Part shown: in pieces, positions 1 through 64,000 of the stretch
How the letters are laid out: every line of letters begins with the position of its first letter
Numbering within the stretch: position 1 is the first letter of the stretch
DNA from: Salipiger pallidus
Lineage (GTDB): Bacteria > Pseudomonadota > Alphaproteobacteria > Rhodobacterales > Rhodobacteraceae
Length of the DNA: 64,000 bases
Assembly: GCF_014643635.1 (NCBI RefSeq)
Contig: NZ_BMJV01000004.1
Location: 248,001 to 312,000 of the forward strand
Direction of reading: 5' to 3'
The notes under the pieces: model-generated
Told to the model about the DNA's origin: nothing
Database searches by the model: none
What the model saw: only the letters and a program-made list of their open reading frames with translations
Program-made: the position numbers and the translations under genes

Positions 1-2267
1 GCCTGGGCCACGATGCCCGGCCCGTCGATGTCGAGGGTGCGGATGAAGATCCCTTCGGTCGAGCGTGCGGCATCCACGTCCAGAAGCACGCGCCCGCCAA
101 GCAGCCCGTCCAGCTGGTTGATCCCGGCGGCAAGGTCGGTGGCATCGCCGTTGACCCGCAGGTCGAACAGCAGTTCCGTCGGCTGGGCGCTGCCCACCAC
201 GGTCACGTCTACGGCGCCGCCAAGGTCACGCCCGGCCAGCTCCGAGAACCGCGACAGGTCGTCGGACTTGAGCGACACATTGGGCGAGACGGTCAGCACG
301 TCATCCTCTCCAAGGCCCGAAGCGATGACGCTGCCCGCCACCTCGGTCGCGCCGGGGGCGGTGGCGGTGAAGTCGAGCGTGTAGGCGCCATCGGCCTGCA
401 CCACCGTGCCGTCAAAGGTGGCACGGCCCGAAACGCCCGGCTGCACGCGCGCAAGTTCGGGCAGCACAAGGCTGAGATCCGCGGTGGTGGCGTCTGTCTG
501 GATGTTTGCGCTGCCGTTCATCGTGAGGCCGGGGCCGTCGAGCGACAGGCTGCGAAGTTCGGTCCCTGTCTCGGTCCGGGCGGCGTCAATGTCCAGCACG
601 ACGCGGCCTTCGAGCAGACCGTCAAGCTGCTGGATGTCGGTGACAAGGTCGGTGCCGCTGCCCGACACGCGCAGATCGAAGCGCCCGGCAAGAGGTTCAA
701 CCGTGCCGTTCAGCGCAAGATCCGCCGCGCCGCCAAGGCTGCGCCCGGCAAGGCCGGAAAAGCGAGACAGATCGTCGGTGCGGATGGTCATGTCGGGTGC
801 GATGGTGGGATCGTCGCCCTGCGACAGGCCCGACAGCACCATGTCGCCGCCGATGGCGATGCCGGCACCGTCAAGGTCGATGCCCGTCAGCTCCAGCGGT
901 TCGCCCTCGGCCCAGTCAAAGCCTAGGCTGCCCGCAAGGGTGGTGCCTGCGGCGGCGGCGAGGTTCTCGTCCGCCAGGGTGAGCCCGTCCACCGAGAGGT
1001 CGATCTGGCCGGCGACCTGCCCGGGGGTGGTGCTGCCCTCGTTGCGGGAAATCGTGCCGGTGCCACTGATGCGGGCCTCGTCCAGCGTCATCTCGGGGCG
1101 CTCTATGCCGGAAGCCAGCAAGTCGAGCGTAAAACCGTCGCCCTCGGCGGCATCATAGCTGAGGGTCAGCGTTGCCTCGTCGATGAGTGTGGCGTCGGAG
1201 GTAAAGGCCATCTGCACCGGCTCGCCATCGTCTGAGGCGATCCGGCCGTCGAGGGCCAGCCGCTCGGGCCAGCCGTCGGCGCCGATGCGCGCGTTGCCGG
1301 AGAGCGAGACGGCCGAGGTCTGCAGGTCCAGCGTATCGAGTTCCAGAGCGCCGCTGTTTTCGGTGATTCCCGAAACCTGAAGCGTCTGCTGAGCGCCGAG
1401 GAAGGCGCGCTGCTCTTCCTCGACCAGCGGGCGCAGATCGCCGCTGAGGTTGGCGGCAAAACGGTGGCCCAGTTCCTGCACCGTCTCGAGTGTGATCTCG
1501 CCGGTCAAGCGGTCGGTGTTGTCGGTGGCCAGCGCCACGTCGGCGGTGAAATCATCCACCGGGCCGCTGCCCTGCACCGTGAATCGGATCGACGGATCGC
1601 CCGGCAGCGCGGCGCGGGTGGCAATGAGCCCGCCGCGCGCACCATCCAGCGCAAGGTCGATGTCCAGCTGCCTTGTGTCGTTGGCATAGCTTGCCTGCAG
1701 CGTCACCGCGTCGCGCGGCCCGTCAATGCGCTGCACCGACAGTTCCACCTCGCCTTCGCCATCAGCCAGCTGGGCGGTGCCCGCCACGTTCAGCGCAAGC
1801 TCTTCGCCCACGACGGGCGCGCCCAGTTCGACACGCTCAATGGCGAATTCGCCCACGTTCACCGATACGGGAAGATCAGGCAACGAGAATGACATGCCGC
1901 CCGCCTCGGGGGCAGGCGCCTCGGTGTCCGAGGCCGGCAGGCGCGACAGTTCAAGCCGCTGTGCGGTCAGCTGTTCGACCTCGACGCGGCCGGTCAGAAG
2001 CGCGGTGCGGCTCCAGTCCAGTTCCGCGTCCTCGAGGGTCAGCCACACGCCGTTCTCGTCGGCGATGGTCAGCAGATCCATGGTGGCCTGCGAGCTCAGC
2101 GCGCCACGGAACCCGCGGACGGTGACGGACATGCCGTCCGAGGACAGTGCGCCCTCGATCAGCTGTTCGAGCCGTGTGCCCTCTTCGTCGTCTTGTGCCT
2201 GCGCGGGTGCGGGCAGGGCAGAGACCGTCAGGAAGGGAATCAGGAGAAGGAGGAGAAGTCGTTTCAA
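1..2267 (-). CDS. tamB: TamB, translocation and assembly module inner-membrane component (C-terminus beyond window)
   Basis: The minus-strand frame stays open from a TTG at 2267 to the window edge (about 755 residues visible). It begins LKRLLLLLLIPFLT, an N-terminal signal/anchor, followed by a long Asp/Gly/Leu/Ser-rich beta-repeat protein typical of AsmA/TamB proteins, which bridge inner and outer membranes and work with TamA in outer-membrane biogenesis. The start is chosen because TTG overlaps the tamA stop as TTGA and an AGGACAGG ribosome site lies just upstream; no ATG start is evident. Two blocks containing DLSRFS.LAGR..LGGA and QLDGLL.GRV recur about 513 bp apart. The conserved C-terminal DUF490 domain is not in view, so the assignment rests on architecture and on tamA next to it. 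Confidence 0.88.
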   Translation of the reverse strand, partial: MKRLLLLLLIPFLTVSALPAPAQAQDDEEGTRLEQLIEGALSSDGMSVTVRGFRGALSSQATMDLLTIADENGVWLTLEDAELDWSRTALLTGRVEVEQLTAQRLELSRLPASDTEAPAPEAGGMSFSLPDLPVSVNVGEFAIERVELGAPVVGEELALNVAGTAQLADGEGEVELSVQRIDGPRDAVTLQASYANDTRQLDIDLALDGARGGLIATRAALPGDPSIRFTVQGSGPVDDFTADVALATDNTDRLTGEITLETVQELGHRFAANLSGDLRPLVEEEQRAFLGAQQTLQVSGITENSGALELDTLDLQTSAVSLSGNARIGADGWPERLALDGRIASDDGEPVQMAFTSDATLIDEATLTLSYDAAEGDGFTLDLLASGIERPEMTLDEARISGTGTISRNEGSTTPGQVAGQIDLSVDGLTLADENLAAAAGTTLAGSLGFDWAEGEPLELTGIDLDGAGIAIGGDMVLSGLSQGDDPTIAPDMTIRTDDLSRFSGLAGRSLGGAADLALNGTVEPLAGRFDLRVSGSGTDLVTDIQQLDGLLEGRVVLDIDAARTETGTELRSLSLDGPGLTMNGSANIQTDATTADLSLVLPELARVQPGVSGRATFDGTVVQADGAYTLDFTATAPGATEVAGSVIASGLGEDDVLTVSPNVSLKSDDLSRFSELAGRDLGGAVDVTVVGSAQPTELLFDLRVNGDATDLAAGINQLDGLLGGRVLLDVDAARSTEGIFIRTLDIDGPGIVAQ

Positions 2268-4066
2268 AACGCCTGTCCTATGCCGATGTAGATCTGGAAG
2301 CCCTCACCGGTGTCGCCACTGGTGGGGGTTGCGATGTCGAAGCGGACCGGGCCGATGCCGGTCTGGTAGCGCACGCCGAGGCCCGCGCCGGAATGCCAGT
2401 CGCCGTCCTGGCCGGGGGTGGCGGTGCTGCCGATGAACCCGGCGTCGGCAAAGGCCACAAGGCCCCAGCTTTCGCCGATGTCCTGCCGCACCTCGCCCGA
2501 GAGACCGACGAAGCTGAGACCGCCGGTCTCGTCACCGCCGCCAAGATCGACGGTCAGCGACTGGTAGGGCTGGCCCCGTACGGACCCCGCGCCGCCGGAA
2601 TAGAACAGGAACTCGGGCTGGGTGTCAGTCAGTGACGGCCCCATGACAGAGCCCATCTGGAGCCGCGCCGCGAGAACGGTGCGGTCTTCCTCGCCGATGC
2701 CGTAGTAGCCGCGCAGGTCGGTATAAAACCGCGCACCGGAGCCTTCACCTTCGACGTTGATGAAGGGCATGAACTCGGTCGAGGCGTACCAGCCACCCCG
2801 CGGATCAAGATCGTTGTCGCGTTTGTCCCACGTCAGCGAGGTGGGCAGCGTCAGCAGGATGAACTCCCGGTTCCCGAGATCGTCGTCGGTGACCGAGTAG
2901 TTCAGGCCGATGCCGAGTTCGCCGGTCAGGTCCTCGTTGAAGCGGCGCGTCAGGCCGGTGGTGAGGTCGATGCTGTCCGAGCTGTAGGTCGGCTCGTTCT
3001 CGGTGGCCAGCGCCGCTTGGAAAAAGGCGTCGGTGTCGGGGCCTAGCTCGGCGATGGCGGCGGGCACCTCGAGCCGGGCGGTGACGCTCGCGTCGATCTG
3101 CCCGGTGTTGCCCGAGATGTCGCTGACCGCCCCGTCGATGCGGAAACGTTCCGCCCCGCCAAGGAAGTTGCGGTGCAGCCAGTAGGTGGTCAGTGCCAGC
3201 CCCTCGAGCGAGGACACTTCGGCACCGAAACCGATGCGGCGTGGCCGCGCGTCGGCGGTTTTCACCAGCAGGTCAAGCGTGCCGTCGGGATTGGCGGTGT
3301 CCGCCTCGGTGGCGGTGACGCTGGAAAAGGTGCCGGTGTCGACCAGGCGGCGGACCACTTCGTCGACCTCAGCGGGGTCGAACCGTTCACCTGCAGGGAA
3401 ACCGGCGATCCGTCGCTGCGCGGCAGTGCGCACGGCGCTGTCGTTGACCAGGATCATCCGGCCAAACCGCAGCTCGCGGCCGGGGGCGATCCGCATTTCC
3501 ACGTCGAGCCGCGCGCGCGCATGGTCGGCGGTAACGTTCTGGTAGCCGACTTCGGCCTTGGCATGGCCCACCTGCCGCCAGCCATCGATGGCGGCATCGG
3601 CGGCGTCACCGACCACGCTTGCACGGGCGGTAGAGGTGCGGGCAAATTCCTCGGGCAGCTCGGTGTTCGGGGCCAGCGGGGTGACGCTGGCCTCGCCGAA
3701 CTTGAACTTCGGTCCGGTCTGAACGCGGACGGTCACCTGTCCGACGCTCTGCGGGGTCGAGAGCAGCTGGATCTCCGACGCCTCGCGCCCGTCAAGCAGG
3801 ATGCTCACCGTGCCGCCGTAATAGCCGTTGGCATAGAGCGTCTCGGTCAGGATGCCGTAATCGGATAGCGCCGCGGCAAGCACGTCCGGCCCTGAAGTCC
3901 GGTCCTCGTTCTTGGCGAGGGTGAGGGCGGAGGCGTTTTCGATCTCCGAACGCAGGTCCTCGTCCATGCCGGGGGTCGAGAAGTTCAGGGCGTCGAAGGC
4001 GGAAGCCGGCGAGGTGGCAAGGCAGAAGGCGAGGCCGAAAGCGGCTGGCAGGCGCCGAAGGGTCAC
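2264..4066 (-). CDS. tamA: TamA, Omp85-family outer-membrane assembly factor
   Basis: This 600-residue protein starts with a signal peptide (MTLRRLPAAFGLAFCLATSP, cleavage near ASA-F). A POTRA-containing periplasmic part covers roughly residues 25-260 and an Omp85/BamA-type 16-strand barrel covers roughly 280-600. The barrel shows the family patterns GGAERFRIDG, GSVRGQPYQS and a C-terminal aromatic (GIGQAF). TamA inserts a subset of beta-barrel proteins in the outer membrane and partners with TamB. The stop overlaps the tamB start, so the two are translationally coupled. Length and domain order are normal for alphaproteobacterial TamA. The main alternative, BamA, is unlikely because BamA is longer, with five POTRA domains. 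Confidence 0.92.
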   Translation of the reverse strand: MTLRRLPAAFGLAFCLATSPASAFDALNFSTPGMDEDLRSEIENASALTLAKNEDRTSGPDVLAAALSDYGILTETLYANGYYGGTVSILLDGREASEIQLLSTPQSVGQVTVRVQTGPKFKFGEASVTPLAPNTELPEEFARTSTARASVVGDAADAAIDGWRQVGHAKAEVGYQNVTADHARARLDVEMRIAPGRELRFGRMILVNDSAVRTAAQRRIAGFPAGERFDPAEVDEVVRRLVDTGTFSSVTATEADTANPDGTLDLLVKTADARPRRIGFGAEVSSLEGLALTTYWLHRNFLGGAERFRIDGAVSDISGNTGQIDASVTARLEVPAAIAELGPDTDAFFQAALATENEPTYSSDSIDLTTGLTRRFNEDLTGELGIGLNYSVTDDDLGNREFILLTLPTSLTWDKRDNDLDPRGGWYASTEFMPFINVEGEGSGARFYTDLRGYYGIGEEDRTVLAARLQMGSVMGPSLTDTQPEFLFYSGGAGSVRGQPYQSLTVDLGGGDETGGLSFVGLSGEVRQDIGESWGLVAFADAGFIGSTATPGQDGDWHSGAGLGVRYQTGIGPVRFDIATPTSGDTGEGFQIYIGIGQAF

Positions 4067-4342
4067 TGCTGAGATCCTTTCAAAGGCTGCTCGAGGGCGG
4101 CAAGTTTTGTTGGCGCCAAAGAGCTCCGGCGCAGATCAAGCTTAGGGCAGAGCAATTGGGCTGACCAGTGTCTGCTGACATATCTTGCCTGCCGTGGCTT
4201 GGCGGGCGCGGTTGGATTGGCTACCCCTGCGGCGAAGCTGCCGCCCGTGGGGGATGGGACGCCTCCCACCTCACGCTTGATCGCAGTGCCGGGGCGGGGC
4301 ATGCAACAGCCGGTAAAGCGATCGTGAAGGAAAGAGGCGGAT

Positions 4343-5239
4343 ATGATCTACGTGACGGGAAGTTCGGGCGTCCTGGGCAATGCGATCCTGTCGCACCTGG
4401 CGGTGTCGGGAATCGAAGCCTGCGGCGTGTCACGCCGCCCGCTGCCGGTCCCCGATGCAGGGCTTGCCAATATCGAGACGCCTGATGTCCTTGGCGCCGA
4501 CTGGGTCACTGGACCGGATGCCACCATTGTGCATTGCGCGGGCCTTGCCAGCCCGCGGGTGCCGTTCGACAGCTACGCGGATGTGTCGCGGCGCGAGATC
4601 GAGCCGCAAGTGGCCTTCGCCGAGGCGCTGGTGGCATCCGGCTGGCGGGGCCACTTGGTCTATCTCAGTTCTGCCGGGGTCTACGGTGACACCGATGATC
4701 TGCCGATTCTCGAGAGCGCGCCGATGCAGCCCAAGGGGTGGTACCCGTTGCAGAAGATGGCGACAGAGCAGGCGCTCATGCTGCTGGCGCAGCGCCATGG
4801 ATTCCGGCTGACCATCCTGCGGGTGGCCAATGTCTACGGCGCGCCCCTTGCAGGACCGTCCTTCGGGGTGGTCACGATCCTTCTCGACAAGCTGCGCAGC
4901 GGCGCGCCGTTCGCGGTCTTTGGCAGTGGTGAGAGTCTGCGCGATTACATACATGTTTCGGATTTCTGCACCGCCGTGGCGCGTACCTGCGAAGTGCCGC
5001 TGCCCGAGCCCGTGACGGTGCTGAACATCGGCACAGGTGTGGGAACGTCCCTGCTGCGCATGACCGAGCTGGTACCGCGCATTGCCGGAGGCCACCTTGA
5101 GTTGCGGCGCGAGCCGGTGGCGAGCGAGGTGAAATCGAGCGTCCTCGATATCTCGTGCACGCGGGCGCTCCTGGGATGGGAGCCGGTGGTGGAGCTCGAG
5201 GAGGGGCTGCGCCGGACGGTTGCGATGATGGGGACCTGA
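4343..5239 (+). CDS. NAD-dependent epimerase/dehydratase (extended SDR)
   Basis: A 298-residue extended short-chain dehydrogenase. The N-terminal Rossmann motif is GSSGVLG (about residues 6-12). The active-site pair is YPLQK (YxxxK, about residue 132), preceded by the Ser of LSSAGVYGD. The DYIHVSD and LNIGTG segments are typical of UDP-glucose 4-epimerase/UDP-sugar modifying enzymes. The ATG is preceded by GGAAAGAGGCGG. The gene stands alone, divergent from tamA, with no sugar-nucleotide or glycosyltransferase genes nearby, so the substrate cannot be named. A nucleotide-sugar epimerase or dehydratase is most likely. Confidence 0.85.
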   Translation: MIYVTGSSGVLGNAILSHLAVSGIEACGVSRRPLPVPDAGLANIETPDVLGADWVTGPDATIVHCAGLASPRVPFDSYADVSRREIEPQVAFAEALVASGWRGHLVYLSSAGVYGDTDDLPILESAPMQPKGWYPLQKMATEQALMLLAQRHGFRLTILRVANVYGAPLAGPSFGVVTILLDKLRSGAPFAVFGSGESLRDYIHVSDFCTAVARTCEVPLPEPVTVLNIGTGVGTSLLRMTELVPRIAGGHLELRREPVASEVKSSVLDISCTRALLGWEPVVELEEGLRRTVAMMGT

Positions 5240-5275
5240 CCCTCTGGCGCAGTGCCCGTGGCACCCGTGCATTGT

Positions 5276-5300
5276 GAGTATTTTTTTAACAGAAGATGGG
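5276..5300 (+). repeat. Dispersed intergenic GTATTT...AGAAGATGGG element, copy 1
   Basis: Reads GAGTATTTTTTTAAC then AGAAGATGGG, 11 nt after a small GC hairpin at the end of the epimerase gene. Similar cores are at 16697-16720 (+) and 5771-5795 (-). A related GGAGTATTCTTGGCAA is at 23821. Function is unknown; the hairpin-plus-T-run arrangement may serve as a terminator. Confidence 0.55.
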
Positions 5301-5473
5301 CAAAGCCGCGCATCTTTCAGCCCGCCGGTCCGATGAGGCGGGGCATCAGGTCGGCGCCGGCAAAAGCCGACCGCGCCGCCCGAGACACTGTGGCTCGGGG
5401 AGCATGATTCGAAACTCGCCGAATGGGCCCTGCGATGCATCTGTTCTTGCGCGTTGCTGGCGGCTCGCTATTC

Positions 5474-5610
5474 AGGCTCAAGGCTCAAGGCTCAAGGCTC
5501 AAGGCTCAAGGCTCAAGGCTCAAGGCTCAAGGCTCAAGGCTCAAGGCTCAAGGCTCAAGGCTCAAGGCTCAAGGCTCAAGGCTCAAGGCTCAAGGCTCAA
5601 GGCTCAAGGC
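5474..5610. repeat. Heptanucleotide minisatellite (AGGCTCA)x19.6
   Basis: Nineteen perfect head-to-tail copies of AGGCTCA run from 5474 to 5606, followed by a partial AGGC. No unit contains a substitution. Seven is not a multiple of three, so all three plus-strand frames read the same repeating peptide LKAQGSR. The minus strand (TGAGCCT) has a TGA in every frame. It lies between convergent 3' ends and well inside the gap, so it should not alter either gene product. The perfection suggests recent slippage or expansion; copy number may vary between isolates or be collapsed in assemblies. Confidence 0.97.
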
Positions 5611-5770
5611 GGCGCGAGCCACAGTGGGGCGCAACCTGCAGGGGGCCGCGCCGGGGGAGTGTGGCGGTTTCCGCCATGTGGCCAACGACCCCTCGCACGC
5701 GGAGCTCGCGCGTGCAACGAGGCCGGCAACAGAGCCGGGCAGCACGGCCCGCTTCCGAACGCGCCGCTCC

Positions 5771-5795
5771 CTGTTTCTTCTCTTTCCAAATACGC
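5771..5795 (-). repeat. Dispersed GTATTT element, copy 2, just after dnaX
   Basis: On the minus strand this reads GCGTATTTGGAAAGAGAAGA, about 30 nt after the dnaX stop and after the GC-rich CCCGCCCGTGGCGGC. Fourteen of the first fifteen core positions agree with the copy at 16697. The recurring place at a gene end argues for a terminator-like or REP-like role. Confidence 0.55.
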
Positions 5796-5824
5796 AAACG
5801 GTAAGACGCCGCCACGGGCGGGGC

Positions 5825-7621
5825 TCAGTCTTCCTCGAAGGGGTCCCACTCGTCCTCGACCTCGGGCAGCGCTTCCGACTGGGCCGAGTTCGCGATGTCT
5901 TCTGGCGTGCGGATCTCAACGATCTGCGCACCGGGGAAGGCGGCGAGCGCGGCTTGCACGAGGGGGTGCGACTCGGCCTCGGCGCGGCGGGCCAGTTCGG
6001 CGGCGTTGTTCTGCTCGTAGACCGTTGGCGCCTCGCAGCCATTCACCACCGTGATGCCCCATCGGTTGCCGGTCCAGCGCTGCAGCGCACCCCCAAGCTT
6101 CTGGGCAAGATCATTGGGTGCGTTGTCCGCAGGGGTGAACTCGATCCGGCCGGGCTGGTAGGCGGCGAGGCGAACGTGCCGCTCGACCTGCGCCAGCAGC
6201 AGCCCGTCGCGGTTGGCGCGAATGAGCTCGATCACGTGTTCGAAGGTGGGAAAGCGCGCCAGCGCTGCGTCCGCGGCAACCGCCACCACGGCGTTGCCGT
6301 GATGGGCCACCGGGCCAGAGGGGCCGGAGTGGGTCGGGGCGGGGCCGCCCATGGCCTGTGTGTCGGCATGCGCAGCACCACCTGCGGGCGCGTTGGCGTA
6401 GCCGCCTCCACCGGGGCCGGGGGGCGGCGGCGGGGGCGTGTCCTGAAGCTTGCGCAGCAGTTCCTCGGGCGATGGCAGCTCGGCCACCATGGTCAGCCGG
6501 ATGACTGCCATCTCGGCGGCCATCATGGCGTTGGGCGCCTGCGCCACCTCGTCCAGCGCCTTGAGCAGCATCTGCCACATGCGGGTCAGCGCCCGCATCC
6601 CGAGGTTCGTGGCCAGCGCCTGTCCGCGTGCGCGCTCATCGGGGGAGATCGTCGGATCCTCGGCCGCCTCGGGCGTGATCTTGACCACCGAGGTCCAGTG
6701 CGTCAGCTCCGCGAGGTCGCGTAGCACCGCCAGCGGGTCAGCACCGTCGGCATATTGTGCCGACAGCTCCGTGAGGGCTGCGGGCGCATCGCCGTGCATG
6801 ATCTTCTCGAAGAGATCCATCACCCGGCCCCGGTCCGCAAGGCCGAGCATGGCGCGGACCTCGTCCGCCGTGGTCTCGCCCGCACCGTGGCTGATCGCCT
6901 GATCCAGCAGAGAGGTCGCATCGCGCGCCGACCCTTCGGCGGCGCGGGTCACCAGCGCCAGCGCGTCGTCGGAGATCTGCGCCTGTTCTGCGTCGGCGAT
7001 CCTGCGCAGCAGGGTCAGCATCACCTCGGGTTCGATCCGGCGCAGGTCGAAGCGCTGGCAGCGCGAGAGCACCGTGACCGGGACCTTGCGGATCTCGGTG
7101 GTGGCGAAGATGAACTTCACATGCGCCGGTGGCTCCTCGAGCGTCTTGAGCAGCGCGTTGAACGCGCTGTTCGAGAGCATGTGCACCTCGTCGATAATGT
7201 AGATCTTGTAGCGGGCCGAGGCCGCCCGGTAGTGCACGCTGTCGATGATCTCGCGGATGTCGCCGACGCCGGTGTTGGAGGCGGCGTCCATCTCCATCAC
7301 GTCCACGTGGCGGCCTTCCATGATGGCGCGGCAATGTTCGCACTGACCGCAAGGCTCGGTGGTGGGGCCGCCGGTGCCGTCGGGGCCGATGCAGTTCATA
7401 CCCTTGGCGATGATCCGGGCGGTCGTGGTCTTCCCGGTGCCGCGGATGCCCGTCATGATGAAGGCCTGTGCGATGCGCCCCGCCTTGAAGGCGTTCTTGA
7501 GCGTGCGCACCATGGAATCCTGGCCCACGAGATCGGCAAAGGTCTCGGGGCGATACTTGCGGGCAAGCACCTGATACTTGGGGCTGGCGTCTGCGGGGTG
7601 CTGGTCGGGCTGCTCGGACAT
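5825..7621 (-). CDS. dnaX: DNA polymerase III subunit gamma/tau
   Basis: A 598-residue clamp-loader ATPase. It shows Walker A GIRGTGKTT at residues 58-66, a four-cysteine zinc module (MNC...PCGQCEHC), Walker B IYIIDEVHML, and the sensor/arginine-finger region ATTEIRKVPVTVLSRCQRF. A Pro/Gly-rich linker (PPPPPPGPGGGG, around residue 397) separates the AAA+ part from the C-terminal tau domain, which ends in acidic DPFEED. It loads the sliding clamp and couples the polymerase to the helicase. The ATG at 7621 gives the usual alphaproteobacterial N-terminus. ebfC and recR, often directly downstream, are absent; the minisatellite region lies there instead. No A-rich slippery site for a gamma form was seen. 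Confidence 0.97.
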   Translation of the reverse strand: MSEQPDQHPADASPKYQVLARKYRPETFADLVGQDSMVRTLKNAFKAGRIAQAFIMTGIRGTGKTTTARIIAKGMNCIGPDGTGGPTTEPCGQCEHCRAIMEGRHVDVMEMDAASNTGVGDIREIIDSVHYRAASARYKIYIIDEVHMLSNSAFNALLKTLEEPPAHVKFIFATTEIRKVPVTVLSRCQRFDLRRIEPEVMLTLLRRIADAEQAQISDDALALVTRAAEGSARDATSLLDQAISHGAGETTADEVRAMLGLADRGRVMDLFEKIMHGDAPAALTELSAQYADGADPLAVLRDLAELTHWTSVVKITPEAAEDPTISPDERARGQALATNLGMRALTRMWQMLLKALDEVAQAPNAMMAAEMAVIRLTMVAELPSPEELLRKLQDTPPPPPPGPGGGGYANAPAGGAAHADTQAMGGPAPTHSGPSGPVAHHGNAVVAVAADAALARFPTFEHVIELIRANRDGLLLAQVERHVRLAAYQPGRIEFTPADNAPNDLAQKLGGALQRWTGNRWGITVVNGCEAPTVYEQNNAAELARRAEAESHPLVQAALAAFPGAQIVEIRTPEDIANSAQSEALPEVEDEWDPFEED

Positions 7622-7733
7622 GGGGCCTTCCGGGTGGAGATCGCTCCCAAGTTATGCGCCGGCGCGGCCAAGGTAAACCGGGCTGAGCGGTATTCGCCGC
7701 AATGCGCGGATACGCTGCCACCACCATGGTGAT

Positions 7734-7759
7734 TGAACCGAAACGCCGGTTAAAGCGTT
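7734..7759 (+). promoter_or_regulatory. Possible EcfG-like promoter (TGAAC-N17-CGTT) before the metallopeptidase gene
   Basis: TGAAC at 7734-7738 and CGTT at 7756-7759 have the spacing of the alphaproteobacterial general stress sigma (EcfG) promoter, whose consensus is GGAAC-N16/17-CGTT. The first base of the -35 is off. It is 65 nt before the ATG at 7824. A chance match is quite possible. Confidence 0.3.
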
Positions 7760-7823
7760 ATTGTCCCATCGGGTTCACGGTGCCGTGAGATGCGGCGCCA
7801 TCCCCACCAGCAGGAGAATGGCC

Positions 7824-8669
7824 ATGCGGCTACGGGGTGTCAGGCGCAGCAACAACGTTGAGGACCGTCGCAGGTCCGGCGGAGGCATCGTGCTGGGCGG
7901 AGGGATTGGCGGGCTCGGGCTTATCGCGCTGCTTGCCTTCGGCTACTTCACCGGCATCGACGTGACACCGATCCTCGAGCAGGCCTCGGGTGGCGGCAGC
8001 GTCTCGGAGAGCCGTGAGCCCAACGCCGAGGAAGAGCGCGCCGCAGATTTCACCACGCGGGTGCTGGCCACCACCGAGAACGTCTGGACCGAGATCTTCG
8101 CCGAAGATCTCGGGCGCGAGTATCGCCCGCCGGTTCTGGTGATGTTCTCGCGCCAGACCTCATCGCCCTGCGGCAACGCAAGCGGGGCCACCGGGCCGTT
8201 CTACTGCCCCATCGACGGCAAGGCCTACCTCGACACCGATTTCTTTGCCACGCTGTCGCAGGAGCTTGGGGCGACGGGCGATTTCGCCGCCGCCTACGTC
8301 GTCGCCCACGAGGTCGCCCACCACGTCCAGAACGAGCTTGGCATCCTCGGGCAGGTGGCCGACGCCCGCGATGCTGCCGCCCAGACCGAGGCGAATGCGC
8401 TGACAGTGCGGCTCGAGTTGCAGGCGGATTGCCTGTCTGGGGTCTGGGCCTCGCGCGTTGAAGACCTGCTCGAGCCCGGCGACATGGCGGAGGCGCTGAA
8501 TGCGGCGCGGATGATTGGCGACGACCGGTTGCAGCGGCGTGCCGGCATGGTGCCGCAACCCCACAGCTTTACCCACGGAACCTCGGATCAGCGCGAGGGG
8601 TGGTTCGCTGCCGGTTATGACAGCGGTGACATCCGCGCCTGCGATACCTTCGCCGAGTTGCGCCCATGA
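7824..8669 (+). CDS. Neutral zinc metallopeptidase, YpfJ family
   Basis: A 281-residue membrane-anchored protease-like protein. Arg-rich N-terminus, a Gly/Leu-rich transmembrane segment at about residues 19-43, then an extracytoplasmic domain with the zinc signature HEVAHH (His162, Glu163, His166). This is the YpfJ/KPN_02809 family, known from its motif but poorly characterised. The ATG at 7824 is preferred over 7818 because AGGAG at 7812-7816 is correctly spaced only for 7824. The stop overlaps the next start as ATGA, so it forms a two-gene unit with the phosphatase-like gene. A possible stress-type promoter lies upstream. Confidence 0.87.
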   Translation: MRLRGVRRSNNVEDRRRSGGGIVLGGGIGGLGLIALLAFGYFTGIDVTPILEQASGGGSVSESREPNAEEERAADFTTRVLATTENVWTEIFAEDLGREYRPPVLVMFSRQTSSPCGNASGATGPFYCPIDGKAYLDTDFFATLSQELGATGDFAAAYVVAHEVAHHVQNELGILGQVADARDAAAQTEANALTVRLELQADCLSGVWASRVEDLLEPGDMAEALNAARMIGDDRLQRRAGMVPQPHSFTHGTSDQREGWFAAGYDSGDIRACDTFAELRP

Positions 8670-9217
8670 CCGTGGCCGTGCCTCCGCCCGATCCCGATGG
8701 CGAGACCATCAAGATCCACGCGCTGACTGTCGGCGAGGGCATTCTTGCCCTGTCTGCCCTGCCCGGGCGGGGAGGGAACCTGCAGGGGGACCTTCACCAT
8801 ATCGCCGACTGGCGGCCGGCGCTGGTGATCACGCTGGTGACCGAGGACGAGCTGGCCGAGGTGGGCGCCTCGGCCATCGGCAGGTGGCTCAAGGATCACG
8901 GCACGAAGTGGGAGCATCTGCCGATCCCTGATTTCAGCACGCCCGATGCGGCGGCCAGTGTGCGCTGGGATCGGATCGCGGAGTTTGCCCGGCGTGCGCT
9001 TTTGGGCGGCGGCCGGGTGCTGGTGCATTGCAGGGGCGGCTGCGGGCGGTCCGGCATGGTGGCGCTGCGCCTGATGATCGAGGCGGGCGAGGCGCCGGAC
9101 GAAGCGCTCGGGCGGCTTCGTTGCGTGCGCCCCTGCGCGATCGAGACCGACGCACAGATGGCCTGGGCCATGGGCGACGCGAGCGATGCGGCGGAGGCCC
9201 AGCACGATCGCGGCTGA
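8666..9217 (+). CDS. Protein-tyrosine/dual-specificity phosphatase-like protein
   Basis: A 183-residue protein with the Cys-X5-Arg phosphatase loop, HCRGGCGRSGM, at about residues 119-129. The upstream FSTPDA segment could supply the general acid. This is the CDKN3-like fold of the PTP/DSP superfamily. It should hydrolyse phosphate monoesters on proteins or small molecules; the substrate is unknown. The 4-nt overlap with the metallopeptidase gene implies co-translation. No kinase gene is adjacent. The reading frame is intact and the catalytic Cys and Arg are present. Confidence 0.83.
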   Translation: MTVAVPPPDPDGETIKIHALTVGEGILALSALPGRGGNLQGDLHHIADWRPALVITLVTEDELAEVGASAIGRWLKDHGTKWEHLPIPDFSTPDAAASVRWDRIAEFARRALLGGGRVLVHCRGGCGRSGMVALRLMIEAGEAPDEALGRLRCVRPCAIETDAQMAWAMGDASDAAEAQHDRG

Positions 9218-9563
9218 TCATGGGCCGGTCGTGATTAGGGCCTGGCCCGAGCACTGAACGGAACACTGACCGCAGGCGGTTTGAAAGCCGATCTGCCCTC
9301 GACCGTGGATCGTAAGACATGCCACGCGATCCGGGCACAAGCCCATCAGGCCGCCTAAGGCATCAGCGCTTCAGCTGCGCCGAAACTGAATACCGCACCT
9401 TGGGCACATCTTGTCGCGTCGAAGGATCTTAGGCGCATTGTGGGCCACGATGTACATGGCCATTCGAGGCCTCAACATGTTCTTTCAGCAGCCTGTTATC
9501 GCGGGGCTGACTGCGGTTTGGTGTCGGCGGTCAGTCCTTCCAGCGGGTGCGCCCCTCTGGGAC
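9218..9563. other. Gene-poor gap with an 11-bp hairpin and one tiny unproven ORF
   Basis: This 346-bp gap between convergent genes contains a hairpin with 11-bp arms at 9505-9538 (GGGCTGACTGC / GCGGTCAGTCC, two G-U pairs), 26 nt beyond the stop of the minus-strand stress gene; it could be that gene's terminator although no T tract follows. A 35-codon minus-strand frame (9371-9478) carries a KMCPRCG zinc-knuckle-like motif but has only a weak ribosome site. Nothing else is recognisable. Confidence 0.55.
9371..9478 (-). CDS. Possible 35-residue protein with a CPRCG motif
   Basis: A minus-strand frame from ATG 9478 to TGA 9371 encodes a basic 35-residue peptide ending KMCPRCGIQFRRS. The Cys-x2-Cys pair is suggestive of half a zinc ribbon. 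The ribosome site (GAAAGAAC) is poor and no neighbour supports it. It may be a decayed gene remnant or chance. Confidence 0.18.
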   Translation of the reverse strand: MLRPRMAMYIVAHNAPKILRRDKMCPRCGIQFRRS

Positions 9564-9860
9564 CTAGCGGCTGGCGCGGTGCAGCGCATCCATGATGCCG
9601 GTCCAGGCGATCTCGAACCGGTCCTTCACGTCATCCCATGCATCATCACTGGTCTCGCGGGCTGTCGTGAGATGCTTTTCTGCCTCGTTGCGCTGGTATC
9701 GCATCAGCTCCAGCGTCTTCGCATAAAACTTGCGCGCCTCGAGGCTGTGACGGTCCATTTCCGCTTCGAGCTTGTCGATCTGGGCGTTCCATTCATCGAG
9801 CTGCGCCTTGGCATGATCGAGCCGTGCTCTCTGGTCATCATGATGGGCCTCCTCTCCCAT
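9564..9860 (-). CDS. sll1863-family stress-response coiled-coil protein
   Basis: A 98-residue, highly charged helical protein. Heptad-like QLDEWNAQIDKLEAEMDRH is followed by the family's C-terminal signature SDDAWDDVKDRFEIAW. Members of the sll1863 family are small stress-induced coiled-coil proteins of unknown biochemistry. The ATG at 9860 is preferred: AGGA lies upstream, whereas the in-frame ATG at 9899 would leave only 7 nt to an FnrL-like box and the farthest start (9998) would run into the SRP RNA. A start at 9899 (13 more residues) cannot be excluded. It is monocistronic. Confidence 0.72.
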   Translation of the reverse strand: MGEEAHHDDQRARLDHAKAQLDEWNAQIDKLEAEMDRHSLEARKFYAKTLELMRYQRNEAEKHLTTARETSDDAWDDVKDRFEIAWTGIMDALHRASR

Positions 9861-9906
9861 GTCCGAAGTCCTGCCACGAGAGTAGCGGATGAGGCCCATG
9901 TCGGCC

Positions 9907-9920
9907 TTGATTTTGGTCAA
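9907..9920 (-). promoter_or_regulatory. FnrL/FNR-type box upstream of the stress gene
   Basis: On the coding strand it reads TTGACCAAAATCAA, matching the FNR/FnrL palindrome TTGAT-N4-ATCAA at nine of ten fixed positions. Its centre is about 54 nt before the ATG at 9860. A class II activator position (-41.5) would put the transcription start about 12 nt before that ATG. This suggests oxygen-responsive expression of the sll1863-like gene. It is inferred from sequence only. Confidence 0.5.
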
Positions 9921-9982
9921 GACCGTCTCCCCCCGGTGCGCGATGGCACCGGGACATGAACGATCATGCGAGGGGGAGGTAA

Positions 9983-10080
9983 GTGAGAGGCTGGACAACG
10001 ACCCAAGCGGGGCTCGTTACGGCTGCTTCCTTCCGGACCTGACCGGGTTGGCGAGGCGCCTGCCCGCGCCAACCTCTCGA
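9983..10080 (-). ncRNA. ffs: Signal recognition particle RNA (4.5S, small bacterial type)
   Basis: The minus strand contains the universally conserved SRP domain IV segment GGTCAGGTCCGGAAGGAAGC (10025-10044), which carries the GGAAG tetraloop region and the Ffh-binding internal loops. The ends pair as GAGAGGTTGG (near 10078) with CCAGCCTCTC (near 9985), giving a 10-bp terminal helix and an RNA of about 96-98 nt. It forms the SRP with Ffh for co-translational membrane targeting. Exact ends are estimated from pairing. It lies between the stress gene and nudC and overlaps no accepted coding region. Confidence 0.95.
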
Positions 10081-10313
10081 GGCTGCATCTAAGGGAGGGA
10101 AGGGCGCTTTGCAACCCCCTGCGATCCCATCGAATGTCACATTCATCCTCAGGACCCGGGACGCGCAGGCCATCCACCCGGGCCTCGTCCTGAACCGCCC
10201 GCAAGGTGCGACTGGTGTGCAGTGTCCCTCCGCAAGCTCTCGTGATGTGTGGCGAATTGCCTCTGATTGCAGCGCATGCGATGCAGGGCGCACGCGAGGC
10301 CGGGAGAGTAAAA

Positions 10314-11276
10314 ATGAAACACAGCGAACAGGTGACCTTCGGCGGATCGGGGCTGGACCGGGCGGCGCATCTGCGTGGCGACATCCCCGCCCTTGCCTCG
10401 CTCATGCAGCGCGAGGACGCCCGCACGCTGGTCTTCTGGCGCGGCAAGATCCTCGTGGTCGGAGAAGGTGCCACCCCGATGCGCCTGCCGCTGGATCATG
10501 CGGCGTTGAAGGATGCAGAACAGCCTCCGATCTTTCTCGGCCTCGAGGAGGGTGGTGCACCGGTCTTCTCGCACGAGCTGACGGCGTGGGATGGCGCGGG
10601 CGAGGCACCCGATCAGGGCTTTCACGACCTCAGCGAACAGCGCCACCCGGCCTGCTGGGGCGACGAGCGTTTCGTGGAACTGCGCAGCCTTCTGACCTCG
10701 CTCACCCCGCGCGATGCCGAACTGGCGGCGACCGCAAGGGCGCTTTTCGAATGGCACCGCTCGCACCGGTTCTGTTCGCGCTGCGGCCATGGCTCCGAGC
10801 CGTTCCTCGCGGGCTGGCAGCGGGTCTGCCCTGACTGCGGCGCGCCGCATTTTCCGCGCACGGACCCGGTGGTCATCATGCTGGTGACGCATGGGAATTC
10901 ATGCCTCATGGGTCGCTCGCCGGGCTGGCCAGAGGGGATGTATTCCTGCCTCGCGGGCTTTGTGGAGCCGGGCGAAACCCTCGAGGCCGCCGTGCGCCGC
11001 GAGGTGCTCGAAGAGACCGACGTACGGGTCGGCGCGGTGCGCTATCTTGCCAGCCAGCCGTGGCCGTTCCCCGCATCGCTGATGATCGGCTGCCACGGCG
11101 AGGCCACAAACACCGAGATCACCGTCGACCCCGCCGAGATCGAGGACGCGCGCTGGGTCAGCCGCGAGGAGCTGGCCGACGCGCAGGCGGGCGACGATCC
11201 CACCCTGCGGCCCGCGCGGCCCGGGTCCATCGCCCATTTCCTGCTGCGCAACTGGCTTGCGGACCGGCTGGATTGA
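10314..11276 (+). CDS. nudC: NAD(H) pyrophosphatase NudC (Nudix hydrolase)
   Basis: A 320-residue NudC-type Nudix protein. The variable N-terminal domain precedes a zinc ribbon (FCSRCGHG...VCPDCGAPHFPR). Then comes the Nudix box GFVEPGETLEAAVRREVLEE and the NudC-specific SQPWPFPASLM array. It cleaves NADH/NAD to NMNH/NMN plus AMP and can remove NAD caps from RNA. The ATG at 10314 has GGGAGAG upstream and gives the normal length; an in-frame start at 10206 adds a non-conserved extension. The next gene follows 61 nt later on the same strand. Confidence 0.93.
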   Translation: MKHSEQVTFGGSGLDRAAHLRGDIPALASLMQREDARTLVFWRGKILVVGEGATPMRLPLDHAALKDAEQPPIFLGLEEGGAPVFSHELTAWDGAGEAPDQGFHDLSEQRHPACWGDERFVELRSLLTSLTPRDAELAATARALFEWHRSHRFCSRCGHGSEPFLAGWQRVCPDCGAPHFPRTDPVVIMLVTHGNSCLMGRSPGWPEGMYSCLAGFVEPGETLEAAVRREVLEETDVRVGAVRYLASQPWPFPASLMIGCHGEATNTEITVDPAEIEDARWVSREELADAQAGDDPTLRPARPGSIAHFLLRNWLADRLD

Positions 11277-11337
11277 GGCGACACTGCCCGGCAAAATCGA
11301 GCATGACGACAACATCTTGAAGGATGGAGCGGGGCAC

Positions 11338-11805
11338 ATGGAGTTTTCCACGCGCGAAGATATCGAGGCACCGGCAGAGCAGGTCTTTGCCGAACTGACC
11401 CGGTTCGAACAGATTGAACGGCAGGTAATGCGCCGGGGCGTGGACCTTCAGCGCACCTCGGGCTCTCCCGACGCTCCCGAGGAACTGGCCTGGACCGCCC
11501 GCTTCAAGCTTCGTGGCAAGGAGCGCACGGCGGACATCACGCTTGATGAATACGACGCGCCGAACCGTCTGACCTACAAGGCCAGATCGGGCGGGCTCGA
11601 CGCGGTGACGGTGATCGACGTGATGGCACTGTCGCGGGGCCGCACCCGCATCGTCATGACCTTCGAGGTGCTGCCGCAGACCCTGTCGGCGCGGCTCATG
11701 GTGCAATCCATGAAGCTGGCCCGTGGTAACATGGAAAAGAAGTTCCGGGTCAAGATGGCTGAATACGCCCGCGATCTCGAAACACGGCTGAACCGTCCGG
11801 CCTGA
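11338..11805 (+). CDS. SRPBCC-family protein
   Basis: A 155-residue protein with the START/SRPBCC helix-grip pattern: an N-terminal strand FSTREDIEAPAEQVFAELT, central strands RFKLRGKERTADITL and VIDVMALSRGRTRIVMTFEV, and a long C-terminal helix ending in EYARDLETRL. Such proteins bind lipids or hydrophobic ligands; no ligand can be inferred. The ATG at 11338 follows GGAGCGGGG. It lies close behind nudC and may be co-transcribed. Confidence 0.75.
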   Translation: MEFSTREDIEAPAEQVFAELTRFEQIERQVMRRGVDLQRTSGSPDAPEELAWTARFKLRGKERTADITLDEYDAPNRLTYKARSGGLDAVTVIDVMALSRGRTRIVMTFEVLPQTLSARLMVQSMKLARGNMEKKFRVKMAEYARDLETRLNRPA

Positions 11806-12160
11806 CCGGCATCCTGCCGCCAAGCAAGCTGGCCCCGGCCTGAGGGCGCTGGCCCGTTTGATCGGGGCAGTGCCTCAGACGTGCGTGGTGTGGGCGACCA
11901 CAGCCCGCTTGATCGATCCCGTCCCGCGGTCTCGCCTGATTGGATCAGCGTCACCGTCTTTGCCCGTTCAAGCGGCTGAACCCGCCGTTCTTTGACAGCC
12001 GTGAACAGTCCCTGCCGGAGGCGCCACAAAGCACAAAGCACCAAGGTGCATGGGGTGCAGTTGCAGCGCCATGCCCCCCGTGGTCCTGCCCGCTCCAACT
12101 TGGTCGTGCCGAACAGGTGCCGCCATGCCGGGCAGGCGGCTGTCGACCGCTTGGCCCCGG
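11806..12160. other. Gap between convergent SRPBCC and ABC-transporter genes
   Basis: This 355-bp stretch carries no supported open frame and no clear strong terminator with a T tract. Base composition resembles the surrounding chromosome. I see no gene, repeat or RNA in it. Confidence 0.5.
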
Positions 12161-12811
12161 CTATCCTTCGAGGGATATCACCGGCCCACCGGCCGCTTCG
12201 GCATCGGCGGCGTCGTGGGTGACCAGCAGCACGGGCAGGCCCTCGGCCTTGGCGCGGTCAAAGACCAACCTGCGCACCTGATCCCGCAGCGCCGCATCGA
12301 GTCGTGAGAACGGCTCGTCCAAGAGCAGTGCGCGGGGCTTCGACAGCAGCACCCGCATCAGCGCAACCCGCGCCTTCTGTCCGCCCGAGAGGGTCTCGGG
12401 GTCACGGGACGCGTGGCCTTCAAGCCCGATCTCGGACAGTGCCGCATCGATACGGGCGCGGCGGGCGGCGCGGCCTTTCACGGCGGGATCCAGCCCGAAG
12501 GCAAGGTTGCCGCCCACGGACAGGTGCGGGAACAGCAGCGGGTCCTGGAACAGGATGCCGGTGCGACGCGCCTCCGGCGGCAGTCCATCGAGCGGCGTGC
12601 TGTTCAGGGCGATGCGCCCGTGGCTGCGGAAGGCGCGGGGCAGGGTGCCGGTTATGGCCGCAAGCAGCGTCGACTTGCCGGACCCGGACGGGCCCATGAG
12701 GGTCAGCACCTCTCCGGGCGGGATGCGGGCGTCAACGCGCAGCATCTCCTCAGGGCCGCGCAGCAGGCGCAGGTGGTCCAGTACGAGGCCGGTCTGGTCG
12801 GTGTCAGCCAT
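12161..12811 (-). CDS. ynjD: ABC transporter ATP-binding protein, YnjD type
   Basis: A 216-residue ABC ATPase with all motifs: Walker A GPSGSGKST, Q-loop ILFQDPLLFPHL, signature LSGGQKARVALMR, Walker B ALLLDEPFSRLD, H-switch LVTHDAADAEAA. It powers the YnjBCD-type importer encoded with it. The ATG overlaps the permease gene by 8 bp, so the operon order is binding protein, permease, ATPase. The symbol follows the E. coli ynjBCD arrangement. ThiQ is a related alternative, but the very long single permease upstream fits YnjC as well or better. Confidence 0.8.
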   Translation of the reverse strand: MADTDQTGLVLDHLRLLRGPEEMLRVDARIPPGEVLTLMGPSGSGKSTLLAAITGTLPRAFRSHGRIALNSTPLDGLPPEARRTGILFQDPLLFPHLSVGGNLAFGLDPAVKGRAARRARIDAALSEIGLEGHASRDPETLSGGQKARVALMRVLLSKPRALLLDEPFSRLDAALRDQVRRLVFDRAKAEGLPVLLVTHDAADAEAAGGPVISLEG

Positions 12812-14486
12812 GCTGCATGCCTTTGCGGTTGCGCCATGCCAGCGCGGGAATGGCGAGAGCCAGCGCGAAGGGAAGGAAGGCGGCGGCGGTCTGGGCCAGC
12901 GCGGTGACCCCCACCACCCGCCGCGACCCGCCAGAGGCCAGTGCCACCGCCTCGGTGGTCAGGGTGGGAACCCGGCCCGCGCCCAGAAGCAGCGTCGGCA
13001 GGAACAGCCCCACGGAGACCGCCGTGCCCACGGCGGTGGCGGTCAGCACCGGGCGCAGCATCATCGGCAGGCTCACCCGCCAGAACACGCGGGAGGGCGA
13101 GGCCCCCAGCGCCCGCGCGATGCGGGCATGGCGCGGATCGCGGCGCCGCCACGGGTCCGACAGGGACAGGAAGACGTAAGGCAGGACAAAGACCACATGC
13201 GCGGCGATCACTGCGCCAAGGGTGCCGTCCATGCCCGAGATCAGCGCCAGCACCTGCAGTCCCGGCAGGAAGGCGATCTGCGGCACGAGAAGCGGCAGAT
13301 AGAGCAGCCACAGCGCCCGCCGCCCGGGGCGCAGGCCAAGGTGGTCCTCAGCCTCGAGGCAGGCGATGACCAGCAGCAGCGCGGTGCCTACGGAAACCCC
13401 GGCGATCAGCGCCGTCTGCACCGCCGGTCCGGCCAGCGCCGCGCCGCTGCGGGTCCAGCCCTGCGCCGTCAGCGACGACGGCCATAGCGCCGGGAAGCCC
13501 CAGAACCCGGCCACCGACCAGACTGCCAGCATGGCAAGTCCAAGCACCACGGCCCCCGCCGAAACCGCCCCCGCCAACAGGGCCACGCCGCGCAGGAGCC
13601 CGTCGCGGGGGCCGCGTGCGCCGGTCTCGATCCACGCCCGTCCCGCGCGGGCGACGAGCAGCTCTCCAAGACGCCACATCCCCAGCGCACCAAGGGTCAG
13701 CAGCAATTGCAGCACCGCCCCCGCGGCGGCGCGCAGGCGCATGGCAAGGTCGGGATCGTTCATCCAGCGCAGCACCTGCACCGACAGCGTCGGTGGGGTG
13801 GACGGGCCGAGGATCATCGCCACGTCCACGACGCTCATGGAAAACGCCAGCACCGCGTAGAGCGGCAGGCGCAGCTGGGGGTAGAGCCTCGGGAACACCG
13901 TGCGCAGCCAGCCGCCCGTGCGGCTGTGGCCAAGGCTGCGGGCGGTGACCAGCGTCTCGGCGGGGCGCAGGGCGGGAAGGGCGGCAAGGCTCATGAGCAG
14001 CAGGAACGGCATCTCCTTCACCACCAGCCCGGCGATCAGCGACAGGCCCATGGGATCCTGAAGGATGAGCAGGTCCGGCGGGCGCTCCCACCCCGCCACC
14101 GGCGCGATCAGCCGCGCGATCCAGCCCGAGGGCGCGATGAGGAAGGCAAGGCCGAAGGCCGCTGCCGCATGGGGCACCGAAAGCAACGGCGACAGCACCC
14201 GTTCAAGCCACGAGAACGCCCGCGTGCCCTGCCATCCGGCACAGATCAGCATGGTGAGGGTGAGGGCAAGCGCGGTCGAGGCCAGCCCTGTGAAAAGGCT
14301 CAGCCCCGCGGCGCGGGGCAGGCCGGGCCATGCCAGAAGGTCGCGGACGGGGCCAAGGCCCGGCTCGGCGCTGCCCAGCACCGGCATGATGCCGATGGCG
14401 GGCAGCAGCGTGCCGCCGAGCCCGGCAATCACCGGGCCCAGCATCACGGCCAGCGTCAGGATCGGCGCAAGCCGCAGCAGCGTCAC
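12804..14486 (-). CDS. ynjC: ABC transporter permease, fused YnjC type
   Basis: A 560-residue polytopic protein with two permease halves in one chain. Each half carries an EAA-type loop that docks on the ATPase: LVTARSLGHSRTGGWLRTVF in the first half and ARIARALGASPSRVFWRVSL in the second. This fits the large YnjC family and explains why the operon has a single permease gene. The start is GTG (14486), one base after the stop of the binding-protein gene, indicating translational coupling. Substrate is unknown; no thi-box or other riboswitch precedes the operon. Confidence 0.82.
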   Translation of the reverse strand: MTLLRLAPILTLAVMLGPVIAGLGGTLLPAIGIMPVLGSAEPGLGPVRDLLAWPGLPRAAGLSLFTGLASTALALTLTMLICAGWQGTRAFSWLERVLSPLLSVPHAAAAFGLAFLIAPSGWIARLIAPVAGWERPPDLLILQDPMGLSLIAGLVVKEMPFLLLMSLAALPALRPAETLVTARSLGHSRTGGWLRTVFPRLYPQLRLPLYAVLAFSMSVVDVAMILGPSTPPTLSVQVLRWMNDPDLAMRLRAAAGAVLQLLLTLGALGMWRLGELLVARAGRAWIETGARGPRDGLLRGVALLAGAVSAGAVVLGLAMLAVWSVAGFWGFPALWPSSLTAQGWTRSGAALAGPAVQTALIAGVSVGTALLLVIACLEAEDHLGLRPGRRALWLLYLPLLVPQIAFLPGLQVLALISGMDGTLGAVIAAHVVFVLPYVFLSLSDPWRRRDPRHARIARALGASPSRVFWRVSLPMMLRPVLTATAVGTAVSVGLFLPTLLLGAGRVPTLTTEAVALASGGSRRVVGVTALAQTAAAFLPFALALAIPALAWRNRKGMQHG

Positions 14487-14487
14487 G

Positions 14488-15756
14488 TCACTCGGCCACG
14501 CCGTAACGGCTGGTCCAGTCCTCCTCGAGGCGCACCATCCACGAGGGGTGCGGCTCGGGCAGGGGGGTGCCCATCTCGGACGGCTCGAGCGTGGCCGGGC
14601 CGAAGGCGATCTCGTCGAAGGGGGCCTTCTGCTCGGGGCTCAGCGCCTCGAGGTCGAGCACGGTGCCAAGGCCCCAGACCGCCGGGTCCGCCATGCGGGC
14701 CTGCGCCTCGGGCGAGAGCAGGATGTCGGCCACCACCATGGCGCCGGCCTTGGCGTTGGCGTTGAAGGGGATGGCGACGAAGCTGGCGTTGCCGATGGTG
14801 CCGCCGTCATGGATGTAGGACCGCACGCTGTCCGGCAGCTGGCCGTTGGCGATGGCGTTGGAGGCGGCGTTGGGGTTGAACTCCATGCCGATGTCGATCT
14901 CGTTGTCGGCCATGAGCTGGATCAGACGCGCGCTGCTTTGGGGATAGGCCCGCCCCTCGCGCCACAGCTGCGGCGTGAGCTCGTCGAGGAAGGCCCAGAG
15001 CGGCGCGGTGGTGGCCTCGTAATCGGCAGCGTCCACGGGGCTTTCGAGGGCGATCATGTCGGGCGAGAACTCGATCAGCGCCTGCTTGAGGAAGGTCGAG
15101 CCGATGAAGTCCGGCGGCTGCGGGTAGGTGAAGCGGCCCGGGTTGGCCTGCGCCCATGCCAGCAGGGTGGCCATGCTGCGCGGCGGTTCTGCAAGGCGGG
15201 CGCTGTCATGGAAGAACACCAGCTGCGCCATGCCCCAGGGGCTCTCGTAGCCTTCGGTGGGCACGGTGAAATCCGCCGTGAGGGCGGCGTTGGACGGGTT
15301 GGTGAGCGCGCGGTTCGGCAGCTCCTCGGCCCATGGGCCGAAGAGCAGGCCTTCGTCCTTCATGGCGGCGAAGTTCTCGCCATTGATCCAGACAAGGTCG
15401 ATGCCGCCGCCACTGTCGCGCCCGGCGGTCTTCTCCGCCAGAACGCGGGAGACCGCCTCGGCGGTGTCCGACAGCTTGACGTGTTCGAGGGTGACCCCCT
15501 GCTCGGCGGCCTTGTCGCCGATCCAGTCGATGAAGGCGTTGACGGAGTCCGAGCCGCCCCACGCGTTCCAGTAGACGGTTTCGCCCTCGGCTTCGGCGAG
15601 GACTGCGGGCCAGTCGGCCGGGTCGGGGGTGTTCCGGTCCCCTGTCTGGGCCGGTGTCTGGGGCGTGTCCTGGGTCGCGGTCTGGGCGAAGGCCTGAACG
15701 GGGCCGAGCGAGGCCGCAAGGGCCAGGGCGATCAGCGGCGGGGCTTTGAAGGTCAT
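14488..15756 (-). CDS. ynjB: ABC transporter substrate-binding protein, YnjB type
   Basis: A 422-residue periplasmic binding protein. It has a signal peptide (MTFKAPPLIALALAASLGPV...AFA) and the extracellular solute-binding fold with YWNAWGGSDSVNAFIDW near the mature N-terminus. The family (COG4134, YnjB) is known by genomics only; ligand unproven. The ATG at 15756 is chosen because it starts the signal peptide and has GGAAAG upstream; a longer frame to 15921 would add a non-secretory leader. A Gln/Thr-rich linker (TATQDTPQTPAQTGDRNT) precedes the folded domain. First gene of the operon. Confidence 0.82.
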   Translation of the reverse strand: MTFKAPPLIALALAASLGPVQAFAQTATQDTPQTPAQTGDRNTPDPADWPAVLAEAEGETVYWNAWGGSDSVNAFIDWIGDKAAEQGVTLEHVKLSDTAEAVSRVLAEKTAGRDSGGGIDLVWINGENFAAMKDEGLLFGPWAEELPNRALTNPSNAALTADFTVPTEGYESPWGMAQLVFFHDSARLAEPPRSMATLLAWAQANPGRFTYPQPPDFIGSTFLKQALIEFSPDMIALESPVDAADYEATTAPLWAFLDELTPQLWREGRAYPQSSARLIQLMADNEIDIGMEFNPNAASNAIANGQLPDSVRSYIHDGGTIGNASFVAIPFNANAKAGAMVVADILLSPEAQARMADPAVWGLGTVLDLEALSPEQKAPFDEIAFGPATLEPSEMGTPLPEPHPSWMVRLEEDWTSRYGVAE

Positions 15757-15919
15757 CTTGCTGCTTTCCGTCGGATTGGGCTCTCCCGCAGAAGAGCTCG
15801 GCGGGCATGCGGGGTCAAATGACACTGCCGGCAGAAAGGTTGCAAGCGCCGGGGTCTGCAGGGCCAGTTGTTGCACGGCGGCGACAGGGCCGCCGGGCAG
15901 AGACCTGGGCCCGGGCGGC

Positions 15920-15940
15920 AAATTCCTTGGAAAGGAATTT
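15920..15940. repeat. AAATTCCTT palindromic element, copy 1
   Basis: Perfect 9-bp arms AAATTCCTT / AAGGAATTT around GGA, in an otherwise GC-rich region, 32 nt after the gph stop. A near-identical copy with the same arms is at 59896-59915. The location at a gene end suggests a terminator or a REP-like element. Confidence 0.75.
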
Positions 15941-15945
15941 GGGGC

Positions 15946-15964
15946 GCCGTGGTGGGCGGCCCGC
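15946..15964 (+). repeat. 19-bp direct repeat flanking gph, left copy
   Basis: GCCGTGGTGGGCGGCCCGC, identical at all 19 positions to 16672-16690 on the other side of gph. The left copy abuts the AAATTCC palindrome; the right one abuts the GTATTT element. Confidence 0.9.
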
Positions 15965-15971
15965 GCCGAGG

Positions 15972-16637
15972 TTAGGCTTCGGACGGGGCGAAGTGGGCGG
16001 CGACGATGTCCGGCAGCTTGTCCCAGTGATCGAAGGCATGGGCGTGGGGCAACTGCTCGTCCGGGGATTTGCGATAGCCTTCGGTGTAGAGCACAAAGGG
16101 CACTGCCGCGGCCTGCGCGGTCTGGGCGTCGACCTCGCTGTCGCCGATGTAGAGCGCGCCGTCGGTGCCGAGTTCGCGCATCACGTGCAGCAGGGGCGCC
16201 GGGTCGGGTTTCTTGACCGGCAGGGTGTCGCCGCTGGCCACCACCTTCATGTAGCGATCAAGGTCGAAGTGGCGCAGGGCGATGCGGGTCGGCTCTTCGG
16301 GCTTGTTGGTGCAGAGCGCAAGGGTGCAGCCCATGGCCTCGAGCCGGGCCAGTGCGTCGACCACGCCGGGATAGAAGACGGTGTTCTTGGGCTCGCCCTC
16401 GTAACGGTCCATGAAGCGGCCCAGCAGGCGGGCGTGTTCTTCGGGGTCATTCCCTGCGCCGACGGCCTGCATCACCTGCGAGACGAGCACGCCCACGCCC
16501 TTGCCGATAAAGCTGCGGGTTTGTTCGAAAGTGATCTTGGGCAGGCCCTCGTCTCGCAGCATGCCGTTGGCGGCGATATGCAGGTCGGGAGCGCTGTCGA
16601 TGAGCGTCCCGTCGAGATCGAAGATGACGGCTTTCAT
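15972..16637 (-). CDS. gph: Phosphoglycolate phosphatase-type HAD hydrolase
   Basis: A 221-residue HAD phosphatase. Motif I DLDGTLIDS (nucleophile Asp7, acid Asp9) is near the N-terminus, a helical cap follows, and motifs TNKPEE, KKPDP and GDSEVD follow in order. Gph removes phosphate from 2-phosphoglycolate, formed during DNA repair or by Rubisco oxygenation. No Rubisco genes are here, so a salvage role is more likely. The start at 16637 gives the family N-terminus; an upstream frame is non-conserved. It is the last gene of an rpe-thioredoxin-gph run, 98 nt after the middle gene, flanked by the 19-bp repeats. Confidence 0.88.
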   Translation of the reverse strand: MKAVIFDLDGTLIDSAPDLHIAANGMLRDEGLPKITFEQTRSFIGKGVGVLVSQVMQAVGAGNDPEEHARLLGRFMDRYEGEPKNTVFYPGVVDALARLEAMGCTLALCTNKPEEPTRIALRHFDLDRYMKVVASGDTLPVKKPDPAPLLHVMRELGTDGALYIGDSEVDAQTAQAAAVPFVLYTEGYRKSPDEQLPHAHAFDHWDKLPDIVAAHFAPSEA

Positions 16638-16671
16638 GTGGGCTGGCCTTTCGCGTCCGGTCGGCGGGCGA

Positions 16672-16690
16672 GCCGTGGTGGGCGGCCCGC
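16672..16690 (+). repeat. 19-bp direct repeat flanking gph, right copy
   Basis: Identical to 15946-15964; lies in the 98-nt spacer between the thioredoxin-like gene and gph and leads straight into a GTATTT element. Confidence 0.9.
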
Positions 16691-16696
16691 CATTTT

Positions 16697-16720
16697 GCGT
16701 ATTTGTAAAGAGAAGATGGG
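16697..16720 (+). repeat. Dispersed GTATTT element, copy 3
   Basis: Reads GCGTATTTGTAAAGAGAAGA then TGGG, preceded by the self-complementary GGCGGCCCGCC (16680-16690). Same layout (GC hairpin, then T-rich core) as the copies near 5276 and 5795. Here it is inside an operon spacer and inverted relative to the genes. Confidence 0.55.
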
Positions 16721-16735
16721 TCGGGCGCGCTGGCC

Positions 16736-17290
16736 TCAGGCCGTCTTCCACTTGATGGAGCAGCCCATGGAGGGGATCTGTTCTTTTGGGCCATGCCCGG
16801 TTTGTGCAACCTGCTTCATCGCCTCGAAGAGGTCGCGGGGCAGGTCCGGGTCCCCGGCTTCGCGGCGCGAGGCATCGAGACGGCCGCGGTATTGCAGGCC
16901 GCCGTCCTTGTCGAAGCCGAAGAAGTCCGGAGTGCAGGCGGCATCATAGGCGCGGGCCACGCCCTGGCTTTCGTCGTGCAGGTAGGGGAAGGGGAAGTCG
17001 TACGTCTCCGCCATCTCCTGCATCTTGTCGAAGCCGTCCTGTGGGTAGGCTTCGGCATCGTTGGAGCAGATCGCCGCCACGCCGATGCCGAGCGCCTGCA
17101 GCTCGCGCGCGTCGCGGATGATCCGGTCGATCACCGCGAGCACGTAGGGGCAGTGGTTGCAGATGAACATCACCAGGGTGCCGTTCGGCCCCTTGATGTC
17201 ATCGAACCGGTAGCGGCGGCCATCGGTGGCGGGCAGGTGGAAGCCCGGGGCCTGCCAGCCGAAGTTGCATACGGGGGGAATGGCGGCCAT
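16736..17290 (-). CDS. Thioredoxin-family protein with CNHC active site
   Basis: A 184-residue redoxin of the AhpC-TSA/thioredoxin-like fold. The redox pair is CNHCPYV (Cys44, Cys47). The core pattern GTLVMFICNHCPYV, followed by GIGVAAICSND and a TPDFFGFDKDG segment, is typical of a bacterial thioredoxin-family subgroup often annotated as redoxin or peroxiredoxin-like. Biochemical role unproven; a thiol peroxidase or disulfide reductase are options. No signal peptide, so cytosolic. The ATG is 3 nt from the rpe stop, so the two are co-transcribed. Confidence 0.82.
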   Translation of the reverse strand: MAAIPPVCNFGWQAPGFHLPATDGRRYRFDDIKGPNGTLVMFICNHCPYVLAVIDRIIRDARELQALGIGVAAICSNDAEAYPQDGFDKMQEMAETYDFPFPYLHDESQGVARAYDAACTPDFFGFDKDGGLQYRGRLDASRREAGDPDLPRDLFEAMKQVAQTGHGPKEQIPSMGCSIKWKTA

Positions 17291-17293
17291 GGC

Positions 17294-17995
17294 TCAGGCC
17301 GCCTTTGCCCGGGCGCCCTCGGCCGCCTCGCGGATGGCGCGCATGTTGGCACCGTAGACGTCGGGATTGTCCACCGAGCCGCCCTTGAAGACCGCCGAGC
17401 CCGCGACCAGCACGTCTGCGCCGGCCTCGACCACGAGGGGGGCGGTTTCGGGAGTGATGCCGCCGTCGATCTGGATGTGGATCTCGCGGTCGCCGATCAT
17501 CTGGCGGATCTTGCGGGTTTTATCCACGCAGGAGTGGATGAACTTCTGCCCGCCGAAGCCGGGGTTCACGGTCATCACGAGCACCATATCGCACAGGTCG
17601 AGCACACTTTCGACGGCCTCTGCCGGGGTGCCGGGGTTCAGCACCACCCCAGCCTTCACGCCCTGGGCCTTGATGGCCTGCAGGGTGCGGTGGATGTGGG
17701 GGCCGGCTTCGACATGGGCAGTGATCATGTCCGCGCCCGCCTCGGCGTAGGCCTCGATATACTGGTCCACCGGCGAGATCATCAGGTGCACGTCCATGAA
17801 GGTTTTCACATGCGAACGGAAGGCCTTCACCGCAGGCGCGCCGAAGGTGAGGTTGGGCACGAAATGGCCGTCCATCACGTCCACGTGGACCCAGTCGGCG
17901 CCCTGCGCCTCGATGGCCCGGATCTCGGCTCCGAAGTTGGCGAAATCAGCCGAAAGGATCGACGGGGCGATCTTGATCGAGCGGTCGAAAGTCAT
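17294..17995 (-). CDS. rpe: Ribulose-phosphate 3-epimerase
   Basis: A 233-residue TIM-barrel enzyme that interconverts ribulose 5-phosphate and xylulose 5-phosphate in the pentose phosphate pathway. The signatures are [14 protein letters not shown], the metal/acid strand [27 protein letters not shown] and the phosphate-binding DGGITPET. Length is normal. First gene of the rpe-thioredoxin-gph run. In many proteobacteria rpe and gph are neighbours; here a redoxin gene is inserted between them. Context gives no sign of a Calvin-cycle operon. Confidence 0.96.
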
Positions 17996-18336
17996 GCGCT
18001 GGCCTCCTTAAGTCGCGCGGCCCGCGTCCGGCCTTGTGGCGCGGATGCGGCTGGGGCGGGGTCCGCCACCATTGGTGTCCTTGGCGCGAAGGCATGGATC
18101 GTGGCGCATGCCTTCGGGAACAGTCTTCTTGTCTACCGCGGTTCAGCCCGTGGGCTGCGACGCGGATGGCAGGCCTGCGCGGGATATGGCAGGGCGCGCC
18201 TTGCTTGCGGTATACCCGGTCATCGCACGCTTGCCACCCTCGTCAAAGGGGAAATCACCAGTCGCACCCGGCGCTGCACCGCGGTGGGGCCGTCACGGGG
18301 GACGCATTGGATCTGAGCGGCGAAGCGCCCGGGAGT
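17996..18336. other. Intergenic stretch upstream of rpe
   Basis: 341 bp between the rpe start and the stop of the next minus-strand gene. It presumably holds the rpe promoter and the upstream gene's terminator, but I see no strong match for either. No supported gene. Confidence 0.5.
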
Positions 18337-19260
18337 TCAGCGCTCCTGTCGGTATACGCGCTGCATGATGAGGGGCGTGAGGTACATCGGCACCTGGTAG
18401 CAGCCGATGAACAGCAGCAGGGTGTCCATCACCTGCGGTGGCAGCGCCACGAGGAACAGCGCAATGTTGCGGTTGCCAGCGCTGATCGCAAGGGCGGGCA
18501 GAGTGGCGGGGGCGACCTTTCCGCGTCCGAGCCAGGCCAGCGTCAGTTGCGGCCCGAGGTTTGCCGCCAGTGCCAGCGCCATCCACCCGGCCAGTTCCAC
18601 CGGGCGGTGGATCAGGGCGGGGCCCACTTCGGACATCAGCCCCAGCACCATCACGGTCATGGTGATCGCCGACAGACCGTCAATCCGGGTGCGCCCTTTA
18701 TCCGTCAGCTCGCGCAGGGGCCACGTGCGCAGCGCAAAGGCCAGCCCTGCCGCCAGCCCGATCGTGGCCAACAGCTTGAGCACGGAGGCGGTCACCGCCT
18801 CGGCGCTGCCAAGCACCGGGAGGCCCCAGAACACCGGCACAACGGTCAGCGGCAGCACCGCCGTTCCGAAGATCAGCAGCCGCAGCGACGGCGCGGGATC
18901 TCCACCCACCATCAACGTCAGGTTGGGGCTTCCGGCGATGGGCGAGGCCGACCAGCCCAGCACCAGCGCAAGCGCCGCCGGGTGGGTTTCGACCCCCGCC
19001 AGCGCAAACAGCGCCAGCATGGTGAGGGGCATCGCCACCTGAAAACACAGCGCGAGAAGCGCGGTGCCGCGCAATTCGTGCAGCGCGCCGACCGCGCGCC
19101 TCGGGCCGATCCTAAGGGCGGCGAGGAACAGCATAAGTGCGACAAGCTCGGGCAGGAGGGGTCGTATGGCGATGGCCAGGGGCGGGATGGCAATGGCCAC
19201 GGGAAGGCCTGCGACCAGAAGCCAGCGCCCGTTGCGGGCGCAGAAGGCAAGCGGAGACAC
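18337..19260 (-). CDS. Polytopic membrane carrier, bile acid:sodium symporter (BASS)-like
   Basis: About 306 residues with roughly ten hydrophobic segments and two related halves. The break regions SASPIAGSPNLTLMVGGD and ALAISAGNRNIALFLVALP resemble the crossed-helix motifs of BASS/ACR3-type secondary carriers. It probably moves an organic anion with sodium or protons; substrate unknown. The start is GTG at 19260 (VSPLAFCARNGRW), preceded by AGAGGA; a longer ATG frame to 19347 would add a Cys/Pro-rich stretch with no ribosome site. Stands alone. Confidence 0.6.
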   Translation of the reverse strand: MSPLAFCARNGRWLLVAGLPVAIAIPPLAIAIRPLLPELVALMLFLAALRIGPRRAVGALHELRGTALLALCFQVAMPLTMLALFALAGVETHPAALALVLGWSASPIAGSPNLTLMVGGDPAPSLRLLIFGTAVLPLTVVPVFWGLPVLGSAEAVTASVLKLLATIGLAAGLAFALRTWPLRELTDKGRTRIDGLSAITMTVMVLGLMSEVGPALIHRPVELAGWMALALAANLGPQLTLAWLGRGKVAPATLPALAISAGNRNIALFLVALPPQVMDTLLLFIGCYQVPMYLTPLIMQRVYRQER

Positions 19261-19516
19261 GAAACGGTCCTCTTTGAATGGTGTCCGGGCGGGGGCATGG
19301 CTCGGTCCGGGCTGGCAACGGGAGCACGCCCAACGGCCATGTAGCATGTCGCGTCGGGCGGCAGCCGGGGAAGACCGGGGCGTTTGCGTGACCTCATAGA
19401 CCGAAAGCCGGGGGAGGGTGAAGCCACTCCGGGCGCAGCCAAGAGCCTTTCAGGGGCCTTTTCTGCGGAACGCGAGGGGGCGCCCGCGACAGGCTCAACC
19501 AAGCCTCGTCATGGGC

Positions 19517-20785
19517 CTATCGGCGGAACCGGTCCGGGGCATAGGCCGCGACATCGGTGTTGGTGGCGGTGCCGGACACCATCCGGGCTAACAGCTGGCC
19601 GCTACGCGGACCGCCCGTCAGGCCTACATGGTCATGGCCGAACCCCACAAAGGCGCCCTCCACGGCTGGGGCCGGGCCGATCACCGGCAGGGAATCGGCC
19701 ACCGAGGGGCGGAAGCCCATCCATTCGCGGGTGTCTTTCCACGTCAGCCCCGGGATGGCCGCGCGGATCTGCCGTTCCAGCAGGGCAAAGGCCGCGCGCG
19801 AGGGCGGCGCTTTCAGCCCGCCGAACTCCACGATCCCTGCAAGGCGGATGCGTCCTTCCATCGGGGTCGCCACGAACTTGCCCGCGGCGATCATCATCGG
19901 TGCGCGGGGCATTACCGACGGCTCGAGCAGTTCAAGATGATAGCCCCGTTCCGCCTCCATCGGCACGTCCAGCCCCAGCTTGCGGGCAAGAGGCCCGGAC
20001 CAGATCCCCGTGGTCAGCACGGCGGCGTCGCAGGCAATGGTCTCTCCCCCGGCGCGCAGCCCGGTGAGGCGCCCGGCCGCCTGCGCCACGTCCGTCACCT
20101 CGGCCCGGATCAGCCTGCCGCCTTGCGCCACCACGTGATCGGCCAGCGCCCTGACGTAGGCACCGGGGTCCGACACCCGGCCATGATCGCCGAAGCGCGC
20201 CGCGAAGCCGAGGGTGGGGGACCAGATGGGATCGTAATCGCGGAAGGCCTGCCCTTCGAGAATGTCCCAGTTGAACCCGTTCTCGCACCGCACCTCGAAG
20301 CCGAAGGCGTCGCCCTCGTAATGGGCGCGATCGTTGTAGACGAAGAGGTAATCGTCCGGGTGCAGCCAGCGTTCGGCCCCGGTTCCCGTCGCAAGAGCAA
20401 GGTGGTCGTCGAGGCTGCTGCCGATCAGCGCAGTCATGGCGCGGGCGCGGTGGCGCACCGCCTCGGGCGTGGCGTGGGACATGTATTTCATGAGCCACGG
20501 TGCCAGTTTCGGCAGGTAGGGCCACTTGAGGAACAGCGGCTGGTTCGGATCCAGCAGCATTCCCGGGGCCTTGCGCCAAAGCCCGGGGGTCGTCACCGGC
20601 ACCACCGAACAGGCGGCGAGCACGCCGCCATTGCCGTGGCTGGTGCCCGCGGCAGGGCCGTCGCGGTCAATGAGGATCACGTCATGCCCGGCACGCTGCA
20701 GCCATATTGCCGTAGACACCCCGACGATGCCCGCCCCGATCACCGCGACGGTCTTGCGTGTACCCTGCTGCCCTGCGCCGGTCAT
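19517..20785 (-). CDS. FAD-dependent amino-acid dehydrogenase/oxidase, DadA-like
   Basis: A 422-residue DAO-superfamily flavoprotein. The N-terminal dinucleotide fold is VAVIGAGIVGVSTAIWLQRAGH, followed by DRDGPAAGTSHGNGGVL and the C-terminal FGHDHVGLTGGPRSGQLLA, as in D-amino-acid dehydrogenases. It oxidises an amine or amino acid to the imino acid, passing electrons to the quinone pool or oxygen. The ATG at 20785 has AGAGGG upstream; an open frame to 21109 is not conserved. It is divergent from the FAH-family gene. The PuuA-like gene beyond that makes an amine or unusual amino acid a reasonable substrate guess. Confidence 0.82.
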   Translation of the reverse strand: MTGAGQQGTRKTVAVIGAGIVGVSTAIWLQRAGHDVILIDRDGPAAGTSHGNGGVLAACSVVPVTTPGLWRKAPGMLLDPNQPLFLKWPYLPKLAPWLMKYMSHATPEAVRHRARAMTALIGSSLDDHLALATGTGAERWLHPDDYLFVYNDRAHYEGDAFGFEVRCENGFNWDILEGQAFRDYDPIWSPTLGFAARFGDHGRVSDPGAYVRALADHVVAQGGRLIRAEVTDVAQAAGRLTGLRAGGETIACDAAVLTTGIWSGPLARKLGLDVPMEAERGYHLELLEPSVMPRAPMMIAAGKFVATPMEGRIRLAGIVEFGGLKAPPSRAAFALLERQIRAAIPGLTWKDTREWMGFRPSVADSLPVIGPAPAVEGAFVGFGHDHVGLTGGPRSGQLLARMVSGTATNTDVAAYAPDRFRR

Positions 20786-21029
20786 CGTCCCTCTTCCCTT
20801 CTGCGAGTCGTCGCCCCGCATTCGTGCCGGGCCTTTCGGGCGCCGATTGAGCGTGCAGGGCGGGGGAGTGTCAATCGTTGGTGTGGCAACAGTGGGTGGA
20901 GACAGGCAACTTCCTCGGGCGCGCGCGCCGCTCAGGCAGGCAAGGCTGGATTCCGGGGGGCACACGAGGCTATGGCTTGGCCCGGACCCGTGCCGCCGCT
21001 CGGCGCGCCAGACCCGCAAAGGAGCCCCC

Positions 21030-21716
21030 ATGGCCCAAGACATACCCAAGGTCGAGCAACCCTCGGTTGCCATTGTCGGCAGCGACGAGCGTTTCCCCGT
21101 CCGCCGCATCTACTGCGTGGGACGCAACTACGCCGCCCACGCCCGCGAGATGGGCAAGGACCCGGACCGTGAGCCGCCGTTCTTCTTCTCGAAGCCGGGG
21201 GACACGGTGGTGCCGGACGGCGCTACCATTCCCTATCCGCCGCAGACCGAGAACCTGCATTTCGAGGCGGAACTGGTGGTGGCGATCGGCACCGGCGGCC
21301 GTGACATCGCCGAAAGCGACGCGCTCGGCCATGTCTGGGGCTACGCGGTGGGCAACGACCTGACGCGCCGCGACATGCAGGCGGTGGCCAAGGACATGGG
21401 CCGGCCTTGGGATCTTGCCAAGGGCTTCGACCGCTCGGCGCCCATCGCGGCGATGCACCCGGTGTCCGGGGTCGGGCACCCTGACAAGGGGGCCATCAAG
21501 CTCTGGGTCAACGATGACCTGAAGCAGGACGGTGATCTGTCCGAGATGATCTGGCCCGTGCCCGCCATCATCGCTTTCCTGTCGCAAAGCGTGGAACTGG
21601 CTCCGGGCGATCTCATCATGACGGGCACGCCTGCTGGTGTGGGCAAGCTGGCGTCGGGCGATGTCTGCCGGGTCGAGATCGAGGGGCTGGGCAGCCTCAC
21701 GACCACCATCGCCTGA
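21030..21716 (+). CDS. Fumarylacetoacetate hydrolase-family protein
   Basis: A 228-residue FAH-fold enzyme. It has RRIYCVGRNYAAHAREMG near the N-terminus, the metal-binding acidic pair in ENLHFEAELVVAIG, GYAVGNDLTRRD and PGDLIMTGTPAGVG. Family members cleave or decarboxylate C-C bonds in beta-keto/2-oxo acids (fumarylpyruvate hydrolase, oxaloacetate decarboxylase-like). The ATG at 21030 follows AAAGGAG. Monocistronic, with a GC hairpin just after the stop. The exact substrate cannot be set from sequence. Confidence 0.86.
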   Translation: MAQDIPKVEQPSVAIVGSDERFPVRRIYCVGRNYAAHAREMGKDPDREPPFFFSKPGDTVVPDGATIPYPPQTENLHFEAELVVAIGTGGRDIAESDALGHVWGYAVGNDLTRRDMQAVAKDMGRPWDLAKGFDRSAPIAAMHPVSGVGHPDKGAIKLWVNDDLKQDGDLSEMIWPVPAIIAFLSQSVELAPGDLIMTGTPAGVGKLASGDVCRVEIEGLGSLTTTIA

Positions 21717-21722
21717 TGCGCG

Positions 21723-21749
21723 GCGGCGCGCCGTCGCGGGGCGCGCCGC
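21723..21749 (+). terminator. GC hairpin after the FAH-family gene
   Basis: Arms GCGGCGCGCC and GGCGCGCCGC (10 bp) start 7 nt after the stop. No T tract follows, so it may be a 3'-end stabiliser as much as an intrinsic terminator. The rest of the gap to 21990 holds a weak GTATTC-type repeat near 21796 and an 8-bp inverted repeat (ACGTCGTC at 21890, GACGACGT at 21923). Confidence 0.55.
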
Positions 21750-21990
21750 ATGATTGGCAGGCTGCAGAGCCAACACCCTGACGCCGTGTTTCGCCGGAAT
21801 ATTCTTGGCTCCCAACGCGATCTGAGGCCTTCGGCGCAACGAGAACGGCCGGAAACGCGGTGTTCAGTTGCCGGGCTTCTCGGACGGCGACGTCGTCAGC
21901 AGCCTGTCAGGATATTCCGGCAGACGACGTTTGCCCGTCGTCCCTGGATGGTGGCAGGACTACCGGTCGGTCGCACGCACTGGCATGGGC

Positions 21991-23352
21991 TCAGGCCTTC
22001 TCGAAGCCTCGGCGCAGCTCGTAATCGGTGACCGCGCGGGCGTAATCCTCGATCTCGACCTCGGCGGCGCGGGAATAATGCGCGATGACCTCCGGTCCCA
22101 GCGCGGTCCGCAGCATCTCCGAGCCTTGGAACGCTGCCAGCGCCGCCTCGATCGTCGAGGGCACGTCCGGCGCGCGGTCGTCGCCGTATATGTCTCCCGT
22201 GGAGGGCGGCGCTAGGTCCAGCCCTTCCTCGATCCCCGCGAGACCGGCGGCCAGCTGGCTGGCGGCGGTGAGGTAGGGGTTCATGTCGGAGCCCGGGATG
22301 CGGGTTTCGACCCGCACCGCCCTGGTGTTCTCGCCAACGAGGCGGAAGCCCGCGGTGCGGTTGTCCACCGACCACGCGATGCGGGTGGGGGCGAATGTAC
22401 CGGGCACGAAACGCTTGTAGCTGTTGATGTAGGGCGCCATCAGCAGCAGGCAGTCGGGCGCATATTTCAACAGCCCGGCCACGTAGCTGCGCATCAGCCC
22501 CGACATGCCGTGGTCGCCCTTCGGGTCGTGGAAGACATTGCGGCCGCCCTCGAACAGCGACTGGTGCAGGTGCGCGGCGCTGCCCACCTTGTCCGCCTGC
22601 CACTTGGCCATGAAGGTTGCACCATGGCCCTTCTGGAAGGCGATTTCCTTCACCGCCTGCTTGGAGATCACGTGCTGGTCGCAGGCCAGCATCCCGTCCG
22701 CGTAACGGATGTTGAGCTCGTGCTGGCCTGCCTCGGCCTCGCCCTTGGTGTTCTCAACCGGCACACCCATGGCATAGAGCGCATTGCGCACCGGCTGCAT
22801 GATGTGTTCCTCGCGGGCGCCGAACTGGATCGAGTAATCCTGATTGTAGCGCACCAGCGTCTCAAGATCGCGCCAGCCGCTGGCGCGGATCTCGTCATAG
22901 CTGCGTGCAAAGAGGAAGAATTCGAGCTCGGTCGCCATCATCGGCTCGAATCCCATGGCGCGGGCGCGCTCGATCTGGGTCCGCAGAATCTGACGTGGGG
23001 ACAGCGCGATGGGTGCGTCCGTGGCGGGATCGAAGAGATCGCAGATCACCAGCGCGGTGGCATTGAGCCACGGCACCGGGCGCAGCGTGGCAAGGTCGGG
23101 CTTCAGGGCGTAGTCGCCAAAGCCCTTCTGCCAGTTCACAGCGTCATACCCTTCGGGGGTCGCCATATCGAGATCGGTGGCGATGAGGTAGTTGCAGCAA
23201 TGTGTCCCGCTGCCTGCACTGTCGAGGAAATGCGCCGCGTGGAAGCGTTTGCCCATGAGCCGCCCCTGCATGTCGACAAACGCCACGAGGACGGTGTCGA
23301 TCTGTCCGCTCGCCACCTGCTGGGCGAGGCTTTCGAGGGTCATGATTGTCAT
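21991..23352 (-). CDS. Glutamine synthetase family protein (gamma-glutamylamide/PuuA-like)
   Basis: A 453-residue GS-fold ligase. The N-terminal beta-grasp covers about residues 1-100. The catalytic domain has MATELEFFLFA, GEAEAGQHELN, HGATFMAKW, GSAAHLHQSLF and NRTAGFRLVGENTRAVRVETR. Sequence pattern and length fit GlnA-like/PuuA proteins that ligate glutamate to amines rather than housekeeping GlnA. The start at 23352 follows AAAGGA; 25 upstream codons are rejected. The FAD oxidoreductase and FAH enzyme nearby could form a loose amine catabolism group, but the genes are not in one operon. Convergent with the FAH-family gene. Confidence 0.82.
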   Translation of the reverse strand: MTIMTLESLAQQVASGQIDTVLVAFVDMQGRLMGKRFHAAHFLDSAGSGTHCCNYLIATDLDMATPEGYDAVNWQKGFGDYALKPDLATLRPVPWLNATALVICDLFDPATDAPIALSPRQILRTQIERARAMGFEPMMATELEFFLFARSYDEIRASGWRDLETLVRYNQDYSIQFGAREEHIMQPVRNALYAMGVPVENTKGEAEAGQHELNIRYADGMLACDQHVISKQAVKEIAFQKGHGATFMAKWQADKVGSAAHLHQSLFEGGRNVFHDPKGDHGMSGLMRSYVAGLLKYAPDCLLLMAPYINSYKRFVPGTFAPTRIAWSVDNRTAGFRLVGENTRAVRVETRIPGSDMNPYLTAASQLAAGLAGIEEGLDLAPPSTGDIYGDDRAPDVPSTIEAALAAFQGSEMLRTALGPEVIAHYSRAAEVEIEDYARAVTDYELRRGFEKA

Positions 23353-23890
23353 GGAGGGTCCTTTCAGGGGCAGTGCATGCCGGGAAGGCGGCGCGGCGAC
23401 AGTTCCGCCCTCGCGGCGAAGTGTCAAGCGGGGGCAGCCGTGTGTGGGCGACAGGCCCGCGCAGGACCCACCGGTGCCGTTCGTGATGTCCCTCGAGCTC
23501 GTCTCATGCGCCTTGACCCGTGCAACGGGATCGCAAGTGTCTGGAGGCGCTTCTCGGTAGGGGCGGGGATGTGGGGGAAGAGCACGGGCATGCGCCGCTG
23601 GCCGCTGCGCGGCTTCGCGTCTGCGGACCGGGGTAGCTGACGATGGGTGGCTGGCCCAGCTCTATCTGCACGACAGCGCGGTGGCCGGATCGCCATGTCT
23701 CCATGGCCGGAGGAATGGCGCATGCAGGATCAGATGGGGGCGCGTGGTGGGACAGTGCCGTGCTGCCGGGTCAGCCGATAGGCCGGGGGCTTCGTCCCCG
23801 TCTCCTGCGGCGACGCCCCCGGAGTATTCTTGGCAATGGCGGCGTCGGGGAAGGGGTGGCCGGGGCAGGTGGGCTGCCCCGGCGCGAGGC
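23353..23890. other. Long gap between dctM and the glutamine synthetase gene with GC hairpins
   Basis: 538 bp with no supported gene. Near the dctM end there is a hairpin with arms CCGGGGCAG / CTGCCCCGG (23860-23882), probably the dctM transcript end. GGGGGC...GCCCCC arms lead into GGAGTATTCTTGGCAA (23821-23836), a relative of the GTATTT elements. The part next to the glutamine synthetase start should hold its promoter; no clear -35/-10 pair is visible. Confidence 0.6.
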
Positions 23891-25216
23891 TTACTGCATC
23901 CAGGTGAGCAGGTAGCCGGTCAGTTCGGGCCATGCGCCCACCACCGCGATGCCGATAAGGCTCGTGATGAGGAAGGGCAGGGCCGAGCCGGCGATACGCT
24001 CGAGCGTGAGGCCGGTGATGTTGGCCGCCACGAAGAGGTTGATGCCCACCGGCGGGGTGAAGAGGCCGATGGCAAGGGTGATCGACAGGAAGATGCCGAA
24101 CCACACCGGGTCCCAGCCCATTTCATGCACCACCGGCAGGAACACCGGCAGGCAGATGAACATGATGGTGATGGCGTCCATGAACATACCGGCGATCAGC
24201 AGCACAAGCGCGATGACCATCAGCACGAGGAACGGCGCATGCGAGAACGATAGCAACGCCTCGGAGTACTTGCCGACCACGTCATCTACCGTGACCACCC
24301 AGCCGAAGAGGCTTGCGAAGGTCACCACCATGAGCACCACGGAACTTGCGCGGGCGCTTTCCTTGACCACCTCAACCAGCGAGGTCAGCGTCAGGGTGCG
24401 GTATACGAAGAACCCCAGAGCCATGGCGTAGACCGCCGCGATGATGGCGGCCTCGGTGGGGGTGAAGATGCCCACGTAGATGCCGCCCAGGATCACCACC
24501 GGGGTCAGCAGGCCCCAGAAGGCGTCCTTGAAGCTGAGCCAGACCTGTTTGGCCCAGGGCGCATCACCGTAGGAGACCTCGGCCCGGTGCTTTTCCGCAA
24601 GCGCATCCGGAGCGCCGCCGGCGTGGCGGCGGGCAAAGGGCAGGGTGGCCAGCATCATGACGCCCATGATGATGCCCGGCAGGATCGCCGCGATGAAGAG
24701 GCTGCCGATCGAGACTTCGGCGATCACACCGTAGACCACGAGGCCGATCGACGGTGGGATCACGATGGAAAGCGCCGCGCCGGTGCAGACCAGAGCCGCG
24801 GCATAGGCGCGCGAATAGCCGTCATCGACCATGCCGCGCATGATCATCGGGCCGATGGCCGCCACCGAGGCCGGGCCCGAGCCAGAGACCGCGCCCCAGA
24901 ACAGCGACACGACCACGCCCACGACCCCCATGCCGCCCGGGAGCGAGCCGATGAGGATGCGGAAGAAGCGCACCATGCGGTCCGCAAGGCCGGCGGTGCC
25001 CATGAGCATGCCCGCGAGAATGAAGAACGGGATCGCCAGAAGCGAGAACTTGGTGATGCCCGAAGAGATCAGGTCGCCCACGAGATCGAGCCCGAAGCCC
25101 ATCTGCCACATGGCGTACATGGCAGACACGCCGAGCGAGAACGCCACCGGCACCCGGATCAGCAGCAGGAAGGCGAAGAGGATGAGCATTTGCGTGCCCG
25201 CGGAAATATCAAGCAT
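23891..25216 (-). CDS. dctM: TRAP transporter large permease DctM
   Basis: A 441-residue membrane protein with about 12-13 hydrophobic segments, of the DctM ion-transporter family. Recognisable stretches are PFFILAGMLMGTAGLADR, WGAVSGSGPASVAAIGP and FTPPVGINLFVAANITG. It forms the translocation path of a tripartite, ion-driven importer. The ATG at 25216 overlaps the dctQ gene by 8 bp; an in-frame extension to 25324 is only antisense-like sequence. It is the last gene of dctPQM, divergent from the iclR operon. Confidence 0.95.
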   Translation of the reverse strand: MLDISAGTQMLILFAFLLLIRVPVAFSLGVSAMYAMWQMGFGLDLVGDLISSGITKFSLLAIPFFILAGMLMGTAGLADRMVRFFRILIGSLPGGMGVVGVVVSLFWGAVSGSGPASVAAIGPMIMRGMVDDGYSRAYAAALVCTGAALSIVIPPSIGLVVYGVIAEVSIGSLFIAAILPGIIMGVMMLATLPFARRHAGGAPDALAEKHRAEVSYGDAPWAKQVWLSFKDAFWGLLTPVVILGGIYVGIFTPTEAAIIAAVYAMALGFFVYRTLTLTSLVEVVKESARASSVVLMVVTFASLFGWVVTVDDVVGKYSEALLSFSHAPFLVLMVIALVLLIAGMFMDAITIMFICLPVFLPVVHEMGWDPVWFGIFLSITLAIGLFTPPVGINLFVAANITGLTLERIAGSALPFLITSLIGIAVVGAWPELTGYLLTWMQ

Positions 25217-25766
25217 CTGCGGCCTCCGTGCGGCGGGTGGTGTTTTTGCGCAGCGTATCCTCGGGCGGGGTGCCGGGAACGCGGGCGGCCTCGGCGATGA
25301 GATCGCGCGTCTCGCGGTGGTCACTGATGGTGAACTCGATTGTGCGGATGGCGATCAGCACGAAGGCGAAAGGCAGGGCGACCGAGTAGTACCAGGCCGG
25401 AACCCCGAGGCCCGGGGAGGTCACGCCTGACGCCAGCTGGTTCGCCACCAGCTCCCAGCAGTACCACGCGGCGAGCAGCAGCAGCACCACGCTGATGATG
25501 GCGGCGATGATCTTGACGATGCCTTCGACGCGGGCGCCGAAGAGCCCGGCGAAATAGGTCACCGCCAGGTGCTGGCCTTCACGGGCAGCCATGGAGGCAC
25601 CGAATACGGTCAGCAAAAGAAAGCCGGTCAGCAGCAACTCCTGCGTCGAGGCGAAGGAATAGCTGGTCAGGTAGCGTACGACCACGTTGGCAAACCCGAT
25701 GGCGGTCATGCCAAGGAAGATTGCCACCGAGATCCAGGCTTCGAAATTGTGCAGAAGTTTCTTCAT
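25209..25766 (-). CDS. dctQ: TRAP transporter small permease DctQ
   Basis: A 185-residue four-helix membrane protein. It starts MKKLLHNFEAWISVAIFLGM and has the DctQ hallmark NVVVRYLTSYSFASTQELL and AAREGQHLAVTYF. It is the small subunit that associates with DctM. A hydrophilic C-terminal tail of about 35 residues overlaps dctM in the DNA. It follows dctP after a 231-nt spacer that contains a strong hairpin, an arrangement that usually lets the binding protein be made in excess. Confidence 0.93.
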   Translation of the reverse strand: MKKLLHNFEAWISVAIFLGMTAIGFANVVVRYLTSYSFASTQELLLTGFLLLTVFGASMAAREGQHLAVTYFAGLFGARVEGIVKIIAAIISVVLLLLAAWYCWELVANQLASGVTSPGLGVPAWYYSVALPFAFVLIAIRTIEFTISDHRETRDLIAEAARVPGTPPEDTLRKNTTRRTEAADA

Positions 25767-25945
25767 GGTCTCCTCCCGAGACGGGCGTCGATTCGTATGA
25801 GCGCGCAGGAACTTTTGCCGGAACCGTTAGCGCAATCACAATCGGTTTCCCAGTGCGCTCCGGTCGGGTACGGGGCCCGCCATGCCTTGGGGCGGCGCTG
25901 TGGGGGATCGCCCGGCGCGGGCCTGCGCGCCGGGCCGATATGCAA

Positions 25946-25977
25946 GGGGCGCCGGACCGTGTTTCGGTCGACGCCCC
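25946..25977 (-). promoter_or_regulatory. Intercistronic hairpin between dctP and dctQ
   Basis: GGGGCG/CGCCCC and GACCG/CGGTC arms form a stem with a TGTTT loop, about 20 nt after the dctP stop. There is no T tract. In binding-protein operons such hairpins partly terminate or protect the upstream message, raising binding protein over permease. Confidence 0.6.
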
Positions 25978-25997
25978 CCCCGTGTCATCGCATGCGC

Positions 25998-27011
25998 TTA
26001 CTGCGAAGCGGTGGAGCCGCCTTCGATGGTCTCCTGGAAGAGGCCCACGAGATCGGTACCGACCTTGTCCGCCCACTTGTCGAAGGCGGTCTGGGTGGCG
26101 CTGCGGAAGGCATCGAGGTCGGCATCGGTCGGCTCGTAAACCTCCATGCCCTCGGCCTTCAGGGTCTCGAGACCCGAGGCGGTTGCCTCGCGGGTGATTT
26201 CCTTCTGGTATTCCATCGCTTCTTCGGCGGCAGAAGACATCAGCTCGCGGGTTTCCTCATCCCAGCTCTCCCAGTTCTTCTCGGAGGTGGCGATGAAGAT
26301 CGGGTCGTAGGAATAGTGCCACGGGGTGATGTACTTCTGCACCTCGTAGACACGCTGCGGGATGATCACCGCGCCGATGGGGTTCTCCTGGCCGTCGACC
26401 ACGCCCTGCTGCAGCGCCGAGAAGGTCTCCGTCCATTGCATCTGCTGGGGGTTGGCGCCGAGCGCTTCCATCACGTCGATGTACATCGGACCCGCGACGC
26501 GCATCTTGAGACCAGAAAGGTCATCGGGCGTCTTGATCGGATGCTTGTTGTTGGTCACTTCGCGGAAGCCGTTCTCGCCCCAGGCCAGCAGGTGCAGGCC
26601 GTGCTCGGCGAGGATCTCGCCCATGCGCTCGCCGGGTGCGCCGGAGGTGGTCGCATCGACCTCGTCGTAGTTCGAGTAGAGGTAGGGTAGCGAGAACACC
26701 GCCATCTCTGGGACCAGCGGGGTCACGTTGATCGCCGATGTGACGACGAAGTCGATGGAGCCGCGGCCAACCATCTCGGCCTGTTTCATCTGGTCGCCGC
26801 CGGTCAGCTGGGCATTGGGGAAGATGCGGACGGTGGTGTCGCCGCCGGTGCCTTCCGAGACCAGTTCCGCGAACTTGTCCGAGCCCTTCTGCCAGGTGGT
26901 GGTGTCGCCGGTGTTGTGCGACAGTCGCAGCGTCTCGGCCGAAGCTGCGGAAACTGTGTGGGTGAGGGCCAGTGCGGCAAATGCCACCGCCGTCTTGCGC
27001 AGATAGGTCAT
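25998..27011 (-). CDS. dctP: TRAP transporter substrate-binding protein DctP
   Basis: A 337-residue periplasmic DctP/TAXI-like solute receptor. It has a signal peptide (MTYLRKTAVAFAALALTHTV, cleavage after AASA), then LRLSHNTGDTTTWQKGSDKFAELV. The ligand-carboxylate region is LSGLKMRVAGPMYIDVMEALGANP, where the Arg of KMRV normally binds the substrate carboxylate. The ATG at 27011 is preceded by GGAGGACATC. First gene of dctPQM, sharing its upstream region with iclR; substrate is probably the acid consumed by the divergent operon. Confidence 0.94.
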   Translation of the reverse strand: MTYLRKTAVAFAALALTHTVSAASAETLRLSHNTGDTTTWQKGSDKFAELVSEGTGGDTTVRIFPNAQLTGGDQMKQAEMVGRGSIDFVVTSAINVTPLVPEMAVFSLPYLYSNYDEVDATTSGAPGERMGEILAEHGLHLLAWGENGFREVTNNKHPIKTPDDLSGLKMRVAGPMYIDVMEALGANPQQMQWTETFSALQQGVVDGQENPIGAVIIPQRVYEVQKYITPWHYSYDPIFIATSEKNWESWDEETRELMSSAAEEAMEYQKEITREATASGLETLKAEGMEVYEPTDADLDAFRSATQTAFDKWADKVGTDLVGLFQETIEGGSTASQ

Positions 27012-27069
27012 GATGTCCTCCCTAGGATATGTCGAAATCCGGTGCTGTCCTCCAACAGCGTGCTGGAGT

Positions 27070-27086
27070 GTGTCCATAAGGTGGAC
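27070..27086. promoter_or_regulatory. IclR-type operator candidate 1 (dctP side)
   Basis: GTGTCCATAAGGTGGAC contains the inverted repeat GTCCA-N5-TGGAC. It matches the second site (27209) at 15 of 17 positions, mismatching only at variable centre and end bases. It lies about 59 nt before the dctP ATG, where a repressor could block that promoter. Confidence 0.6.
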
Positions 27087-27208
27087 TTCGATTCAAGTCG
27101 ATTTGGTCAAGAATCTTCACCATTTTCGGCAATTACAATCATCTATCTGAATTTAAAGGTTAAATAAATCATTTGACGAAGCAGCATGCACGTTGTCATC
27201 ATTTATGG

Positions 27209-27225
27209 GTGTCCACAATGTGGAT
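27209..27225. promoter_or_regulatory. IclR-type operator candidate 2 (iclR side)
   Basis: GTGTCCACAATGTGGAT contains TCCAC-AAT-GTGGA, the same dyad as the site at 27070; start-to-start distance is 139 bp, about 13 helical turns. It lies downstream of a TTGACG hexamer (27173-27178) that could be a -35 for iclR. The whole 27012-27311 interval is much more AT-rich than its surroundings. Confidence 0.6.
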
Positions 27226-27311
27226 GCATTGGGCGAAAATCACGGTTTCGTTGACTGTCTAATAAGGCAGGCCGCCCGAGGGGAGGAACATCGCAAGTTG
27301 AAGGTCGCAGC

Positions 27312-28196
27312 ATGAAGCAGCCTAGAATCGCTCTTCCCGACCAGGGGCAGATCGCCGGGGCGCAAAGCGTGTCCCGCGCCCTTGGCCTGTTGCCGCTGCT
27401 CGGGCGCAATCCGGTGCATGGCATGGGCATTGGCGAGATCGTCGAGGAAACCGGCCTAAGCCGTCCAACCGCCCGCCGGCTGCTGCTGTCGCTGATGTAT
27501 AGCGGCATGGTGGATCAGGATCCCCAGACCAAATGCTACATGCTGGGCGAGGAAATCTATCTGCTCGGCTCGCTTGCGGCGCAGCGGTTCGGGCTGCTCG
27601 ACGTGGCCCACGACAGCGTTCAAAGGCTCGCTGAAGCCACTGGAGACACTGCGTTTCTCTCCGTACGCCGCGATGTCTTCGCGCTGTGCGTCCACAAAGA
27701 GGAAGGCGACTTCCCGATCCGCGTTCAGGCCTTGCAAGTGGGCTACCGCCACCCGCTTGGCGTGGGGGCCGGATCGTTGTCGATACTCGCCGCGCTCGAC
27801 GATGACGAGGTCGAAGAGATCCTCGAGCAAAACGCCCGCCTGCTGGCAGAGGACTACCCCCGCGCCTCGGTGCCGGCCCTGCGCGATGCGGTGGCCCAGA
27901 CCCGGGAACGGGGCTGGGCGCTTAACCCCGGCATGGTGCTGGCCAACAGCTGGGCCATCGGCCGCGCCATCCGCATGCCCGACGGGCACGCTGTCGGAGC
28001 GCTGTCGGTGGCGGCCATCGACAGCCGCATGAGCCCCGACCGCCAGCACGAAATCGCCGCCCGCATCGCCGAGGCGGTAGAGCAGGTCGAAAGCCGTCTC
28101 GCACGCCGTCACGGCGCCGGGCATGGCAGCAACATCCGCCCGCGCGACAGCGCGCAGGCGCCGAAATCAGGGTCCAGACCGCGTCACAGCGCCTGA
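27312..28196 (+). CDS. IclR-family transcriptional regulator
   Basis: A 294-residue IclR regulator. The N-terminal winged helix spans about residues 18-80 (SVSRALGLLPLLG, then GIGEIVEETGLSRPTARRLL). The C-terminal effector domain covers about 95-265 with the usual VGYRHPLGVGAGSLSILAAL and GWALNPGMVLANSWAIGRAI. It likely senses the substrate or a CoA pathway intermediate and controls both dctPQM and its own operon through the two dyads upstream. The thiolase gene follows 22 nt later. A short Arg-rich tail follows the effector domain. Confidence 0.92.
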   Translation: MKQPRIALPDQGQIAGAQSVSRALGLLPLLGRNPVHGMGIGEIVEETGLSRPTARRLLLSLMYSGMVDQDPQTKCYMLGEEIYLLGSLAAQRFGLLDVAHDSVQRLAEATGDTAFLSVRRDVFALCVHKEEGDFPIRVQALQVGYRHPLGVGAGSLSILAALDDDEVEEILEQNARLLAEDYPRASVPALRDAVAQTRERGWALNPGMVLANSWAIGRAIRMPDGHAVGALSVAAIDSRMSPDRQHEIAARIAEAVEQVESRLARRHGAGHGSNIRPRDSAQAPKSGSRPRHSA

Positions 28197-28218
28197 CCCA
28201 AACCAGGAGGAGAATCCC

Positions 28219-29391
28219 ATGACGTTGGCACAGATCGCAGGCTGGGCGCACACGCGTTTCGGCAAATCCGAAGCCCCCGACACCGAAGCGCTGCTGGCCG
28301 AGGTGGTGCCCCCGGCGCTGGACCACGCAGGCGTACCTGCGTCCATGGTCGACGGCATCTTCGTCGGCTGCTTCAACAACGGCTTTTCGAAGCAGGATTT
28401 CATCGGCGCATTGCCCGGCATGGTGGCCGAGGATCTGGCGCTAAAGCCCGCCGTGCGGGTCGAAAACGCCTGCGCCACCGGGTCGGCCGCGCTGTATGCG
28501 GCGCTTGATTTCATTGAATCGGGCCGGGGCAAGGTGGCGCTGGTCGTGGGCGTCGAGAAGATGACCGCCCTGCCGACCGCGGACGTGGGCGATATCCTGC
28601 TGGGCGCCAGTTACCGCAAGGAAGAAGCTGACGTCACGGGTGGCTTTGCGGGCCTCTTCGGACGCATCGCGCAGAGCTATTTCCAGAAATACGGCGACCA
28701 GTCCGAAGCGCTGGCGATGATCGCGTCCAAGAACCACACCAATGGCGCGGCGAACCCCTATGCGCACATGCAAAAGGCATTCTCGGTCGAGCAGTGCAAC
28801 ACCATCAGTGACAAGAACCCCTACGTCGCGCAGCCCCTGCGCCGCACCGACTGTTCGCTGATCTCGGACGGTGCCGCTGCCATGATCGTGGTGCACCCCG
28901 ACATCGCCGCCGATCTTGAGCGTGCCATCGCCTTCCGCGCATCGACCCACACCAACGACGTGTTGGCCCTGTCGCGCCGCGATCCAATCGCCTTCGACGG
29001 CGCGCGCCGTGCCTGGGCGGGATCGCTTGAAGAGGCGGGCATGACGCTCGATGATCTTGATTTCGTCGAAACCCACGACTGCTTCACCATCGCCGAGCTC
29101 ATCGAATACGAAGCCATGGGCCTTGCTGAGCCGGGCAAGGGAGCGGACGTCATTCGCAATGGTGTCTCGGCGCGGGGCGGCAAGCTGCCGATCAACCTGT
29201 CGGGCGGGCTGAAGTCCAAGGGCCATCCCATCGGGGCCACCGGCGTGTCGATGCACGTGATGGCTGCGATGCAGCTGGCCGGCGAGGCGCCCGAGGGCGT
29301 GCAGGCCGAAAAGGCCAACGTGGCCGGGGTCTTCAACATGGGCGGCGCTGCCGTCGCCAACTACTGCTCGATCATGGAGCGTGTGAAATGA
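28219..29391 (+). CDS. Thiolase-family protein (SCP-x/lipid-transfer type)
   Basis: A 390-residue thiolase-fold enzyme. The nucleophilic Cys is Cys85 in VENACATGSAALYAAL. ETHDCFTIAELIEYEAMG and SGGLKSKGHPIGATG give the active-site His regions; the C-terminus is NMGGAAVANYCS. This is the SCP-x/DitF subgroup that cleaves beta-keto-acyl-CoA with bulky acyl groups. These thiolases usually need a DUF35 OB-fold partner; none is here, and the PPC proteins of the operon are conceivable substitutes. ATG after AGGAGGAGAATCCC. Stop overlaps the ligase start as ATGA. Confidence 0.9.
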   Translation: MTLAQIAGWAHTRFGKSEAPDTEALLAEVVPPALDHAGVPASMVDGIFVGCFNNGFSKQDFIGALPGMVAEDLALKPAVRVENACATGSAALYAALDFIESGRGKVALVVGVEKMTALPTADVGDILLGASYRKEEADVTGGFAGLFGRIAQSYFQKYGDQSEALAMIASKNHTNGAANPYAHMQKAFSVEQCNTISDKNPYVAQPLRRTDCSLISDGAAAMIVVHPDIAADLERAIAFRASTHTNDVLALSRRDPIAFDGARRAWAGSLEEAGMTLDDLDFVETHDCFTIAELIEYEAMGLAEPGKGADVIRNGVSARGGKLPINLSGGLKSKGHPIGATGVSMHVMAAMQLAGEAPEGVQAEKANVAGVFNMGGAAVANYCSIMERVK

Positions 29392-31013
29392 ATGACATGA
29401 ACTTCACCTCCCCCCTGGCGGACCCGGTGGGGGGCATCGCGCCCCAGACGACCCGGGTGGCCAACCTTGCCCATTTCCTCACCCGCAACGCGCGCCGTTA
29501 CCCGGACCGCCCGGCGGTGATCTGGGAGGGCACGATCTGGACCTGGGCCGAGATGGATGCCCGCGTGTCGGCGCTTGCCGCGGCCATGATGGAACGCTTC
29601 GGCGTCACCAAGGGCACCCGCGTGCTGGTGCAGTCGCAGAACTGCAACCAGATGTTTGAAAGCATGTTCGCCTGCTTCCGGCTTGGTGCGGTCTGGGTGC
29701 CCACCAACTTCCGCCAGAGCCCCGATGAGGTGGCGTGGCTGGCGCAAAGTTCGGGGTCGACGCTGATGATCACCGGGGCCGAATTCCCCGATCATGTGGC
29801 GGCCTGTGACGGCATTGACCGGCACATCACCATTGGCGGTGACGGCGCGGATGATTTTGACACCATCGTGTCCGAATTCATGGGCGCAAGCGTTGCCAAC
29901 GAACCGGTGGACCGCGACGATCCCTGCTGGTTCTTCTTCACCTCCGGCACAACCGGGCGTCCCAAGGCGGCCGTTCTGACCCACGGGCACATGTCCTTCG
30001 TTGTGCTCAATCACCTCAACGATTTGATGCCCGGCTCGAACGTCGACAACATGTCTCTGGTGGTGGCGCCGCTCTCGCATGGTGCGGGCATCCACCAGCT
30101 GGTGAACGCCGCGGCGGGCGGCGGCATGGTGCTGCTGCCCAAGGGCAAGTTCGATGTCTCCGAGGCATGGCTCCTCGTGGCCGAGCACAAGGTGACCAAC
30201 ATGTTCACCGTGCCGACCATCGTGAAGATGCTGGTCGAGGACCCTTCGGTGGACGAGCATGACCGCTCGAGCCTCAAGCAGGTGATTTATGCCGGTGCGC
30301 CCATGTACCGCGCCGATCAGAAATATGCGCTGAACAAGCTGGGCCCGGTGCTGGTGCAGTATTTCGGCCTTGGCGAGGTCACCGGCAACATCACCGTGCT
30401 GCCGCCTTCCGAGCATTTCGCTGAGGATGCGGACATGCGCGTCGGCTCCTGCGGGCACGAGCGCACCGGCATGCAGGTGTCGATCCAGGACGACGAGGGC
30501 CGCGAGCTTGCGCCCTTCGAGACCGGCGAGATCTGCGTCTGCGGCCCGGCGGTCTTTGCGGGCTACTACGACAACCCTGAGGCCAATGCCAAAAGCTTCC
30601 GGGGCGGGTTCTTCCGCACCGGCGATCTGGGGCACGTGGACGAGCAGGGCTACCTCTACATCACCGGGCGCAGCTCGGACATGTACATCTCGGGCGGCTC
30701 GAACGTCTACCCGCGCGAGATCGAGGAAAAGCTGCTGACCCTCGACGGGCTAACCGAAGTGGCGGTCCTTGGCATCCCCGACCCCAAGTGGGGTGAGGTG
30801 GGCGTCGCCGTCTGCGTCGCGCGCGAGGGGGCAACCGTGTCCGAAGAGGACGTGGTGTCGTTCCTGAAACCCAAGGTCTCGGGCTACAAGGTGCCGCGCA
30901 AGGTCTTCTTCTTCGACGAGATGCCCAAGACCTCCTACGGCAAGATCACCAAGAAGCTGATCCGCGAGACCCTCGTGGAGCGCGGGCTGGTAACGCTGGA
31001 GGCCGCGCAGTGA
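29388..31013 (+). CDS. Acyl-CoA synthetase (AMP-forming)
   Basis: A 541-residue ANL-superfamily ligase. The P-loop is WFFFTSGTTGRPKAAVLTH and the adenylate region is QYFGLGEVTG. Hinge-region YITGRSSDMYISGGSNVYPREIEEKL is followed by the C-terminal catalytic Lys in PKTSYGKITKKLIRE. It adenylates a carboxylic acid and forms the CoA thioester, committing the substrate to the pathway. Substrate class (fatty, aromatic or keto acid) cannot be read safely. It overlaps the thiolase gene by 4 bp and the double-PPC gene by 4 bp. Confidence 0.93.
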   Translation: MNDMNFTSPLADPVGGIAPQTTRVANLAHFLTRNARRYPDRPAVIWEGTIWTWAEMDARVSALAAAMMERFGVTKGTRVLVQSQNCNQMFESMFACFRLGAVWVPTNFRQSPDEVAWLAQSSGSTLMITGAEFPDHVAACDGIDRHITIGGDGADDFDTIVSEFMGASVANEPVDRDDPCWFFFTSGTTGRPKAAVLTHGHMSFVVLNHLNDLMPGSNVDNMSLVVAPLSHGAGIHQLVNAAAGGGMVLLPKGKFDVSEAWLLVAEHKVTNMFTVPTIVKMLVEDPSVDEHDRSSLKQVIYAGAPMYRADQKYALNKLGPVLVQYFGLGEVTGNITVLPPSEHFAEDADMRVGSCGHERTGMQVSIQDDEGRELAPFETGEICVCGPAVFAGYYDNPEANAKSFRGGFFRTGDLGHVDEQGYLYITGRSSDMYISGGSNVYPREIEEKLLTLDGLTEVAVLGIPDPKWGEVGVAVCVAREGATVSEEDVVSFLKPKVSGYKVPRKVFFFDEMPKTSYGKITKKLIRETLVERGLVTLEAAQ

Positions 31014-31903
31014 CCGCTGCCATGCGCAACACCAGCCCCGCTCAAGACGCGCTGCCCGGGGTGAACGCCCCGCTGCGCCACCCCGGACCCGCCGCCGAGG
31101 CGCGGGTTCAGGCGGTGGCCACCCCCCTGCGCGAGATCGAAATCACCTGCGATGGCGAAGCCTCTCTGGAGGCGGCGGTCATCGCTGCGTTCGATGCTGC
31201 GGGTGTGAAGGGCGGATTCGTCGAGATCGAAAACCTTGCCTGCAGCTGCATCGACTACGTTGTGCCGGCGCTGTCGGAATTTCCGGACCGGCTGGCGTGG
31301 TATTCCGCCCCGCGCAGCCCGCAGGGGCCGGCGCGGATCCGGCAGGGCTACATGTCCGTGGGCCGTGACGGCGAGGCGGGCTTTGTCCACTGCCACGGCA
31401 TCTGGACGTTGGCCAATGGCCGCCGGGCGCTGGGGCATCTGCTGGGCGGCCAGACCGTCCCCGAGGCCGGGCAGACCCTGCGCGCCCGGGGGTTCGAGAC
31501 CGCCTTCTTCGACCGTCAGCCTGACGCCGAAACCAATTTCAGTCTGTTCGGCGCTGTCGGCGAGGATGCGGCCAAGCCCACGGCGCTTGCCGTCACCCTG
31601 CGTCCGAACGAGGACATCCCCGCCACCTGCATGGCGCTTTGTGAGCAGATGGGCTGGGACGGCGCGACGGTGATCGGCCTTGGCAGTCTCAACGGCGCGG
31701 GCTTTGCCGGGGACAGCATCATGCAGGACCACGTGTCGGAATTTCTCGTCCGTCGTGGCCATGTCAGCCCCAGTCACGCGGACATCGACATCGCCGTGGT
31801 CGACAGCAGCGCCAACGTCTTCGAGGGCATCCTTGCCACGGGGCAGGGGCGCGTCTCGATCACCTCCGAACTCGTGCTTCTGGCCACCCCGCCACAAGAC
31901 TGA
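31010..31903 (+). CDS. Double PPC (DUF296)-domain protein
   Basis: A 297-residue protein with two different PPC-like halves. The first (about residues 20-175) has RHPG, WYSAP, FVHCHGIW, GHLLGG and PDAETN. The second (about 185-297) has LRPNEDIPATCMALCEQMGW and GLGSLNGAGF. The first half resembles the protein at 33309 and the second half the one at 33853, so this gene looks like a fusion of the two. PPC proteins form trimers and bind small ligands or metals through conserved His; bacterial functions are largely unknown. Start is GTG 31010, overlapping the ligase stop, with GGAGG upstream. Confidence 0.72.
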   Translation: MTAAMRNTSPAQDALPGVNAPLRHPGPAAEARVQAVATPLREIEITCDGEASLEAAVIAAFDAAGVKGGFVEIENLACSCIDYVVPALSEFPDRLAWYSAPRSPQGPARIRQGYMSVGRDGEAGFVHCHGIWTLANGRRALGHLLGGQTVPEAGQTLRARGFETAFFDRQPDAETNFSLFGAVGEDAAKPTALAVTLRPNEDIPATCMALCEQMGWDGATVIGLGSLNGAGFAGDSIMQDHVSEFLVRRGHVSPSHADIDIAVVDSSANVFEGILATGQGRVSITSELVLLATPPQD

Positions 31904-31925
31904 CCCCCATATGGGAGGAGAACCC

Positions 31926-32714
31926 ATGAGCATCGTAAAACCCATCCTCATCACCGGGGGGGCGTCGGGCATCGGCTATGCCACCGCCGAGGCCTGCCAG
32001 AAGGCGGGCTTTGCGGTCGCCATTCTGGACATGAACGAAGCCGCGCTCGAGACCGCGCGCGCCTCGCTGCCCAATCCGGACCATGTGCTGACCTGCGCGG
32101 CCTCCGTCACCGACGAAGCCGCGGTCGAAGCATTCTGCGACGAAATCGAAGCCAGCTTCGGCACGCTTTACGGCGTGGTGAACTCTGCCGGGATCGGGCA
32201 TGACGCCCGTGCGCTCGACACCTCGGCGGACGAGTTTCGCCGGGTGCTCGAGGTCAACCTGATCGGCAGCTTCACGGTCTCCAAGGCCGCCGCGCGCCGG
32301 ATGCTGCCGCGTGGCGAAGGTGCTGTCGTCAACATCGCATCTGTGTCGGGCATGATGGGCAACGTGGGCCGCACCGCATATGGTGCCACCAAGGGCGGCG
32401 TCATCTCCATGACCAAGGTCATGGCGGTCGAGCTGAGCGAACACGGCATTCGCGTCAACGCGGTCGCGCCGGGCCCGATCGAAACGCCGCTGGTGCGTGA
32501 TCACCACACGCCGGAAATGCGTGCGGGCTGGATCGACACCGTGCCGCAGCGCCGCTACGGCACTTCCGAGGAAATCGCGCAGGCGGCTCTGTTCCTGCTT
32601 GATGGGTCCAAGTCGGGTTACATCAACGGGCAAGTGCTGGCTGTAGACGGCGGCTTTACCATCGGCGGCGTGCTCGATGGCGTCGCGCCCCGCAGCTACG
32701 GGATGGCCTCATGA
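31926..32714 (+). CDS. Short-chain dehydrogenase/reductase (SDR)
   Basis: A 262-residue classical SDR. The cofactor motif is ITGGASGIGYATAEA; VNSAG, the catalytic Ser of IASVSGMMG and YGATKGG (YxxxK) complete the tetrad region; PGPIETPLV follows. It oxidises an alcohol or reduces a ketone with NAD(P)(H). In this operon the natural role is to oxidise a beta-hydroxy group before thiolysis. ATG after GGGAGGAG; 22-nt gap from the double-PPC gene, and a 4-bp ATGA overlap with the next gene. Confidence 0.92.
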   Translation: MSIVKPILITGGASGIGYATAEACQKAGFAVAILDMNEAALETARASLPNPDHVLTCAASVTDEAAVEAFCDEIEASFGTLYGVVNSAGIGHDARALDTSADEFRRVLEVNLIGSFTVSKAAARRMLPRGEGAVVNIASVSGMMGNVGRTAYGATKGGVISMTKVMAVELSEHGIRVNAVAPGPIETPLVRDHHTPEMRAGWIDTVPQRRYGTSEEIAQAALFLLDGSKSGYINGQVLAVDGGFTIGGVLDGVAPRSYGMAS

Positions 32715-33277
32715 TCGGCTATGCCCTCGGAGACACGGCCCCGCGCGGGCCGGAAGACGGCGAGGCCTGGGTCGCTCCTACCGCCACGCTTATTGGTGAT
32801 GTGCGGCTTTGCAACGACGCCTCGATCTGGTTCGGCGCGGTGCTGCGCGCCGACGACGGCATCATCGAGATCGGAGAGGGATCGAACGTGCAGGACCTGA
32901 GCGTGCTGCATGTGGACCCCGGCTTTCCCATCCATGTGGGGCGCAACGTGACCATTGGTCACCGCGCCATGGTCCACGGCTGCACGATCGGCGACGGCAC
33001 CCTCATCGGCATGGGGGCGACCATCCTCAACGGTGCGAAGATCGGCAACAACTGCCTGATCGGGGCCAATGCGCTGGTGACCGAAGGCAAGGTCATTCCC
33101 GACAATTCCATGGTGCTTGGCAGCCCCGGCAAGATCGTGCGCGAGATCGACGAGGCCACGGCCGAAGGCATCCTCGAGGGCAGCCGCACCTACCAGCGCC
33201 GCTGGCGCCGCTTCCGTGACGAGATGAAACAGCAACAGGCCCCGGCTGACGGGGTCTTGGCCGCGGTCTCCGCCTGA
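32711..33277 (+). CDS. Gamma carbonic anhydrase-like hexapeptide-repeat protein
   Basis: A 188-residue left-handed beta-helix protein with many (L/I/V)-G-x4 turns. The metal-ligand His set lies in NVQDLSVLHVD and GHRAMVHGC; SIWFGAVLRAD is typical of YrdA/gamma-CA proteins. A C-terminal helix (RRWRRFRDEM) packs trimers. Known relatives include carbonic anhydrases and, in phenylacetate catabolism, PaaY, a thioesterase that rescues CoA from dead-end thioesters. In a CoA-ligase operon the thioesterase role is a fair hypothesis; CO2 hydration is the alternative. Confidence 0.85.
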   Translation: MIGYALGDTAPRGPEDGEAWVAPTATLIGDVRLCNDASIWFGAVLRADDGIIEIGEGSNVQDLSVLHVDPGFPIHVGRNVTIGHRAMVHGCTIGDGTLIGMGATILNGAKIGNNCLIGANALVTEGKVIPDNSMVLGSPGKIVREIDEATAEGILEGSRTYQRRWRRFRDEMKQQQAPADGVLAAVSA

Positions 33278-33308
33278 GCGGGCCGCCTCAACGCAAGGGA
33301 CCAGTCCC

Positions 33309-33869
33309 ATGAACAAGTTTCCTTCGCGGCACCGGGCGCGGTCCATGCGCCACCCGGGCCGCTTCAACCCGGTCCGCATCCAGTCCGAGAGCGATCTCGA
33401 GGGGCGGCATTTCCGCCTGCTCCTCACGCCCGGCCAGTCGCTGCGCGATGCCATCGTCGAGCCGCTTCGGGCGGTCGGCGTGACCTCGGCCTCGACGACG
33501 ATCCTTGGCGGGTTCTTTTCGCAGCTGTCGTATTGCGTGGCGCCGCCCGATCCGTCGGGGCAGGCGGTGATCGCCTATTCGGCGCCCATCGACGCTGGCC
33601 CGACCTGCATGATCTTCGGCAATGCCACGCTTGGGCTCAGCTCCGAAGGCGATCCGCTGGTCCATTGCCACGCCGCCATCCGCACCTCGGGGGGCGAGTA
33701 TCGCGGCGGGCACATCCTGCCGGACCGCTCGATCATCGGGCCGACGCCGATCCCGGTTCTGGTCACTGCCTTCGAGGGCTTCAGCCTGCGCCAGAGCTTC
33801 GATCCTGAAACCAACATTCCCCTGCTACAGCCCTTCAGAGAGGACGCCCGCAATGAATCTCATGCCTGA
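33309..33869 (+). CDS. Single PPC (DUF296)-domain protein, type B
   Basis: A 186-residue protein with MRHPGRFNPVRIQS at the N-terminus, YSAP near the middle, LVHCHAAI, GGHILPD and FDPETNIPLL. These markers occur in the same order in the first half of the double-PPC protein (31010), so the two are paralogues. The conserved HCH and GGH are likely ligand or metal sites. The stop lies 17 nt inside the next gene, implying coupled translation of types B and C. Function unknown; probably acts as a complex with type C. Confidence 0.7.
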   Translation: MNKFPSRHRARSMRHPGRFNPVRIQSESDLEGRHFRLLLTPGQSLRDAIVEPLRAVGVTSASTTILGGFFSQLSYCVAPPDPSGQAVIAYSAPIDAGPTCMIFGNATLGLSSEGDPLVHCHAAIRTSGGEYRGGHILPDRSIIGPTPIPVLVTAFEGFSLRQSFDPETNIPLLQPFREDARNESHA

Positions 33870-34257
33870 CCAGCCCGGATCCGTCGTTGAGAAGGGCCGC
33901 ATGGGCCGCGTCGCCTATGCCCGTATCGCGCCCAATGAGGATCTCGTGCGCGGGATCGAGAAGCTGTGCCTTGCGGAAGGGTTCGAGAACGCCTTTGTGC
34001 GCGGCGCGCTCGGCAGTCTCGTGGATGCCTGCGTGCTGGCCAATGACGGTACCGAGATCCACGTCTCGGGGCCCGCGGTCGAGATCGTCAGCCTTGCCGG
34101 TGAAGTGCGGTCCAAGGACGGATCGGTCGAGGCGTCGCTGTCGGGTGTCGTGGCCGACCCTTCGGGGATCATCCACGGTGGGCCGTTCGTCTCGGGAGGC
34201 AACCCCATCTGCATGACCTTCGAGGTCACGCTGGAGGAATGGCTGCCCGAAGCCTGA
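33853..34257 (+). CDS. Single PPC (DUF296)-domain protein, type C
   Basis: A 134-residue protein with RIAPNEDLVRGIEKLCLAEG, ALGSLVDACV and a C-terminal FVSGGNPICMTFEVTLEEW. It corresponds to the second half of the double-PPC protein (APNED versus RPNED, GALGSL versus GLGSL). It has the classic PPC order: Glu-Asp near the start, Gly-Ser loop, His-containing VADPSGIIHGG strand. The ATG at 33853 is chosen for the well-placed AGAGGA 8 nt upstream. Last gene before a strong terminator hairpin. Confidence 0.7.
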   Translation: MNLMPDQPGSVVEKGRMGRVAYARIAPNEDLVRGIEKLCLAEGFENAFVRGALGSLVDACVLANDGTEIHVSGPAVEIVSLAGEVRSKDGSVEASLSGVVADPSGIIHGGPFVSGGNPICMTFEVTLEEWLPEA

Positions 34258-34327
34258 GGCCTGAGGTCCCATTGGTCCTGCCACGAGCGGCGGCCCTTGG
34301 CAGGATGACCGGGGCAAGCTACCTGCG

Positions 34328-34369
34328 AAGCGGGGGCGGCGCGATACGCGGCCCCCGCTTTTCCCTTTT
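34328..34369 (+). terminator. Strong intrinsic terminator, possibly an attenuator before the methyltransferase gene
   Basis: Arms AAGCGGGGGC and GCCCCCGCTT (10 bp) are followed by TTCCCTTTT. It lies 70 nt after the last PPC gene and only 18 nt before the ATG at 34388, so any transcript of the methyltransferase gene must read through it. CGGCCCCC (34349-34356) in the 3' arm can also pair with GGGGGCCG (34377-34384) over the ribosome site. A first hairpin (CTGCCA/TGGCAG) lies upstream at about 34278-34307. Confidence 0.85.
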
Positions 34370-34387
34370 GACGGCAGGGGGCCGGAC

Positions 34388-35314
34388 ATGGTGCAGGGCG
34401 GCGCGCAGATCACCCTTCTTGATGGCGGCCTTGGCCGTGAGCTGATGCGCTTCGGCGCGGAACTGACCCAGCCGGAATGGTCGGCGGGGGCGCTCATGGA
34501 TGCGCCGGACGCGGTGCGGCAGGCGCATGAAGCGTTCTTTCGCGCAGGCGCCAGCATTGCCACGGCCAACACCTATGCCGTCGTGCCCTATCACCTCGGA
34601 AAGGACCGTTTTGACGCACGGGGGGCCGAGCTGGCCGCACTTGCCGGGCGACTTGCCCGCGAGGCCGCCGAAGCAGTGCGCGATGTGCGCCCCGGGGCGC
34701 GGGTGGCGGGATCCCTGCCGCCTGCCTGCGGCTCCTACCTGCCGCGCAATTTCGACCCCGTGGAAGGCGCACGCATCCTGTCGGTATTGGTGAGCGCGCT
34801 AAAGCCTTATGCCGATTTCTGGCTGGCCGAGACCATGAGCAGCCTCACCGAGGCGCGCGTTACCGCGAACGCGGTTGCCGGCACGGACAAGCCGCTGTGG
34901 ATCTCGTGGAGTCTGCGGGACGATCCCGGTGACGACACCCGCCCGCCGGCGCTGCGCTCGGGCGAGCCGCTGGTCGATGCGGTGGCGCTCGCGGTTGAAC
35001 TGGGGGCGGGGGCGGTGCTGTTCAACTGCTCCATGCCCGAGGTGATGGAGCGCGCGGTGCGCGAGACGCGCGCGCAGCTTGATGCGGCAGAGCAGGCGAT
35101 TTCCGTGGGGGTCTATGCCAACGCCTTTACCGCGCGGGGCGAGGATGGCGCCGCCAACGAGGTGCTGGCGACGATCCGGGACGATCTGTCGCCGCAAGCC
35201 TACCTGCGCTGGACCGAAAGATGGGTCGCTGCGGGGGCCACGATGATCGGGGGCTGCTGCGGGATCGGTGCAGAGCATATAGCTGCGCTGCAAGATCGCT
35301 GGGTCGCAGTATAG
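34388..35314 (+). CDS. Homocysteine S-methyltransferase family protein
   Basis: A 308-residue BHMT/MmuM-type TIM-barrel protein. It starts ITLLDGGLGRELMRFG, then ATANTYAVVPYHL. The zinc ligands are Cys in VLFNCSMPEV and the Cys pair in MIGGCCGIG near the C-terminus. It transfers a methyl group from S-methylmethionine or a betaine-like donor to homocysteine. The ATG at 34388 is needed to keep the conserved LLDGGLG start. It sits directly after the terminator, so expression may be set by readthrough. Relation to the upstream catabolic genes is uncertain. Confidence 0.88.
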   Translation: MVQGGAQITLLDGGLGRELMRFGAELTQPEWSAGALMDAPDAVRQAHEAFFRAGASIATANTYAVVPYHLGKDRFDARGAELAALAGRLAREAAEAVRDVRPGARVAGSLPPACGSYLPRNFDPVEGARILSVLVSALKPYADFWLAETMSSLTEARVTANAVAGTDKPLWISWSLRDDPGDDTRPPALRSGEPLVDAVALAVELGAGAVLFNCSMPEVMERAVRETRAQLDAAEQAISVGVYANAFTARGEDGAANEVLATIRDDLSPQAYLRWTERWVAAGATMIGGCCGIGAEHIAALQDRWVAV

Positions 35315-35319
35315 AGAAC

Positions 35320-35347
35320 GCGCCGCCCTGTCGCGAGGGCAGCGCGC
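35320..35347. terminator. Bidirectional hairpin between the methyltransferase gene and the SURF1 gene
   Basis: GCGC and GCCCT arms pair with AGGGC and GCGC around GTCGCG, in the 38-bp gap between convergent stops. It can serve both strands; the T tract is missing. Confidence 0.55.
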
Positions 35348-35352
35348 AAGGG

Positions 35353-36114
35353 TCAGCGGCGCTTCAGCTCGAAGCGCAGCACCAGCACGAAGGCAACCGC
35401 CACCACGAGGGCGAGCGCAAACCATGTGATGGCATAGCTCAGGTGCGAGTTGCGGAAGCTCACCACTGTCTGGCCGCCGCGCGGCCAGCTGTCGGTGGTC
35501 GCCAACTCTTCGTCCACGAAGAAGGGCGCTGCGTTCTCGAACCCCTTGGCTTCGGTGATCGACCCGATGTCCCGGCGATACCACAGCCCCTCGTCGGGGT
35601 TGCTGTCGCGCGAGAACAGCCAGCCTTCGCTTTCCGAGATCCGCAGCAGGCCGGTGACGGTGGTCTCGCCGTCGATGCGGTCGAAATCGCCGGTGAGGGC
35701 GATGTCCTGCGGCACGATCCCGCGGTTGACCATGACGATGCCGCCCGAGGTCAGCTCCATCGGGGTCAGCACCCAGTCGGCGGGGCCGTAATCGGAGGGA
35801 GTGTAGATCTGCACCTCCTCGTCGTTGAGATAAGTGCCGGTCAGCGTCACACTGGTGTATTCGTCGTCGCGGCTGACATCCTGCCAGTCTGATGCCGGGG
35901 GCAGGGGGACGGGATCGGCGGCAAGCCGGTCGTCGACCTGCGCGATGAGATCGGTCTTCCACGCGAGGCGGTTGATCTGCCAGACGCCGAGGCTGCCGAA
36001 GCCCCAGATCCCGAAAAGCGCGATGGCGGTGACGATGGCCAGCCGGATCTTCGCGGGGCGGGAAAGGGAAAGGCCGCCAGTGGCGGCCTTTCCTCGTTGG
36101 TCGGGGGAGGCCAT
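35353..36114 (-). CDS. SURF1-family protein
   Basis: A 253-residue membrane protein with one transmembrane helix near each end (about residues 23-45 and 228-248) and the SURF1 periplasmic domain between them. Typical motifs are GVWQINRLAWKTDLI, TGTYLNDEEVQIY, VMVNRGIVP and SYAITWFALALVV. SURF1 helps insert heme into heme-copper oxidases. It lies 3 nt after cyoD, so it is part of the bo3-type oxidase operon and probably matures that enzyme. No heme O synthase gene follows. Confidence 0.92.
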   Translation of the reverse strand: MASPDQRGKAATGGLSLSRPAKIRLAIVTAIALFGIWGFGSLGVWQINRLAWKTDLIAQVDDRLAADPVPLPPASDWQDVSRDDEYTSVTLTGTYLNDEEVQIYTPSDYGPADWVLTPMELTSGGIVMVNRGIVPQDIALTGDFDRIDGETTVTGLLRISESEGWLFSRDSNPDEGLWYRRDIGSITEAKGFENAAPFFVDEELATTDSWPRGGQTVVSFRNSHLSYAITWFALALVVAVAFVLVLRFELKRR

Positions 36115-36117
36115 GCC

Positions 36118-36495
36118 TCAGCCTTCCTGCGACTGGAGCGAGCGCATCTGTTCGATCTGCTGCTCCATCTCGTGGGCGGGCATCATGTTCTCGTTCATGT
36201 TGTGCATGACCCACATCGAGCCTGCGAGAACGATCCCGAGGATGACCACCGAGAAGATCGTCGCGGTCAGGGTCCAGCCTTCTTCTACATTCTTGTTCAC
36301 GTGAAGGAAGAACACGAGGTGAACGATGATCTGCACCGCGCCGAGGCCCATGATCCAGCCAATCTTGGCATTGGCGGTCATGTCGACCTCGCCCATGACG
36401 AGGTAGAAGGGGATGATGGTCAGGATTGCGGCAAGCGCGAAACCGATCATCAGGCTGGCCATGGTGCCGTGGGAGTGTTCGGTATGTTCAGCCAT
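36118..36495 (-). CDS. cyoD: Cytochrome bo3-type ubiquinol oxidase subunit IV
   Basis: A 125-residue protein with three transmembrane helices, of the CyoD/COX4 bacterial family. It has the conserved IGFALAAILTIIPFYLVM and LGAVQIIVHLVFFLHVN, then a hydrophilic Met/Glu-rich tail (MNENMMPAHEMEQQIEQM). It is a small accessory subunit that stabilises the CuB-containing core. The ATG shares one base with the cyoC stop (TGATG), so translation is coupled. Confidence 0.94.
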   Translation of the reverse strand: MAEHTEHSHGTMASLMIGFALAAILTIIPFYLVMGEVDMTANAKIGWIMGLGAVQIIVHLVFFLHVNKNVEEGWTLTATIFSVVILGIVLAGSMWVMHNMNENMMPAHEMEQQIEQMRSLQSQEG

Positions 36496-37154
36496 CAGAC
36501 GAGCCTCACGAGATAGACGAAGGAGAACACCCCGATCCAGACGAGGTCGAGGAAGTGCCAGAACATCGACAGGGTGCCGAGGCGCTGGTTGTTGGCCGGG
36601 GTCAGCCCGTGCGTCTTGATCTGCACCATCAGCGTGAAGAGCCAGATCAGGCCGCCAGTGACGTGCAGACCGTGGGTGCCCACCAGCGCGAAGAACGCCG
36701 ACAGGAAGGCCGACCGATCAGGCCCCGCCCCGATGTGGATCAGGTGGTTGAACTCGTAGATCTCCATCGCGATGAACCCGAGGCCGAAGGCCGCGGTGAC
36801 CGACAGCCACATCAGGGCGCCGTTCACGTTCCGCTTGTCGGCCTGCAGCATGGCAAGGCCGAAGGTGATCGACGAGAACAGCAGCAGCCCGGTTTCCCAC
36901 GCCACGAAGCTGGGCTCGAAGAGATCTGCGGGGGAGGGCCCCCCCGCATAGCTGTAGCCGAGCACCGCGTAGGTGGCGAAGAGCGTCCCGAAGATGATGC
37001 AGTCGCTCATCAGGTAGATCCAGAACCCGATGGGAGTCGGGCTGTGGTGTTGGTGTTCGGTCTCATGCGCGTGGGCTTCACGCGCATGATGCATCGGTCG
37101 GTCTGCACCGGGCTCGATCATGGATTGCTCCTGGGCTGTCGTTGCAGTGCTCAT
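36495..37154 (-). CDS. cyoC: Cytochrome bo3-type ubiquinol oxidase subunit III
   Basis: A 219-residue five-helix COX3-like subunit. The His-rich N-terminus ([13 protein letters not shown]) precedes [24 protein letters not shown]. The helix motif is [18 protein letters not shown] and the end is [22 protein letters not shown]. It has no cofactors but supports proton uptake and assembly of the terminal oxidase. ATG overlaps the cyoB stop by 4 bp. Confidence 0.95.
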
Positions 37155-39145
37155 GCCAGAGTTCCTTTCGCCTCGGACTGACGCACTTCATCGGCAGGGA
37201 TGTAGTAGTCGCGGTTGTAGTTGAAGGTATGCGCGATCCCCACACCAATCATCGCGACCAGCATCACGATGGCAAGCCACCAGATGTACCACACCATGGC
37301 AAAGCCGAAGATGAAGGCGAGAGCGGACAGAACCACGCCCGTTGCCGTGCTCTTGGGCATGTGGATCGACGTGTACTCGGTTGAGAACGCGTACTTCTCC
37401 TTCTTCATCTGCCAGAAGGCTTCGCGACCCACGACATGGATCTCCTGTGGGAAGTTGTACGGTGCGGGCGGGGACTGTGTCGCCCACTCGAGGGTCCGTG
37501 CATCCCACGGGTCTCCGCCACAGGCGAGCTCCTTGCGGTTCAGGATCGAAACGAAGAAGCAGATGAAAGTACAGGCGATGCCGTAGAGGATGATCAGCGC
37601 GCCGATGGCGGCGACGATGAAGTAGGGCTGCCAGCCCGCATCCGGATACATGTTCATGCGGCGGGTGACGCCCATCAGGCCCAGTGCGTACAGCGGCATG
37701 AAGGCGACGTAGAAGCCGATGAACCAGCCCCAGAACGCCTGGCGACCCCATTTCTCGTCCAGCTTGAAGCCGAACGCCTTGGGCCACCAGTAGACCACGC
37801 CCGCGATGATCGCGAAGACCACGCCGCCGATGATGACGTTATGGAAGTGCGCAATCAGGAACAGGGTGTTGTGCAGCTGGAAGTCGACGGGCGGGATGGC
37901 CAACATCACGCCGGTCATGCCGCCGATGGTGAAGGTCACGAGGAAGCCGATCACCCAGAGCATCGGCAGCTCGAGCCGCACGCGCCCCTTGTACATGGTG
38001 AAGAGCCAGTTGAAGATCTTCACGCCCGTGGGCACCGCGATGATCATCGTGGTTATGCCGAAGAACGTGTTGACGCTCGCCCCGGACCCCATGGTGAAGA
38101 AGTGGTGCAGCCACACGACGAAGCTCAGGACCATGATGCAGGCGGTGGCCCAGACCATGGTGCGGTAGCCGAAGATCGGCTTGCCCGAGAAGGTCGACAC
38201 GATTTCCGAGATGATGCCGAAGCAGGGGATGATCAGGATGTACACTTCCGGGTGGCCCCAGATCCAGATCAGGTTCACGTACATCATGGCGTTGCCGCCG
38301 AAGTCGTTCGTGAAGAACCGGAAGTCCATGTACCGGTCGAGGGTCAGCATGGCGAGCGTGGCGGTCAGCACCGGGAAGGCGGCGACGATCAGCACGTTGG
38401 TGACCAGAGCGGTCCAGGTGAAGATCGGCATGTCGAACAGCTTCATGCCCGGCGCGCGCATCTTGAAGATGGTTGCGATCAGGTTGATGCCCGACAGGGT
38501 CGTACCGACACCGGCGATCTGCAGCGCCCAGAGATAGTAGTCCATGCCCGGTCCGGTGGAATAGCTCGATCCCGACAGCGGCGGGAAGGCCAGCCAGCCG
38601 ACGCGTGCGAATTCACCGACGAAGAGCGACACGTTGATCAGCAGCGCGCCCGACACCGTCATCCAGAACGAGAAGTTGTTCAGGAACGGGAAGGCCACGT
38701 CGCGGGCACCGATCTGCAGCGGCATGACATAGTTCATCACGCCGGTGACAAAGGGCATGGCCACGAAGAAGATCATGATGACGCCATGCGCCGTGAACAC
38801 CTGGTCGTAGTGGTGCGGGGGCAGCCAGCCTTCGGAGCCGCCAGCGGCCACGGCCTGCTGGGCGCGCATCATCAGTGCGTCGGCAAAGCCGCGCACCATC
38901 ATGATGAACCCAAGCACCATGTACATGATGCCGATCTTCTTGTGGTCGATGCTGACCACCCACTTGCTCCAGAGCGGGCCCCAGAGCTTGAAGTAGGTCA
39001 TCAGCGCGAGGAACAGCAGACCGCCAAGGGCGACGCCCGCGAAGGTGCCGATGAGGATGGGTTCATGGATCGGAATCCAGTCGAGCGTGAAGCGCCCGAA
39101 GATCGGCGAAAAGGTATCGGCCGGCTGGCCGTGTTCAGATGCCAT
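37151..39145 (-). CDS. cyoB: Cytochrome bo3-type ubiquinol oxidase subunit I
   Basis: A 664-residue heme-copper oxidase core, close to the 663 residues of E. coli CyoB. Low-spin heme ligand His is in [11 protein letters not shown]. The CuB site and Tyr-His cross-link are in [21 protein letters not shown], with the HH pair in [10 protein letters not shown]. The K-channel is in [20 protein letters not shown], and [13 protein letters not shown] holds the high-spin heme His. It reduces oxygen and pumps protons in the inner membrane. The start at 39145 ([12 protein letters not shown]) overlaps cyoA by 11 bp. Confidence 0.97.
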
Positions 39146-40286
39146 TTGTCTTTGCCTCCGTCTGCGCCCCGGTGGGGCTGCAAAGTGCGTCGGGGTCCAT
39201 TGCGAGCACGTAGGACAGGCTGTTCTGCGCATCCCCGTTCATCGCTTCTTCGTCAGATCCGTGCCCGGCGCCGTGGTCACCGCCGTGGCCGCCGTTGCTC
39301 TCCAGCGGCGGCAGCTCGATGAGGTTGCCAAAGCCGTCGATGGTGCGGGCGCGGTCGTAGCTGTAGGCCGCGGCATTGCCGACACCCTCGAGGCCGCCAC
39401 CGCCCTGTTCGTCCACCATCATCATGTGGCCCATGCAGACCTTGCCCTCTTCCACGCAGAGCTCGACGATGCGGCCGAAGAGGCCGTCTTCGACCGAACC
39501 GTACTGACGGGGGGCCACGTTCATGGTGGGCTGCTCAAGCTCGAGGTAGCTGGCGCGGGTCAGCGGCTCGGCTTCGTCGCGGATGCCCTCGACCCAGGCG
39601 TCGAACTCTGCGTCGCTCACGGCCTCGGTGTCGAACACCATGCCGGCGAACCCGGGGCCAGAGTAATGCGCGGAGCGGCCCGGATAGGTGCCTTCCTCGT
39701 CGGCGATGAGGTGCAGCTTCGTCTCCATTCCGGCCATGGAATAGACCATGCCGCCAAGAGCGGGGATCGAGAGCGTGTTCATCACGGTGGACGAGGTCAG
39801 GCTGAAGTTGATCGGACGACCCGCGGGAACCACCAGTTCATTGACCGAGGCGATGCCCTGGTCGGGGTAGATGAACAGCCATTTCCAGTCGAGCGACACC
39901 GCCTGAACCTCGACCGGCGCGCCGGCATCGAGGTGATCGAGCGGGCGGTACGGGTCGAGCCGGTGGGTATAGACGTAGGTGTACCACCCAAGCGCCACGA
40001 CGATGAGGATAGGAACGCCCCAGACGACAGCTTCGAGCTTGTTGGAGTGTTCGAACTCGGGGTCGTAATCGCTCTGGTCCTCGCGGTCGGCGCGGTACTT
40101 CAGGGGGAAGTATACCGACATGAAGAGCACCGGCAGAATGACGATGAGCATGAGCAGCACGGAGATGATGAGCAGGTTGCGTTCCTGCTCTGCCACCCAG
40201 CCGCTCGGCGAAAGGATTTCGTACTGGCAGCCGGACAGGGCGAGGGCGCCCGCCGCGGCCAGCAGCATTTTTGCGTATGGTCTCAC
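39135..40286 (-). CDS. cyoA: Cytochrome bo3-type ubiquinol oxidase subunit II
   Basis: A 383-residue lipoprotein (lipobox ALSGC) with two N-terminal transmembrane helices and a periplasmic cupredoxin-like domain ([41 protein letters not shown]). The CuA ligands are missing, as expected for a quinol oxidase. The GTG at 40286 is preferred since AAGAGG lies 6 nt upstream; the next ATG lacks a ribosome site. Compared with the roughly 315 residues of E. coli CyoA it has a longer C-terminal tail containing the His/Gly stretch [12 protein letters not shown]. Confidence 0.93.
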
Positions 40287-40774
40287 TATATGCCTCTTGG
40301 TCGTCCGACAGGCAGCGGGCGCGTCATGCACGCGCAGTCCGGATCTGTAAGTTGCGGGCTCGGGTTAGTGACTTCGTCCCTTCAGCGCCCTGCGGCGCAT
40401 TGCCGCGCAATGGGCGTAACGCCGCCGTTTCACGCCGTTTTGAAGGGTTCTCACGGTGCCGTGGGCCATTGTTGCGCAAAACAGGGGCGCAAATCTCATC
40501 TTTTGCTGCAGTGCAGAAAATGCAGGTGCGACAGCCTGTCGCGGAGCGCCGGTTGAGCGCGCGGCGTGAGTCGCCGGTGACGGTTGCGCATGGGTGACCT
40601 GCGATTGTGATCACGTCACCTAAGGCGACTCGCTCTGCCCCTCGGGGTATGACTATGGCCGGGCAGGGAGGAATGCGGCAGGCTTTCGCCCGGTTGTCCC
40701 GCCAAGCGATTGTACCGTGGGGCGGCGCGCCTATATCAGGCAGGACAGCAGTCAGGACAACGAGGTCGCACCCG
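40287..40774. other. Divergent regulatory region between cyoA and htpX
   Basis: 488 bp with no supported gene. It must hold the cyo operon promoter and the htpX promoter. GCGCAAAA- and GCGCAAAT-type direct repeats (near 40482 and 40492) and an inverted repeat around CTGCGGCGCATTGCCGCG (40390) are visible, but I can match none to a named regulator. No FNR-type box is present. Confidence 0.55.
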
Positions 40775-41752
40775 ATGGGCTATTTCAAGACGGCAATGCT
40801 GATGGCAGCCATGACGGCGCTATTCATGGGCATCGGCTACCTGCTGGGCGGATCCGGCGGTGCGGTGATCGCGCTGGTGGTCGCTGCCGGGATGAACGTC
40901 TTCACCTGGTGGAATTCGAACCGCATGGTGCTCAAGATGCACAATGCCCGACCGCTGTCGGCCAACGATCCGTCGGGCGTGCCGCAGTTGACCGCTGAGC
41001 TGGCGCGCAATGCCGGTCTGCCGATGCCGGCGGTCTACATGATCGACACCGACCAGCCCAACGCCTTCGCCACCGGGCGCAATCCGTCCAACGCCGCCGT
41101 AGCGGTAACCGCGGGCCTGATGCGCCGCCTGTCACGCGAAGAGCTGGCGGGCGTCATCGCCCACGAGCTGGCTCATATCAAGAACCACGACACCGCGATC
41201 ATGACCGTCACGGCCACTTTTGCGGGTGCTATTTCGATGCTCGCCAACTTCGCGCTGTTCTTCGGCGGCAGCCGCGAACGGCTGGGCCTCGTGGGCACGC
41301 TTGCCATGATGTTCCTCGCGCCCATGGCGGCGGGCCTCGTGCAGATGGCGATCTCGCGCACCCGCGAATACGCCGCCGACAAGGCGGGGGCCGAGATCTG
41401 CCGCAACCCACTCTGGCTCGCCTCGGCGCTGCAGAGCATCCAGAAGGGCGCGTCCGTCATCGACAACCACGCCGCCGAGCGTCACCCGGGCACGGCGCAC
41501 ATGTTCATCATCAATCCGCTGCATGCCCACAAGCGCGACAGCCTCTTCGCCACTCACCCGGCGACCGAGAACCGCGTCGCCGCCCTCCGGGAGCTGGCTG
41601 GCGAGATGGGGCCGGGCGCACCGATGAGTGGCTCCGCGCAGCCGCAGGCCTCCGCACCGTGGGGGGGCGCGTCCGGATTTACCCCGCAGACGCGTTCTGA
41701 AAGCGCTCCGCGCCGGGATCCAGACGAGGGGCCAAAGGGCCCTTGGGGCTGA
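40775..41752 (+). CDS. htpX: Membrane zinc metalloprotease HtpX
   Basis: A 325-residue M48B protease. Two N-terminal transmembrane helices (about residues 5-45) precede the catalytic HELAH (His130, Glu131, His134). Two more hydrophobic segments follow, and the third zinc ligand is in [13 protein letters not shown] disordered Pro/Ser-rich tail ends GPWG. It degrades misfolded membrane proteins with FtsH. The ATG at 40775 gives the family start [14 protein letters not shown]; 56 upstream codons are not conserved. Confidence 0.94.
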
Positions 41753-41909
41753 GATCGATGCGGCTGTCACTGCGGCACGCCAGTGGCGTTGGAGCTGTCC
41801 TGATCAATTCTGCGGCGTTGAGTGGCAGGCGAACATTTCACCGGAATTTGGGTCTCAGCAGGGCTGATAGCTGCCGATAATGCAGGGGGCAAAAAAAATC
41901 ATACCCTCG

Positions 41910-41934
41910 GGAACCAAGCGTTGAAGCCGGCGTT
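41910..41934 (+). promoter_or_regulatory. EcfG-type general stress promoter before bphO
   Basis: GGAAC (41910-41914) and CGTT (41931-41934), spacing 16, match the alphaproteobacterial EcfG consensus GGAAC-N16/17-CGTT exactly. Start of transcription would be near 41942, about 19 nt before the bphO GTG. It predicts control of the bacteriophytochrome genes by the PhyR-NepR-EcfG stress response. Confidence 0.65.
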
Positions 41935-41960
41935 AGGAAGATTCAGGGAAGACGACCCGA

Positions 41961-42551
41961 GTGCGGGTCAGGACAAAGCGGACAGAGTTGAACAGCCACA
42001 TTTCCGACATCACGGGGCGTCCTGCGGCGTTCCGTTACGCACTTCGTCATGCGACACACGGCGAACATGACGCCGCCGAGCAAAGCTTTGCGGCATTTCT
42101 GGCGTCTCCAGAACGCCACTTGCGCTCATTCCTCGCCACACAGCGCTCAGCCCTCGCGGCGCTTCGGGATGCCTGTAGCGCGCCGGACGCGTTGAAAAGC
42201 AGCGGGCTGCTGAACCGGCTGCTTGATGATCTTGACGGTGACCTTGCGGACCTTGGCCATGCTCACACGGCTGTCCACGCGGGGGGCGCGCTTGATCCCG
42301 TGGCGGTGGACTACCTCGTCATCGGGTCGCGCCTCGGGGCCGAAACCATGCGGCGCACACTTTTCAAAAACGTTTCGGTATGCGATATTCCGACGTTTTT
42401 CGCCGAAGGCCATGCTCCTGAACTGTGGCGCGGCCTATGCCTCGAGCTAAACAAGATCGAGCATCCCAGCCGCCGGTCCGAGAGGATCGTCCAAGACACC
42501 GCCGACGGTTACGCGCTTTTCGCACGTGCCGCCGAACTGCAGACCGACTAG
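41961..42551 (+). CDS. bphO: Heme oxygenase, biliverdin-producing (BphO)
   Basis: A 196-residue all-helical heme oxygenase. The proximal His region is FRYALRHATHGEHDAAEQSF near residue 30 and the distal helix is YLVIGSRLGAETMRRTLF. It opens heme to biliverdin IXa, the chromophore of the phytochrome encoded 32 nt downstream. The start is GTG (41961) with AGGGAAG upstream; a TTG at 41988 would still leave the heme pocket intact. Divergent members of this family align poorly, but gene order with bphP makes the call safe. Confidence 0.9.
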   Translation: MRVRTKRTELNSHISDITGRPAAFRYALRHATHGEHDAAEQSFAAFLASPERHLRSFLATQRSALAALRDACSAPDALKSSGLLNRLLDDLDGDLADLGHAHTAVHAGGALDPVAVDYLVIGSRLGAETMRRTLFKNVSVCDIPTFFAEGHAPELWRGLCLELNKIEHPSRRSERIVQDTADGYALFARAAELQTD

Positions 42552-42583
42552 CGGCAGCTTTGTCGCTCCGAAGGGCCCAGCCT

Positions 42584-45166
42584 ATGAACGTTCCGACCCA
42601 GAGCAGCGATGCGCAGGTAAGCGTGGATCTGACCAATTGCGACCGTGAGCCAATCCACAAGCTTGGGCGAGTGCAATCCTATGGCGCTCTTCTGGCTGTT
42701 TCGAGCGACTGGATCGTCCAGCATGCGAGTGAGAACCTGGAGGGGATCCTGGGCGTTCACTGGGACGACGCGCTTGGTCGCCCGCTGAGCGAGTTGATCG
42801 TCTCGGACGGCTTCGACCGCATACGCCGCAATCTGCGCATCATCGAGAACCCCGAGGGCGTGCTGCGCTTGTTCGGCGTGGCGCTTCAGGCCAACGGGCG
42901 GGCGTTCGATGTGTCCGTGCATGGCTCGGGCCAGCATATGATCCTCGAGTTTGAGCCCAAGTTCGACAAGACCTGCCGCGATGTGCTGGCCGAAGTCTAT
43001 CCCCAGATCGCCCTGCTGCGCCGCGACCGTGACCTACCGGAGATGGCGCAGGGTGCGGCCCGCGGGTTGCAGCAGCTGTCGGGCTTTGACAGCGTCATGG
43101 TCTACCAGTTCCAGTCCGATGGTGCCGGCAAGGTCGTCGCCGAGGAACGGGCGGACGGCCGCAGCCAGTATCACGGGCTCATGTTTCCCGCGTCTGACAT
43201 CCCGGCTCAGGCGCGGGCGCTCTACAAGCGGTCGCTGTTGCGGCTGATATCGGACGTGAATGACCCCGGCAGCCCGATCCTGCCGGAAACCGGTCTCGAC
43301 GGTCAGCTGATCGACCTGTCGCTGGCGGTCACCCGCGCGGTGTCGCCCATTCATATCGAGTACTTGCGCAACATGGGCGTCCAAGCGTCGATGTCCGTGT
43401 CGATCATCAAGGATGGTGAACTCTGGGGGTTGTTCGCCTGCCACCATCACAGCCCGCGCTACATCGACTACGAACAGCGCACCGCCATCGAGATGTTCGC
43501 GCACATGTTCAGCTACGAGCTGTCGCGGTTCGAGGACGGCTTGCGCAAGCGGGCCGAGGCGGATGCTTCGCGGCTTCAGACCATGCTTATGGGCCATATG
43601 GCCGACGGTCGCCCGATGTCCGAAAGCCTGCTTGCTGTATCCAAGGAGATTAAGTCGGTGATCTCTCATGACGGCCTCGTGCTGTTCGAGAATGACGCAT
43701 TCCACGCCACCGGCCACGGCTTCAGCGAAGAAGAATTCCGCCTGCTCGGCAGGTTCCTCGACCGCTCCATCGGCAGTTCTGTGTTTCACACCGATGAGCT
43801 TGGCAAACTGCATCCCCCGGCGCGCGATTATGAAAACCGCGTGGCCGGGATGCTGGCAATTCCGATCTCGAAACGCCCACGCGATTACCTCGTGCTGACC
43901 CGTGGTCCGCAGAAGGATACCGTGTCCTGGGCCGGTGATCCCGCCAAGCCCGCGACCATGGGACCCAACGGCGTGCGCCTGACCCCGCGTAAGAGCTTTG
44001 ATGTCTGGCGCCAGACCGTCACCGGCAAGTCTTTGCCTTGGAAGCCGGTGGAAAGCCACGCCGCCGAGCGGCTGCGTACGATCCTGCTCGAGGTGTTTCT
44101 GAAGGTGACCGATGCGGCAAACCTTGAACGCAAGCACAATCAGGAACAGCAGCAGCTTCTGATCTCGGAGCTGAACCATCGGGTGCGCAACATCCTCAAC
44201 CTGATGCGCGGCCTGCTGTCCCAATCGCGAAACACGTCCTCGACGCTGGAAGAATTCACCGACAACCTCGACGGGCGCATTCAGGCCCTGGCCCGGGCGC
44301 ATGACCAGCTGACCTCGGAGCAATGGGAGCCGTCGTCGCTCAAGGCCCTGATCGAATGCGAGTTCGACGCTTATGTGGGCACTGAAAGCCGCGTCGTGAT
44401 CAGAGGCCCGGAGGTGATGGTCGATGCCAAGGCCTTTACCACCCTTGCGCTGGTGCTGCACGAAATGGCGACCAACTCGATCAAGTACGGCGCACTGAGC
44501 TCGCCGAGCGGCGTCGTTCATGTCAACCTTGCGCAGGATCGCAACGGCGGCATCCTGATGGACTGGATCGAACGTGGCGGCCCGCCGGTCGTTCCGCCAA
44601 AACGGCGGGGCTTCGGGTCCATGATCATCGAAAGTTCGATCCCGCACGAACTAAGGGGCAATGCAGAGATTTCGTACCGGGTCACCGGGGTCGAGGCGCA
44701 TTTCCGCCTGCCAGCGCAAGTCATTCATTCGATCGTCGAAAACGCACCCGCCACACAGACCGCAGCGCCCGCCCCGGTGCAGACCGCGAAGCCCGAGCGG
44801 CTGGAAGGCCGGGGGCTGGTGCTGGAAGATGCGCTCATCATTGCCATGGACGCCGCAGGTATCCTCGAGGATCTCGGTGCGTCGCATGTCGAGATCGTGT
44901 CCAGCGTCGCCGGCGCACTGAAGTGGGTCGAAAACAATGACGTGGATTTCGCGGTCCTGGACGTCAACCTCGGCAGTGAACAGTCGCTACCGGTGGCAGA
45001 GCTGCTTCATCGCAAGGGTGTGCCTTTTGTTCTGGCCACCGGCTACGGCAATGGAGATGAGTTGACCAGCGTCTACCCGCCCTGCGAGATCGTGCAGAAG
45101 CCGTTCTCGGGGTCGTCTCTCAAGATGGCGATGTTCGAGGCCATCTTGCAGGCCGGGCAACGCTGA
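42584..45166 (+). CDS. bphP: Bacteriophytochrome HWE/HisKA_2 histidine kinase with C-terminal receiver domain
   Basis: An 860-residue photoreceptor. Order: PAS (about 10-125), GAF (about 145-315), PHY (about 330-510), kinase, receiver. Biliverdin attaches at Cys19 (DLTNCDREPIHK). GAF has PASDIPAQAR and the PHY tongue has TPRKSFDVW. The kinase is HWE/HisKA_2 type with His532 in ELNHRVRNILNLM and N-box HEMATNSIKYGAL. The C-terminal receiver carries the acid pair in LEDALIIAMD, phosphoacceptor Asp793 (AVLDVNLG) and the Lys of QKPFSG. It should sense red/far-red light. All key residues are present. Start at 42584 is fixed by the conserved N-terminus. Confidence 0.95.
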   Translation: MNVPTQSSDAQVSVDLTNCDREPIHKLGRVQSYGALLAVSSDWIVQHASENLEGILGVHWDDALGRPLSELIVSDGFDRIRRNLRIIENPEGVLRLFGVALQANGRAFDVSVHGSGQHMILEFEPKFDKTCRDVLAEVYPQIALLRRDRDLPEMAQGAARGLQQLSGFDSVMVYQFQSDGAGKVVAEERADGRSQYHGLMFPASDIPAQARALYKRSLLRLISDVNDPGSPILPETGLDGQLIDLSLAVTRAVSPIHIEYLRNMGVQASMSVSIIKDGELWGLFACHHHSPRYIDYEQRTAIEMFAHMFSYELSRFEDGLRKRAEADASRLQTMLMGHMADGRPMSESLLAVSKEIKSVISHDGLVLFENDAFHATGHGFSEEEFRLLGRFLDRSIGSSVFHTDELGKLHPPARDYENRVAGMLAIPISKRPRDYLVLTRGPQKDTVSWAGDPAKPATMGPNGVRLTPRKSFDVWRQTVTGKSLPWKPVESHAAERLRTILLEVFLKVTDAANLERKHNQEQQQLLISELNHRVRNILNLMRGLLSQSRNTSSTLEEFTDNLDGRIQALARAHDQLTSEQWEPSSLKALIECEFDAYVGTESRVVIRGPEVMVDAKAFTTLALVLHEMATNSIKYGALSSPSGVVHVNLAQDRNGGILMDWIERGGPPVVPPKRRGFGSMIIESSIPHELRGNAEISYRVTGVEAHFRLPAQVIHSIVENAPATQTAAPAPVQTAKPERLEGRGLVLEDALIIAMDAAGILEDLGASHVEIVSSVAGALKWVENNDVDFAVLDVNLGSEQSLPVAELLHRKGVPFVLATGYGNGDELTSVYPPCEIVQKPFSGSSLKMAMFEAILQAGQR

Positions 45167-45255
45167 CGCCCGGCATAAGATACATTTGAGAAAGTTATTA
45201 AAACGTTTTTCCAATCGTGCTATGAGTGCCCGTCGCCAGGTACGGAGCGGATTCG

Positions 45256-45885
45256 ATGGAAATGATCGTAGGTAGTGTTCAGCTATCTCAAGAGGCCTCT
45301 GAAGCTATCATGCGCTACATCTCGGCGCGATCCGAGGTCTGCGCGCTCGTCCTGGAACAAAGCGGCACGGTTTGCGCGGTGAACCGGGGCGGGCTCGATC
45401 GACTTGGGATGAGCAAGGGCGAGCTGTGCGGGCGCACCTGGCCGGTGCTGCTCGACCCGATGGGAAGCGCTGCGGCCGAAGACGCCATCTCGCATGCCTT
45501 CGATGGTCGTCCGGGCAGTTTCGTGGGGCGGGTGTTCGGCGACCGTTCACCCGACTTCTGGAGCGTGGACGTGGTGCCATTGCAACGGTCCACCGGTGCG
45601 GTGGTTTTGGCCCTCGCCCTGTGCCAGCCGGTCCGGCAGCGCGATGATCTGCGTGAAGAGCTGCGCGAGGCGCTGCACACGCTGTCCAACCTCACAGGGG
45701 TCACCGCCGCCAGCGCGCGTCTGCTGGAACGGATCGACGGGGCGCAGCGGCAAAGGCAAATTGCGGAAGGCCTTGAAGACGCTTCGCGCAAGGCCCGCAA
45801 GGTCCTTGGGCAGCTGAAACCGCGGGCCGCGCAGCTTCTCGACGATGAGGAATACAGGCAGGATAACACTCTCCGCGCCGGTTGA
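45256..45885 (+). CDS. PAS-domain protein with C-terminal helical segment
   Basis: A 209-residue protein. A PAS-like fold covers about residues 20-130 (VCALVLEQSGTVCAVNRGG...GRTWPVLLD...WSVDVVPLQRS), followed by helices rich in Arg/Glu (QRDDLREELREALHTLSN) that may be a coiled coil or a His-less dimerisation region. No output domain is recognisable. The ATG at 45256 follows ACGGAGCGG. A weak sigma-70-like promoter (TTATTA 45195, 17 bp, TGCTAT 45218) precedes it. Lying right after bphP, it could interact with the phytochrome kinase, but that is inference. Confidence 0.62.
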   Translation: MEMIVGSVQLSQEASEAIMRYISARSEVCALVLEQSGTVCAVNRGGLDRLGMSKGELCGRTWPVLLDPMGSAAAEDAISHAFDGRPGSFVGRVFGDRSPDFWSVDVVPLQRSTGAVVLALALCQPVRQRDDLREELREALHTLSNLTGVTAASARLLERIDGAQRQRQIAEGLEDASRKARKVLGQLKPRAAQLLDDEEYRQDNTLRAG

Positions 45886-45984
45886 TCCGTGCCGCGTATC
45901 GGCGCATGGAGCCGCGCGCCTGACCTGGGGCGGCTCGTCGGAACGCGCGTGTCTGCGGCGTTCCACGGGAGGGCTTTGAAGCAA

Positions 45985-46014
45985 CGCGGCCCCTTCGTTT
46001 CCGAAGGAGCCGCG
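45985..46014. terminator. Hairpin between PAS gene and TonB receptor gene
   Basis: CGCGGC and CCTTCG arms pair with CGAAGG and GCCGCG around a TTTC loop (GAAA on the minus strand). It is placed 7 nt beyond the TonB-receptor stop and can also end the PAS transcript. No T tract. Confidence 0.6.
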
Positions 46015-46021
46015 CGCGGCA

Positions 46022-48088
46022 TCAGAATTTCGCCGTGAGGCCAAGCCACAGGCGGCGCCCCTCGCCAACGCTGTTGTTGTTGGTCGAGGTCAGGCGTTCA
46101 TCGGTGACGTTGTAGATCGCCGCATTCATGGTGACCGTTTCGTTGAACTCATACGATCCGCCAAGGTCCACGGTGGTGTAGGGGTCGTATTCGTAAGCGA
46201 TGACATCGCCGTCTTCGTCCCGCTCGTAGACCGACCCATTCGAGCCGATGCGCGACCCCGCGTTGATCTCGCGGCCGTGGTAGTTGACCGTCCCCCACGC
46301 TGCGAGGCCGGAAACCGGCGTCTGCCAGTCGGCACGCAGGCTGGCGGTGTTCTCGGGGGTGCGCATGAGCGGCAGGCCTTCGTAATCGCCGGACTGCTGT
46401 TCGCTGTCGGTGTAAGTATAGGTCGCCCTAAATCGCAGATCCTCAGTGGCATTCCACGACCCGCTCAGCTCGAGTCCACGAATGCGCGCCTTGCCGACGT
46501 TGTCGTATTCCCACAGGGATTCGTAATCGATGCCGCCCACGGTGATCGGCACGCCGGTGCTGTAGCTTTCGATCTTGTCGCGGAAATCCGTCTGGAAGAG
46601 GGTAGCGCCCACGTCCCAGCTCGAGTCGGTGTAGATCGCTGAAAGCTCGTAGCTGGTCGAGGTTTCCGGCTGCAGGTCCGGATCGCCGATCATCACGCCA
46701 CGGCCGGGGCCGCCACCGGTGGTGTAGTAGTAGCCGTCCACCGTCTGGCGCAGGCCGGGCGCCTTGAAGCCCTTGGAGACGCCGCCCTTGATGGTCAGCG
46801 CATCGGTGGCGTTCCAAACCGCGTAAAGGCGCGGGGTCCATTCACCGCCGTAGTTCTCGTGGTCGGTGTAGCGCAGGCCGCCGGTCAGCGCGAAGGTGGA
46901 AGTGATCCACCATTCATCCTCGACGAAGAGCGCCCATTGTTCGACCTCGTACTCCTCCACCGGGGCACCAAGCGCGCCGGGGTTGGTGTCGGTCAGGGTA
47001 TTTTCCGTCCACTGGCCACCAAAGACCAGCGTATGGTCGCCGCCCAGCTGGAAGGGGGTGGTGAACTTGGCATCAAGCGTGGTGTTGCGGATCTCCGGCT
47101 CTCGGTCGGATTTCTCCATCCGCCCGGTGTCCGCATCGCGGCCCCAGGTTTCGCGGGTGCCCCATTCACGGCTCAGCGAAACGTCGGCATCGGTGTTGCC
47201 GAAGGTGCCGTTGTATTTCAGCGTGACGTGTTCACGGGTGTTGAGGGTGCGGCCGTCGTTGGCGCGGCGCGCGTCTGGATCGACGCTGTCGCCCACGTTG
47301 CGGGTGCGGTCGAGCGCGGTTCGCCCGGCCTCAAGGAACATGGAATGCCCCGGCGCGATGGCCCAGCTGAGACGCCCCGACAGGCTGCGGTCACGGGTGC
47401 CATCGTTCCCGTCGAAGATCTGGCTTTCCTCCTGACCGAAGCCGCGGCCCCAGAGTTGCAGCCCCAGCTTGTCCTGGATCATCGGCCCGGCGAGGTAGAA
47501 GCTTAGCGCCTGACTGCTGCCGTCATCACCATCCTCGGGCAGGGTGGTTTCCACGGTGACTTCACCGGACCACTCTTCCGGCACAGGGCGCGTGATGATG
47601 TTGACCACACCGCCCATGGCTTCGGAGCCGTAGAGCGACGACATCGGCCCGCGCACAACCTCGATCCGCTCGATGGCCGAGACGGGGGGAATGTAGCTTT
47701 GCTCATAGCCCGAGCTGCCGTTGGGGCGGCTTTCACGGGTGCCTTGGCGCACGCCGTCCACGAGGATCAGCGTGTAATCGCCCGGAAGACCGCGGATCGA
47801 GATATCCTTTTCCTTGGCGATACCGGTCGTGACCACACCCTGCACACCGGCAAGCGCTTCTTCGAGGCTGTTGACCTGACCGGCCTCAAGGTCTTCGCGG
47901 GTGATGACGCTGACGCTGCCAGGGGCATTCTCGACGAGCTGTTCGAAGCCGCCGGCGGTGATAGTGATGGTGCCGAGGTCGTACGCGTCGAGGTTGACGG
48001 CGTCTTGGGCATGGGCGGGCAGGCCAAGCGCGCCAAGAGCCGTCCCGGCAAGCAGCACGCGGCGCACGGAAGAGGAGGAAAGTGGCAT
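46022..48088 (-). CDS. TonB-dependent outer-membrane receptor (CirA/FepA type)
   Basis: A 688-residue receptor. Signal peptide MPLSSSSVRRVLLAGTALG...AHA. TonB box region LGTITITAGG. The plug domain has ENAPGSVSVITREDLEAGQV, SIRGLPGDYTLILVDGVRQG and RIEVVRGPMSSLYGSEAMGG. The barrel ends in LGLTAKF. It takes up a ferric siderophore, colicin-type ligand or similar with energy from TonB. The ATG at 48088 follows GGAG and starts the signal peptide. No transport genes are adjacent. The ligand cannot be named. Confidence 0.92.
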   Translation of the reverse strand: MPLSSSSVRRVLLAGTALGALGLPAHAQDAVNLDAYDLGTITITAGGFEQLVENAPGSVSVITREDLEAGQVNSLEEALAGVQGVVTTGIAKEKDISIRGLPGDYTLILVDGVRQGTRESRPNGSSGYEQSYIPPVSAIERIEVVRGPMSSLYGSEAMGGVVNIITRPVPEEWSGEVTVETTLPEDGDDGSSQALSFYLAGPMIQDKLGLQLWGRGFGQEESQIFDGNDGTRDRSLSGRLSWAIAPGHSMFLEAGRTALDRTRNVGDSVDPDARRANDGRTLNTREHVTLKYNGTFGNTDADVSLSREWGTRETWGRDADTGRMEKSDREPEIRNTTLDAKFTTPFQLGGDHTLVFGGQWTENTLTDTNPGALGAPVEEYEVEQWALFVEDEWWITSTFALTGGLRYTDHENYGGEWTPRLYAVWNATDALTIKGGVSKGFKAPGLRQTVDGYYYTTGGGPGRGVMIGDPDLQPETSTSYELSAIYTDSSWDVGATLFQTDFRDKIESYSTGVPITVGGIDYESLWEYDNVGKARIRGLELSGSWNATEDLRFRATYTYTDSEQQSGDYEGLPLMRTPENTASLRADWQTPVSGLAAWGTVNYHGREINAGSRIGSNGSVYERDEDGDVIAYEYDPYTTVDLGGSYEFNETVTMNAAIYNVTDERLTSTNNNSVGEGRRLWLGLTAKF

Positions 48089-48394
48089 GGGAACTCCAGT
48101 CGGGGGATCCGGTTGCAGGATGGGGATCGCTGCCTGGAGAGCCGAGGGAGGGCCGGGTCTGGGTGGCGTGAGGGAAGCGCGTACCATTTGGGCGCCGCTT
48201 GAGCGGGGTGTGCTATGCAGGGCGGCGGGATTCAACGGGCCCCTATCGGATAACGGGCGGGTGTTGCATAATTCCGACTGTTTTCGTTGGCTAAATTCAC
48301 CAAAGGCCACGGGGGTGGGCAGGCACGCCCCCTGATCGCTTGGTATGGCGAAAGTTCGTTTTTCCGTAGCGAAGCACAGATTTAGGCCACAACG
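48089..48394. other. Upstream region of the TonB receptor gene
   Basis: 306 bp between the receptor start and the parE terminator. It should contain the receptor promoter, perhaps iron-controlled; the AT-rich GTTGCATAATTCCGAC near 48263 is the only notable stretch. I could not match a Fur, Irr or RirA box with confidence. No gene. Confidence 0.5.
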
Positions 48395-48428
48395 AAAAAG
48401 GCAGGTGGCGCCGTGCCACCTGCCTTTT
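48395..48428 (-). terminator. Intrinsic terminator of parE
   Basis: On the minus strand, arms AAAAGGCAGGTGGC and GCCACCTGCCTTTT form a 14-bp stem with a 5-nt loop, and the T-rich end TTTTTCGTT follows. It begins 24 nt after the parE stop. Confidence 0.9.
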
Positions 48429-48452
48429 GCAGATTCTGAGTGGTGGAAAGGA

Positions 48453-50411
48453 TCAGATGTCGATTTCTTCCACGAAACGAGCGTTTTCCTGGATATACTG
48501 GAACCGCAGCTCGGGCTTCTTGCCCATCAGGCGTTCGACAAGATCGCCGGTCTCGCCGGGCTCGTCCTCGTCGATAGTCACCCTGATCAGCTTACGCGTG
48601 GCCGGGTCCATGGTGGTCTCTTTCAGGTCCTTCGCGTCCATCTCGCCCAGACCCTTGAAGCGCTGCACGTCGATCTTGCCCTTGCCCCCAAGGCCCTTGG
48701 CCATCATCGCCTCCTTTTCCACGTCGTCGGCGACGTAGATCCGGCGCGCGCCCTGCGTCAGGCGGTAAAGCGGCGGGCAAGCCATGTAGAGGTGGCCATT
48801 GTCGATGAGCGGGCGCATCTGGGTGTAGAAGAAGGTCATCAAAAGCGCCGCGATATGGGCGCCGTCCACGTCCGCGTCGGTCATGATGATGACCTTGTCG
48901 TAGCGCAGATCATCAAGGTTGAACTTGGTGCCAAGGCCCACACCAAGCGCCTCGCACAGATCGCGGATCTCGGCGTTGGACGACAGCTTGTTCGACGCGG
49001 CGCCAAGCACGTTGAGGATCTTGCCCTTGAGCGGCAGCAGCGCCTGCGTTTCGCGGAACCGCGCGCCCTTGGCCGAGCCGCCCGCCGAGTCGCCCTCGAC
49101 GATGAACAGCTCCGTGTTCTCGCGGTTCTTGTTGGTGCAGTCGGTCAGCTTGCCGGGCAGGCGCAGCTTCTTGGTGGCGGACTTGCGGGCGGTTTCCTTT
49201 TCCTGCCGGCGGCGCAGACGCTCTTCGGCGCGCAGGATCAGGAAATCGAGGATCGCGCCGGCGGATTTCGTGTCGGACGCCAGCCAGTTGTCGAAGTGGT
49301 CGCGCACCGCGCCTTCGACAAGGCGCTGTGCCTCGACGGTGGCCAGCCGGTCCTTGGTCTGGCCGACGAATTCCGGCTCGCGGATGAAGCAGGACACAAG
49401 CGCGCAGCCCCCGGTCAGCAGGTCGTCCCGGGTGATCTGGCTGGCTTTTCGGTTGTTCACCAGCTCGCCATAGGCGCGCACGCCCTTGAGAATCGCCGCC
49501 CAGAAGCCCGCTTCGTGGGTGCCGCCCTCGGGGGTGGGAACGGTGTTACAGTAGGACTGGATGAAGCCGTCACGTGACGGGGTCCAGTTGATCGCCCATT
49601 CCACCTTGCCCGGCGCACCGAACTTTTCCTTGAAATCGACGGTGCCTGAGAACGGCTTTTCGGAATAGGTGCTCGACCCGGTGAGGGTTTCGCCAAGGTA
49701 ATCCGCAAGGCCGCCGGGGAAGTGGAAGCTGGCCTCGGTCGGGGTCTCGCCATCGTCAATGGCGGACTTCCAGCGGATCTCGACCCCAGAGAACAGGTAG
49801 GCCTTGGAGCGCACCATCTTGAACAGGCGCGCCGGCTTAAACCGGTGCGCGCCGAAGATTTCTTCGTCGGCGTGGAAGGTCACGGTGGTGCCGCGCCGGT
49901 TGGGGGCCGCGCCGACCTTTTCCACCGGGCCAAGAGGGACGCCACGGGAAAAACGCTGTTCGAACAATTCCTTGTTCTTGGCCACCTGCACGACAAGGGA
50001 ATCCGACAGCGCGTTCACCACCGACGCGCCGACCCCGTGAAGGCCGCCCGAGGTCTCGTAGGCATCGCCCGAGAACTTGCCGCCCGCGTGGAGCGTGCAC
50101 AAGATCACCTCGAGCGCGGACTTGCCCGGAAACTTGGGGTGCGGGTCGATCGGAATGCCGCGGCCGTTGTCGCGGACGGACAGGGCGTAATCTGAATGCA
50201 GTTCGATCTCGATGCGGTTGGCGTGGCCGGCCACCGCCTCGTCCATGGAGTTGTCGACGATCTCGGCCACCATGTGGTGAAGGGCACGCTCATCGGTGCC
50301 GCCGATATACATGCCGGGCCGCTTGCGCACCGGTTCCAGCCCCTCGAGCACCTCGATGGAAGAGGCGTCGTAGGTGGTGGTTTCGGTTGCCGCGAGAAGA
50401 TCGTCTGCCAT
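48453..50411 (-). CDS. parE: DNA topoisomerase IV subunit B
   Basis: A 652-residue GHKL ATPase topoisomerase subunit. ATP-binding motifs are EIVDNSMDEAVAGHA and SGGLHGVGASVVNAL. The TOPRIM part has LFIVEGDSAGGSAKGAR and IIMTDADVDGAHIAALL, then VQRFKGLGEM. Length (about 650, lacking the GyrB insert) and N-terminus MADDLLAATETTTYDASSIE fit ParE rather than GyrB. With ParC it unlinks sister chromosomes. The ATG at 50411 is the family start; an upstream extension to 50873 is not. Confidence 0.95.
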   Translation of the reverse strand: MADDLLAATETTTYDASSIEVLEGLEPVRKRPGMYIGGTDERALHHMVAEIVDNSMDEAVAGHANRIEIELHSDYALSVRDNGRGIPIDPHPKFPGKSALEVILCTLHAGGKFSGDAYETSGGLHGVGASVVNALSDSLVVQVAKNKELFEQRFSRGVPLGPVEKVGAAPNRRGTTVTFHADEEIFGAHRFKPARLFKMVRSKAYLFSGVEIRWKSAIDDGETPTEASFHFPGGLADYLGETLTGSSTYSEKPFSGTVDFKEKFGAPGKVEWAINWTPSRDGFIQSYCNTVPTPEGGTHEAGFWAAILKGVRAYGELVNNRKASQITRDDLLTGGCALVSCFIREPEFVGQTKDRLATVEAQRLVEGAVRDHFDNWLASDTKSAGAILDFLILRAEERLRRRQEKETARKSATKKLRLPGKLTDCTNKNRENTELFIVEGDSAGGSAKGARFRETQALLPLKGKILNVLGAASNKLSSNAEIRDLCEALGVGLGTKFNLDDLRYDKVIIMTDADVDGAHIAALLMTFFYTQMRPLIDNGHLYMACPPLYRLTQGARRIYVADDVEKEAMMAKGLGGKGKIDVQRFKGLGEMDAKDLKETTMDPATRKLIRVTIDEDEPGETGDLVERLMGKKPELRFQYIQENARFVEEIDI

Positions 50412-50524
50412 TTTGCCCTGCTCGTCTTGGTGCGAAGATTGAAGGCGAGTATGGCAGAGCCGGGGGCAGGGGGAAAGAGGCGCTGCGCGGCAGCACCCCA
50501 TGATGCTGGGGGAAAGCCTGTGGA

Positions 50525-50812
50525 TTACGCCGGATCTTGTGGCGTGTCGGCCCAATTCTGGCCCATGGCGACGATGCAGGATGTCCCCGAGGCGTAGGCG
50601 ATCACCATGGTCCAGTCGCCGTCCGGGGCTGTCCAGAGCTCGACGATTTCGTCGGGGCTTCGTAGGCCGGTGGAGGCAAGTTGCGCCCCGTGCCGGGTTT
50701 TCAGCCGCTCCGTCAGGTGCGCGCCCGGTTCGCAGAGCGCATCCGCGATCGGCGATGCCGGCGATGCCGGGGCGGCGAGGGCAAGAAGGGGAATCACGAG
50801 GCAGGTGCGCAT
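50525..50812 (-). CDS. Small secreted protein of unknown function
   Basis: A 95-residue protein with a signal peptide (MRTCLVIPLLALAAPASPAS) and a mature part with two Cys. The pattern CEPGAHLTERLKTRHGAQL...VELWTAPDGDWTMVIA...SCIVAMGQNW resembles a small periplasmic family common in Rhodobacterales and Rhizobiales, often left as hypothetical. The two Cys could form a disulfide. It lies 113 nt upstream of parE on the same strand. No biochemical role known. Confidence 0.65.
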   Translation of the reverse strand: MRTCLVIPLLALAAPASPASPIADALCEPGAHLTERLKTRHGAQLASTGLRSPDEIVELWTAPDGDWTMVIAYASGTSCIVAMGQNWADTPQDPA

Positions 50813-50857
50813 GCACCGAAGTGTAACGCGACGATGACGAACCGCCTAGCGCGTACG

Positions 50858-50886
50858 AAAAACGCCCGGCCACGAGGGCCGGGCGC
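50858..50886 (-). terminator. Intrinsic terminator of the outer-membrane barrel gene
   Basis: On the minus strand the 9-bp arms CGCCCGGCC and GGCCGGGCG are followed by TTTTT. It starts about 20 nt after the stop of the barrel gene at 50907. Confidence 0.93.
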
Positions 50887-50906
50887 GGTGCCTTTGATCT
50901 GGAGGA

Positions 50907-51503
50907 TCAGAAGCGGTAGTTCATGCCCACCGTGGTGGTGGTCGCGTTCACTTCGAGGTCGTCGTTGTCGAAGTTGTTGAACTCGTTGTACTTCACTTCA
51001 CCGTTCAGCGTGACGTTGTCGGAAACGTAGGTTTCGACGCCGGCACCGACGTAGTAGCCGTCCGAGCTGCCTGCATCGAGGCTACCGCCATCAGTGGTGG
51101 CGTGCGCATAGCCGCCGGTGCCGTAGACCATGGTCTTGCCGAGGTCATAGCCCACGCGGCCGCCGACACGGGCAATGCCATCGAGGTCGCCGGCATCGCC
51201 GAGGTCGATATCGGTCGCGTCGTACTCGATGCCGCCACCCAGCACGTAGTTGCCGAAATCGTGGTCGTAGTAGCCGCGCACGCCGTAGACAGCGCCTTCG
51301 TCGGATTCTTCAGCATCGCCGTCTGCATCGGCCCAGCCGTAACCCAAAGTGGCACCCAGCGATGCGCCGGTCCAGTCGGTGTCCGGGGTCATCACTACCG
51401 GCGCGGGTGCGGTCGGCGCGACTTGGGGCGGGGCGGTGTCGATGGAACCTGCCAGTGCGGGGGTGGCGAGGAAGGGCACGAGGATGAGGGGCTTGAGAGT
51501 CAT
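50907..51503 (-). CDS. Outer-membrane beta-barrel protein (OmpA/Omp25-like porin fold)
   Basis: A 198-residue protein with a signal peptide (MTLKPLILVPFLATPALAG), a short Pro/Ala-rich linker, then an eight-strand barrel. The strand starts include WTGASLGATLGYGW, AVYGVRGYYDHDFGNYVLGG and IARVGGRVGYDLGKTMVYGTGGYA. It ends in a C-terminal Phe (VGMNYRF) that signals BAM-mediated insertion. Similar to Omp25/Omp31 and opacity-type proteins. Asp-rich loops give a very acidic surface, as in halotolerant marine bacteria. Monocistronic. Confidence 0.85.
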   Translation of the reverse strand: MTLKPLILVPFLATPALAGSIDTAPPQVAPTAPAPVVMTPDTDWTGASLGATLGYGWADADGDAEESDEGAVYGVRGYYDHDFGNYVLGGGIEYDATDIDLGDAGDLDGIARVGGRVGYDLGKTMVYGTGGYAHATTDGGSLDAGSSDGYYVGAGVETYVSDNVTLNGEVKYNEFNNFDNDDLEVNATTTTVGMNYRF

Positions 51504-51963
51504 GGTCGTCTGCTCCGTAGTCTGTCTATTGCTATTCGTTCAGGCGGCGACTGATGCGCCGTCGACAGGGAAGTAACGATAGGTCTGCCGGAACGCTCCA
51601 CACGCGGCGGTCACATCATTTTGCTGTTGCGGAACTGCCGCGAAAATGCCCGAAAATCGCCTGTCTGGCAAAGGTTTGCCGCCGCTTCCTCATGTATGCG
51701 CTCGAATTGGCCGACTTGCCCCGACGTCAAAGGAACCAAGGGCGTGGAGCGGTTTCGAGCGGCATTTCGCCTCCAAGATTTGCCCGGCGGAGCGCTGCCG
51801 TCGGCGCGCGGAGAAAACGGCGGTGTCCCGCTGTTTTCACGTCGGTCCGGGTTGGGGTCTTCAAACCCGGGGGGAGGCATACCTAGGTCTTAGGCAACGG
51901 CACGGGATGAGCCCGTGTCCGCAACCTGAAGATCGAGATCCGGACAATCCGGAAGGAGATACC
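51504..51963. other. Divergent promoter region with two small hairpins
   Basis: 460 bp between the barrel gene and the DUF4168 gene. It contains hairpins CCGGGTT/AACCCGG (51847-51870) and CACGGG/CCCGTG (51901-51917) in the DUF4168 leader. GGAACC near 51731 lacks a matching CGTT and is not an EcfG promoter. No supported gene. Confidence 0.5.
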
Positions 51964-52395
51964 ATGAAACGCAATACGCTTCTCACCTCGACCGTTGTCG
52001 CCGCCCTTGTTGCCGCTCCGCTGGCACCTGCCTTCGCTCAGACCATGGAGCCCGAGGCCCCCGTCCAGACGCAGGAAGCACCGGCCCAGGCAACGCCTGA
52101 AAGCGACTTCAGCGAAGACCAGCTGAATTCCTTTGTCGACGCAGCACTGGAAGTGCAGGGCGTTCAGCAGGAGTTTGCAGCCCAGATCCAGCAAGCGCCC
52201 GAGCCCGAGCAGAAGCAGGCTCTGGTCATGGAAGCGCAGGAAGAGATGGCCGCAGCGGTTGATGGCACCGAGGGTATGGACGTCGACACCTATAACGAGA
52301 TCAGCACGGCGGCACAGGCCGACCCGGAGCTGAACGAGCGCCTGATGGCGATGGTGCAGACCCGTCAGGGTACTCAGGGTACCATGACCGAGTGA
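51964..52395 (+). CDS. DUF4168-domain secreted protein
   Basis: A 143-residue protein with a signal peptide (MKRNTLLTSTVVAALVAAPL...AFA), a Glu/Pro/Gln-rich linker and a helical DUF4168 domain (FSEDQLNSFVDAALEVQGVQ, YNEISTAAQADPELNERLMAMV). The domain is common in alphaproteobacteria and cyanobacteria; function unknown, periplasmic. ATG after GGAAGGAGATACC, a very strong ribosome site. Followed by a strong terminator, so monocistronic. Confidence 0.83.
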   Translation: MKRNTLLTSTVVAALVAAPLAPAFAQTMEPEAPVQTQEAPAQATPESDFSEDQLNSFVDAALEVQGVQQEFAAQIQQAPEPEQKQALVMEAQEEMAAAVDGTEGMDVDTYNEISTAAQADPELNERLMAMVQTRQGTQGTMTE

Positions 52396-52462
52396 TCTTC
52401 GAGCCCTAGCCCAAGCGATCAGTCCCTCTTGCTGATCGTCTTGGGGAGCCAAGGCACGTATC

Positions 52463-52497
52463 GGGCCGCTCCTTCGGGGGCGGCCCTTTTCTTATTC
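52463..52497 (+). terminator. Intrinsic terminator of the DUF4168 gene
   Basis: Arms GGGCCGCTCC and GGGGCGGCCC (one G-U pair) around TTCG, followed by TTTTCTTATT. Confidence 0.93.
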
Positions 52498-53017
52498 GCC
52501 CTGCATTGCAACGCGGAGTTTTGATCTCGTGATAGGCCGCTATCATGCCATCTGCACTCAGCGTTAACTTCACTTTGGCTTGCTTTAGAAGAGGTAGCAT
52601 CCCCGGAATTCTGATCGTATTTGCGTCGTTGCCCGCTCTTGCATGTGAGGCTGGCGGCTGGTGGGCACTGATGAAGCGAAAGGTCACCGTCGACGAGCAG
52701 GATCAGAGCGCCGCTGTCGATGTGCCGCTCTTTGGCAAGATCACGACGAAGGCCGGGTGGGAAGATGTCTACGGAGTCTGGCGTGCCGGTCGGCGGCTGC
52801 GCCATGATCGTGAATCTGTGGAGCGAGCAGAAATTTGTCACCCTGACTGATGATGCGGGCGACTGGAGCTTTGACGCGGGCGCTTTGTACGGGGTGCCCC
52901 AAGGCACGCCTGCTCCAAAGGGGCAGCACCTCGGGTGGCCCCAATCCCTGAACATGCGCGAGCCGCTAGAAAGCGAAATCGCCCCTTATAGGGGCGATTA
53001 CTGAGCTCTGGTCTGGA
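52498..53017. other. Gap with two unproven overlapping ORFs and the lepA terminator
   Basis: No gene can be supported with confidence. A plus-strand frame 52545-52850 starts with a signal-like hydrophobic stretch (IPGILIVFASLPALACEAGG). A second frame (ATG 52765, stop 53004) encodes GGCAMIVNLWSEQKFVTLTD. Read together they could be one frameshifted secreted protein, but neither has a good ribosome site and the second runs through the lepA terminator hairpin. The region is less GC-rich than its surroundings. Confidence 0.4.
52977..52999 (-). terminator. Hairpin terminator of lepA
   Basis: Perfect 9-bp arms AATCGCCCC and GGGGCGATT with a 5-nt loop, about 18 nt after the lepA stop on the minus strand, followed by TTTCGC. 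Confidence 0.8.
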
Positions 53018-54820
53018 TCAGGTGTCCATCTTGAGGGCGGAAATGAAGGCTTCCTGCGGGATTTCGACCTTGCCGAATTGGCGCATCTTCTTCTTGCCGG
53101 CCTTCTGCTTTTCCAGAAGTTTTTTCTTCCGGGTGGCGTCACCGCCGTAGCACTTGGCCGTCACGTCCTTGCGCATGGCCGACAGGGTCTCGCGTGCGAT
53201 GACCTTGCCGCCGATGGCCGCCTGGATCGGGATCTTGAACATGTGGCGCGGGATCAGCTCTTTGAGCTTCTCACACATGGCGCGGCCACGCATCTCGGCA
53301 CGGTCGCGGTGAACCATCATGGCAAGCGCATCCACCGGTTCGTCGTTCACCAAAATCGACATCTTCACGAGGTTGTCCTCGCGGTAGCCAATCATCTCGT
53401 AATCGAACGACGCATAGCCCTTGGTCACGGACTTCAGGCGGTCGTAGAAATCGAACACCACCTCGTTGAGCGGCAGATCATAGACCGTCATCGCGCGCCC
53501 ACCGACATAGGTGAGGTCCATCTGGATGCCGCGCCGCTCCTGGCAGAGCTTGAGCACATCGCCAAGGTATTCGTCGGGGACCATGATGGTCGCCTTGATG
53601 CGCGGCTCCTGGATGTGGTCCACGGTCGACATGTCGGGCATGTCGGCAGGGTTGTGAAGGTCGCGCCGCTCACCGTCCTTGGTGTAGAGGTGGTAGATCA
53701 CCGATGGGGCGGTGGTGATCAGCTCGATGTTGTACTCGCGCTCCAGACGGTCCCGGATCACCTCGAGGTGCAGCAGGCCAAGGAAGCCGCAACGGAAGCC
53801 GAAGCCAAGCGCCGCCGAGGTCTCCATCTCGAAGGTGAAGGACGCATCGTTCAGCGCCAGCTTTTCGATGGCGTCGCGCATGTCCTCGAAGTCGTTCGCA
53901 TCGACCGGGAAGAGACCGCAGAACACCACCGGCACCGACGGCTTGAAGCCGGGCAGGGGCGTTTCGCACTGCTTCTTCTCATGAGTGATCGTGTCACCGA
54001 CGCGGGTGTCGCGGACCTGCTTGATCGAGGCGTTGAGGTAGCCGATCTCGCCCGGTCCAAGCTCCTTCACCGCGGTCATCGCGGGGCGATAGACCCCCAC
54101 GTCGTCCACGTCATAGGTGCCGCCGGTCTTCATCATGCGGATGCGGTCGCCCTTCTTGAGGACGCCGTCGATGATCCGCACGATACAGATCACGCCGAGA
54201 TACTGGTCATATTTCGAATCCACCAGCATCGCCTTCAGCGGCGCATTTCGGTCGCCAACTGTGGGGGCGGGCAGGCGCTTGACGATGGCTTCCAGCACAT
54301 CGGGGATGCCGATGCCTGTCTTGGCCGAGATCAGGCAGGCGTCCTGGCTGTCGATGCCGATGACGTCCTCGATCTGCTCCTTGACGCGGTCGGGCTCTGC
54401 GGCGGGCAGGTCGACCTTGTTGAGCACCGGGACGATCTCGTGATCGGCGTCGATGGCGGTATAGACGTTGGCGAGGGTCTGCGCCTCGACGCCCTGCGTC
54501 GCGTCCACCACCAGCAGCGAGCCTTCGACCGCATGCATGGAACGCGCGACTTCGTAGGCGAAGTCGACGTGTCCGGGCGTGTCGATAAGGTTGAGCACGT
54601 AGGTGTGCCCATCCTGCGCCGGGTATTCGATGCGGACGGTGTTGGCTTTGATCGTGATGCCCCGCTCGCGCTCGATGTCCATCGAGTCGAGCAGTTGCTC
54701 CTGCATGTCGCGTTCGGCGACGGTGCCGGTAAGCTGGATCAGCCGGTCGGCCAGGGTGGATTTCCCGTGGTCGATGTGGGCAACGATGGAGAAATTGCGG
54801 ATATGCGCGAGATCGGTCAT
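53018..54820 (-). CDS. lepA: Elongation factor 4 (LepA), ribosome back-translocase GTPase
   Basis: A 600-residue translational GTPase. G1 [14 protein letters not shown], switch region ERGITIKA, G3 DTPGHVDF, G4 NKVDLP. EF-G-like domains III and V follow, then the LepA-specific C-terminal domain ending [17 protein letters not shown]. It binds the ribosome and aids translation or assembly under stress. The start at 54820 ([19 protein letters not shown]) matches the family; 46 upstream codons are rejected. Stands alone with a hairpin terminator. Confidence 0.97.
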
Positions 54821-54985
54821 GATTGCCGGGATATGCGGTGGAAACGGCTGCCGGTCAAGGTGGTGTTTGGCAGTCTGCACACTTGCGCGCCGTATCGCGT
54901 GCTTTGGTATCCGCCTCGTGGCCTCGGCCGCGCTCTTGTATTTGAGCCCCGCAGACATGAACGGGCGTTTCCAGAAGCGGCCAGG

Positions 54986-55013
54986 AAAAGGCGCCCTCCG
55001 TGGGGCGCCTTTT
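54986..55013 (-). terminator. Intrinsic terminator after the NADH dehydrogenase gene
   Basis: Arms AAAAGGCGCCC and GGGCGCCTTTT (11 bp) around a 6-nt loop, 9 nt beyond the stop at 55023. The A and T ends make it able to work on both strands. Confidence 0.93.
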
Positions 55014-55022
55014 GTGCTTTGT

Positions 55023-56309
55023 TCACTCCACCTGCGTCACCTTCGGCACCGCGATCCCCTGCTTGCCTTGCGTGATGAGGCGGGCGGAGTTCTGGCCCGT
55101 GGTGTGGGACCAGAACCAGCTCCAGACCACGGCCACGCGGTTGCGGGTACCGATCAGGAAGTAGATGTGGGCGACGCCCCAGACCCACCACGCCAGCGTG
55201 CCGCGCAGCTTGATCCAACCAAAATCGGCAACTGCCGCCTTGCGACCGATGGTGGCAAGGCTGCCCTTGTGCTTGTAGACGAAGGGTCCGGGATTGCGGC
55301 CCTTGCCAAGGCGCGAGGCCACGAGGCGCGCCACGTATTCGCCCTGCTGCTTGGCGGCAGGGGCGACGCCCGGTACCGGCTTACCGTCGGTGTTCCTGAC
55401 CGACGCCGTATCACCGATGACGAAGATCTCGGGGTGATCCTCGACCGTCAGTTCGGGGCCCACCGGGGTGCGGCCCGCGCGGTCGGCCTCGAGGCCCAGC
55501 CATTGCGCCGCGCGCGAGGCCTTGACCCCCGCCGCCCAGATCGCCGTGCGGGAGGGGATGCACTCATCACCGATGGTAATCGACTCCTCGTCGCAGGCGG
55601 TCACGGCGGTGCCTGCGCGGACCTCGACGCCAAGCTCGGTCAGGGCGTGTTCGGTGTAGGCCGAAAGATCCTCGGGGAAGGCGGCCAGAACGCGCGGCCC
55701 CGCCTCGAGCAACAGTACGCGGGCATCTCGAGTGTCGATGCTGCGGAACTCGCGGGGCAGAACCCGCTGCGCCAGCTCGGCGATGATGCCCACCAGCTCC
55801 ACCCCGGTGGGGCCTGCGCCGACCACGGCGAAGGTCAGAAGCGCCTTGCGCTCCTCGGGGTCCGAGGTGCGCTCGGCGGCTTCGAAGGCCGACAGCATGC
55901 GGCGACGGATCGCGGTTGCGTCCTCGAGGGTCTTGAGGCCGGGCGCTGCCGTCTCCCAATCGTCATGGCCGAAATAGGAATGCCGCGCACCGGTGGCCAG
56001 CACCAGTGTGTCGTAAGAGACGCTGTCGCCATCGGCGAGGCTCACCGTCTTGGCCTGCGGGTCAACGCCGTTGACCTCGGCCATAAGCGTGTTCACCTCG
56101 GGGCGGTCGCGCAGGAGGTGGCGCAGCGGCCATGCAATGTCCGATGTCGGCAGGATCGAGGTCGCCACCTGGTACAGCAGAGGCTGGAAGAGGTGGTGGT
56201 TGCGGCTGTCGATGAGGGTGATCTCGACATCCTTGTGCTTGAGATCCCTGACGCAGGCGAGGCCGCCAAAGCCTCCGCCGACGACGACTACATGATGTTT
56301 GCGTTCCAT
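55023..56309 (-). CDS. ndh: Type II NADH:quinone oxidoreductase (NDH-2)
   Basis: A 428-residue two-dinucleotide-fold flavoprotein. The FAD fold is [18 protein letters not shown] and the second fold is [36 protein letters not shown] and [17 protein letters not shown] are typical of NDH-2, as is the membrane-binding C-terminal helix region ([17 protein letters not shown]). It transfers electrons from NADH to quinone without pumping protons. The start at 56309 ([10 protein letters not shown]) follows the family. Upstream, the divergent lipoprotein gene has a clear promoter. Confidence 0.92.
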
Positions 56310-56656
56310 CCGTGGTGCCTTTTCATTCGCCTGTCGCTCCTCCCTCGACCGGGCAGTTAGGCCTCTTTTTCGAGATTGGCCAGTGGCGGTGCCGGGATAG
56401 CGGCGCGCCTCTCGTAAACGTGTGCTGCGGATGCATGGTATTGCAAAAGCTGTTTCGGAACAGTTGCTTGGATGCGGGGGTATGCAGCGCCCAGTATGCC
56501 GGTGCATGCCGCGCGCCGGTGCTGTGGCCGGCGTGCCCGCTGACAGCGAGGTGAATTGAAAAAGACCTTGTTTTGCGGCACAATCGCGCCAAATGCTCCG
56601 GCAAGAACAGGGTGCAAAGCCCTACAGGAGCGATCGAGCGGAAGGATGACAGGCAG
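56310..56656. other. Divergent promoter region between ndh and the lipoprotein gene
   Basis: 347 bp without a supported gene. It contains the sigma-70-type promoter at 56556-56584 for the rightward gene. The part next to ndh shows no consensus promoter I can assign. Confidence 0.55.
56556..56584 (+). promoter_or_regulatory. Sigma-70-type promoter of the lipoprotein gene
   Basis: TTGAAA (56556-56561), 17-bp spacer, CACAAT (56579-56584). Spacing is ideal and the region is AT-rich against its surroundings. Predicted start of transcription near 56591, about 65 nt before the ATG. Confidence 0.55.
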
Positions 56657-56995
56657 ATGAAGGCAATCAGCGGTATGATTGTGCTTGCCCTCTTGGCGGG
56701 CTGTGGCGGTGGTGGCGGCAGCGACTACCGGGTGACGCGGATGGCGAGCGGTCCGATCAGCAAGGCTTGCCTTGCCAGCGACCGCAAGGCCCGCAGCCCG
56801 GCGCTGTGCGGCTGCATTCAGGCGGCGGCGAACGCCGAGCTGAGCGGTTCGGATCAGCGCAGGGCGGTGAAGTTCTACTCGGACCCGCATGAAGCCCAGG
56901 AGGTGCGCCAGTCAGACCGTGGCCGTGACCGTGACTTCTGGGACCGCTACAGCGCCTACGTGAACCGGTCCGAACGCCAGTGCACCGGCCTTTGA
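56657..56995 (+). CDS. Conserved lipoprotein of unknown function
   Basis: A 112-residue lipoprotein with lipobox LLAGC at about residue 14, a GGGGG linker, then a Cys-containing helical domain: YRVTRMASGPISKACLASDR, ALCGCIQAAANAELSGSDQR and DFWDRYSAYVNRSERQC. The regular Cys spacing suggests disulfides. A similar small family occurs in Rhodobacterales, sometimes mislabelled as arginine transporter. Start at 56657 (MKAISGMIVLALLAGC) is fixed by the signal; AGG lies upstream. Confidence 0.75.
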   Translation: MKAISGMIVLALLAGCGGGGGSDYRVTRMASGPISKACLASDRKARSPALCGCIQAAANAELSGSDQRRAVKFYSDPHEAQEVRQSDRGRDRDFWDRYSAYVNRSERQCTGL

Positions 56996-57337
56996 AACAG
57001 CTCTGATCGAAGCTGAAGACGCTTATCTGAAACGGGATCATGGTTCGGCCTGTGTCCCGGTCCTGGTCGCATCGTCAAACCCGGCAGCGACGGGCTTGGC
57101 GACGGTATCGCCGTCGTGGCGCCTCGCGTGCTCACGCTGGCCTCGCAGCCATCCGATAGCCGGGGCAGGCCTCATGCGTGCTGTTCCCACCTTTCCGCCG
57201 AGTCTCACCCGAGAGGCCTGGGGCGGCCTTCAGGTGTCTTCGGAGGCAGGGCGCAAGGGCTTGACCTCTGAAGGAGAGTTTCGGAGAAGGTGAATCTGTG
57301 GCCCGAGCGGATCTGCGCTGGCCGGGGAGGGCGTTCG
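56996..57337. other. Gap upstream of the LysR gene
   Basis: 342 bp between two plus-strand genes. No open frame with support, no hairpin with T tract and no clear promoter visible. Confidence 0.5.
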
Positions 57338-58306
57338 ATGTTGATGAAGGGGATCAGCCTGCGCGGGCTTGAGGTCTTCGAGGCGCTGGCGGCCACCGGG
57401 TCCGTCGCCCAGGCCGCAGAGCGCACGGGGCTGAGCCAGCCGGCGGTGAGCCAGCAGATGCGCAACCTCGAGACCGCCCTCGGGGCCGAGCTGGTAGATC
57501 ACGGACGGCGTCCCATGCAGTTGACCCAGGCAGGCCGGTCGTTCCTCATGCGAACTCAGACGGTGCTGGGACAGCTGCGGCTGGCACACAGCGAGCTCAC
57601 GGTGATGGACCTGACGCACCTGAGCACGCTGAGCCTCGGGGTGATCGACGATTTCGACAATGACGTGACGCCCCAACTGGTCACGATCCTTGCTGAGAAC
57701 ATGACCCGCTGCCGCTTCAAGCTGGTCACCGCCCCCAGCCACGAGATCGCCGAGGCCATGCGCGAGCGGCGGCTCAACATCGCGGTCGCGGCAAGCTCCG
57801 GCGCGGTGCATGAGGGGGTGGTGGAATATCCGCTCGTGAGCGATCCGTTCATGCTGGTCTGTGCCAGGGACGCGGTGGCCGAGGCGGGCGGCGCTGAGGC
57901 GCTGATGCAGGCCTTGCCAATGCTGCGCTATGATCGCGACCAGCTGATCGGGCGCCAGATCGAGGCGCATCTGGCTCGCCACAAGCTGGAATTCCCCGAA
58001 CGTTTCGAGATCGGCGCGCACCTGTCGCTGATGACGCTTGTATCGCGAGGGGTGGGATGGGGCATCACCACGCCGCTGGGCTACATGCGCGCCGGGCGTT
58101 TCCACGACCGGATGGAGGCCCACCCGCTGCCGTTCAGCCCGTTCTCGCGCACCATCTCGTTGTTTGCAGCCTCGGACTGGAGCGACCGGGTGCCGCGCGA
58201 TGTGGCGCAGACCCTTCGCAAGCTCGTGGGAGAGCTGGTGATCGATCCCGCCCTTCGCCAGCTGCCATGGCTCGAGGGCGACCTGCGGCTGCTTGCGGAC
58301 GGCTGA
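57338..58306 (+). CDS. LysR-family transcriptional regulator
   Basis: A 322-residue LTTR. The N-terminal winged helix is LEVFEALAATGSVAQAAERTGLSQPAVSQQMRNLE (in part; about residues 9-45). The effector domain begins near residue 95 (TLSLGVIDDFDNDVTPQLV) and has SHEIAEAMRERRLNIAVAAS and SLMTLVSRGVGWGITTPLGY. The ATG at 57338 has GGGGAGGG 6 nt upstream; the GTG at 57290 adds a non-conserved stretch. No divergent target gene is adjacent; it is convergent with the alpha/beta hydrolase. Target unknown. Confidence 0.9.
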   Translation: MLMKGISLRGLEVFEALAATGSVAQAAERTGLSQPAVSQQMRNLETALGAELVDHGRRPMQLTQAGRSFLMRTQTVLGQLRLAHSELTVMDLTHLSTLSLGVIDDFDNDVTPQLVTILAENMTRCRFKLVTAPSHEIAEAMRERRLNIAVAASSGAVHEGVVEYPLVSDPFMLVCARDAVAEAGGAEALMQALPMLRYDRDQLIGRQIEAHLARHKLEFPERFEIGAHLSLMTLVSRGVGWGITTPLGYMRAGRFHDRMEAHPLPFSPFSRTISLFAASDWSDRVPRDVAQTLRKLVGELVIDPALRQLPWLEGDLRLLADG

Positions 58307-58592
58307 TGCCGGGCCGCTTGGCGGTTCCCATCCGTGTCGTGTCGTGGGCGCTAAAGCCTACGTGTGACCCTTTTCAATGCCAGGCTGGCGCACGGGGCAG
58401 CGGATCAGGCGGGGCGTGGCCGGTTTGGCCAAGAAATCGCAAGATTTCATTTTTCGGAAGGAAGGGGTTTGGAAACGCTTCCGAGGCAGTCGGCCAATCT
58501 GCCACACGTCCGCTTAGCAAGAGCGTCCGGCACAACCGAGCGTCGCGCCGGGCAGGTAGTCATGCGAGCACTCAGACACGCATCATTGTCCC

Positions 58593-59351
58593 TCAGGCGG
58601 CCAGGAAGGCCCGCACTGCCGCTTCGAATTCGCGCGGCTTTTCCGCGTGCAGCCAGTGGCCGGCACCGGGGATCTTAGCGAAACGCGCCGCCGGGAACAG
58701 CGCCTTGATGTCGTCCCGGTGTTCACGCTGCACGTAATCACTGTCTGCGCCCGACAGGAACAGCGTGGGCTGGTCGAACTGCCCCTCCATCTTCGGGAAG
58801 CCGATGATCTTGTCCATGTCCCGGGCCAGCAGGTCCAGGTTCAGCGTCCAGCGCTTTTCGCGCAGGTCGAGTGACTGGGTGAAGAAAGCCTGCAGCTGCG
58901 GGTCGGGAATGTGCCGCGACAGCTGCTCCGCCGCATCCGAACGCTTCTCGCAAGAGGACAGGTCGACAGCGCGCATGGCGTCGATGTTCTCCATCTGGGA
59001 ATGGGTGTAGGTCACCGGCGCCACGTCGGCCACGAGCAGTCGGTTCACCAGCTCGGGTCGGGTGAGCGCCAGCACCATCGCCGCCTTGCCGCCCATGGAG
59101 TGGCCGACCACGTCTGCGCGCCCGCCATGGGCCTCGATGACGTCGGCAAGGTCGGCGGCCATGCCGGGGTAGTCGTGGCTGTCCGTCCAGTCCGAGGCAC
59201 CGTGGTTGCGCTGGTCCACGGTGATGACCTGCCTCTCGTCCGACAGGCGCCTGGCGATCACGCCCCAGTTGCGGGCGGATCCGAACAGACCGTGGACAAT
59301 CAGAAGCGGAGGGCGGTCGGTGGCGTCACCGTGGAGGATCGTGTTCAGCAT
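58593..59351 (-). CDS. Alpha/beta hydrolase, YbfF esterase-like
   Basis: A 252-residue alpha/beta hydrolase. The oxyanion HG segment is LLIVHGLFGSARNWGVIARR. The nucleophile elbow is VGHSMGGKAAM (Ser near residue 87). The acid strand is TLFLSGADSDYV and the catalytic His is in IPGAGHWLHAEKP. DQRNHGASDW is typical of the YbfF/ABHD11 group, which hydrolyse acyl-CoA or short esters in vitro. Cytosolic, no signal peptide. The 286-bp gap downstream (58307-58592) holds nothing recognisable. Confidence 0.88.
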   Translation of the reverse strand: MLNTILHGDATDRPPLLIVHGLFGSARNWGVIARRLSDERQVITVDQRNHGASDWTDSHDYPGMAADLADVIEAHGGRADVVGHSMGGKAAMVLALTRPELVNRLLVADVAPVTYTHSQMENIDAMRAVDLSSCEKRSDAAEQLSRHIPDPQLQAFFTQSLDLREKRWTLNLDLLARDMDKIIGFPKMEGQFDQPTLFLSGADSDYVQREHRDDIKALFPAARFAKIPGAGHWLHAEKPREFEAAVRAFLAA

Positions 59352-59486
59352 GGCTCCTGTTTAAGCAGGCATGCAGGCGAATGGAATGGGGAGAAGGACG
59401 AGGGGCGTGACGTTTCTACCGCAGCCCTGGACCCGTGGTGCGCACGAGGGCTTGCGCGAAAGGCACGACTGCGACGACATGGGGAC

Positions 59487-59867
59487 ATGACAACGATGAC
59501 CGACCCCACCCTTGCCGCCGCCTGCGAGCGGATTGAGCGTCTCTTCGAGACGCGTCTGAAGCTGCGCAAGGGCGATTTCGAAAAGCGCGTGGCCCGGGCG
59601 CGCAAGATGCTGCCCCGTAGCCTGCGCCGGGATTTCGCCCGGCTCCTAGATGCCCGCCGCATGAGCGAGATTCCCAAAACCGCGCGAATGATCGACATGG
59701 TTTCTGTGCGCCGCTCGGCGGCGCGGATCGAAGCGCATCTCGCGGCGGTGGATCTTGCGGATCGGCGCAGGGGGCGGATGCTTGCCCTGCTCGCCAGTGT
59801 CATGGCGAGCCTGATCGTTGTCTTTGCGCTGGTGCTGTTCGTGCTTCGGTGGCGCGGCTACGTCTGA
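59487..59867 (+). CDS. Small basic protein with C-terminal membrane anchor
   Basis: A 126-residue protein. The cytoplasmic part is helical and Arg-rich (CERIERLFETRLKLRKGDF, ARKMLPRSLRRDFARLLDAR). One hydrophobic segment at the C-terminus (LALLASVMASLIVVFALVLF) makes a tail anchor. No known domain seen. The start may be 59487 or 59496; GGGGA lies before both. Followed by the second AAATTCC palindrome. Function unknown. Confidence 0.65.
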   Translation: MTTMTDPTLAAACERIERLFETRLKLRKGDFEKRVARARKMLPRSLRRDFARLLDARRMSEIPKTARMIDMVSVRRSAARIEAHLAAVDLADRRRGRMLALLASVMASLIVVFALVLFVLRWRGYV

Positions 59868-59895
59868 ACCGGCAGGCGGCTGCAGGGCCGCAGGC

Positions 59896-59915
59896 AAATT
59901 CCTTGAAAGGAATTT
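59896..59915. repeat. AAATTCCTT palindromic element, copy 2
   Basis: AAATTCCTTGAAAGGAATTT: arms identical to those at 15920-15940 with a 2-nt loop. It sits between the convergent stops of the small membrane protein gene and the NUDIX gene. Confidence 0.75.
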
Positions 59916-59967
59916 AGCTGCCGTGCTCGGGCGTCACCGTGACGTTCGACCGGTTGAATGAGCCCGG

Positions 59968-60666
59968 TCAATGCGGCTGCGGTACGCCGTGTAGACGCAT
60001 GAAGAGGCTTTCCTCGTCGTCATTGCGAAAGAACGGCACCGACGCGGGCGGCGCGCTCTCATGCAGCTGTGCGGTCACCTCGGCCAGAACCACCTCGGTG
60101 ATGAAGGGCAGATCAAAGCTGCGCACCCGGTCCAGCGGAATCCACTGCAGGTGGCTCAGCTCGTCGCAGGCGGCCGAGAAATCGTCGATGTCAGTGGCGA
60201 TCTCGCTTGCGTCGACCATGAAGAAGCGTGCGTCGAAGCGGCGGGGCCGTCCCGGCGGGGTGATGGCCCGGAACACGAATTGCAACGCCGATGCGTCGGG
60301 TACATGCCCGGTGGCGGCAAAGCTGTGCCAGTCGGTCGCCGCAGGCGCCCAGGCCCCGGAGGCGCCGAGGATCAGTCCGGTCTCTTCCCAAAGCTCGCGG
60401 ATCGCCGCCACCGCCAGCGCATGCGACAGCTCCGCCGGAGCGGCCTGGGCCAGCTGGGTCCTGCATCCGGCGGGCAGGGGGCGGGCCAGCGGGATCGCCG
60501 CATCGCCTTCATCCACCGCGCCGCCGGGAAAGACGAACTTGTTAGGCATGAAGGCGGCGGTGGCCCCGCGCTGCCCCATCAGCACGCTCGGGGTGCCGGC
60601 GCGGTCCCGGATGACGATGACGGTCGCCGCATCGCGGACCGCTGGCGCGCCGGGGGCGGTGCTCAT
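59968..60666 (-). CDS. NUDIX hydrolase
   Basis: A 232-residue NUDIX-fold protein. After AATVIVIRDRAGTPSVLMGQ it has the Nudix helix IRELWEETGLILG with a Gly-rich segment FVFPGGAVDEGD before it; the first half of the box is spread by an insert (PAELSHALAVAA), as in the NUDT7/8/19 CoA-type group. Possible CoA or nucleotide diphosphatase. The ATG overlaps the DUF983 stop by 4 bp. This DUF983-NUDIX order is common in Rhodobacterales and suggests a fixed functional link. Confidence 0.85.
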   Translation of the reverse strand: MSTAPGAPAVRDAATVIVIRDRAGTPSVLMGQRGATAAFMPNKFVFPGGAVDEGDAAIPLARPLPAGCRTQLAQAAPAELSHALAVAAIRELWEETGLILGASGAWAPAATDWHSFAATGHVPDASALQFVFRAITPPGRPRRFDARFFMVDASEIATDIDDFSAACDELSHLQWIPLDRVRSFDLPFITEVVLAEVTAQLHESAPPASVPFFRNDDEESLFMRLHGVPQPH

Positions 60667-61181
60667 GGTCTGTCCTCCCGGGCGTTGCCATGCGTCGCCG
60701 GGGCGAGCACCCGGGGTTCTGACGGGCTGACCGAGAACCCGTGCATCCGCCGCGCCCATTGCAGTCCGACGATCCCGCCCTTCAGCCGTGGCAGCAGGAA
60801 GAGTGACAGGGCGACGCAGCCGGTGGCCAGAATCGTCAGCAGCACCAGCGGCTGCGGCCGCCAATGCACAAAGGACATGTGCAGGGCCGGTGCCATGATG
60901 TGCCCGACGATCAGGATCGTCAGGTAGGCCGGTCCGTCGTCGGCGCGGTGATGATACAGGTCTTCGCCGCAGACCGGGCACTGGTCGCGGACCTTGAGAT
61001 AGCTATGCAGCAGCGGTCCCTTGCCGCAACTCGGGCAGCGCCCGCGCAGGCCCTTGCGGATCGCGGGCCAGGTGTCGCGTTCGGGCTCGGCCTCCGGGGC
61101 TGGGGGCGGCGTCGCGGGGCCGGCGTCCAGAGGCGCATCGGCCGGATCGGTCGAGCGCTGGATGTGATGATGCTCCTCCAT
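60663..61181 (-). CDS. DUF983 zinc-ribbon membrane protein
   Basis: A 172-residue protein. The Pro/Ala/Glu-rich N-terminus is followed by a double zinc knuckle GRCPSCGKGPLLHSYLKV...QCPVCGEDLYHH, then two transmembrane helices (AYLTILIVGHIMAPALHMSF, LVLLTILATGCVALSLFLLP). DUF983 proteins are inner-membrane proteins found near cytochrome oxidase or NUDIX genes; role unknown. The stop overlaps the NUDIX start as ATGA. Divergent from the EF-hand gene. Confidence 0.88.
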   Translation of the reverse strand: MEEHHHIQRSTDPADAPLDAGPATPPPAPEAEPERDTWPAIRKGLRGRCPSCGKGPLLHSYLKVRDQCPVCGEDLYHHRADDGPAYLTILIVGHIMAPALHMSFVHWRPQPLVLLTILATGCVALSLFLLPRLKGGIVGLQWARRMHGFSVSPSEPRVLAPATHGNAREDRP

Positions 61182-61361
61182 GGTCCTCCTTCACCATGTT
61201 AGACTGTGCCAGACGCCTGTGGCGCCGGCCTTCAGCATGCCACGCCTTGCCTGTCCGGGTAAGGCGGCACGATGCCTTGCGGCGCCGTGTCGCAAACGCC
61301 CTCCAACGTTCACGGCTCCGGCGCTGACCATGCACGATCCTGCGCGCGTTCGGCAAGCCTT

Positions 61362-61381
61362 GAAAAATGAGAGAATTTTTC
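61362..61381. promoter_or_regulatory. Perfect AT-rich inverted repeat upstream of the EF-hand gene
   Basis: GAAAAAT-GAGAGA-ATTTTTC: 7-bp arms, 90 nt before the EF-hand ATG and 180 nt from the DUF983 start. It stands out in GC-rich DNA and could be an operator or the AT-rich part of a promoter. Confidence 0.4.
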
Positions 61382-61470
61382 TGCGACGGAAGCTGCGCGC
61401 CTGGGCGTGAAAGATACAGATCGGCGGCCAGAGGGGCGCCGGCAGAAGTGATGAACAGGAGATCGCAGCG

Positions 61471-62127
61471 ATGAAACCGATGACCAGAGTTCTGACCGGC
61501 GCAGCCTTGGTGCTTATGGGAACCGCAAGCCTTGCGGCCGCCTTCCCCGGTGAAAGCCGTGGTGACGGCCCGCAGGGTCAGCGGGGTCACGACCGTTCGG
61601 CACTGATGCTGCTCGGTCTTGACACTGACGGTGACGGCGCGATCAGCGCGGCCGAACTCGAGGCAGCAGGCCCCGCGGCGGCCTTTGCCGAGGCTGATGC
61701 CGATGCCGACGGTATGCTGACCGCCGACGAGCTTACCATCTTCCGGGCCGCGCAGGAGGCTGCCCGCGAGGCGCGGCGCTCGCGCATGATGATCGGACGT
61801 CTCGACACCGACGGGGATGGCCGGCTCACCCTTGAGGATCTGTCGAAGCGCAGTGACCGGCGGGCCGCGCTTTTCGAGAGAGCGGACACTGATGGTGACG
61901 GCACTCTAAGCGCTGAAGAGCTGGACACCTTGCGTGCCGATATGCGTGACGCGCGCGGCCCCCGGCATGGATCGCGTGAAGGTCACGGGGATCGTGGCCA
62001 CTGGCAGCACCACGGCAAAACGCGTGGTGAGGGGCCGCAGGGCCCGCGCGAGATGCAGCGCGGAGAAGGCCCGGCGTCGGCCGGTGCCCCCACGGTACAG
62101 CAGGACGACGATCCCGCCACCGAGTGA
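61471..62127 (+). CDS. Secreted EF-hand calcium-binding protein
   Basis: A 218-residue protein with a signal peptide (MKPMTRVLTGAALVLMGTAS...AAA). Four EF-hand loops follow: DTDGDGAISAAEL, DADADGMLTADEL, DTDGDGRLTLEDL, DTDGDGTLSAEEL, spaced in two pairs. All have Asp at positions 1, 3 and 5 and Glu/Asp at 12, so calcium or another divalent ion should bind. The C-terminal tail is His/Gly-rich (HGSREGHGDRGHWQHHG), suggesting metal binding. ATG after ACAGGAGATC. First of four genes with an ECF sigma factor. Confidence 0.9.
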   Translation: MKPMTRVLTGAALVLMGTASLAAAFPGESRGDGPQGQRGHDRSALMLLGLDTDGDGAISAAELEAAGPAAAFAEADADADGMLTADELTIFRAAQEAAREARRSRMMIGRLDTDGDGRLTLEDLSKRSDRRAALFERADTDGDGTLSAEELDTLRADMRDARGPRHGSREGHGDRGHWQHHGKTRGEGPQGPREMQRGEGPASAGAPTVQQDDDPATE

Positions 62128-62215
62128 CCTGCAGACGGGTCTGTGGGCGGTGGCTTTGCCGCCCGCAGGCATTGCGCCGTGCCGGTCTCCGGGCTAGCGC
62201 AGTGGGAAGGGCCGG

Positions 62216-62800
62216 ATGCCATATGACGCGATGAACGATTGCAGTGACGATATGCTGCTCGCGGCCTATGCCGCGGGGGATCCTGCCGCGGCGCGGGCGC
62301 TGACCGCGAGGCTGGGCCCCCGGGCGTTTGCCCACGCCATGCGCATGCTGCGCGACCGGGCCGAGGCCGAGGATGTGGCGCAAGAGGCGCTGCTGCGCCT
62401 GTGGCGGGCCGCGCCGGGCTGGCGGGCGGGCGAGGCGAAGGTGTCGACCTGGCTCTACCGTGTCGTCTCGAACCTGTGCATTGATCGGATACGGCGGCGC
62501 AGGGGCGGGCATCTGGACATCTGCGATGTGCCCGAGCCCGAGGATCCCGCTCCGTCGGTTGAGCAGGACCTGCAGCAGGGCGCCCGGGGCCGGGCGCTGG
62601 ACGAGGCGCTCGGCAGCTTGCCCGAGCGGCAGAAACAGGCGGTGGTGTTGCGGCATCTCGAGGGGCTGTCCAACCCCGAAATCGCTGACATCATGGAGAT
62701 CGGCGTGCGTGCGGTGGAAAGCCTTACCGCCCGTGGGCGCAAGACGCTGGAGGGGCTTCTGGCCCCGAGGCGTGATGAGTTGGGGTATGACGATGACTGA
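62216..62800 (+). CDS. ECF-type RNA polymerase sigma factor
   Basis: A 194-residue sigma-70 family protein. Region 2 (about residues 25-85) has DRAEAEDVAQEALLRLWRAA and STWLYRVVSNLCIDRIRRR. Region 4 (about 135-185) has LPERQKQAVVLRHLEGLSNP and IMEIGVRAVESLTARGRKTL. Regions 1.1 and 3 are missing, so ECF class. The start at 62216 has GGAAGGG upstream; 62231 is possible. The stop overlaps the next gene. It is likely held inactive by the membrane protein encoded next, in a CnrH-CnrY-CnrX-like arrangement. Confidence 0.92.
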   Translation: MPYDAMNDCSDDMLLAAYAAGDPAAARALTARLGPRAFAHAMRMLRDRAEAEDVAQEALLRLWRAAPGWRAGEAKVSTWLYRVVSNLCIDRIRRRRGGHLDICDVPEPEDPAPSVEQDLQQGARGRALDEALGSLPERQKQAVVLRHLEGLSNPEIADIMEIGVRAVESLTARGRKTLEGLLAPRRDELGYDDD

Positions 62801-63173
62801 CGATCGCAGAACGGAAGAGGGCGGGCTGGCACCATGGTTCGATGCCGGGCGGGACGAAGCGCCACTGCCGTCAGGCGACTGGTTGGCACGTATGGAAGCG
62901 ATGGCGCTCGAAATGCAGCCTGCGCCTGCGCCCGCGGGCATTGCCACGCCCGAACGTGCAGCCCCTGCGTGGCGTGGCTGGCTGCGGGATATGCTTCGCG
63001 GGCTCGGCGGATGGCCTGCCATGGCCGGGTTGGTGGCTGCCTGCGCCACCGGGGTGTGGTTCGGTGTGGTCGCGCCGTCGGAGTTGTCCGATTGGTTGGC
63101 GCCTGCAGGTAGGGATGCGATGACGGCGATCGAGCCTGCCAGTGGCTTCGATTACGCAATGCTGGGACTTTGA
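62793..63173 (+). CDS. Single-pass membrane protein, probable anti-sigma partner
   Basis: A 126-residue protein. Its N-terminal cytoplasmic part (about 70 residues) includes WFDAGRDEAPLPSGDWLARM, then one transmembrane segment (WPAMAGLVAACATGVWFGVV, about residues 75-97) and a short periplasmic tail. Size, topology and place between an ECF sigma gene and a periplasmic sensor gene fit a CnrY-type anti-sigma factor; no zinc-binding anti-sigma motif is seen. The ATG at 62793 overlaps the sigma stop by 8 bp; 62787 is equally possible. Confidence 0.6.
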   Translation: MTDDRRTEEGGLAPWFDAGRDEAPLPSGDWLARMEAMALEMQPAPAPAGIATPERAAPAWRGWLRDMLRGLGGWPAMAGLVAACATGVWFGVVAPSELSDWLAPAGRDAMTAIEPASGFDYAMLGL

Positions 63174-63176
63174 AAC

Positions 63177-63719
63177 ATGAGCACTGACAGGACATCCGGC
63201 AGCACACCGCCCGCCTCAAGGCGGCTACGGGCACTACTTTTCACCTCGCTTGCGGTGAATGTCGCCGTGGCCGGGCTGGCGGCGGGCGCCTTCCTGCTGC
63301 GCCCCAATCATGACCGGCCGCCGCCACGCGGGCGCGACTACGTCTTCCTCTATACCGACGCATTCGATGACGGGCAGCGTGAGGCGCTCGGGCAGAGCCT
63401 CCGGTCACGCTTCAATCGCGAGAGTGGTGGCCCGGAAGGCGCTGGACGGCAGGGGCTGGGGCAGATGCTGACACCCTACCGCGAGGCGCTTGGCGTTCTG
63501 CGCGCAGAGACCTTCGACGAGGCTGCCTTTGCCCGCATCCTGCGCTCGCAGAACGCCCAGGCCGAACGGCGGCAGGCCGCCGGGGAAGAGATGCTGACGG
63601 ACTTCATGGCAACGCTCGACCCGGCCGAACGGTCGGCCTACGCGGATCGCCTTGAAAAGAGGGTGAATCGCCTCGCGGGGCGGATACAGTCGTTCCGCGA
63701 ACGGCACCGGCACAATTGA
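63177..63719 (+). CDS. CnrX-like periplasmic heavy-metal sensor
   Basis: A 180-residue protein with one N-terminal transmembrane helix (LLFTSLAVNVAVAGLAAGAF, about residues 20-40) and a helical periplasmic domain. DAFDDGQREALGQSLRSRFN, YREALGVLRAETFDEAAFARIL and MATLDPAERSAYADRLEKRV match the CnrX/Spy-like heavy-metal-resistance family. It would sense metal or envelope stress and signal to the anti-sigma protein. The gap to the previous gene is 3 nt. The His-rich end (RERHRHN) may bind metal. Confidence 0.8.
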   Translation: MSTDRTSGSTPPASRRLRALLFTSLAVNVAVAGLAAGAFLLRPNHDRPPPRGRDYVFLYTDAFDDGQREALGQSLRSRFNRESGGPEGAGRQGLGQMLTPYREALGVLRAETFDEAAFARILRSQNAQAERRQAAGEEMLTDFMATLDPAERSAYADRLEKRVNRLAGRIQSFRERHRHN

Positions 63720-63747
63720 TCCTGCCGGGCCGCGCCCCAGCAGGATC
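63718..63747. terminator. Hairpin at the end of the sensor operon
   Basis: Perfect 8-bp arms GATCCTGC and GCAGGATC overlapping the sensor stop codon. It lies between convergent genes; no T tract. Confidence 0.6.
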
Positions 63748-63761
63748 AGCCTATCGCCCCG

Positions 63762-64000
63762 CTATCCCCCCGCCGACGCGGCACGGGATGGGGTGGAGGT
63801 CATGTCGGGTTCAAAGAACCCGCCAGTCGGCTGCGTCGCTACGGCGGTGCGGTTCCGCCCCGAGCGCTTGGCGCTGTAAAGCGCCCGGTCCGCCCGGTCG
63901 AGCACCAGCTCGGGGTTTTCCCGCATCTCCAGTGCAGGAACGGCGATCCCGATGCTCGCGGTGATATGGCCGAGTGACCGGGCCTGATCCGGGAGATCGA
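63762..64000 (-). CDS. GGDEF-domain protein, C-terminal fragment (N-terminus beyond window)
   Basis: The minus-strand frame is open from the window edge to the stop at 63764-63762, about 78 residues. It shows the end of a GGDEF domain: HITASIGIAVPA, then LDRADRALYSAKRSGRNRTA. A poorly conserved tail (FFEPDMTSTPSRAASAGG) follows. GGDEF enzymes make cyclic di-GMP; the active-site motif itself lies outside the window, so catalytic state is unknown. Confidence 0.82.
   Translation of the reverse strand, partial: DLPDQARSLGHITASIGIAVPALEMRENPELVLDRADRALYSAKRSGRNRTAVATQPTGGFFEPDMTSTPSRAASAGG

Follow-up and report, generated by a model that had tools for sequence, protein, structure and literature searches.

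A ligase-associated pair of PPC domains in a divergent IclR/TRAP locus of Salipiger pallidus, and its possible part in CoA-dependent carboxylate breakdown

The PPC family (also PCC or DUF296) has members in bacteria, archaea and plants. Many of these proteins carry a DNA-binding annotation, yet several have a metal-type site. Known members are, e.g., AF0104 (2h6l), PH0802 (2dt4) and LmiA, and those with a solved structure are chains of approximately 140 residues with one domain. The Salipiger pallidus locus reported here instead pairs a metal-type with a metal-free domain. Both stand beside an acyl-CoA ligase, to which they are fused in two other genomes. LmiA from EHEC is a transcriptional regulator that binds directly to DNA (PMC7667037).

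The thiolase of the locus has its family and its catalytic residues in common with SCP2-type thiolases such as benzoylsuccinyl-CoA thiolase (7pxp). It differs from these systems in that the PPC unit takes the place of a DUF35 match, of which there is none among the 11 locus genes. The top PDB relative of the encoded DctP is the TRAP solute-binding protein H16_A1328 (4p8b), whose ligand we take to be 2-acetolactate. A review names this compound among TRAP ligands (PMC5812351). Acetolactate decarboxylase (PF03306) has other gene partners than the PPC unit; the PPC proteins gave no Pfam match to PF03306, the S. pallidus genome contains none, and a sequence link between both families was rejected because their profile comparison (hhalign) was not significant.

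The locus had been called undescribed, and this agrees with our search of the open-access literature (subscription journals fall mostly outside it), in which neither the ligase-PPC pair nor the whole gene set was described. The vanilloyl-acetate pathway of Sphingobium was considered as a match and discarded, as the literature search gave nothing on this gene set. We read the locus, with a probability of roughly 0.52, as a single regulon through which a carboxylate imported by TRAP is degraded in a CoA-dependent manner, and in which the ligase and a metal/non-metal PPC pair would form one unit and thiolysis would come last.

Layout and gene identities

The window, i.e. the whole stretch of 64,000 nucleotides that was analysed, contains two divergent arms, a TRAP arm at 23891-27011 (-) and an arm from iclR to the third PPC gene at 27312-34257 (+). 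The first-pass annotation had placed dctPQM to the left and iclR to the PPC genes to the right, and each of the 11 named genes is indeed an open frame matching its family (Pfam, NCBIfam; Table 1). While the genes stand as listed there, the TRAP arm runs further left than had been drawn, through dctQ and dctM. That most genes overlap by 4 to 17 bp barely holds, with five of nine same-arm junctions overlapping (8, 4, 4, 4 and 17 bp) and four gapped (231, 22, 22 and 31 bp).

Table 1. Genes and candidate operators of the S. pallidus locus (positions within the window).
Feature	Position	Strand	Basis
dctM, TRAP large permease	23891..25216	-	Pfam DctM 5.6e-98; TIGR00786 above cut-off; ORF open from 25324, start likely 25216
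dctQ, TRAP small permease	25209..25766	-	Pfam DctQ 1.8e-28
dctP, TRAP solute-binding protein	25998..27011	-	likely start 27011
Candidate IclR operator 1, TCCATAAGGTGGA	27073..27085	.	upstream of dctP
Candidate IclR operator 2, TCCACAATGTGGA	27212..27224	.	upstream of iclR; near-perfect palindrome
iclR, IclR-family regulator	27312..28196	+	Pfam HTH_IclR and IclR_C
SCP2-type thiolase, family PRK07516	28219..29391	+	NF005704 633.6 bits (cut-off 412); likely start 28219
Acyl-CoA ligase, family PRK07470	29388..31013	+	NF005676 867.4 bits (cut-off 774)
PPC1, double PPC protein	31010..31903	+	domain 1 ~32-185, domain 2 ~187-294
SDR oxidoreductase	31926..32714	+	Pfam adh_short_C2 2.8e-63; likely start 31926
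Gamma-carbonic-anhydrase-like hexapeptide protein (accessory)	32711..33277	+	NF050158 157 bits (below cut-off 250); 9rmq E 5e-57
PPC2, HCH...GGH	33309..33869	+	hhalign to PPC1 residues 17-186, E 3.3e-32
PPC3, without histidine motif	33853..34257	+	Pfam PCC 54.6 bits; likely start 33853

All three TRAP proteins, DctP, DctQ and DctM, are present (Pfam, NCBIfam). For iclR the top NCBIfam model is BhcR, with a score under the cut-off of that model. The ligase is an ANL acyl-CoA ligase, as PF00501 and PF13193 as well as NF005676 are above cut-off; the NCBI family names PRK07470 and PRK07516 are generic only. In the thiolase Cys85, His286, Cys288 and His336 are invariant in 16 of 16 aligned sequences. 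They correspond to the Cys of NAC(A/S)TGS, the His and Cys of HDCF and the His of GHP, which we take to be the catalytic residues of an SCP2-type thiolase.

The gamma-CA-like protein has a clear kinship to solved gamma-CA-like proteins and misses the curated models for gamma carbonic anhydrase and PaaY (157 of 250 and 125 of 320 bits, respectively). Its gene is found in one of 89 other core loci (Microvirga, L106; the set includes PPC1-seeded loci) and is an accessory. Neither an acyl-CoA dehydrogenase nor an enoyl-CoA hydratase is matched among the 11 genes (Pfam, NCBIfam), as had been noted before, and this absence fits a substrate that enters at the level of a hydroxy- or keto-acid, for which the first-pass annotation had proposed a beta-hydroxy or beta-keto acid.

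PPC domains and their ligase partner

The PPC proteins were assigned to the PPC fold. With the Pfam gathering cut-off for PCC (PF03479) at 25 bits, PPC3 (54.6 bits) and PPC1 (31.6 bits, only domain 2 being detected) score above it, and PPC2 reaches 21.6 bits, its assignment relying on profile comparison and motif. By profile comparison PPC2 is a free-standing counterpart of PPC1 domain 1, and PPC3 of domain 2 (hhalign, residues 187-294, E 1.5e-22). Judged from these alignments, PPC2 and PPC3 are a split double PPC, a point that the first-pass annotation had missed together with the metal-site signature in one of the PPC domains and the tight association of ligase and PPC. The S. pallidus locus itself has both the fused and the split form.

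PPC1 domain 1 bears the histidines H127, H129 and H143, and domain 2 is without this motif. Domain 1 would therefore be metal-type, metal binding being read from the motif. The pattern H-x-H...G-H is present in the first PPC domain of 97 out of 97 distinct matches, a count of domain-1 matches only that leaves out domain-2 matches and broken frames, and in PPC2 it is kept in 14 out of 14 aligned sequences. The spacing in the motif is 7 residues in five full-length proteins compared to 11-13 elsewhere. The sequences diverge to approximately 30% identity with the motif kept.

The motif alone is no proof of an enzyme, because LmiA, which binds DNA, has histidines 85, 87 and 101 at a spacing identical to that in PPC1 (PMC7667037). 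This precedent and two of the matched PDB entries, 3htn and 3hwu, both titled putative DNA-binding protein, would speak for PPC proteins that regulate the operon by binding to DNA. We regard this as improbable, since the locus already has iclR and candidate operators, PPC is fused to a ligase, and PPC adjoins the ligase also where iclR or TRAP is not matched (e.g. L173, L175 and L181).

The fusion was found in two Rhizobiales genomes, where the ligase and both PPC domains are encoded by a single open frame (834 codons in L070, 870 in L071). The two loci resemble each other and may go back to one event. Gene fusion is strong evidence for a joint task of ligase and PPC. A Martelella record (L066) that looked like a natural split of PPC1 was rejected, because the matches to thiolase, iclR and dctM in it are also fragmented and the record is faulty or decayed.

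The association was followed in three differently drawn sets of loci. Within the order PPC1 occurs in 27 of 292 genomes (S. pallidus counted in), and the ligase adjoins it in 28 out of 28 loci. The corresponding 27 neighbourhoods (up to 20 kb, 26 other genomes) contain the thiolase 25 times, IclR 21 times and DctP 21 times, and in 11 of them DctP shares 60% identity or more with that of S. pallidus. Among the carriers are plasmids, including those of Paracoccus denitrificans, Sulfitobacter indolifex, Agrobacterium tumefaciens, Sinorhizobium meliloti and Rhizobium leguminosarum. In P. denitrificans PD1222 the iclR, thiolase, ligase, DUF296 and SDR genes are PDEN_RS23985 to RS24005. Of nine records examined out of 49, eight contain the ligase within the stretch and one from Skermanella (L064) lacks it. 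In a class-level sample the PPC unit was found in 14 of 289 genomes (E 1e-15); in the 13 besides S. pallidus the ligase is directly before the unit in every case (3 fused, 10 split), and the thiolase lies inside the fetched stretch in 10.

Sets seeded with PPC1 cannot tell how often the ligase occurs without PPC, while a set seeded with the thiolase can. The latter gave at least 512 matches, of which the best 80, named loci of alpha- and betaproteobacteria, were used. Within these best 80 the ligase is adjacent in 57 loci, and PPC genes, counted anywhere in the fetched flanks, occur in 48 of the 57 loci with the ligase compared to none of the 23 without it. The 48 PPC-bearing loci of these best 80 of at least 512 have the fused protein only (32), the split pair PPC2 and PPC3 in place of the double PPC (12), or both (4). 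In four of the nine ligase loci without PPC (L105, L107, L120 and L130) the contig breaks off shortly past the ligase or SDR, and the thiolase-only loci L077 and L145 (of 23) stop less than 500 bp past the thiolase. The other five loci with ligase and thiolase (L087, L095, L099, L108 and L113) have flank left yet no PPC, and we count them, like the LmiA precedent, against the reading that we prefer.

The ligase and PPC are thus the tightest unit, followed by the thiolase, and IclR, TRAP and SDR are common yet replaceable. The distance from ligase to PPC exceeds 600 bp in 15 of 80 PPC-bearing core loci, and it is often an SDR gene that lies between distant partners (e.g. L059, L060 and L065). 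The gene set recurs across alpha- and betaproteobacteria, as a check that had been proposed earlier shows, and the number of genomes is an argument that the set is beyond chance. The view of an IclR/TRAP-linked CoA catabolic locus is supported. It had been suggested that the acid is activated, oxidised at C3 and cleaved. A further reading takes ligase, SDR and thiolase in this scheme as the tail of an ordinary beta-oxidation and the PPC genes as unrelated passengers. Although these three families, and the unmatched dehydrogenase and hydratase, suit such a scheme, we consider it very improbable in view of the gene fusion and a PPC-ligase pairing that appears in all three sets.

Divergent promoter and possible pathway

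Between the arms the GC content drops to 34% (27100-27199) from approximately 65% on both sides, so that the AT-rich shared region claimed before is confirmed. It is accompanied by two copies of the palindrome TCCAYAWNRTGGA, at 27073 and 27212 (spacing 139 bp), the second of which directly follows a weak promoter-like match at 27173-27202 (1 found, 0.5 expected). In 18 divergent promoter regions we counted 27 sites with at least 9 of 12 positions compared to 1.0 in shuffled sequence (plain base shuffle), a density that is partly circular as the motif was derived from the same regions. Two sites occur in 12 of the 18 regions, one in three (L039, L042 and L050) and none in three (L034, L043 and L055).

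Fairer tests are the scan of the S. pallidus genome and the promoters of operons whose arrangement differs. In the genome of 4.44 Mb the exact pattern occurs at five places, two of them in the locus, and the reversed pattern gives three matches. Where the operon is led by a different TRAP gene, the pair precedes that gene in both cases compared (L058 and L060). In 33 of 90 loci a pair of sites lies 60-220 bp apart when no more than one mismatch is allowed, and the shuffled loci have no such pair. Its spacings cluster at 95-97, 105-109, 117-119, 127-129, 139-143 and 149 bp, with outliers at 82, 123 and 124 bp; one must keep in mind that this survey used a slightly looser pattern, tried six periods, ignored kinship among loci and mostly took the pairs without checking their positions relative to genes one by one. 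The steps of about one helical turn suggest a loop or a tetramer that spans both sites. Because the twin palindromes recur, mostly whole helical turns apart, both arms are very probably co-regulated, a point on which the first-pass annotation had made its reading depend. IclR would be the protein that binds these candidate operators.

A possible course of events can be outlined from the families involved. IclR, bound to a pair of operators that lie on one side of the DNA helix in the shared promoter, would control both arms. The TRAP transporter would import a carboxylate and the PRK07470 ligase would activate it. The PPC unit, i.e. one metal-type and one metal-free domain in a single protein (PPC1), in two (PPC2 and PPC3) or in a ligase fusion, may then act on the acid that the ligase uses or on the CoA ester that the ligase forms. 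As in acetolactate decarboxylase, the metal of the PPC unit could hold a carboxylate or a hydroxy-keto group. The SDR might make or use a keto group, and the SCP2-type thiolase would cleave the chain. Both the order of the reactions and a catalytic PPC unit are what we infer here.

DUF35 proteins hold other thiolases together with their partners, and the PPC unit could likewise be a non-catalytic partner, structural or substrate-handing, that keeps ligase and thiolase together. This would explain the adjacency and fusion to the ligase, the unmatched DUF35 and the two domains without a metal motif (PPC1 domain 2 and PPC3). A motif that is kept in all 97 first domains despite drift to such low identity is, however, beyond the needs of a scaffold, and we judge this role as rather unlikely. 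A role as enzyme partner is preferred because of the ligase fusion and because PPC adjoins the ligase also in loci that give no match to IclR or TRAP. Somewhat short of an even chance, and thus only tentatively, we propose that the metal-type and metal-free PPC pair is a new enzyme class alongside an acyl-CoA ligase. This would imply a catalytic DUF296 fold and, in alpha- and betaproteobacteria, a widespread and undescribed CoA-dependent catabolic pathway, the substrate of which might be an alpha-branched hydroxy-keto acid. With a near-constant ligase partner and a gene fusion, a catalytic or enzyme-partner role of PPC can be tested directly. The pathway occurs in many bacteria of soil and sea, and its substrate may be approached through the twin palindromes and the TRAP binding protein.

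Further neighbouring genes

Around the 89 core loci 14 clusters of neighbours lie outside the gene set. The nine that were run through Pfam are transporters and regulators, plus a 1-deoxyxylulose-5-phosphate-synthase-like protein in five loci; the other five resemble frames on the strand opposite genes. In R. leguminosarum (L065) an acyl-CoA dehydrogenase, two enoyl-CoA-hydratase-type genes and mmsB come next, and such neighbours are absent from every cluster of at least four loci among the 89. Six proteins next to four thiolase-only loci (L074, L097, L102 and L131) share no common theme, being a FecCD permease, an AsnC-type regulator, a urate oxidase, an IlvD/Edd-type dehydratase, an enoyl-CoA hydratase and an AstE-type protein. 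The 20 neighbours in five class-level loci are likewise a mixed bag.

Genes flanking the locus in S. pallidus

On the side of the TRAP arm, the glutamine-synthetase-like gene and the FAD-dependent DAO oxidoreductase gene (19517-23427, minus strand) resemble genes of amine or gamma-glutamyl catabolism. The remaining features of the flanks are listed together with these two genes in the table. Elsewhere in the same genome (L002, C1:420100) we observed another IclR gene, of 39% identity, which is divergent from an SDR gene.

Genes flanking the locus, in window positions
Feature	Position	Strand	Remark
FAD-dependent DAO oxidoreductase gene	19517-21109	-	near TRAP arm, same flank as glutamine-synthetase-like gene
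glutamine-synthetase-like gene	21991-23427	-	adjoins TRAP arm
homocysteine S-methyltransferase domain gene	34388-35314	+	~130 bp 3' of PPC3
tRNA-Ser (anticodon GGA)	50867-50939	+	sole tRNA in the 64-kb window

Neighbours at other loci

A 1-deoxyxylulose-5-phosphate-synthase-like protein is encoded in the flanks of five core loci, i.e. other loci with the core of this gene set (L038:17111-19129 and four others). On plasmid pRLG203 of R. leguminosarum (L065) genes for an acyl-CoA dehydrogenase and for two proteins of the enoyl-CoA hydratase type lie 3' of the operon, together with mmsB; this group is reminiscent of the part of valine catabolism that runs through isobutyryl-CoA.

Among the split-pair loci of the class-level sample, in which PPC2 and PPC3 match the two domains of the double-PPC protein, a zinc-type dehydrogenase with ADH_N and ADH_zinc_N domains lies directly 3' of PPC3 in L177 (10509-11507) and L182 (10403-11473). 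The frame 3' of PPC3 in a further split-pair locus, L175 (after 8251), also looks by eye like a zinc-type dehydrogenase.

Broken and partial gene sets

In the plasmid record of Martelella sp. NC18 (L066) the matches to iclR, thiolase, dctM and PPC1 are each broken across frames or stretches, which reflects either decay of the locus or sequencing errors. No PPC gene was found near the ligase of Paracoccus hibiscisoli (L113), where a Rep3 plasmid replication gene is located directly 3' of the ligase. A double-PPC gene occurs without the ligase on a Skermanella rosea plasmid (L064), where it lies next to a gene for ParB and a cluster of glycosyltransferase genes. We further report an IlvD/Edd-type dehydratase (L102:8214-9932) upstream of a thiolase that has neither ligase nor PPC partner.
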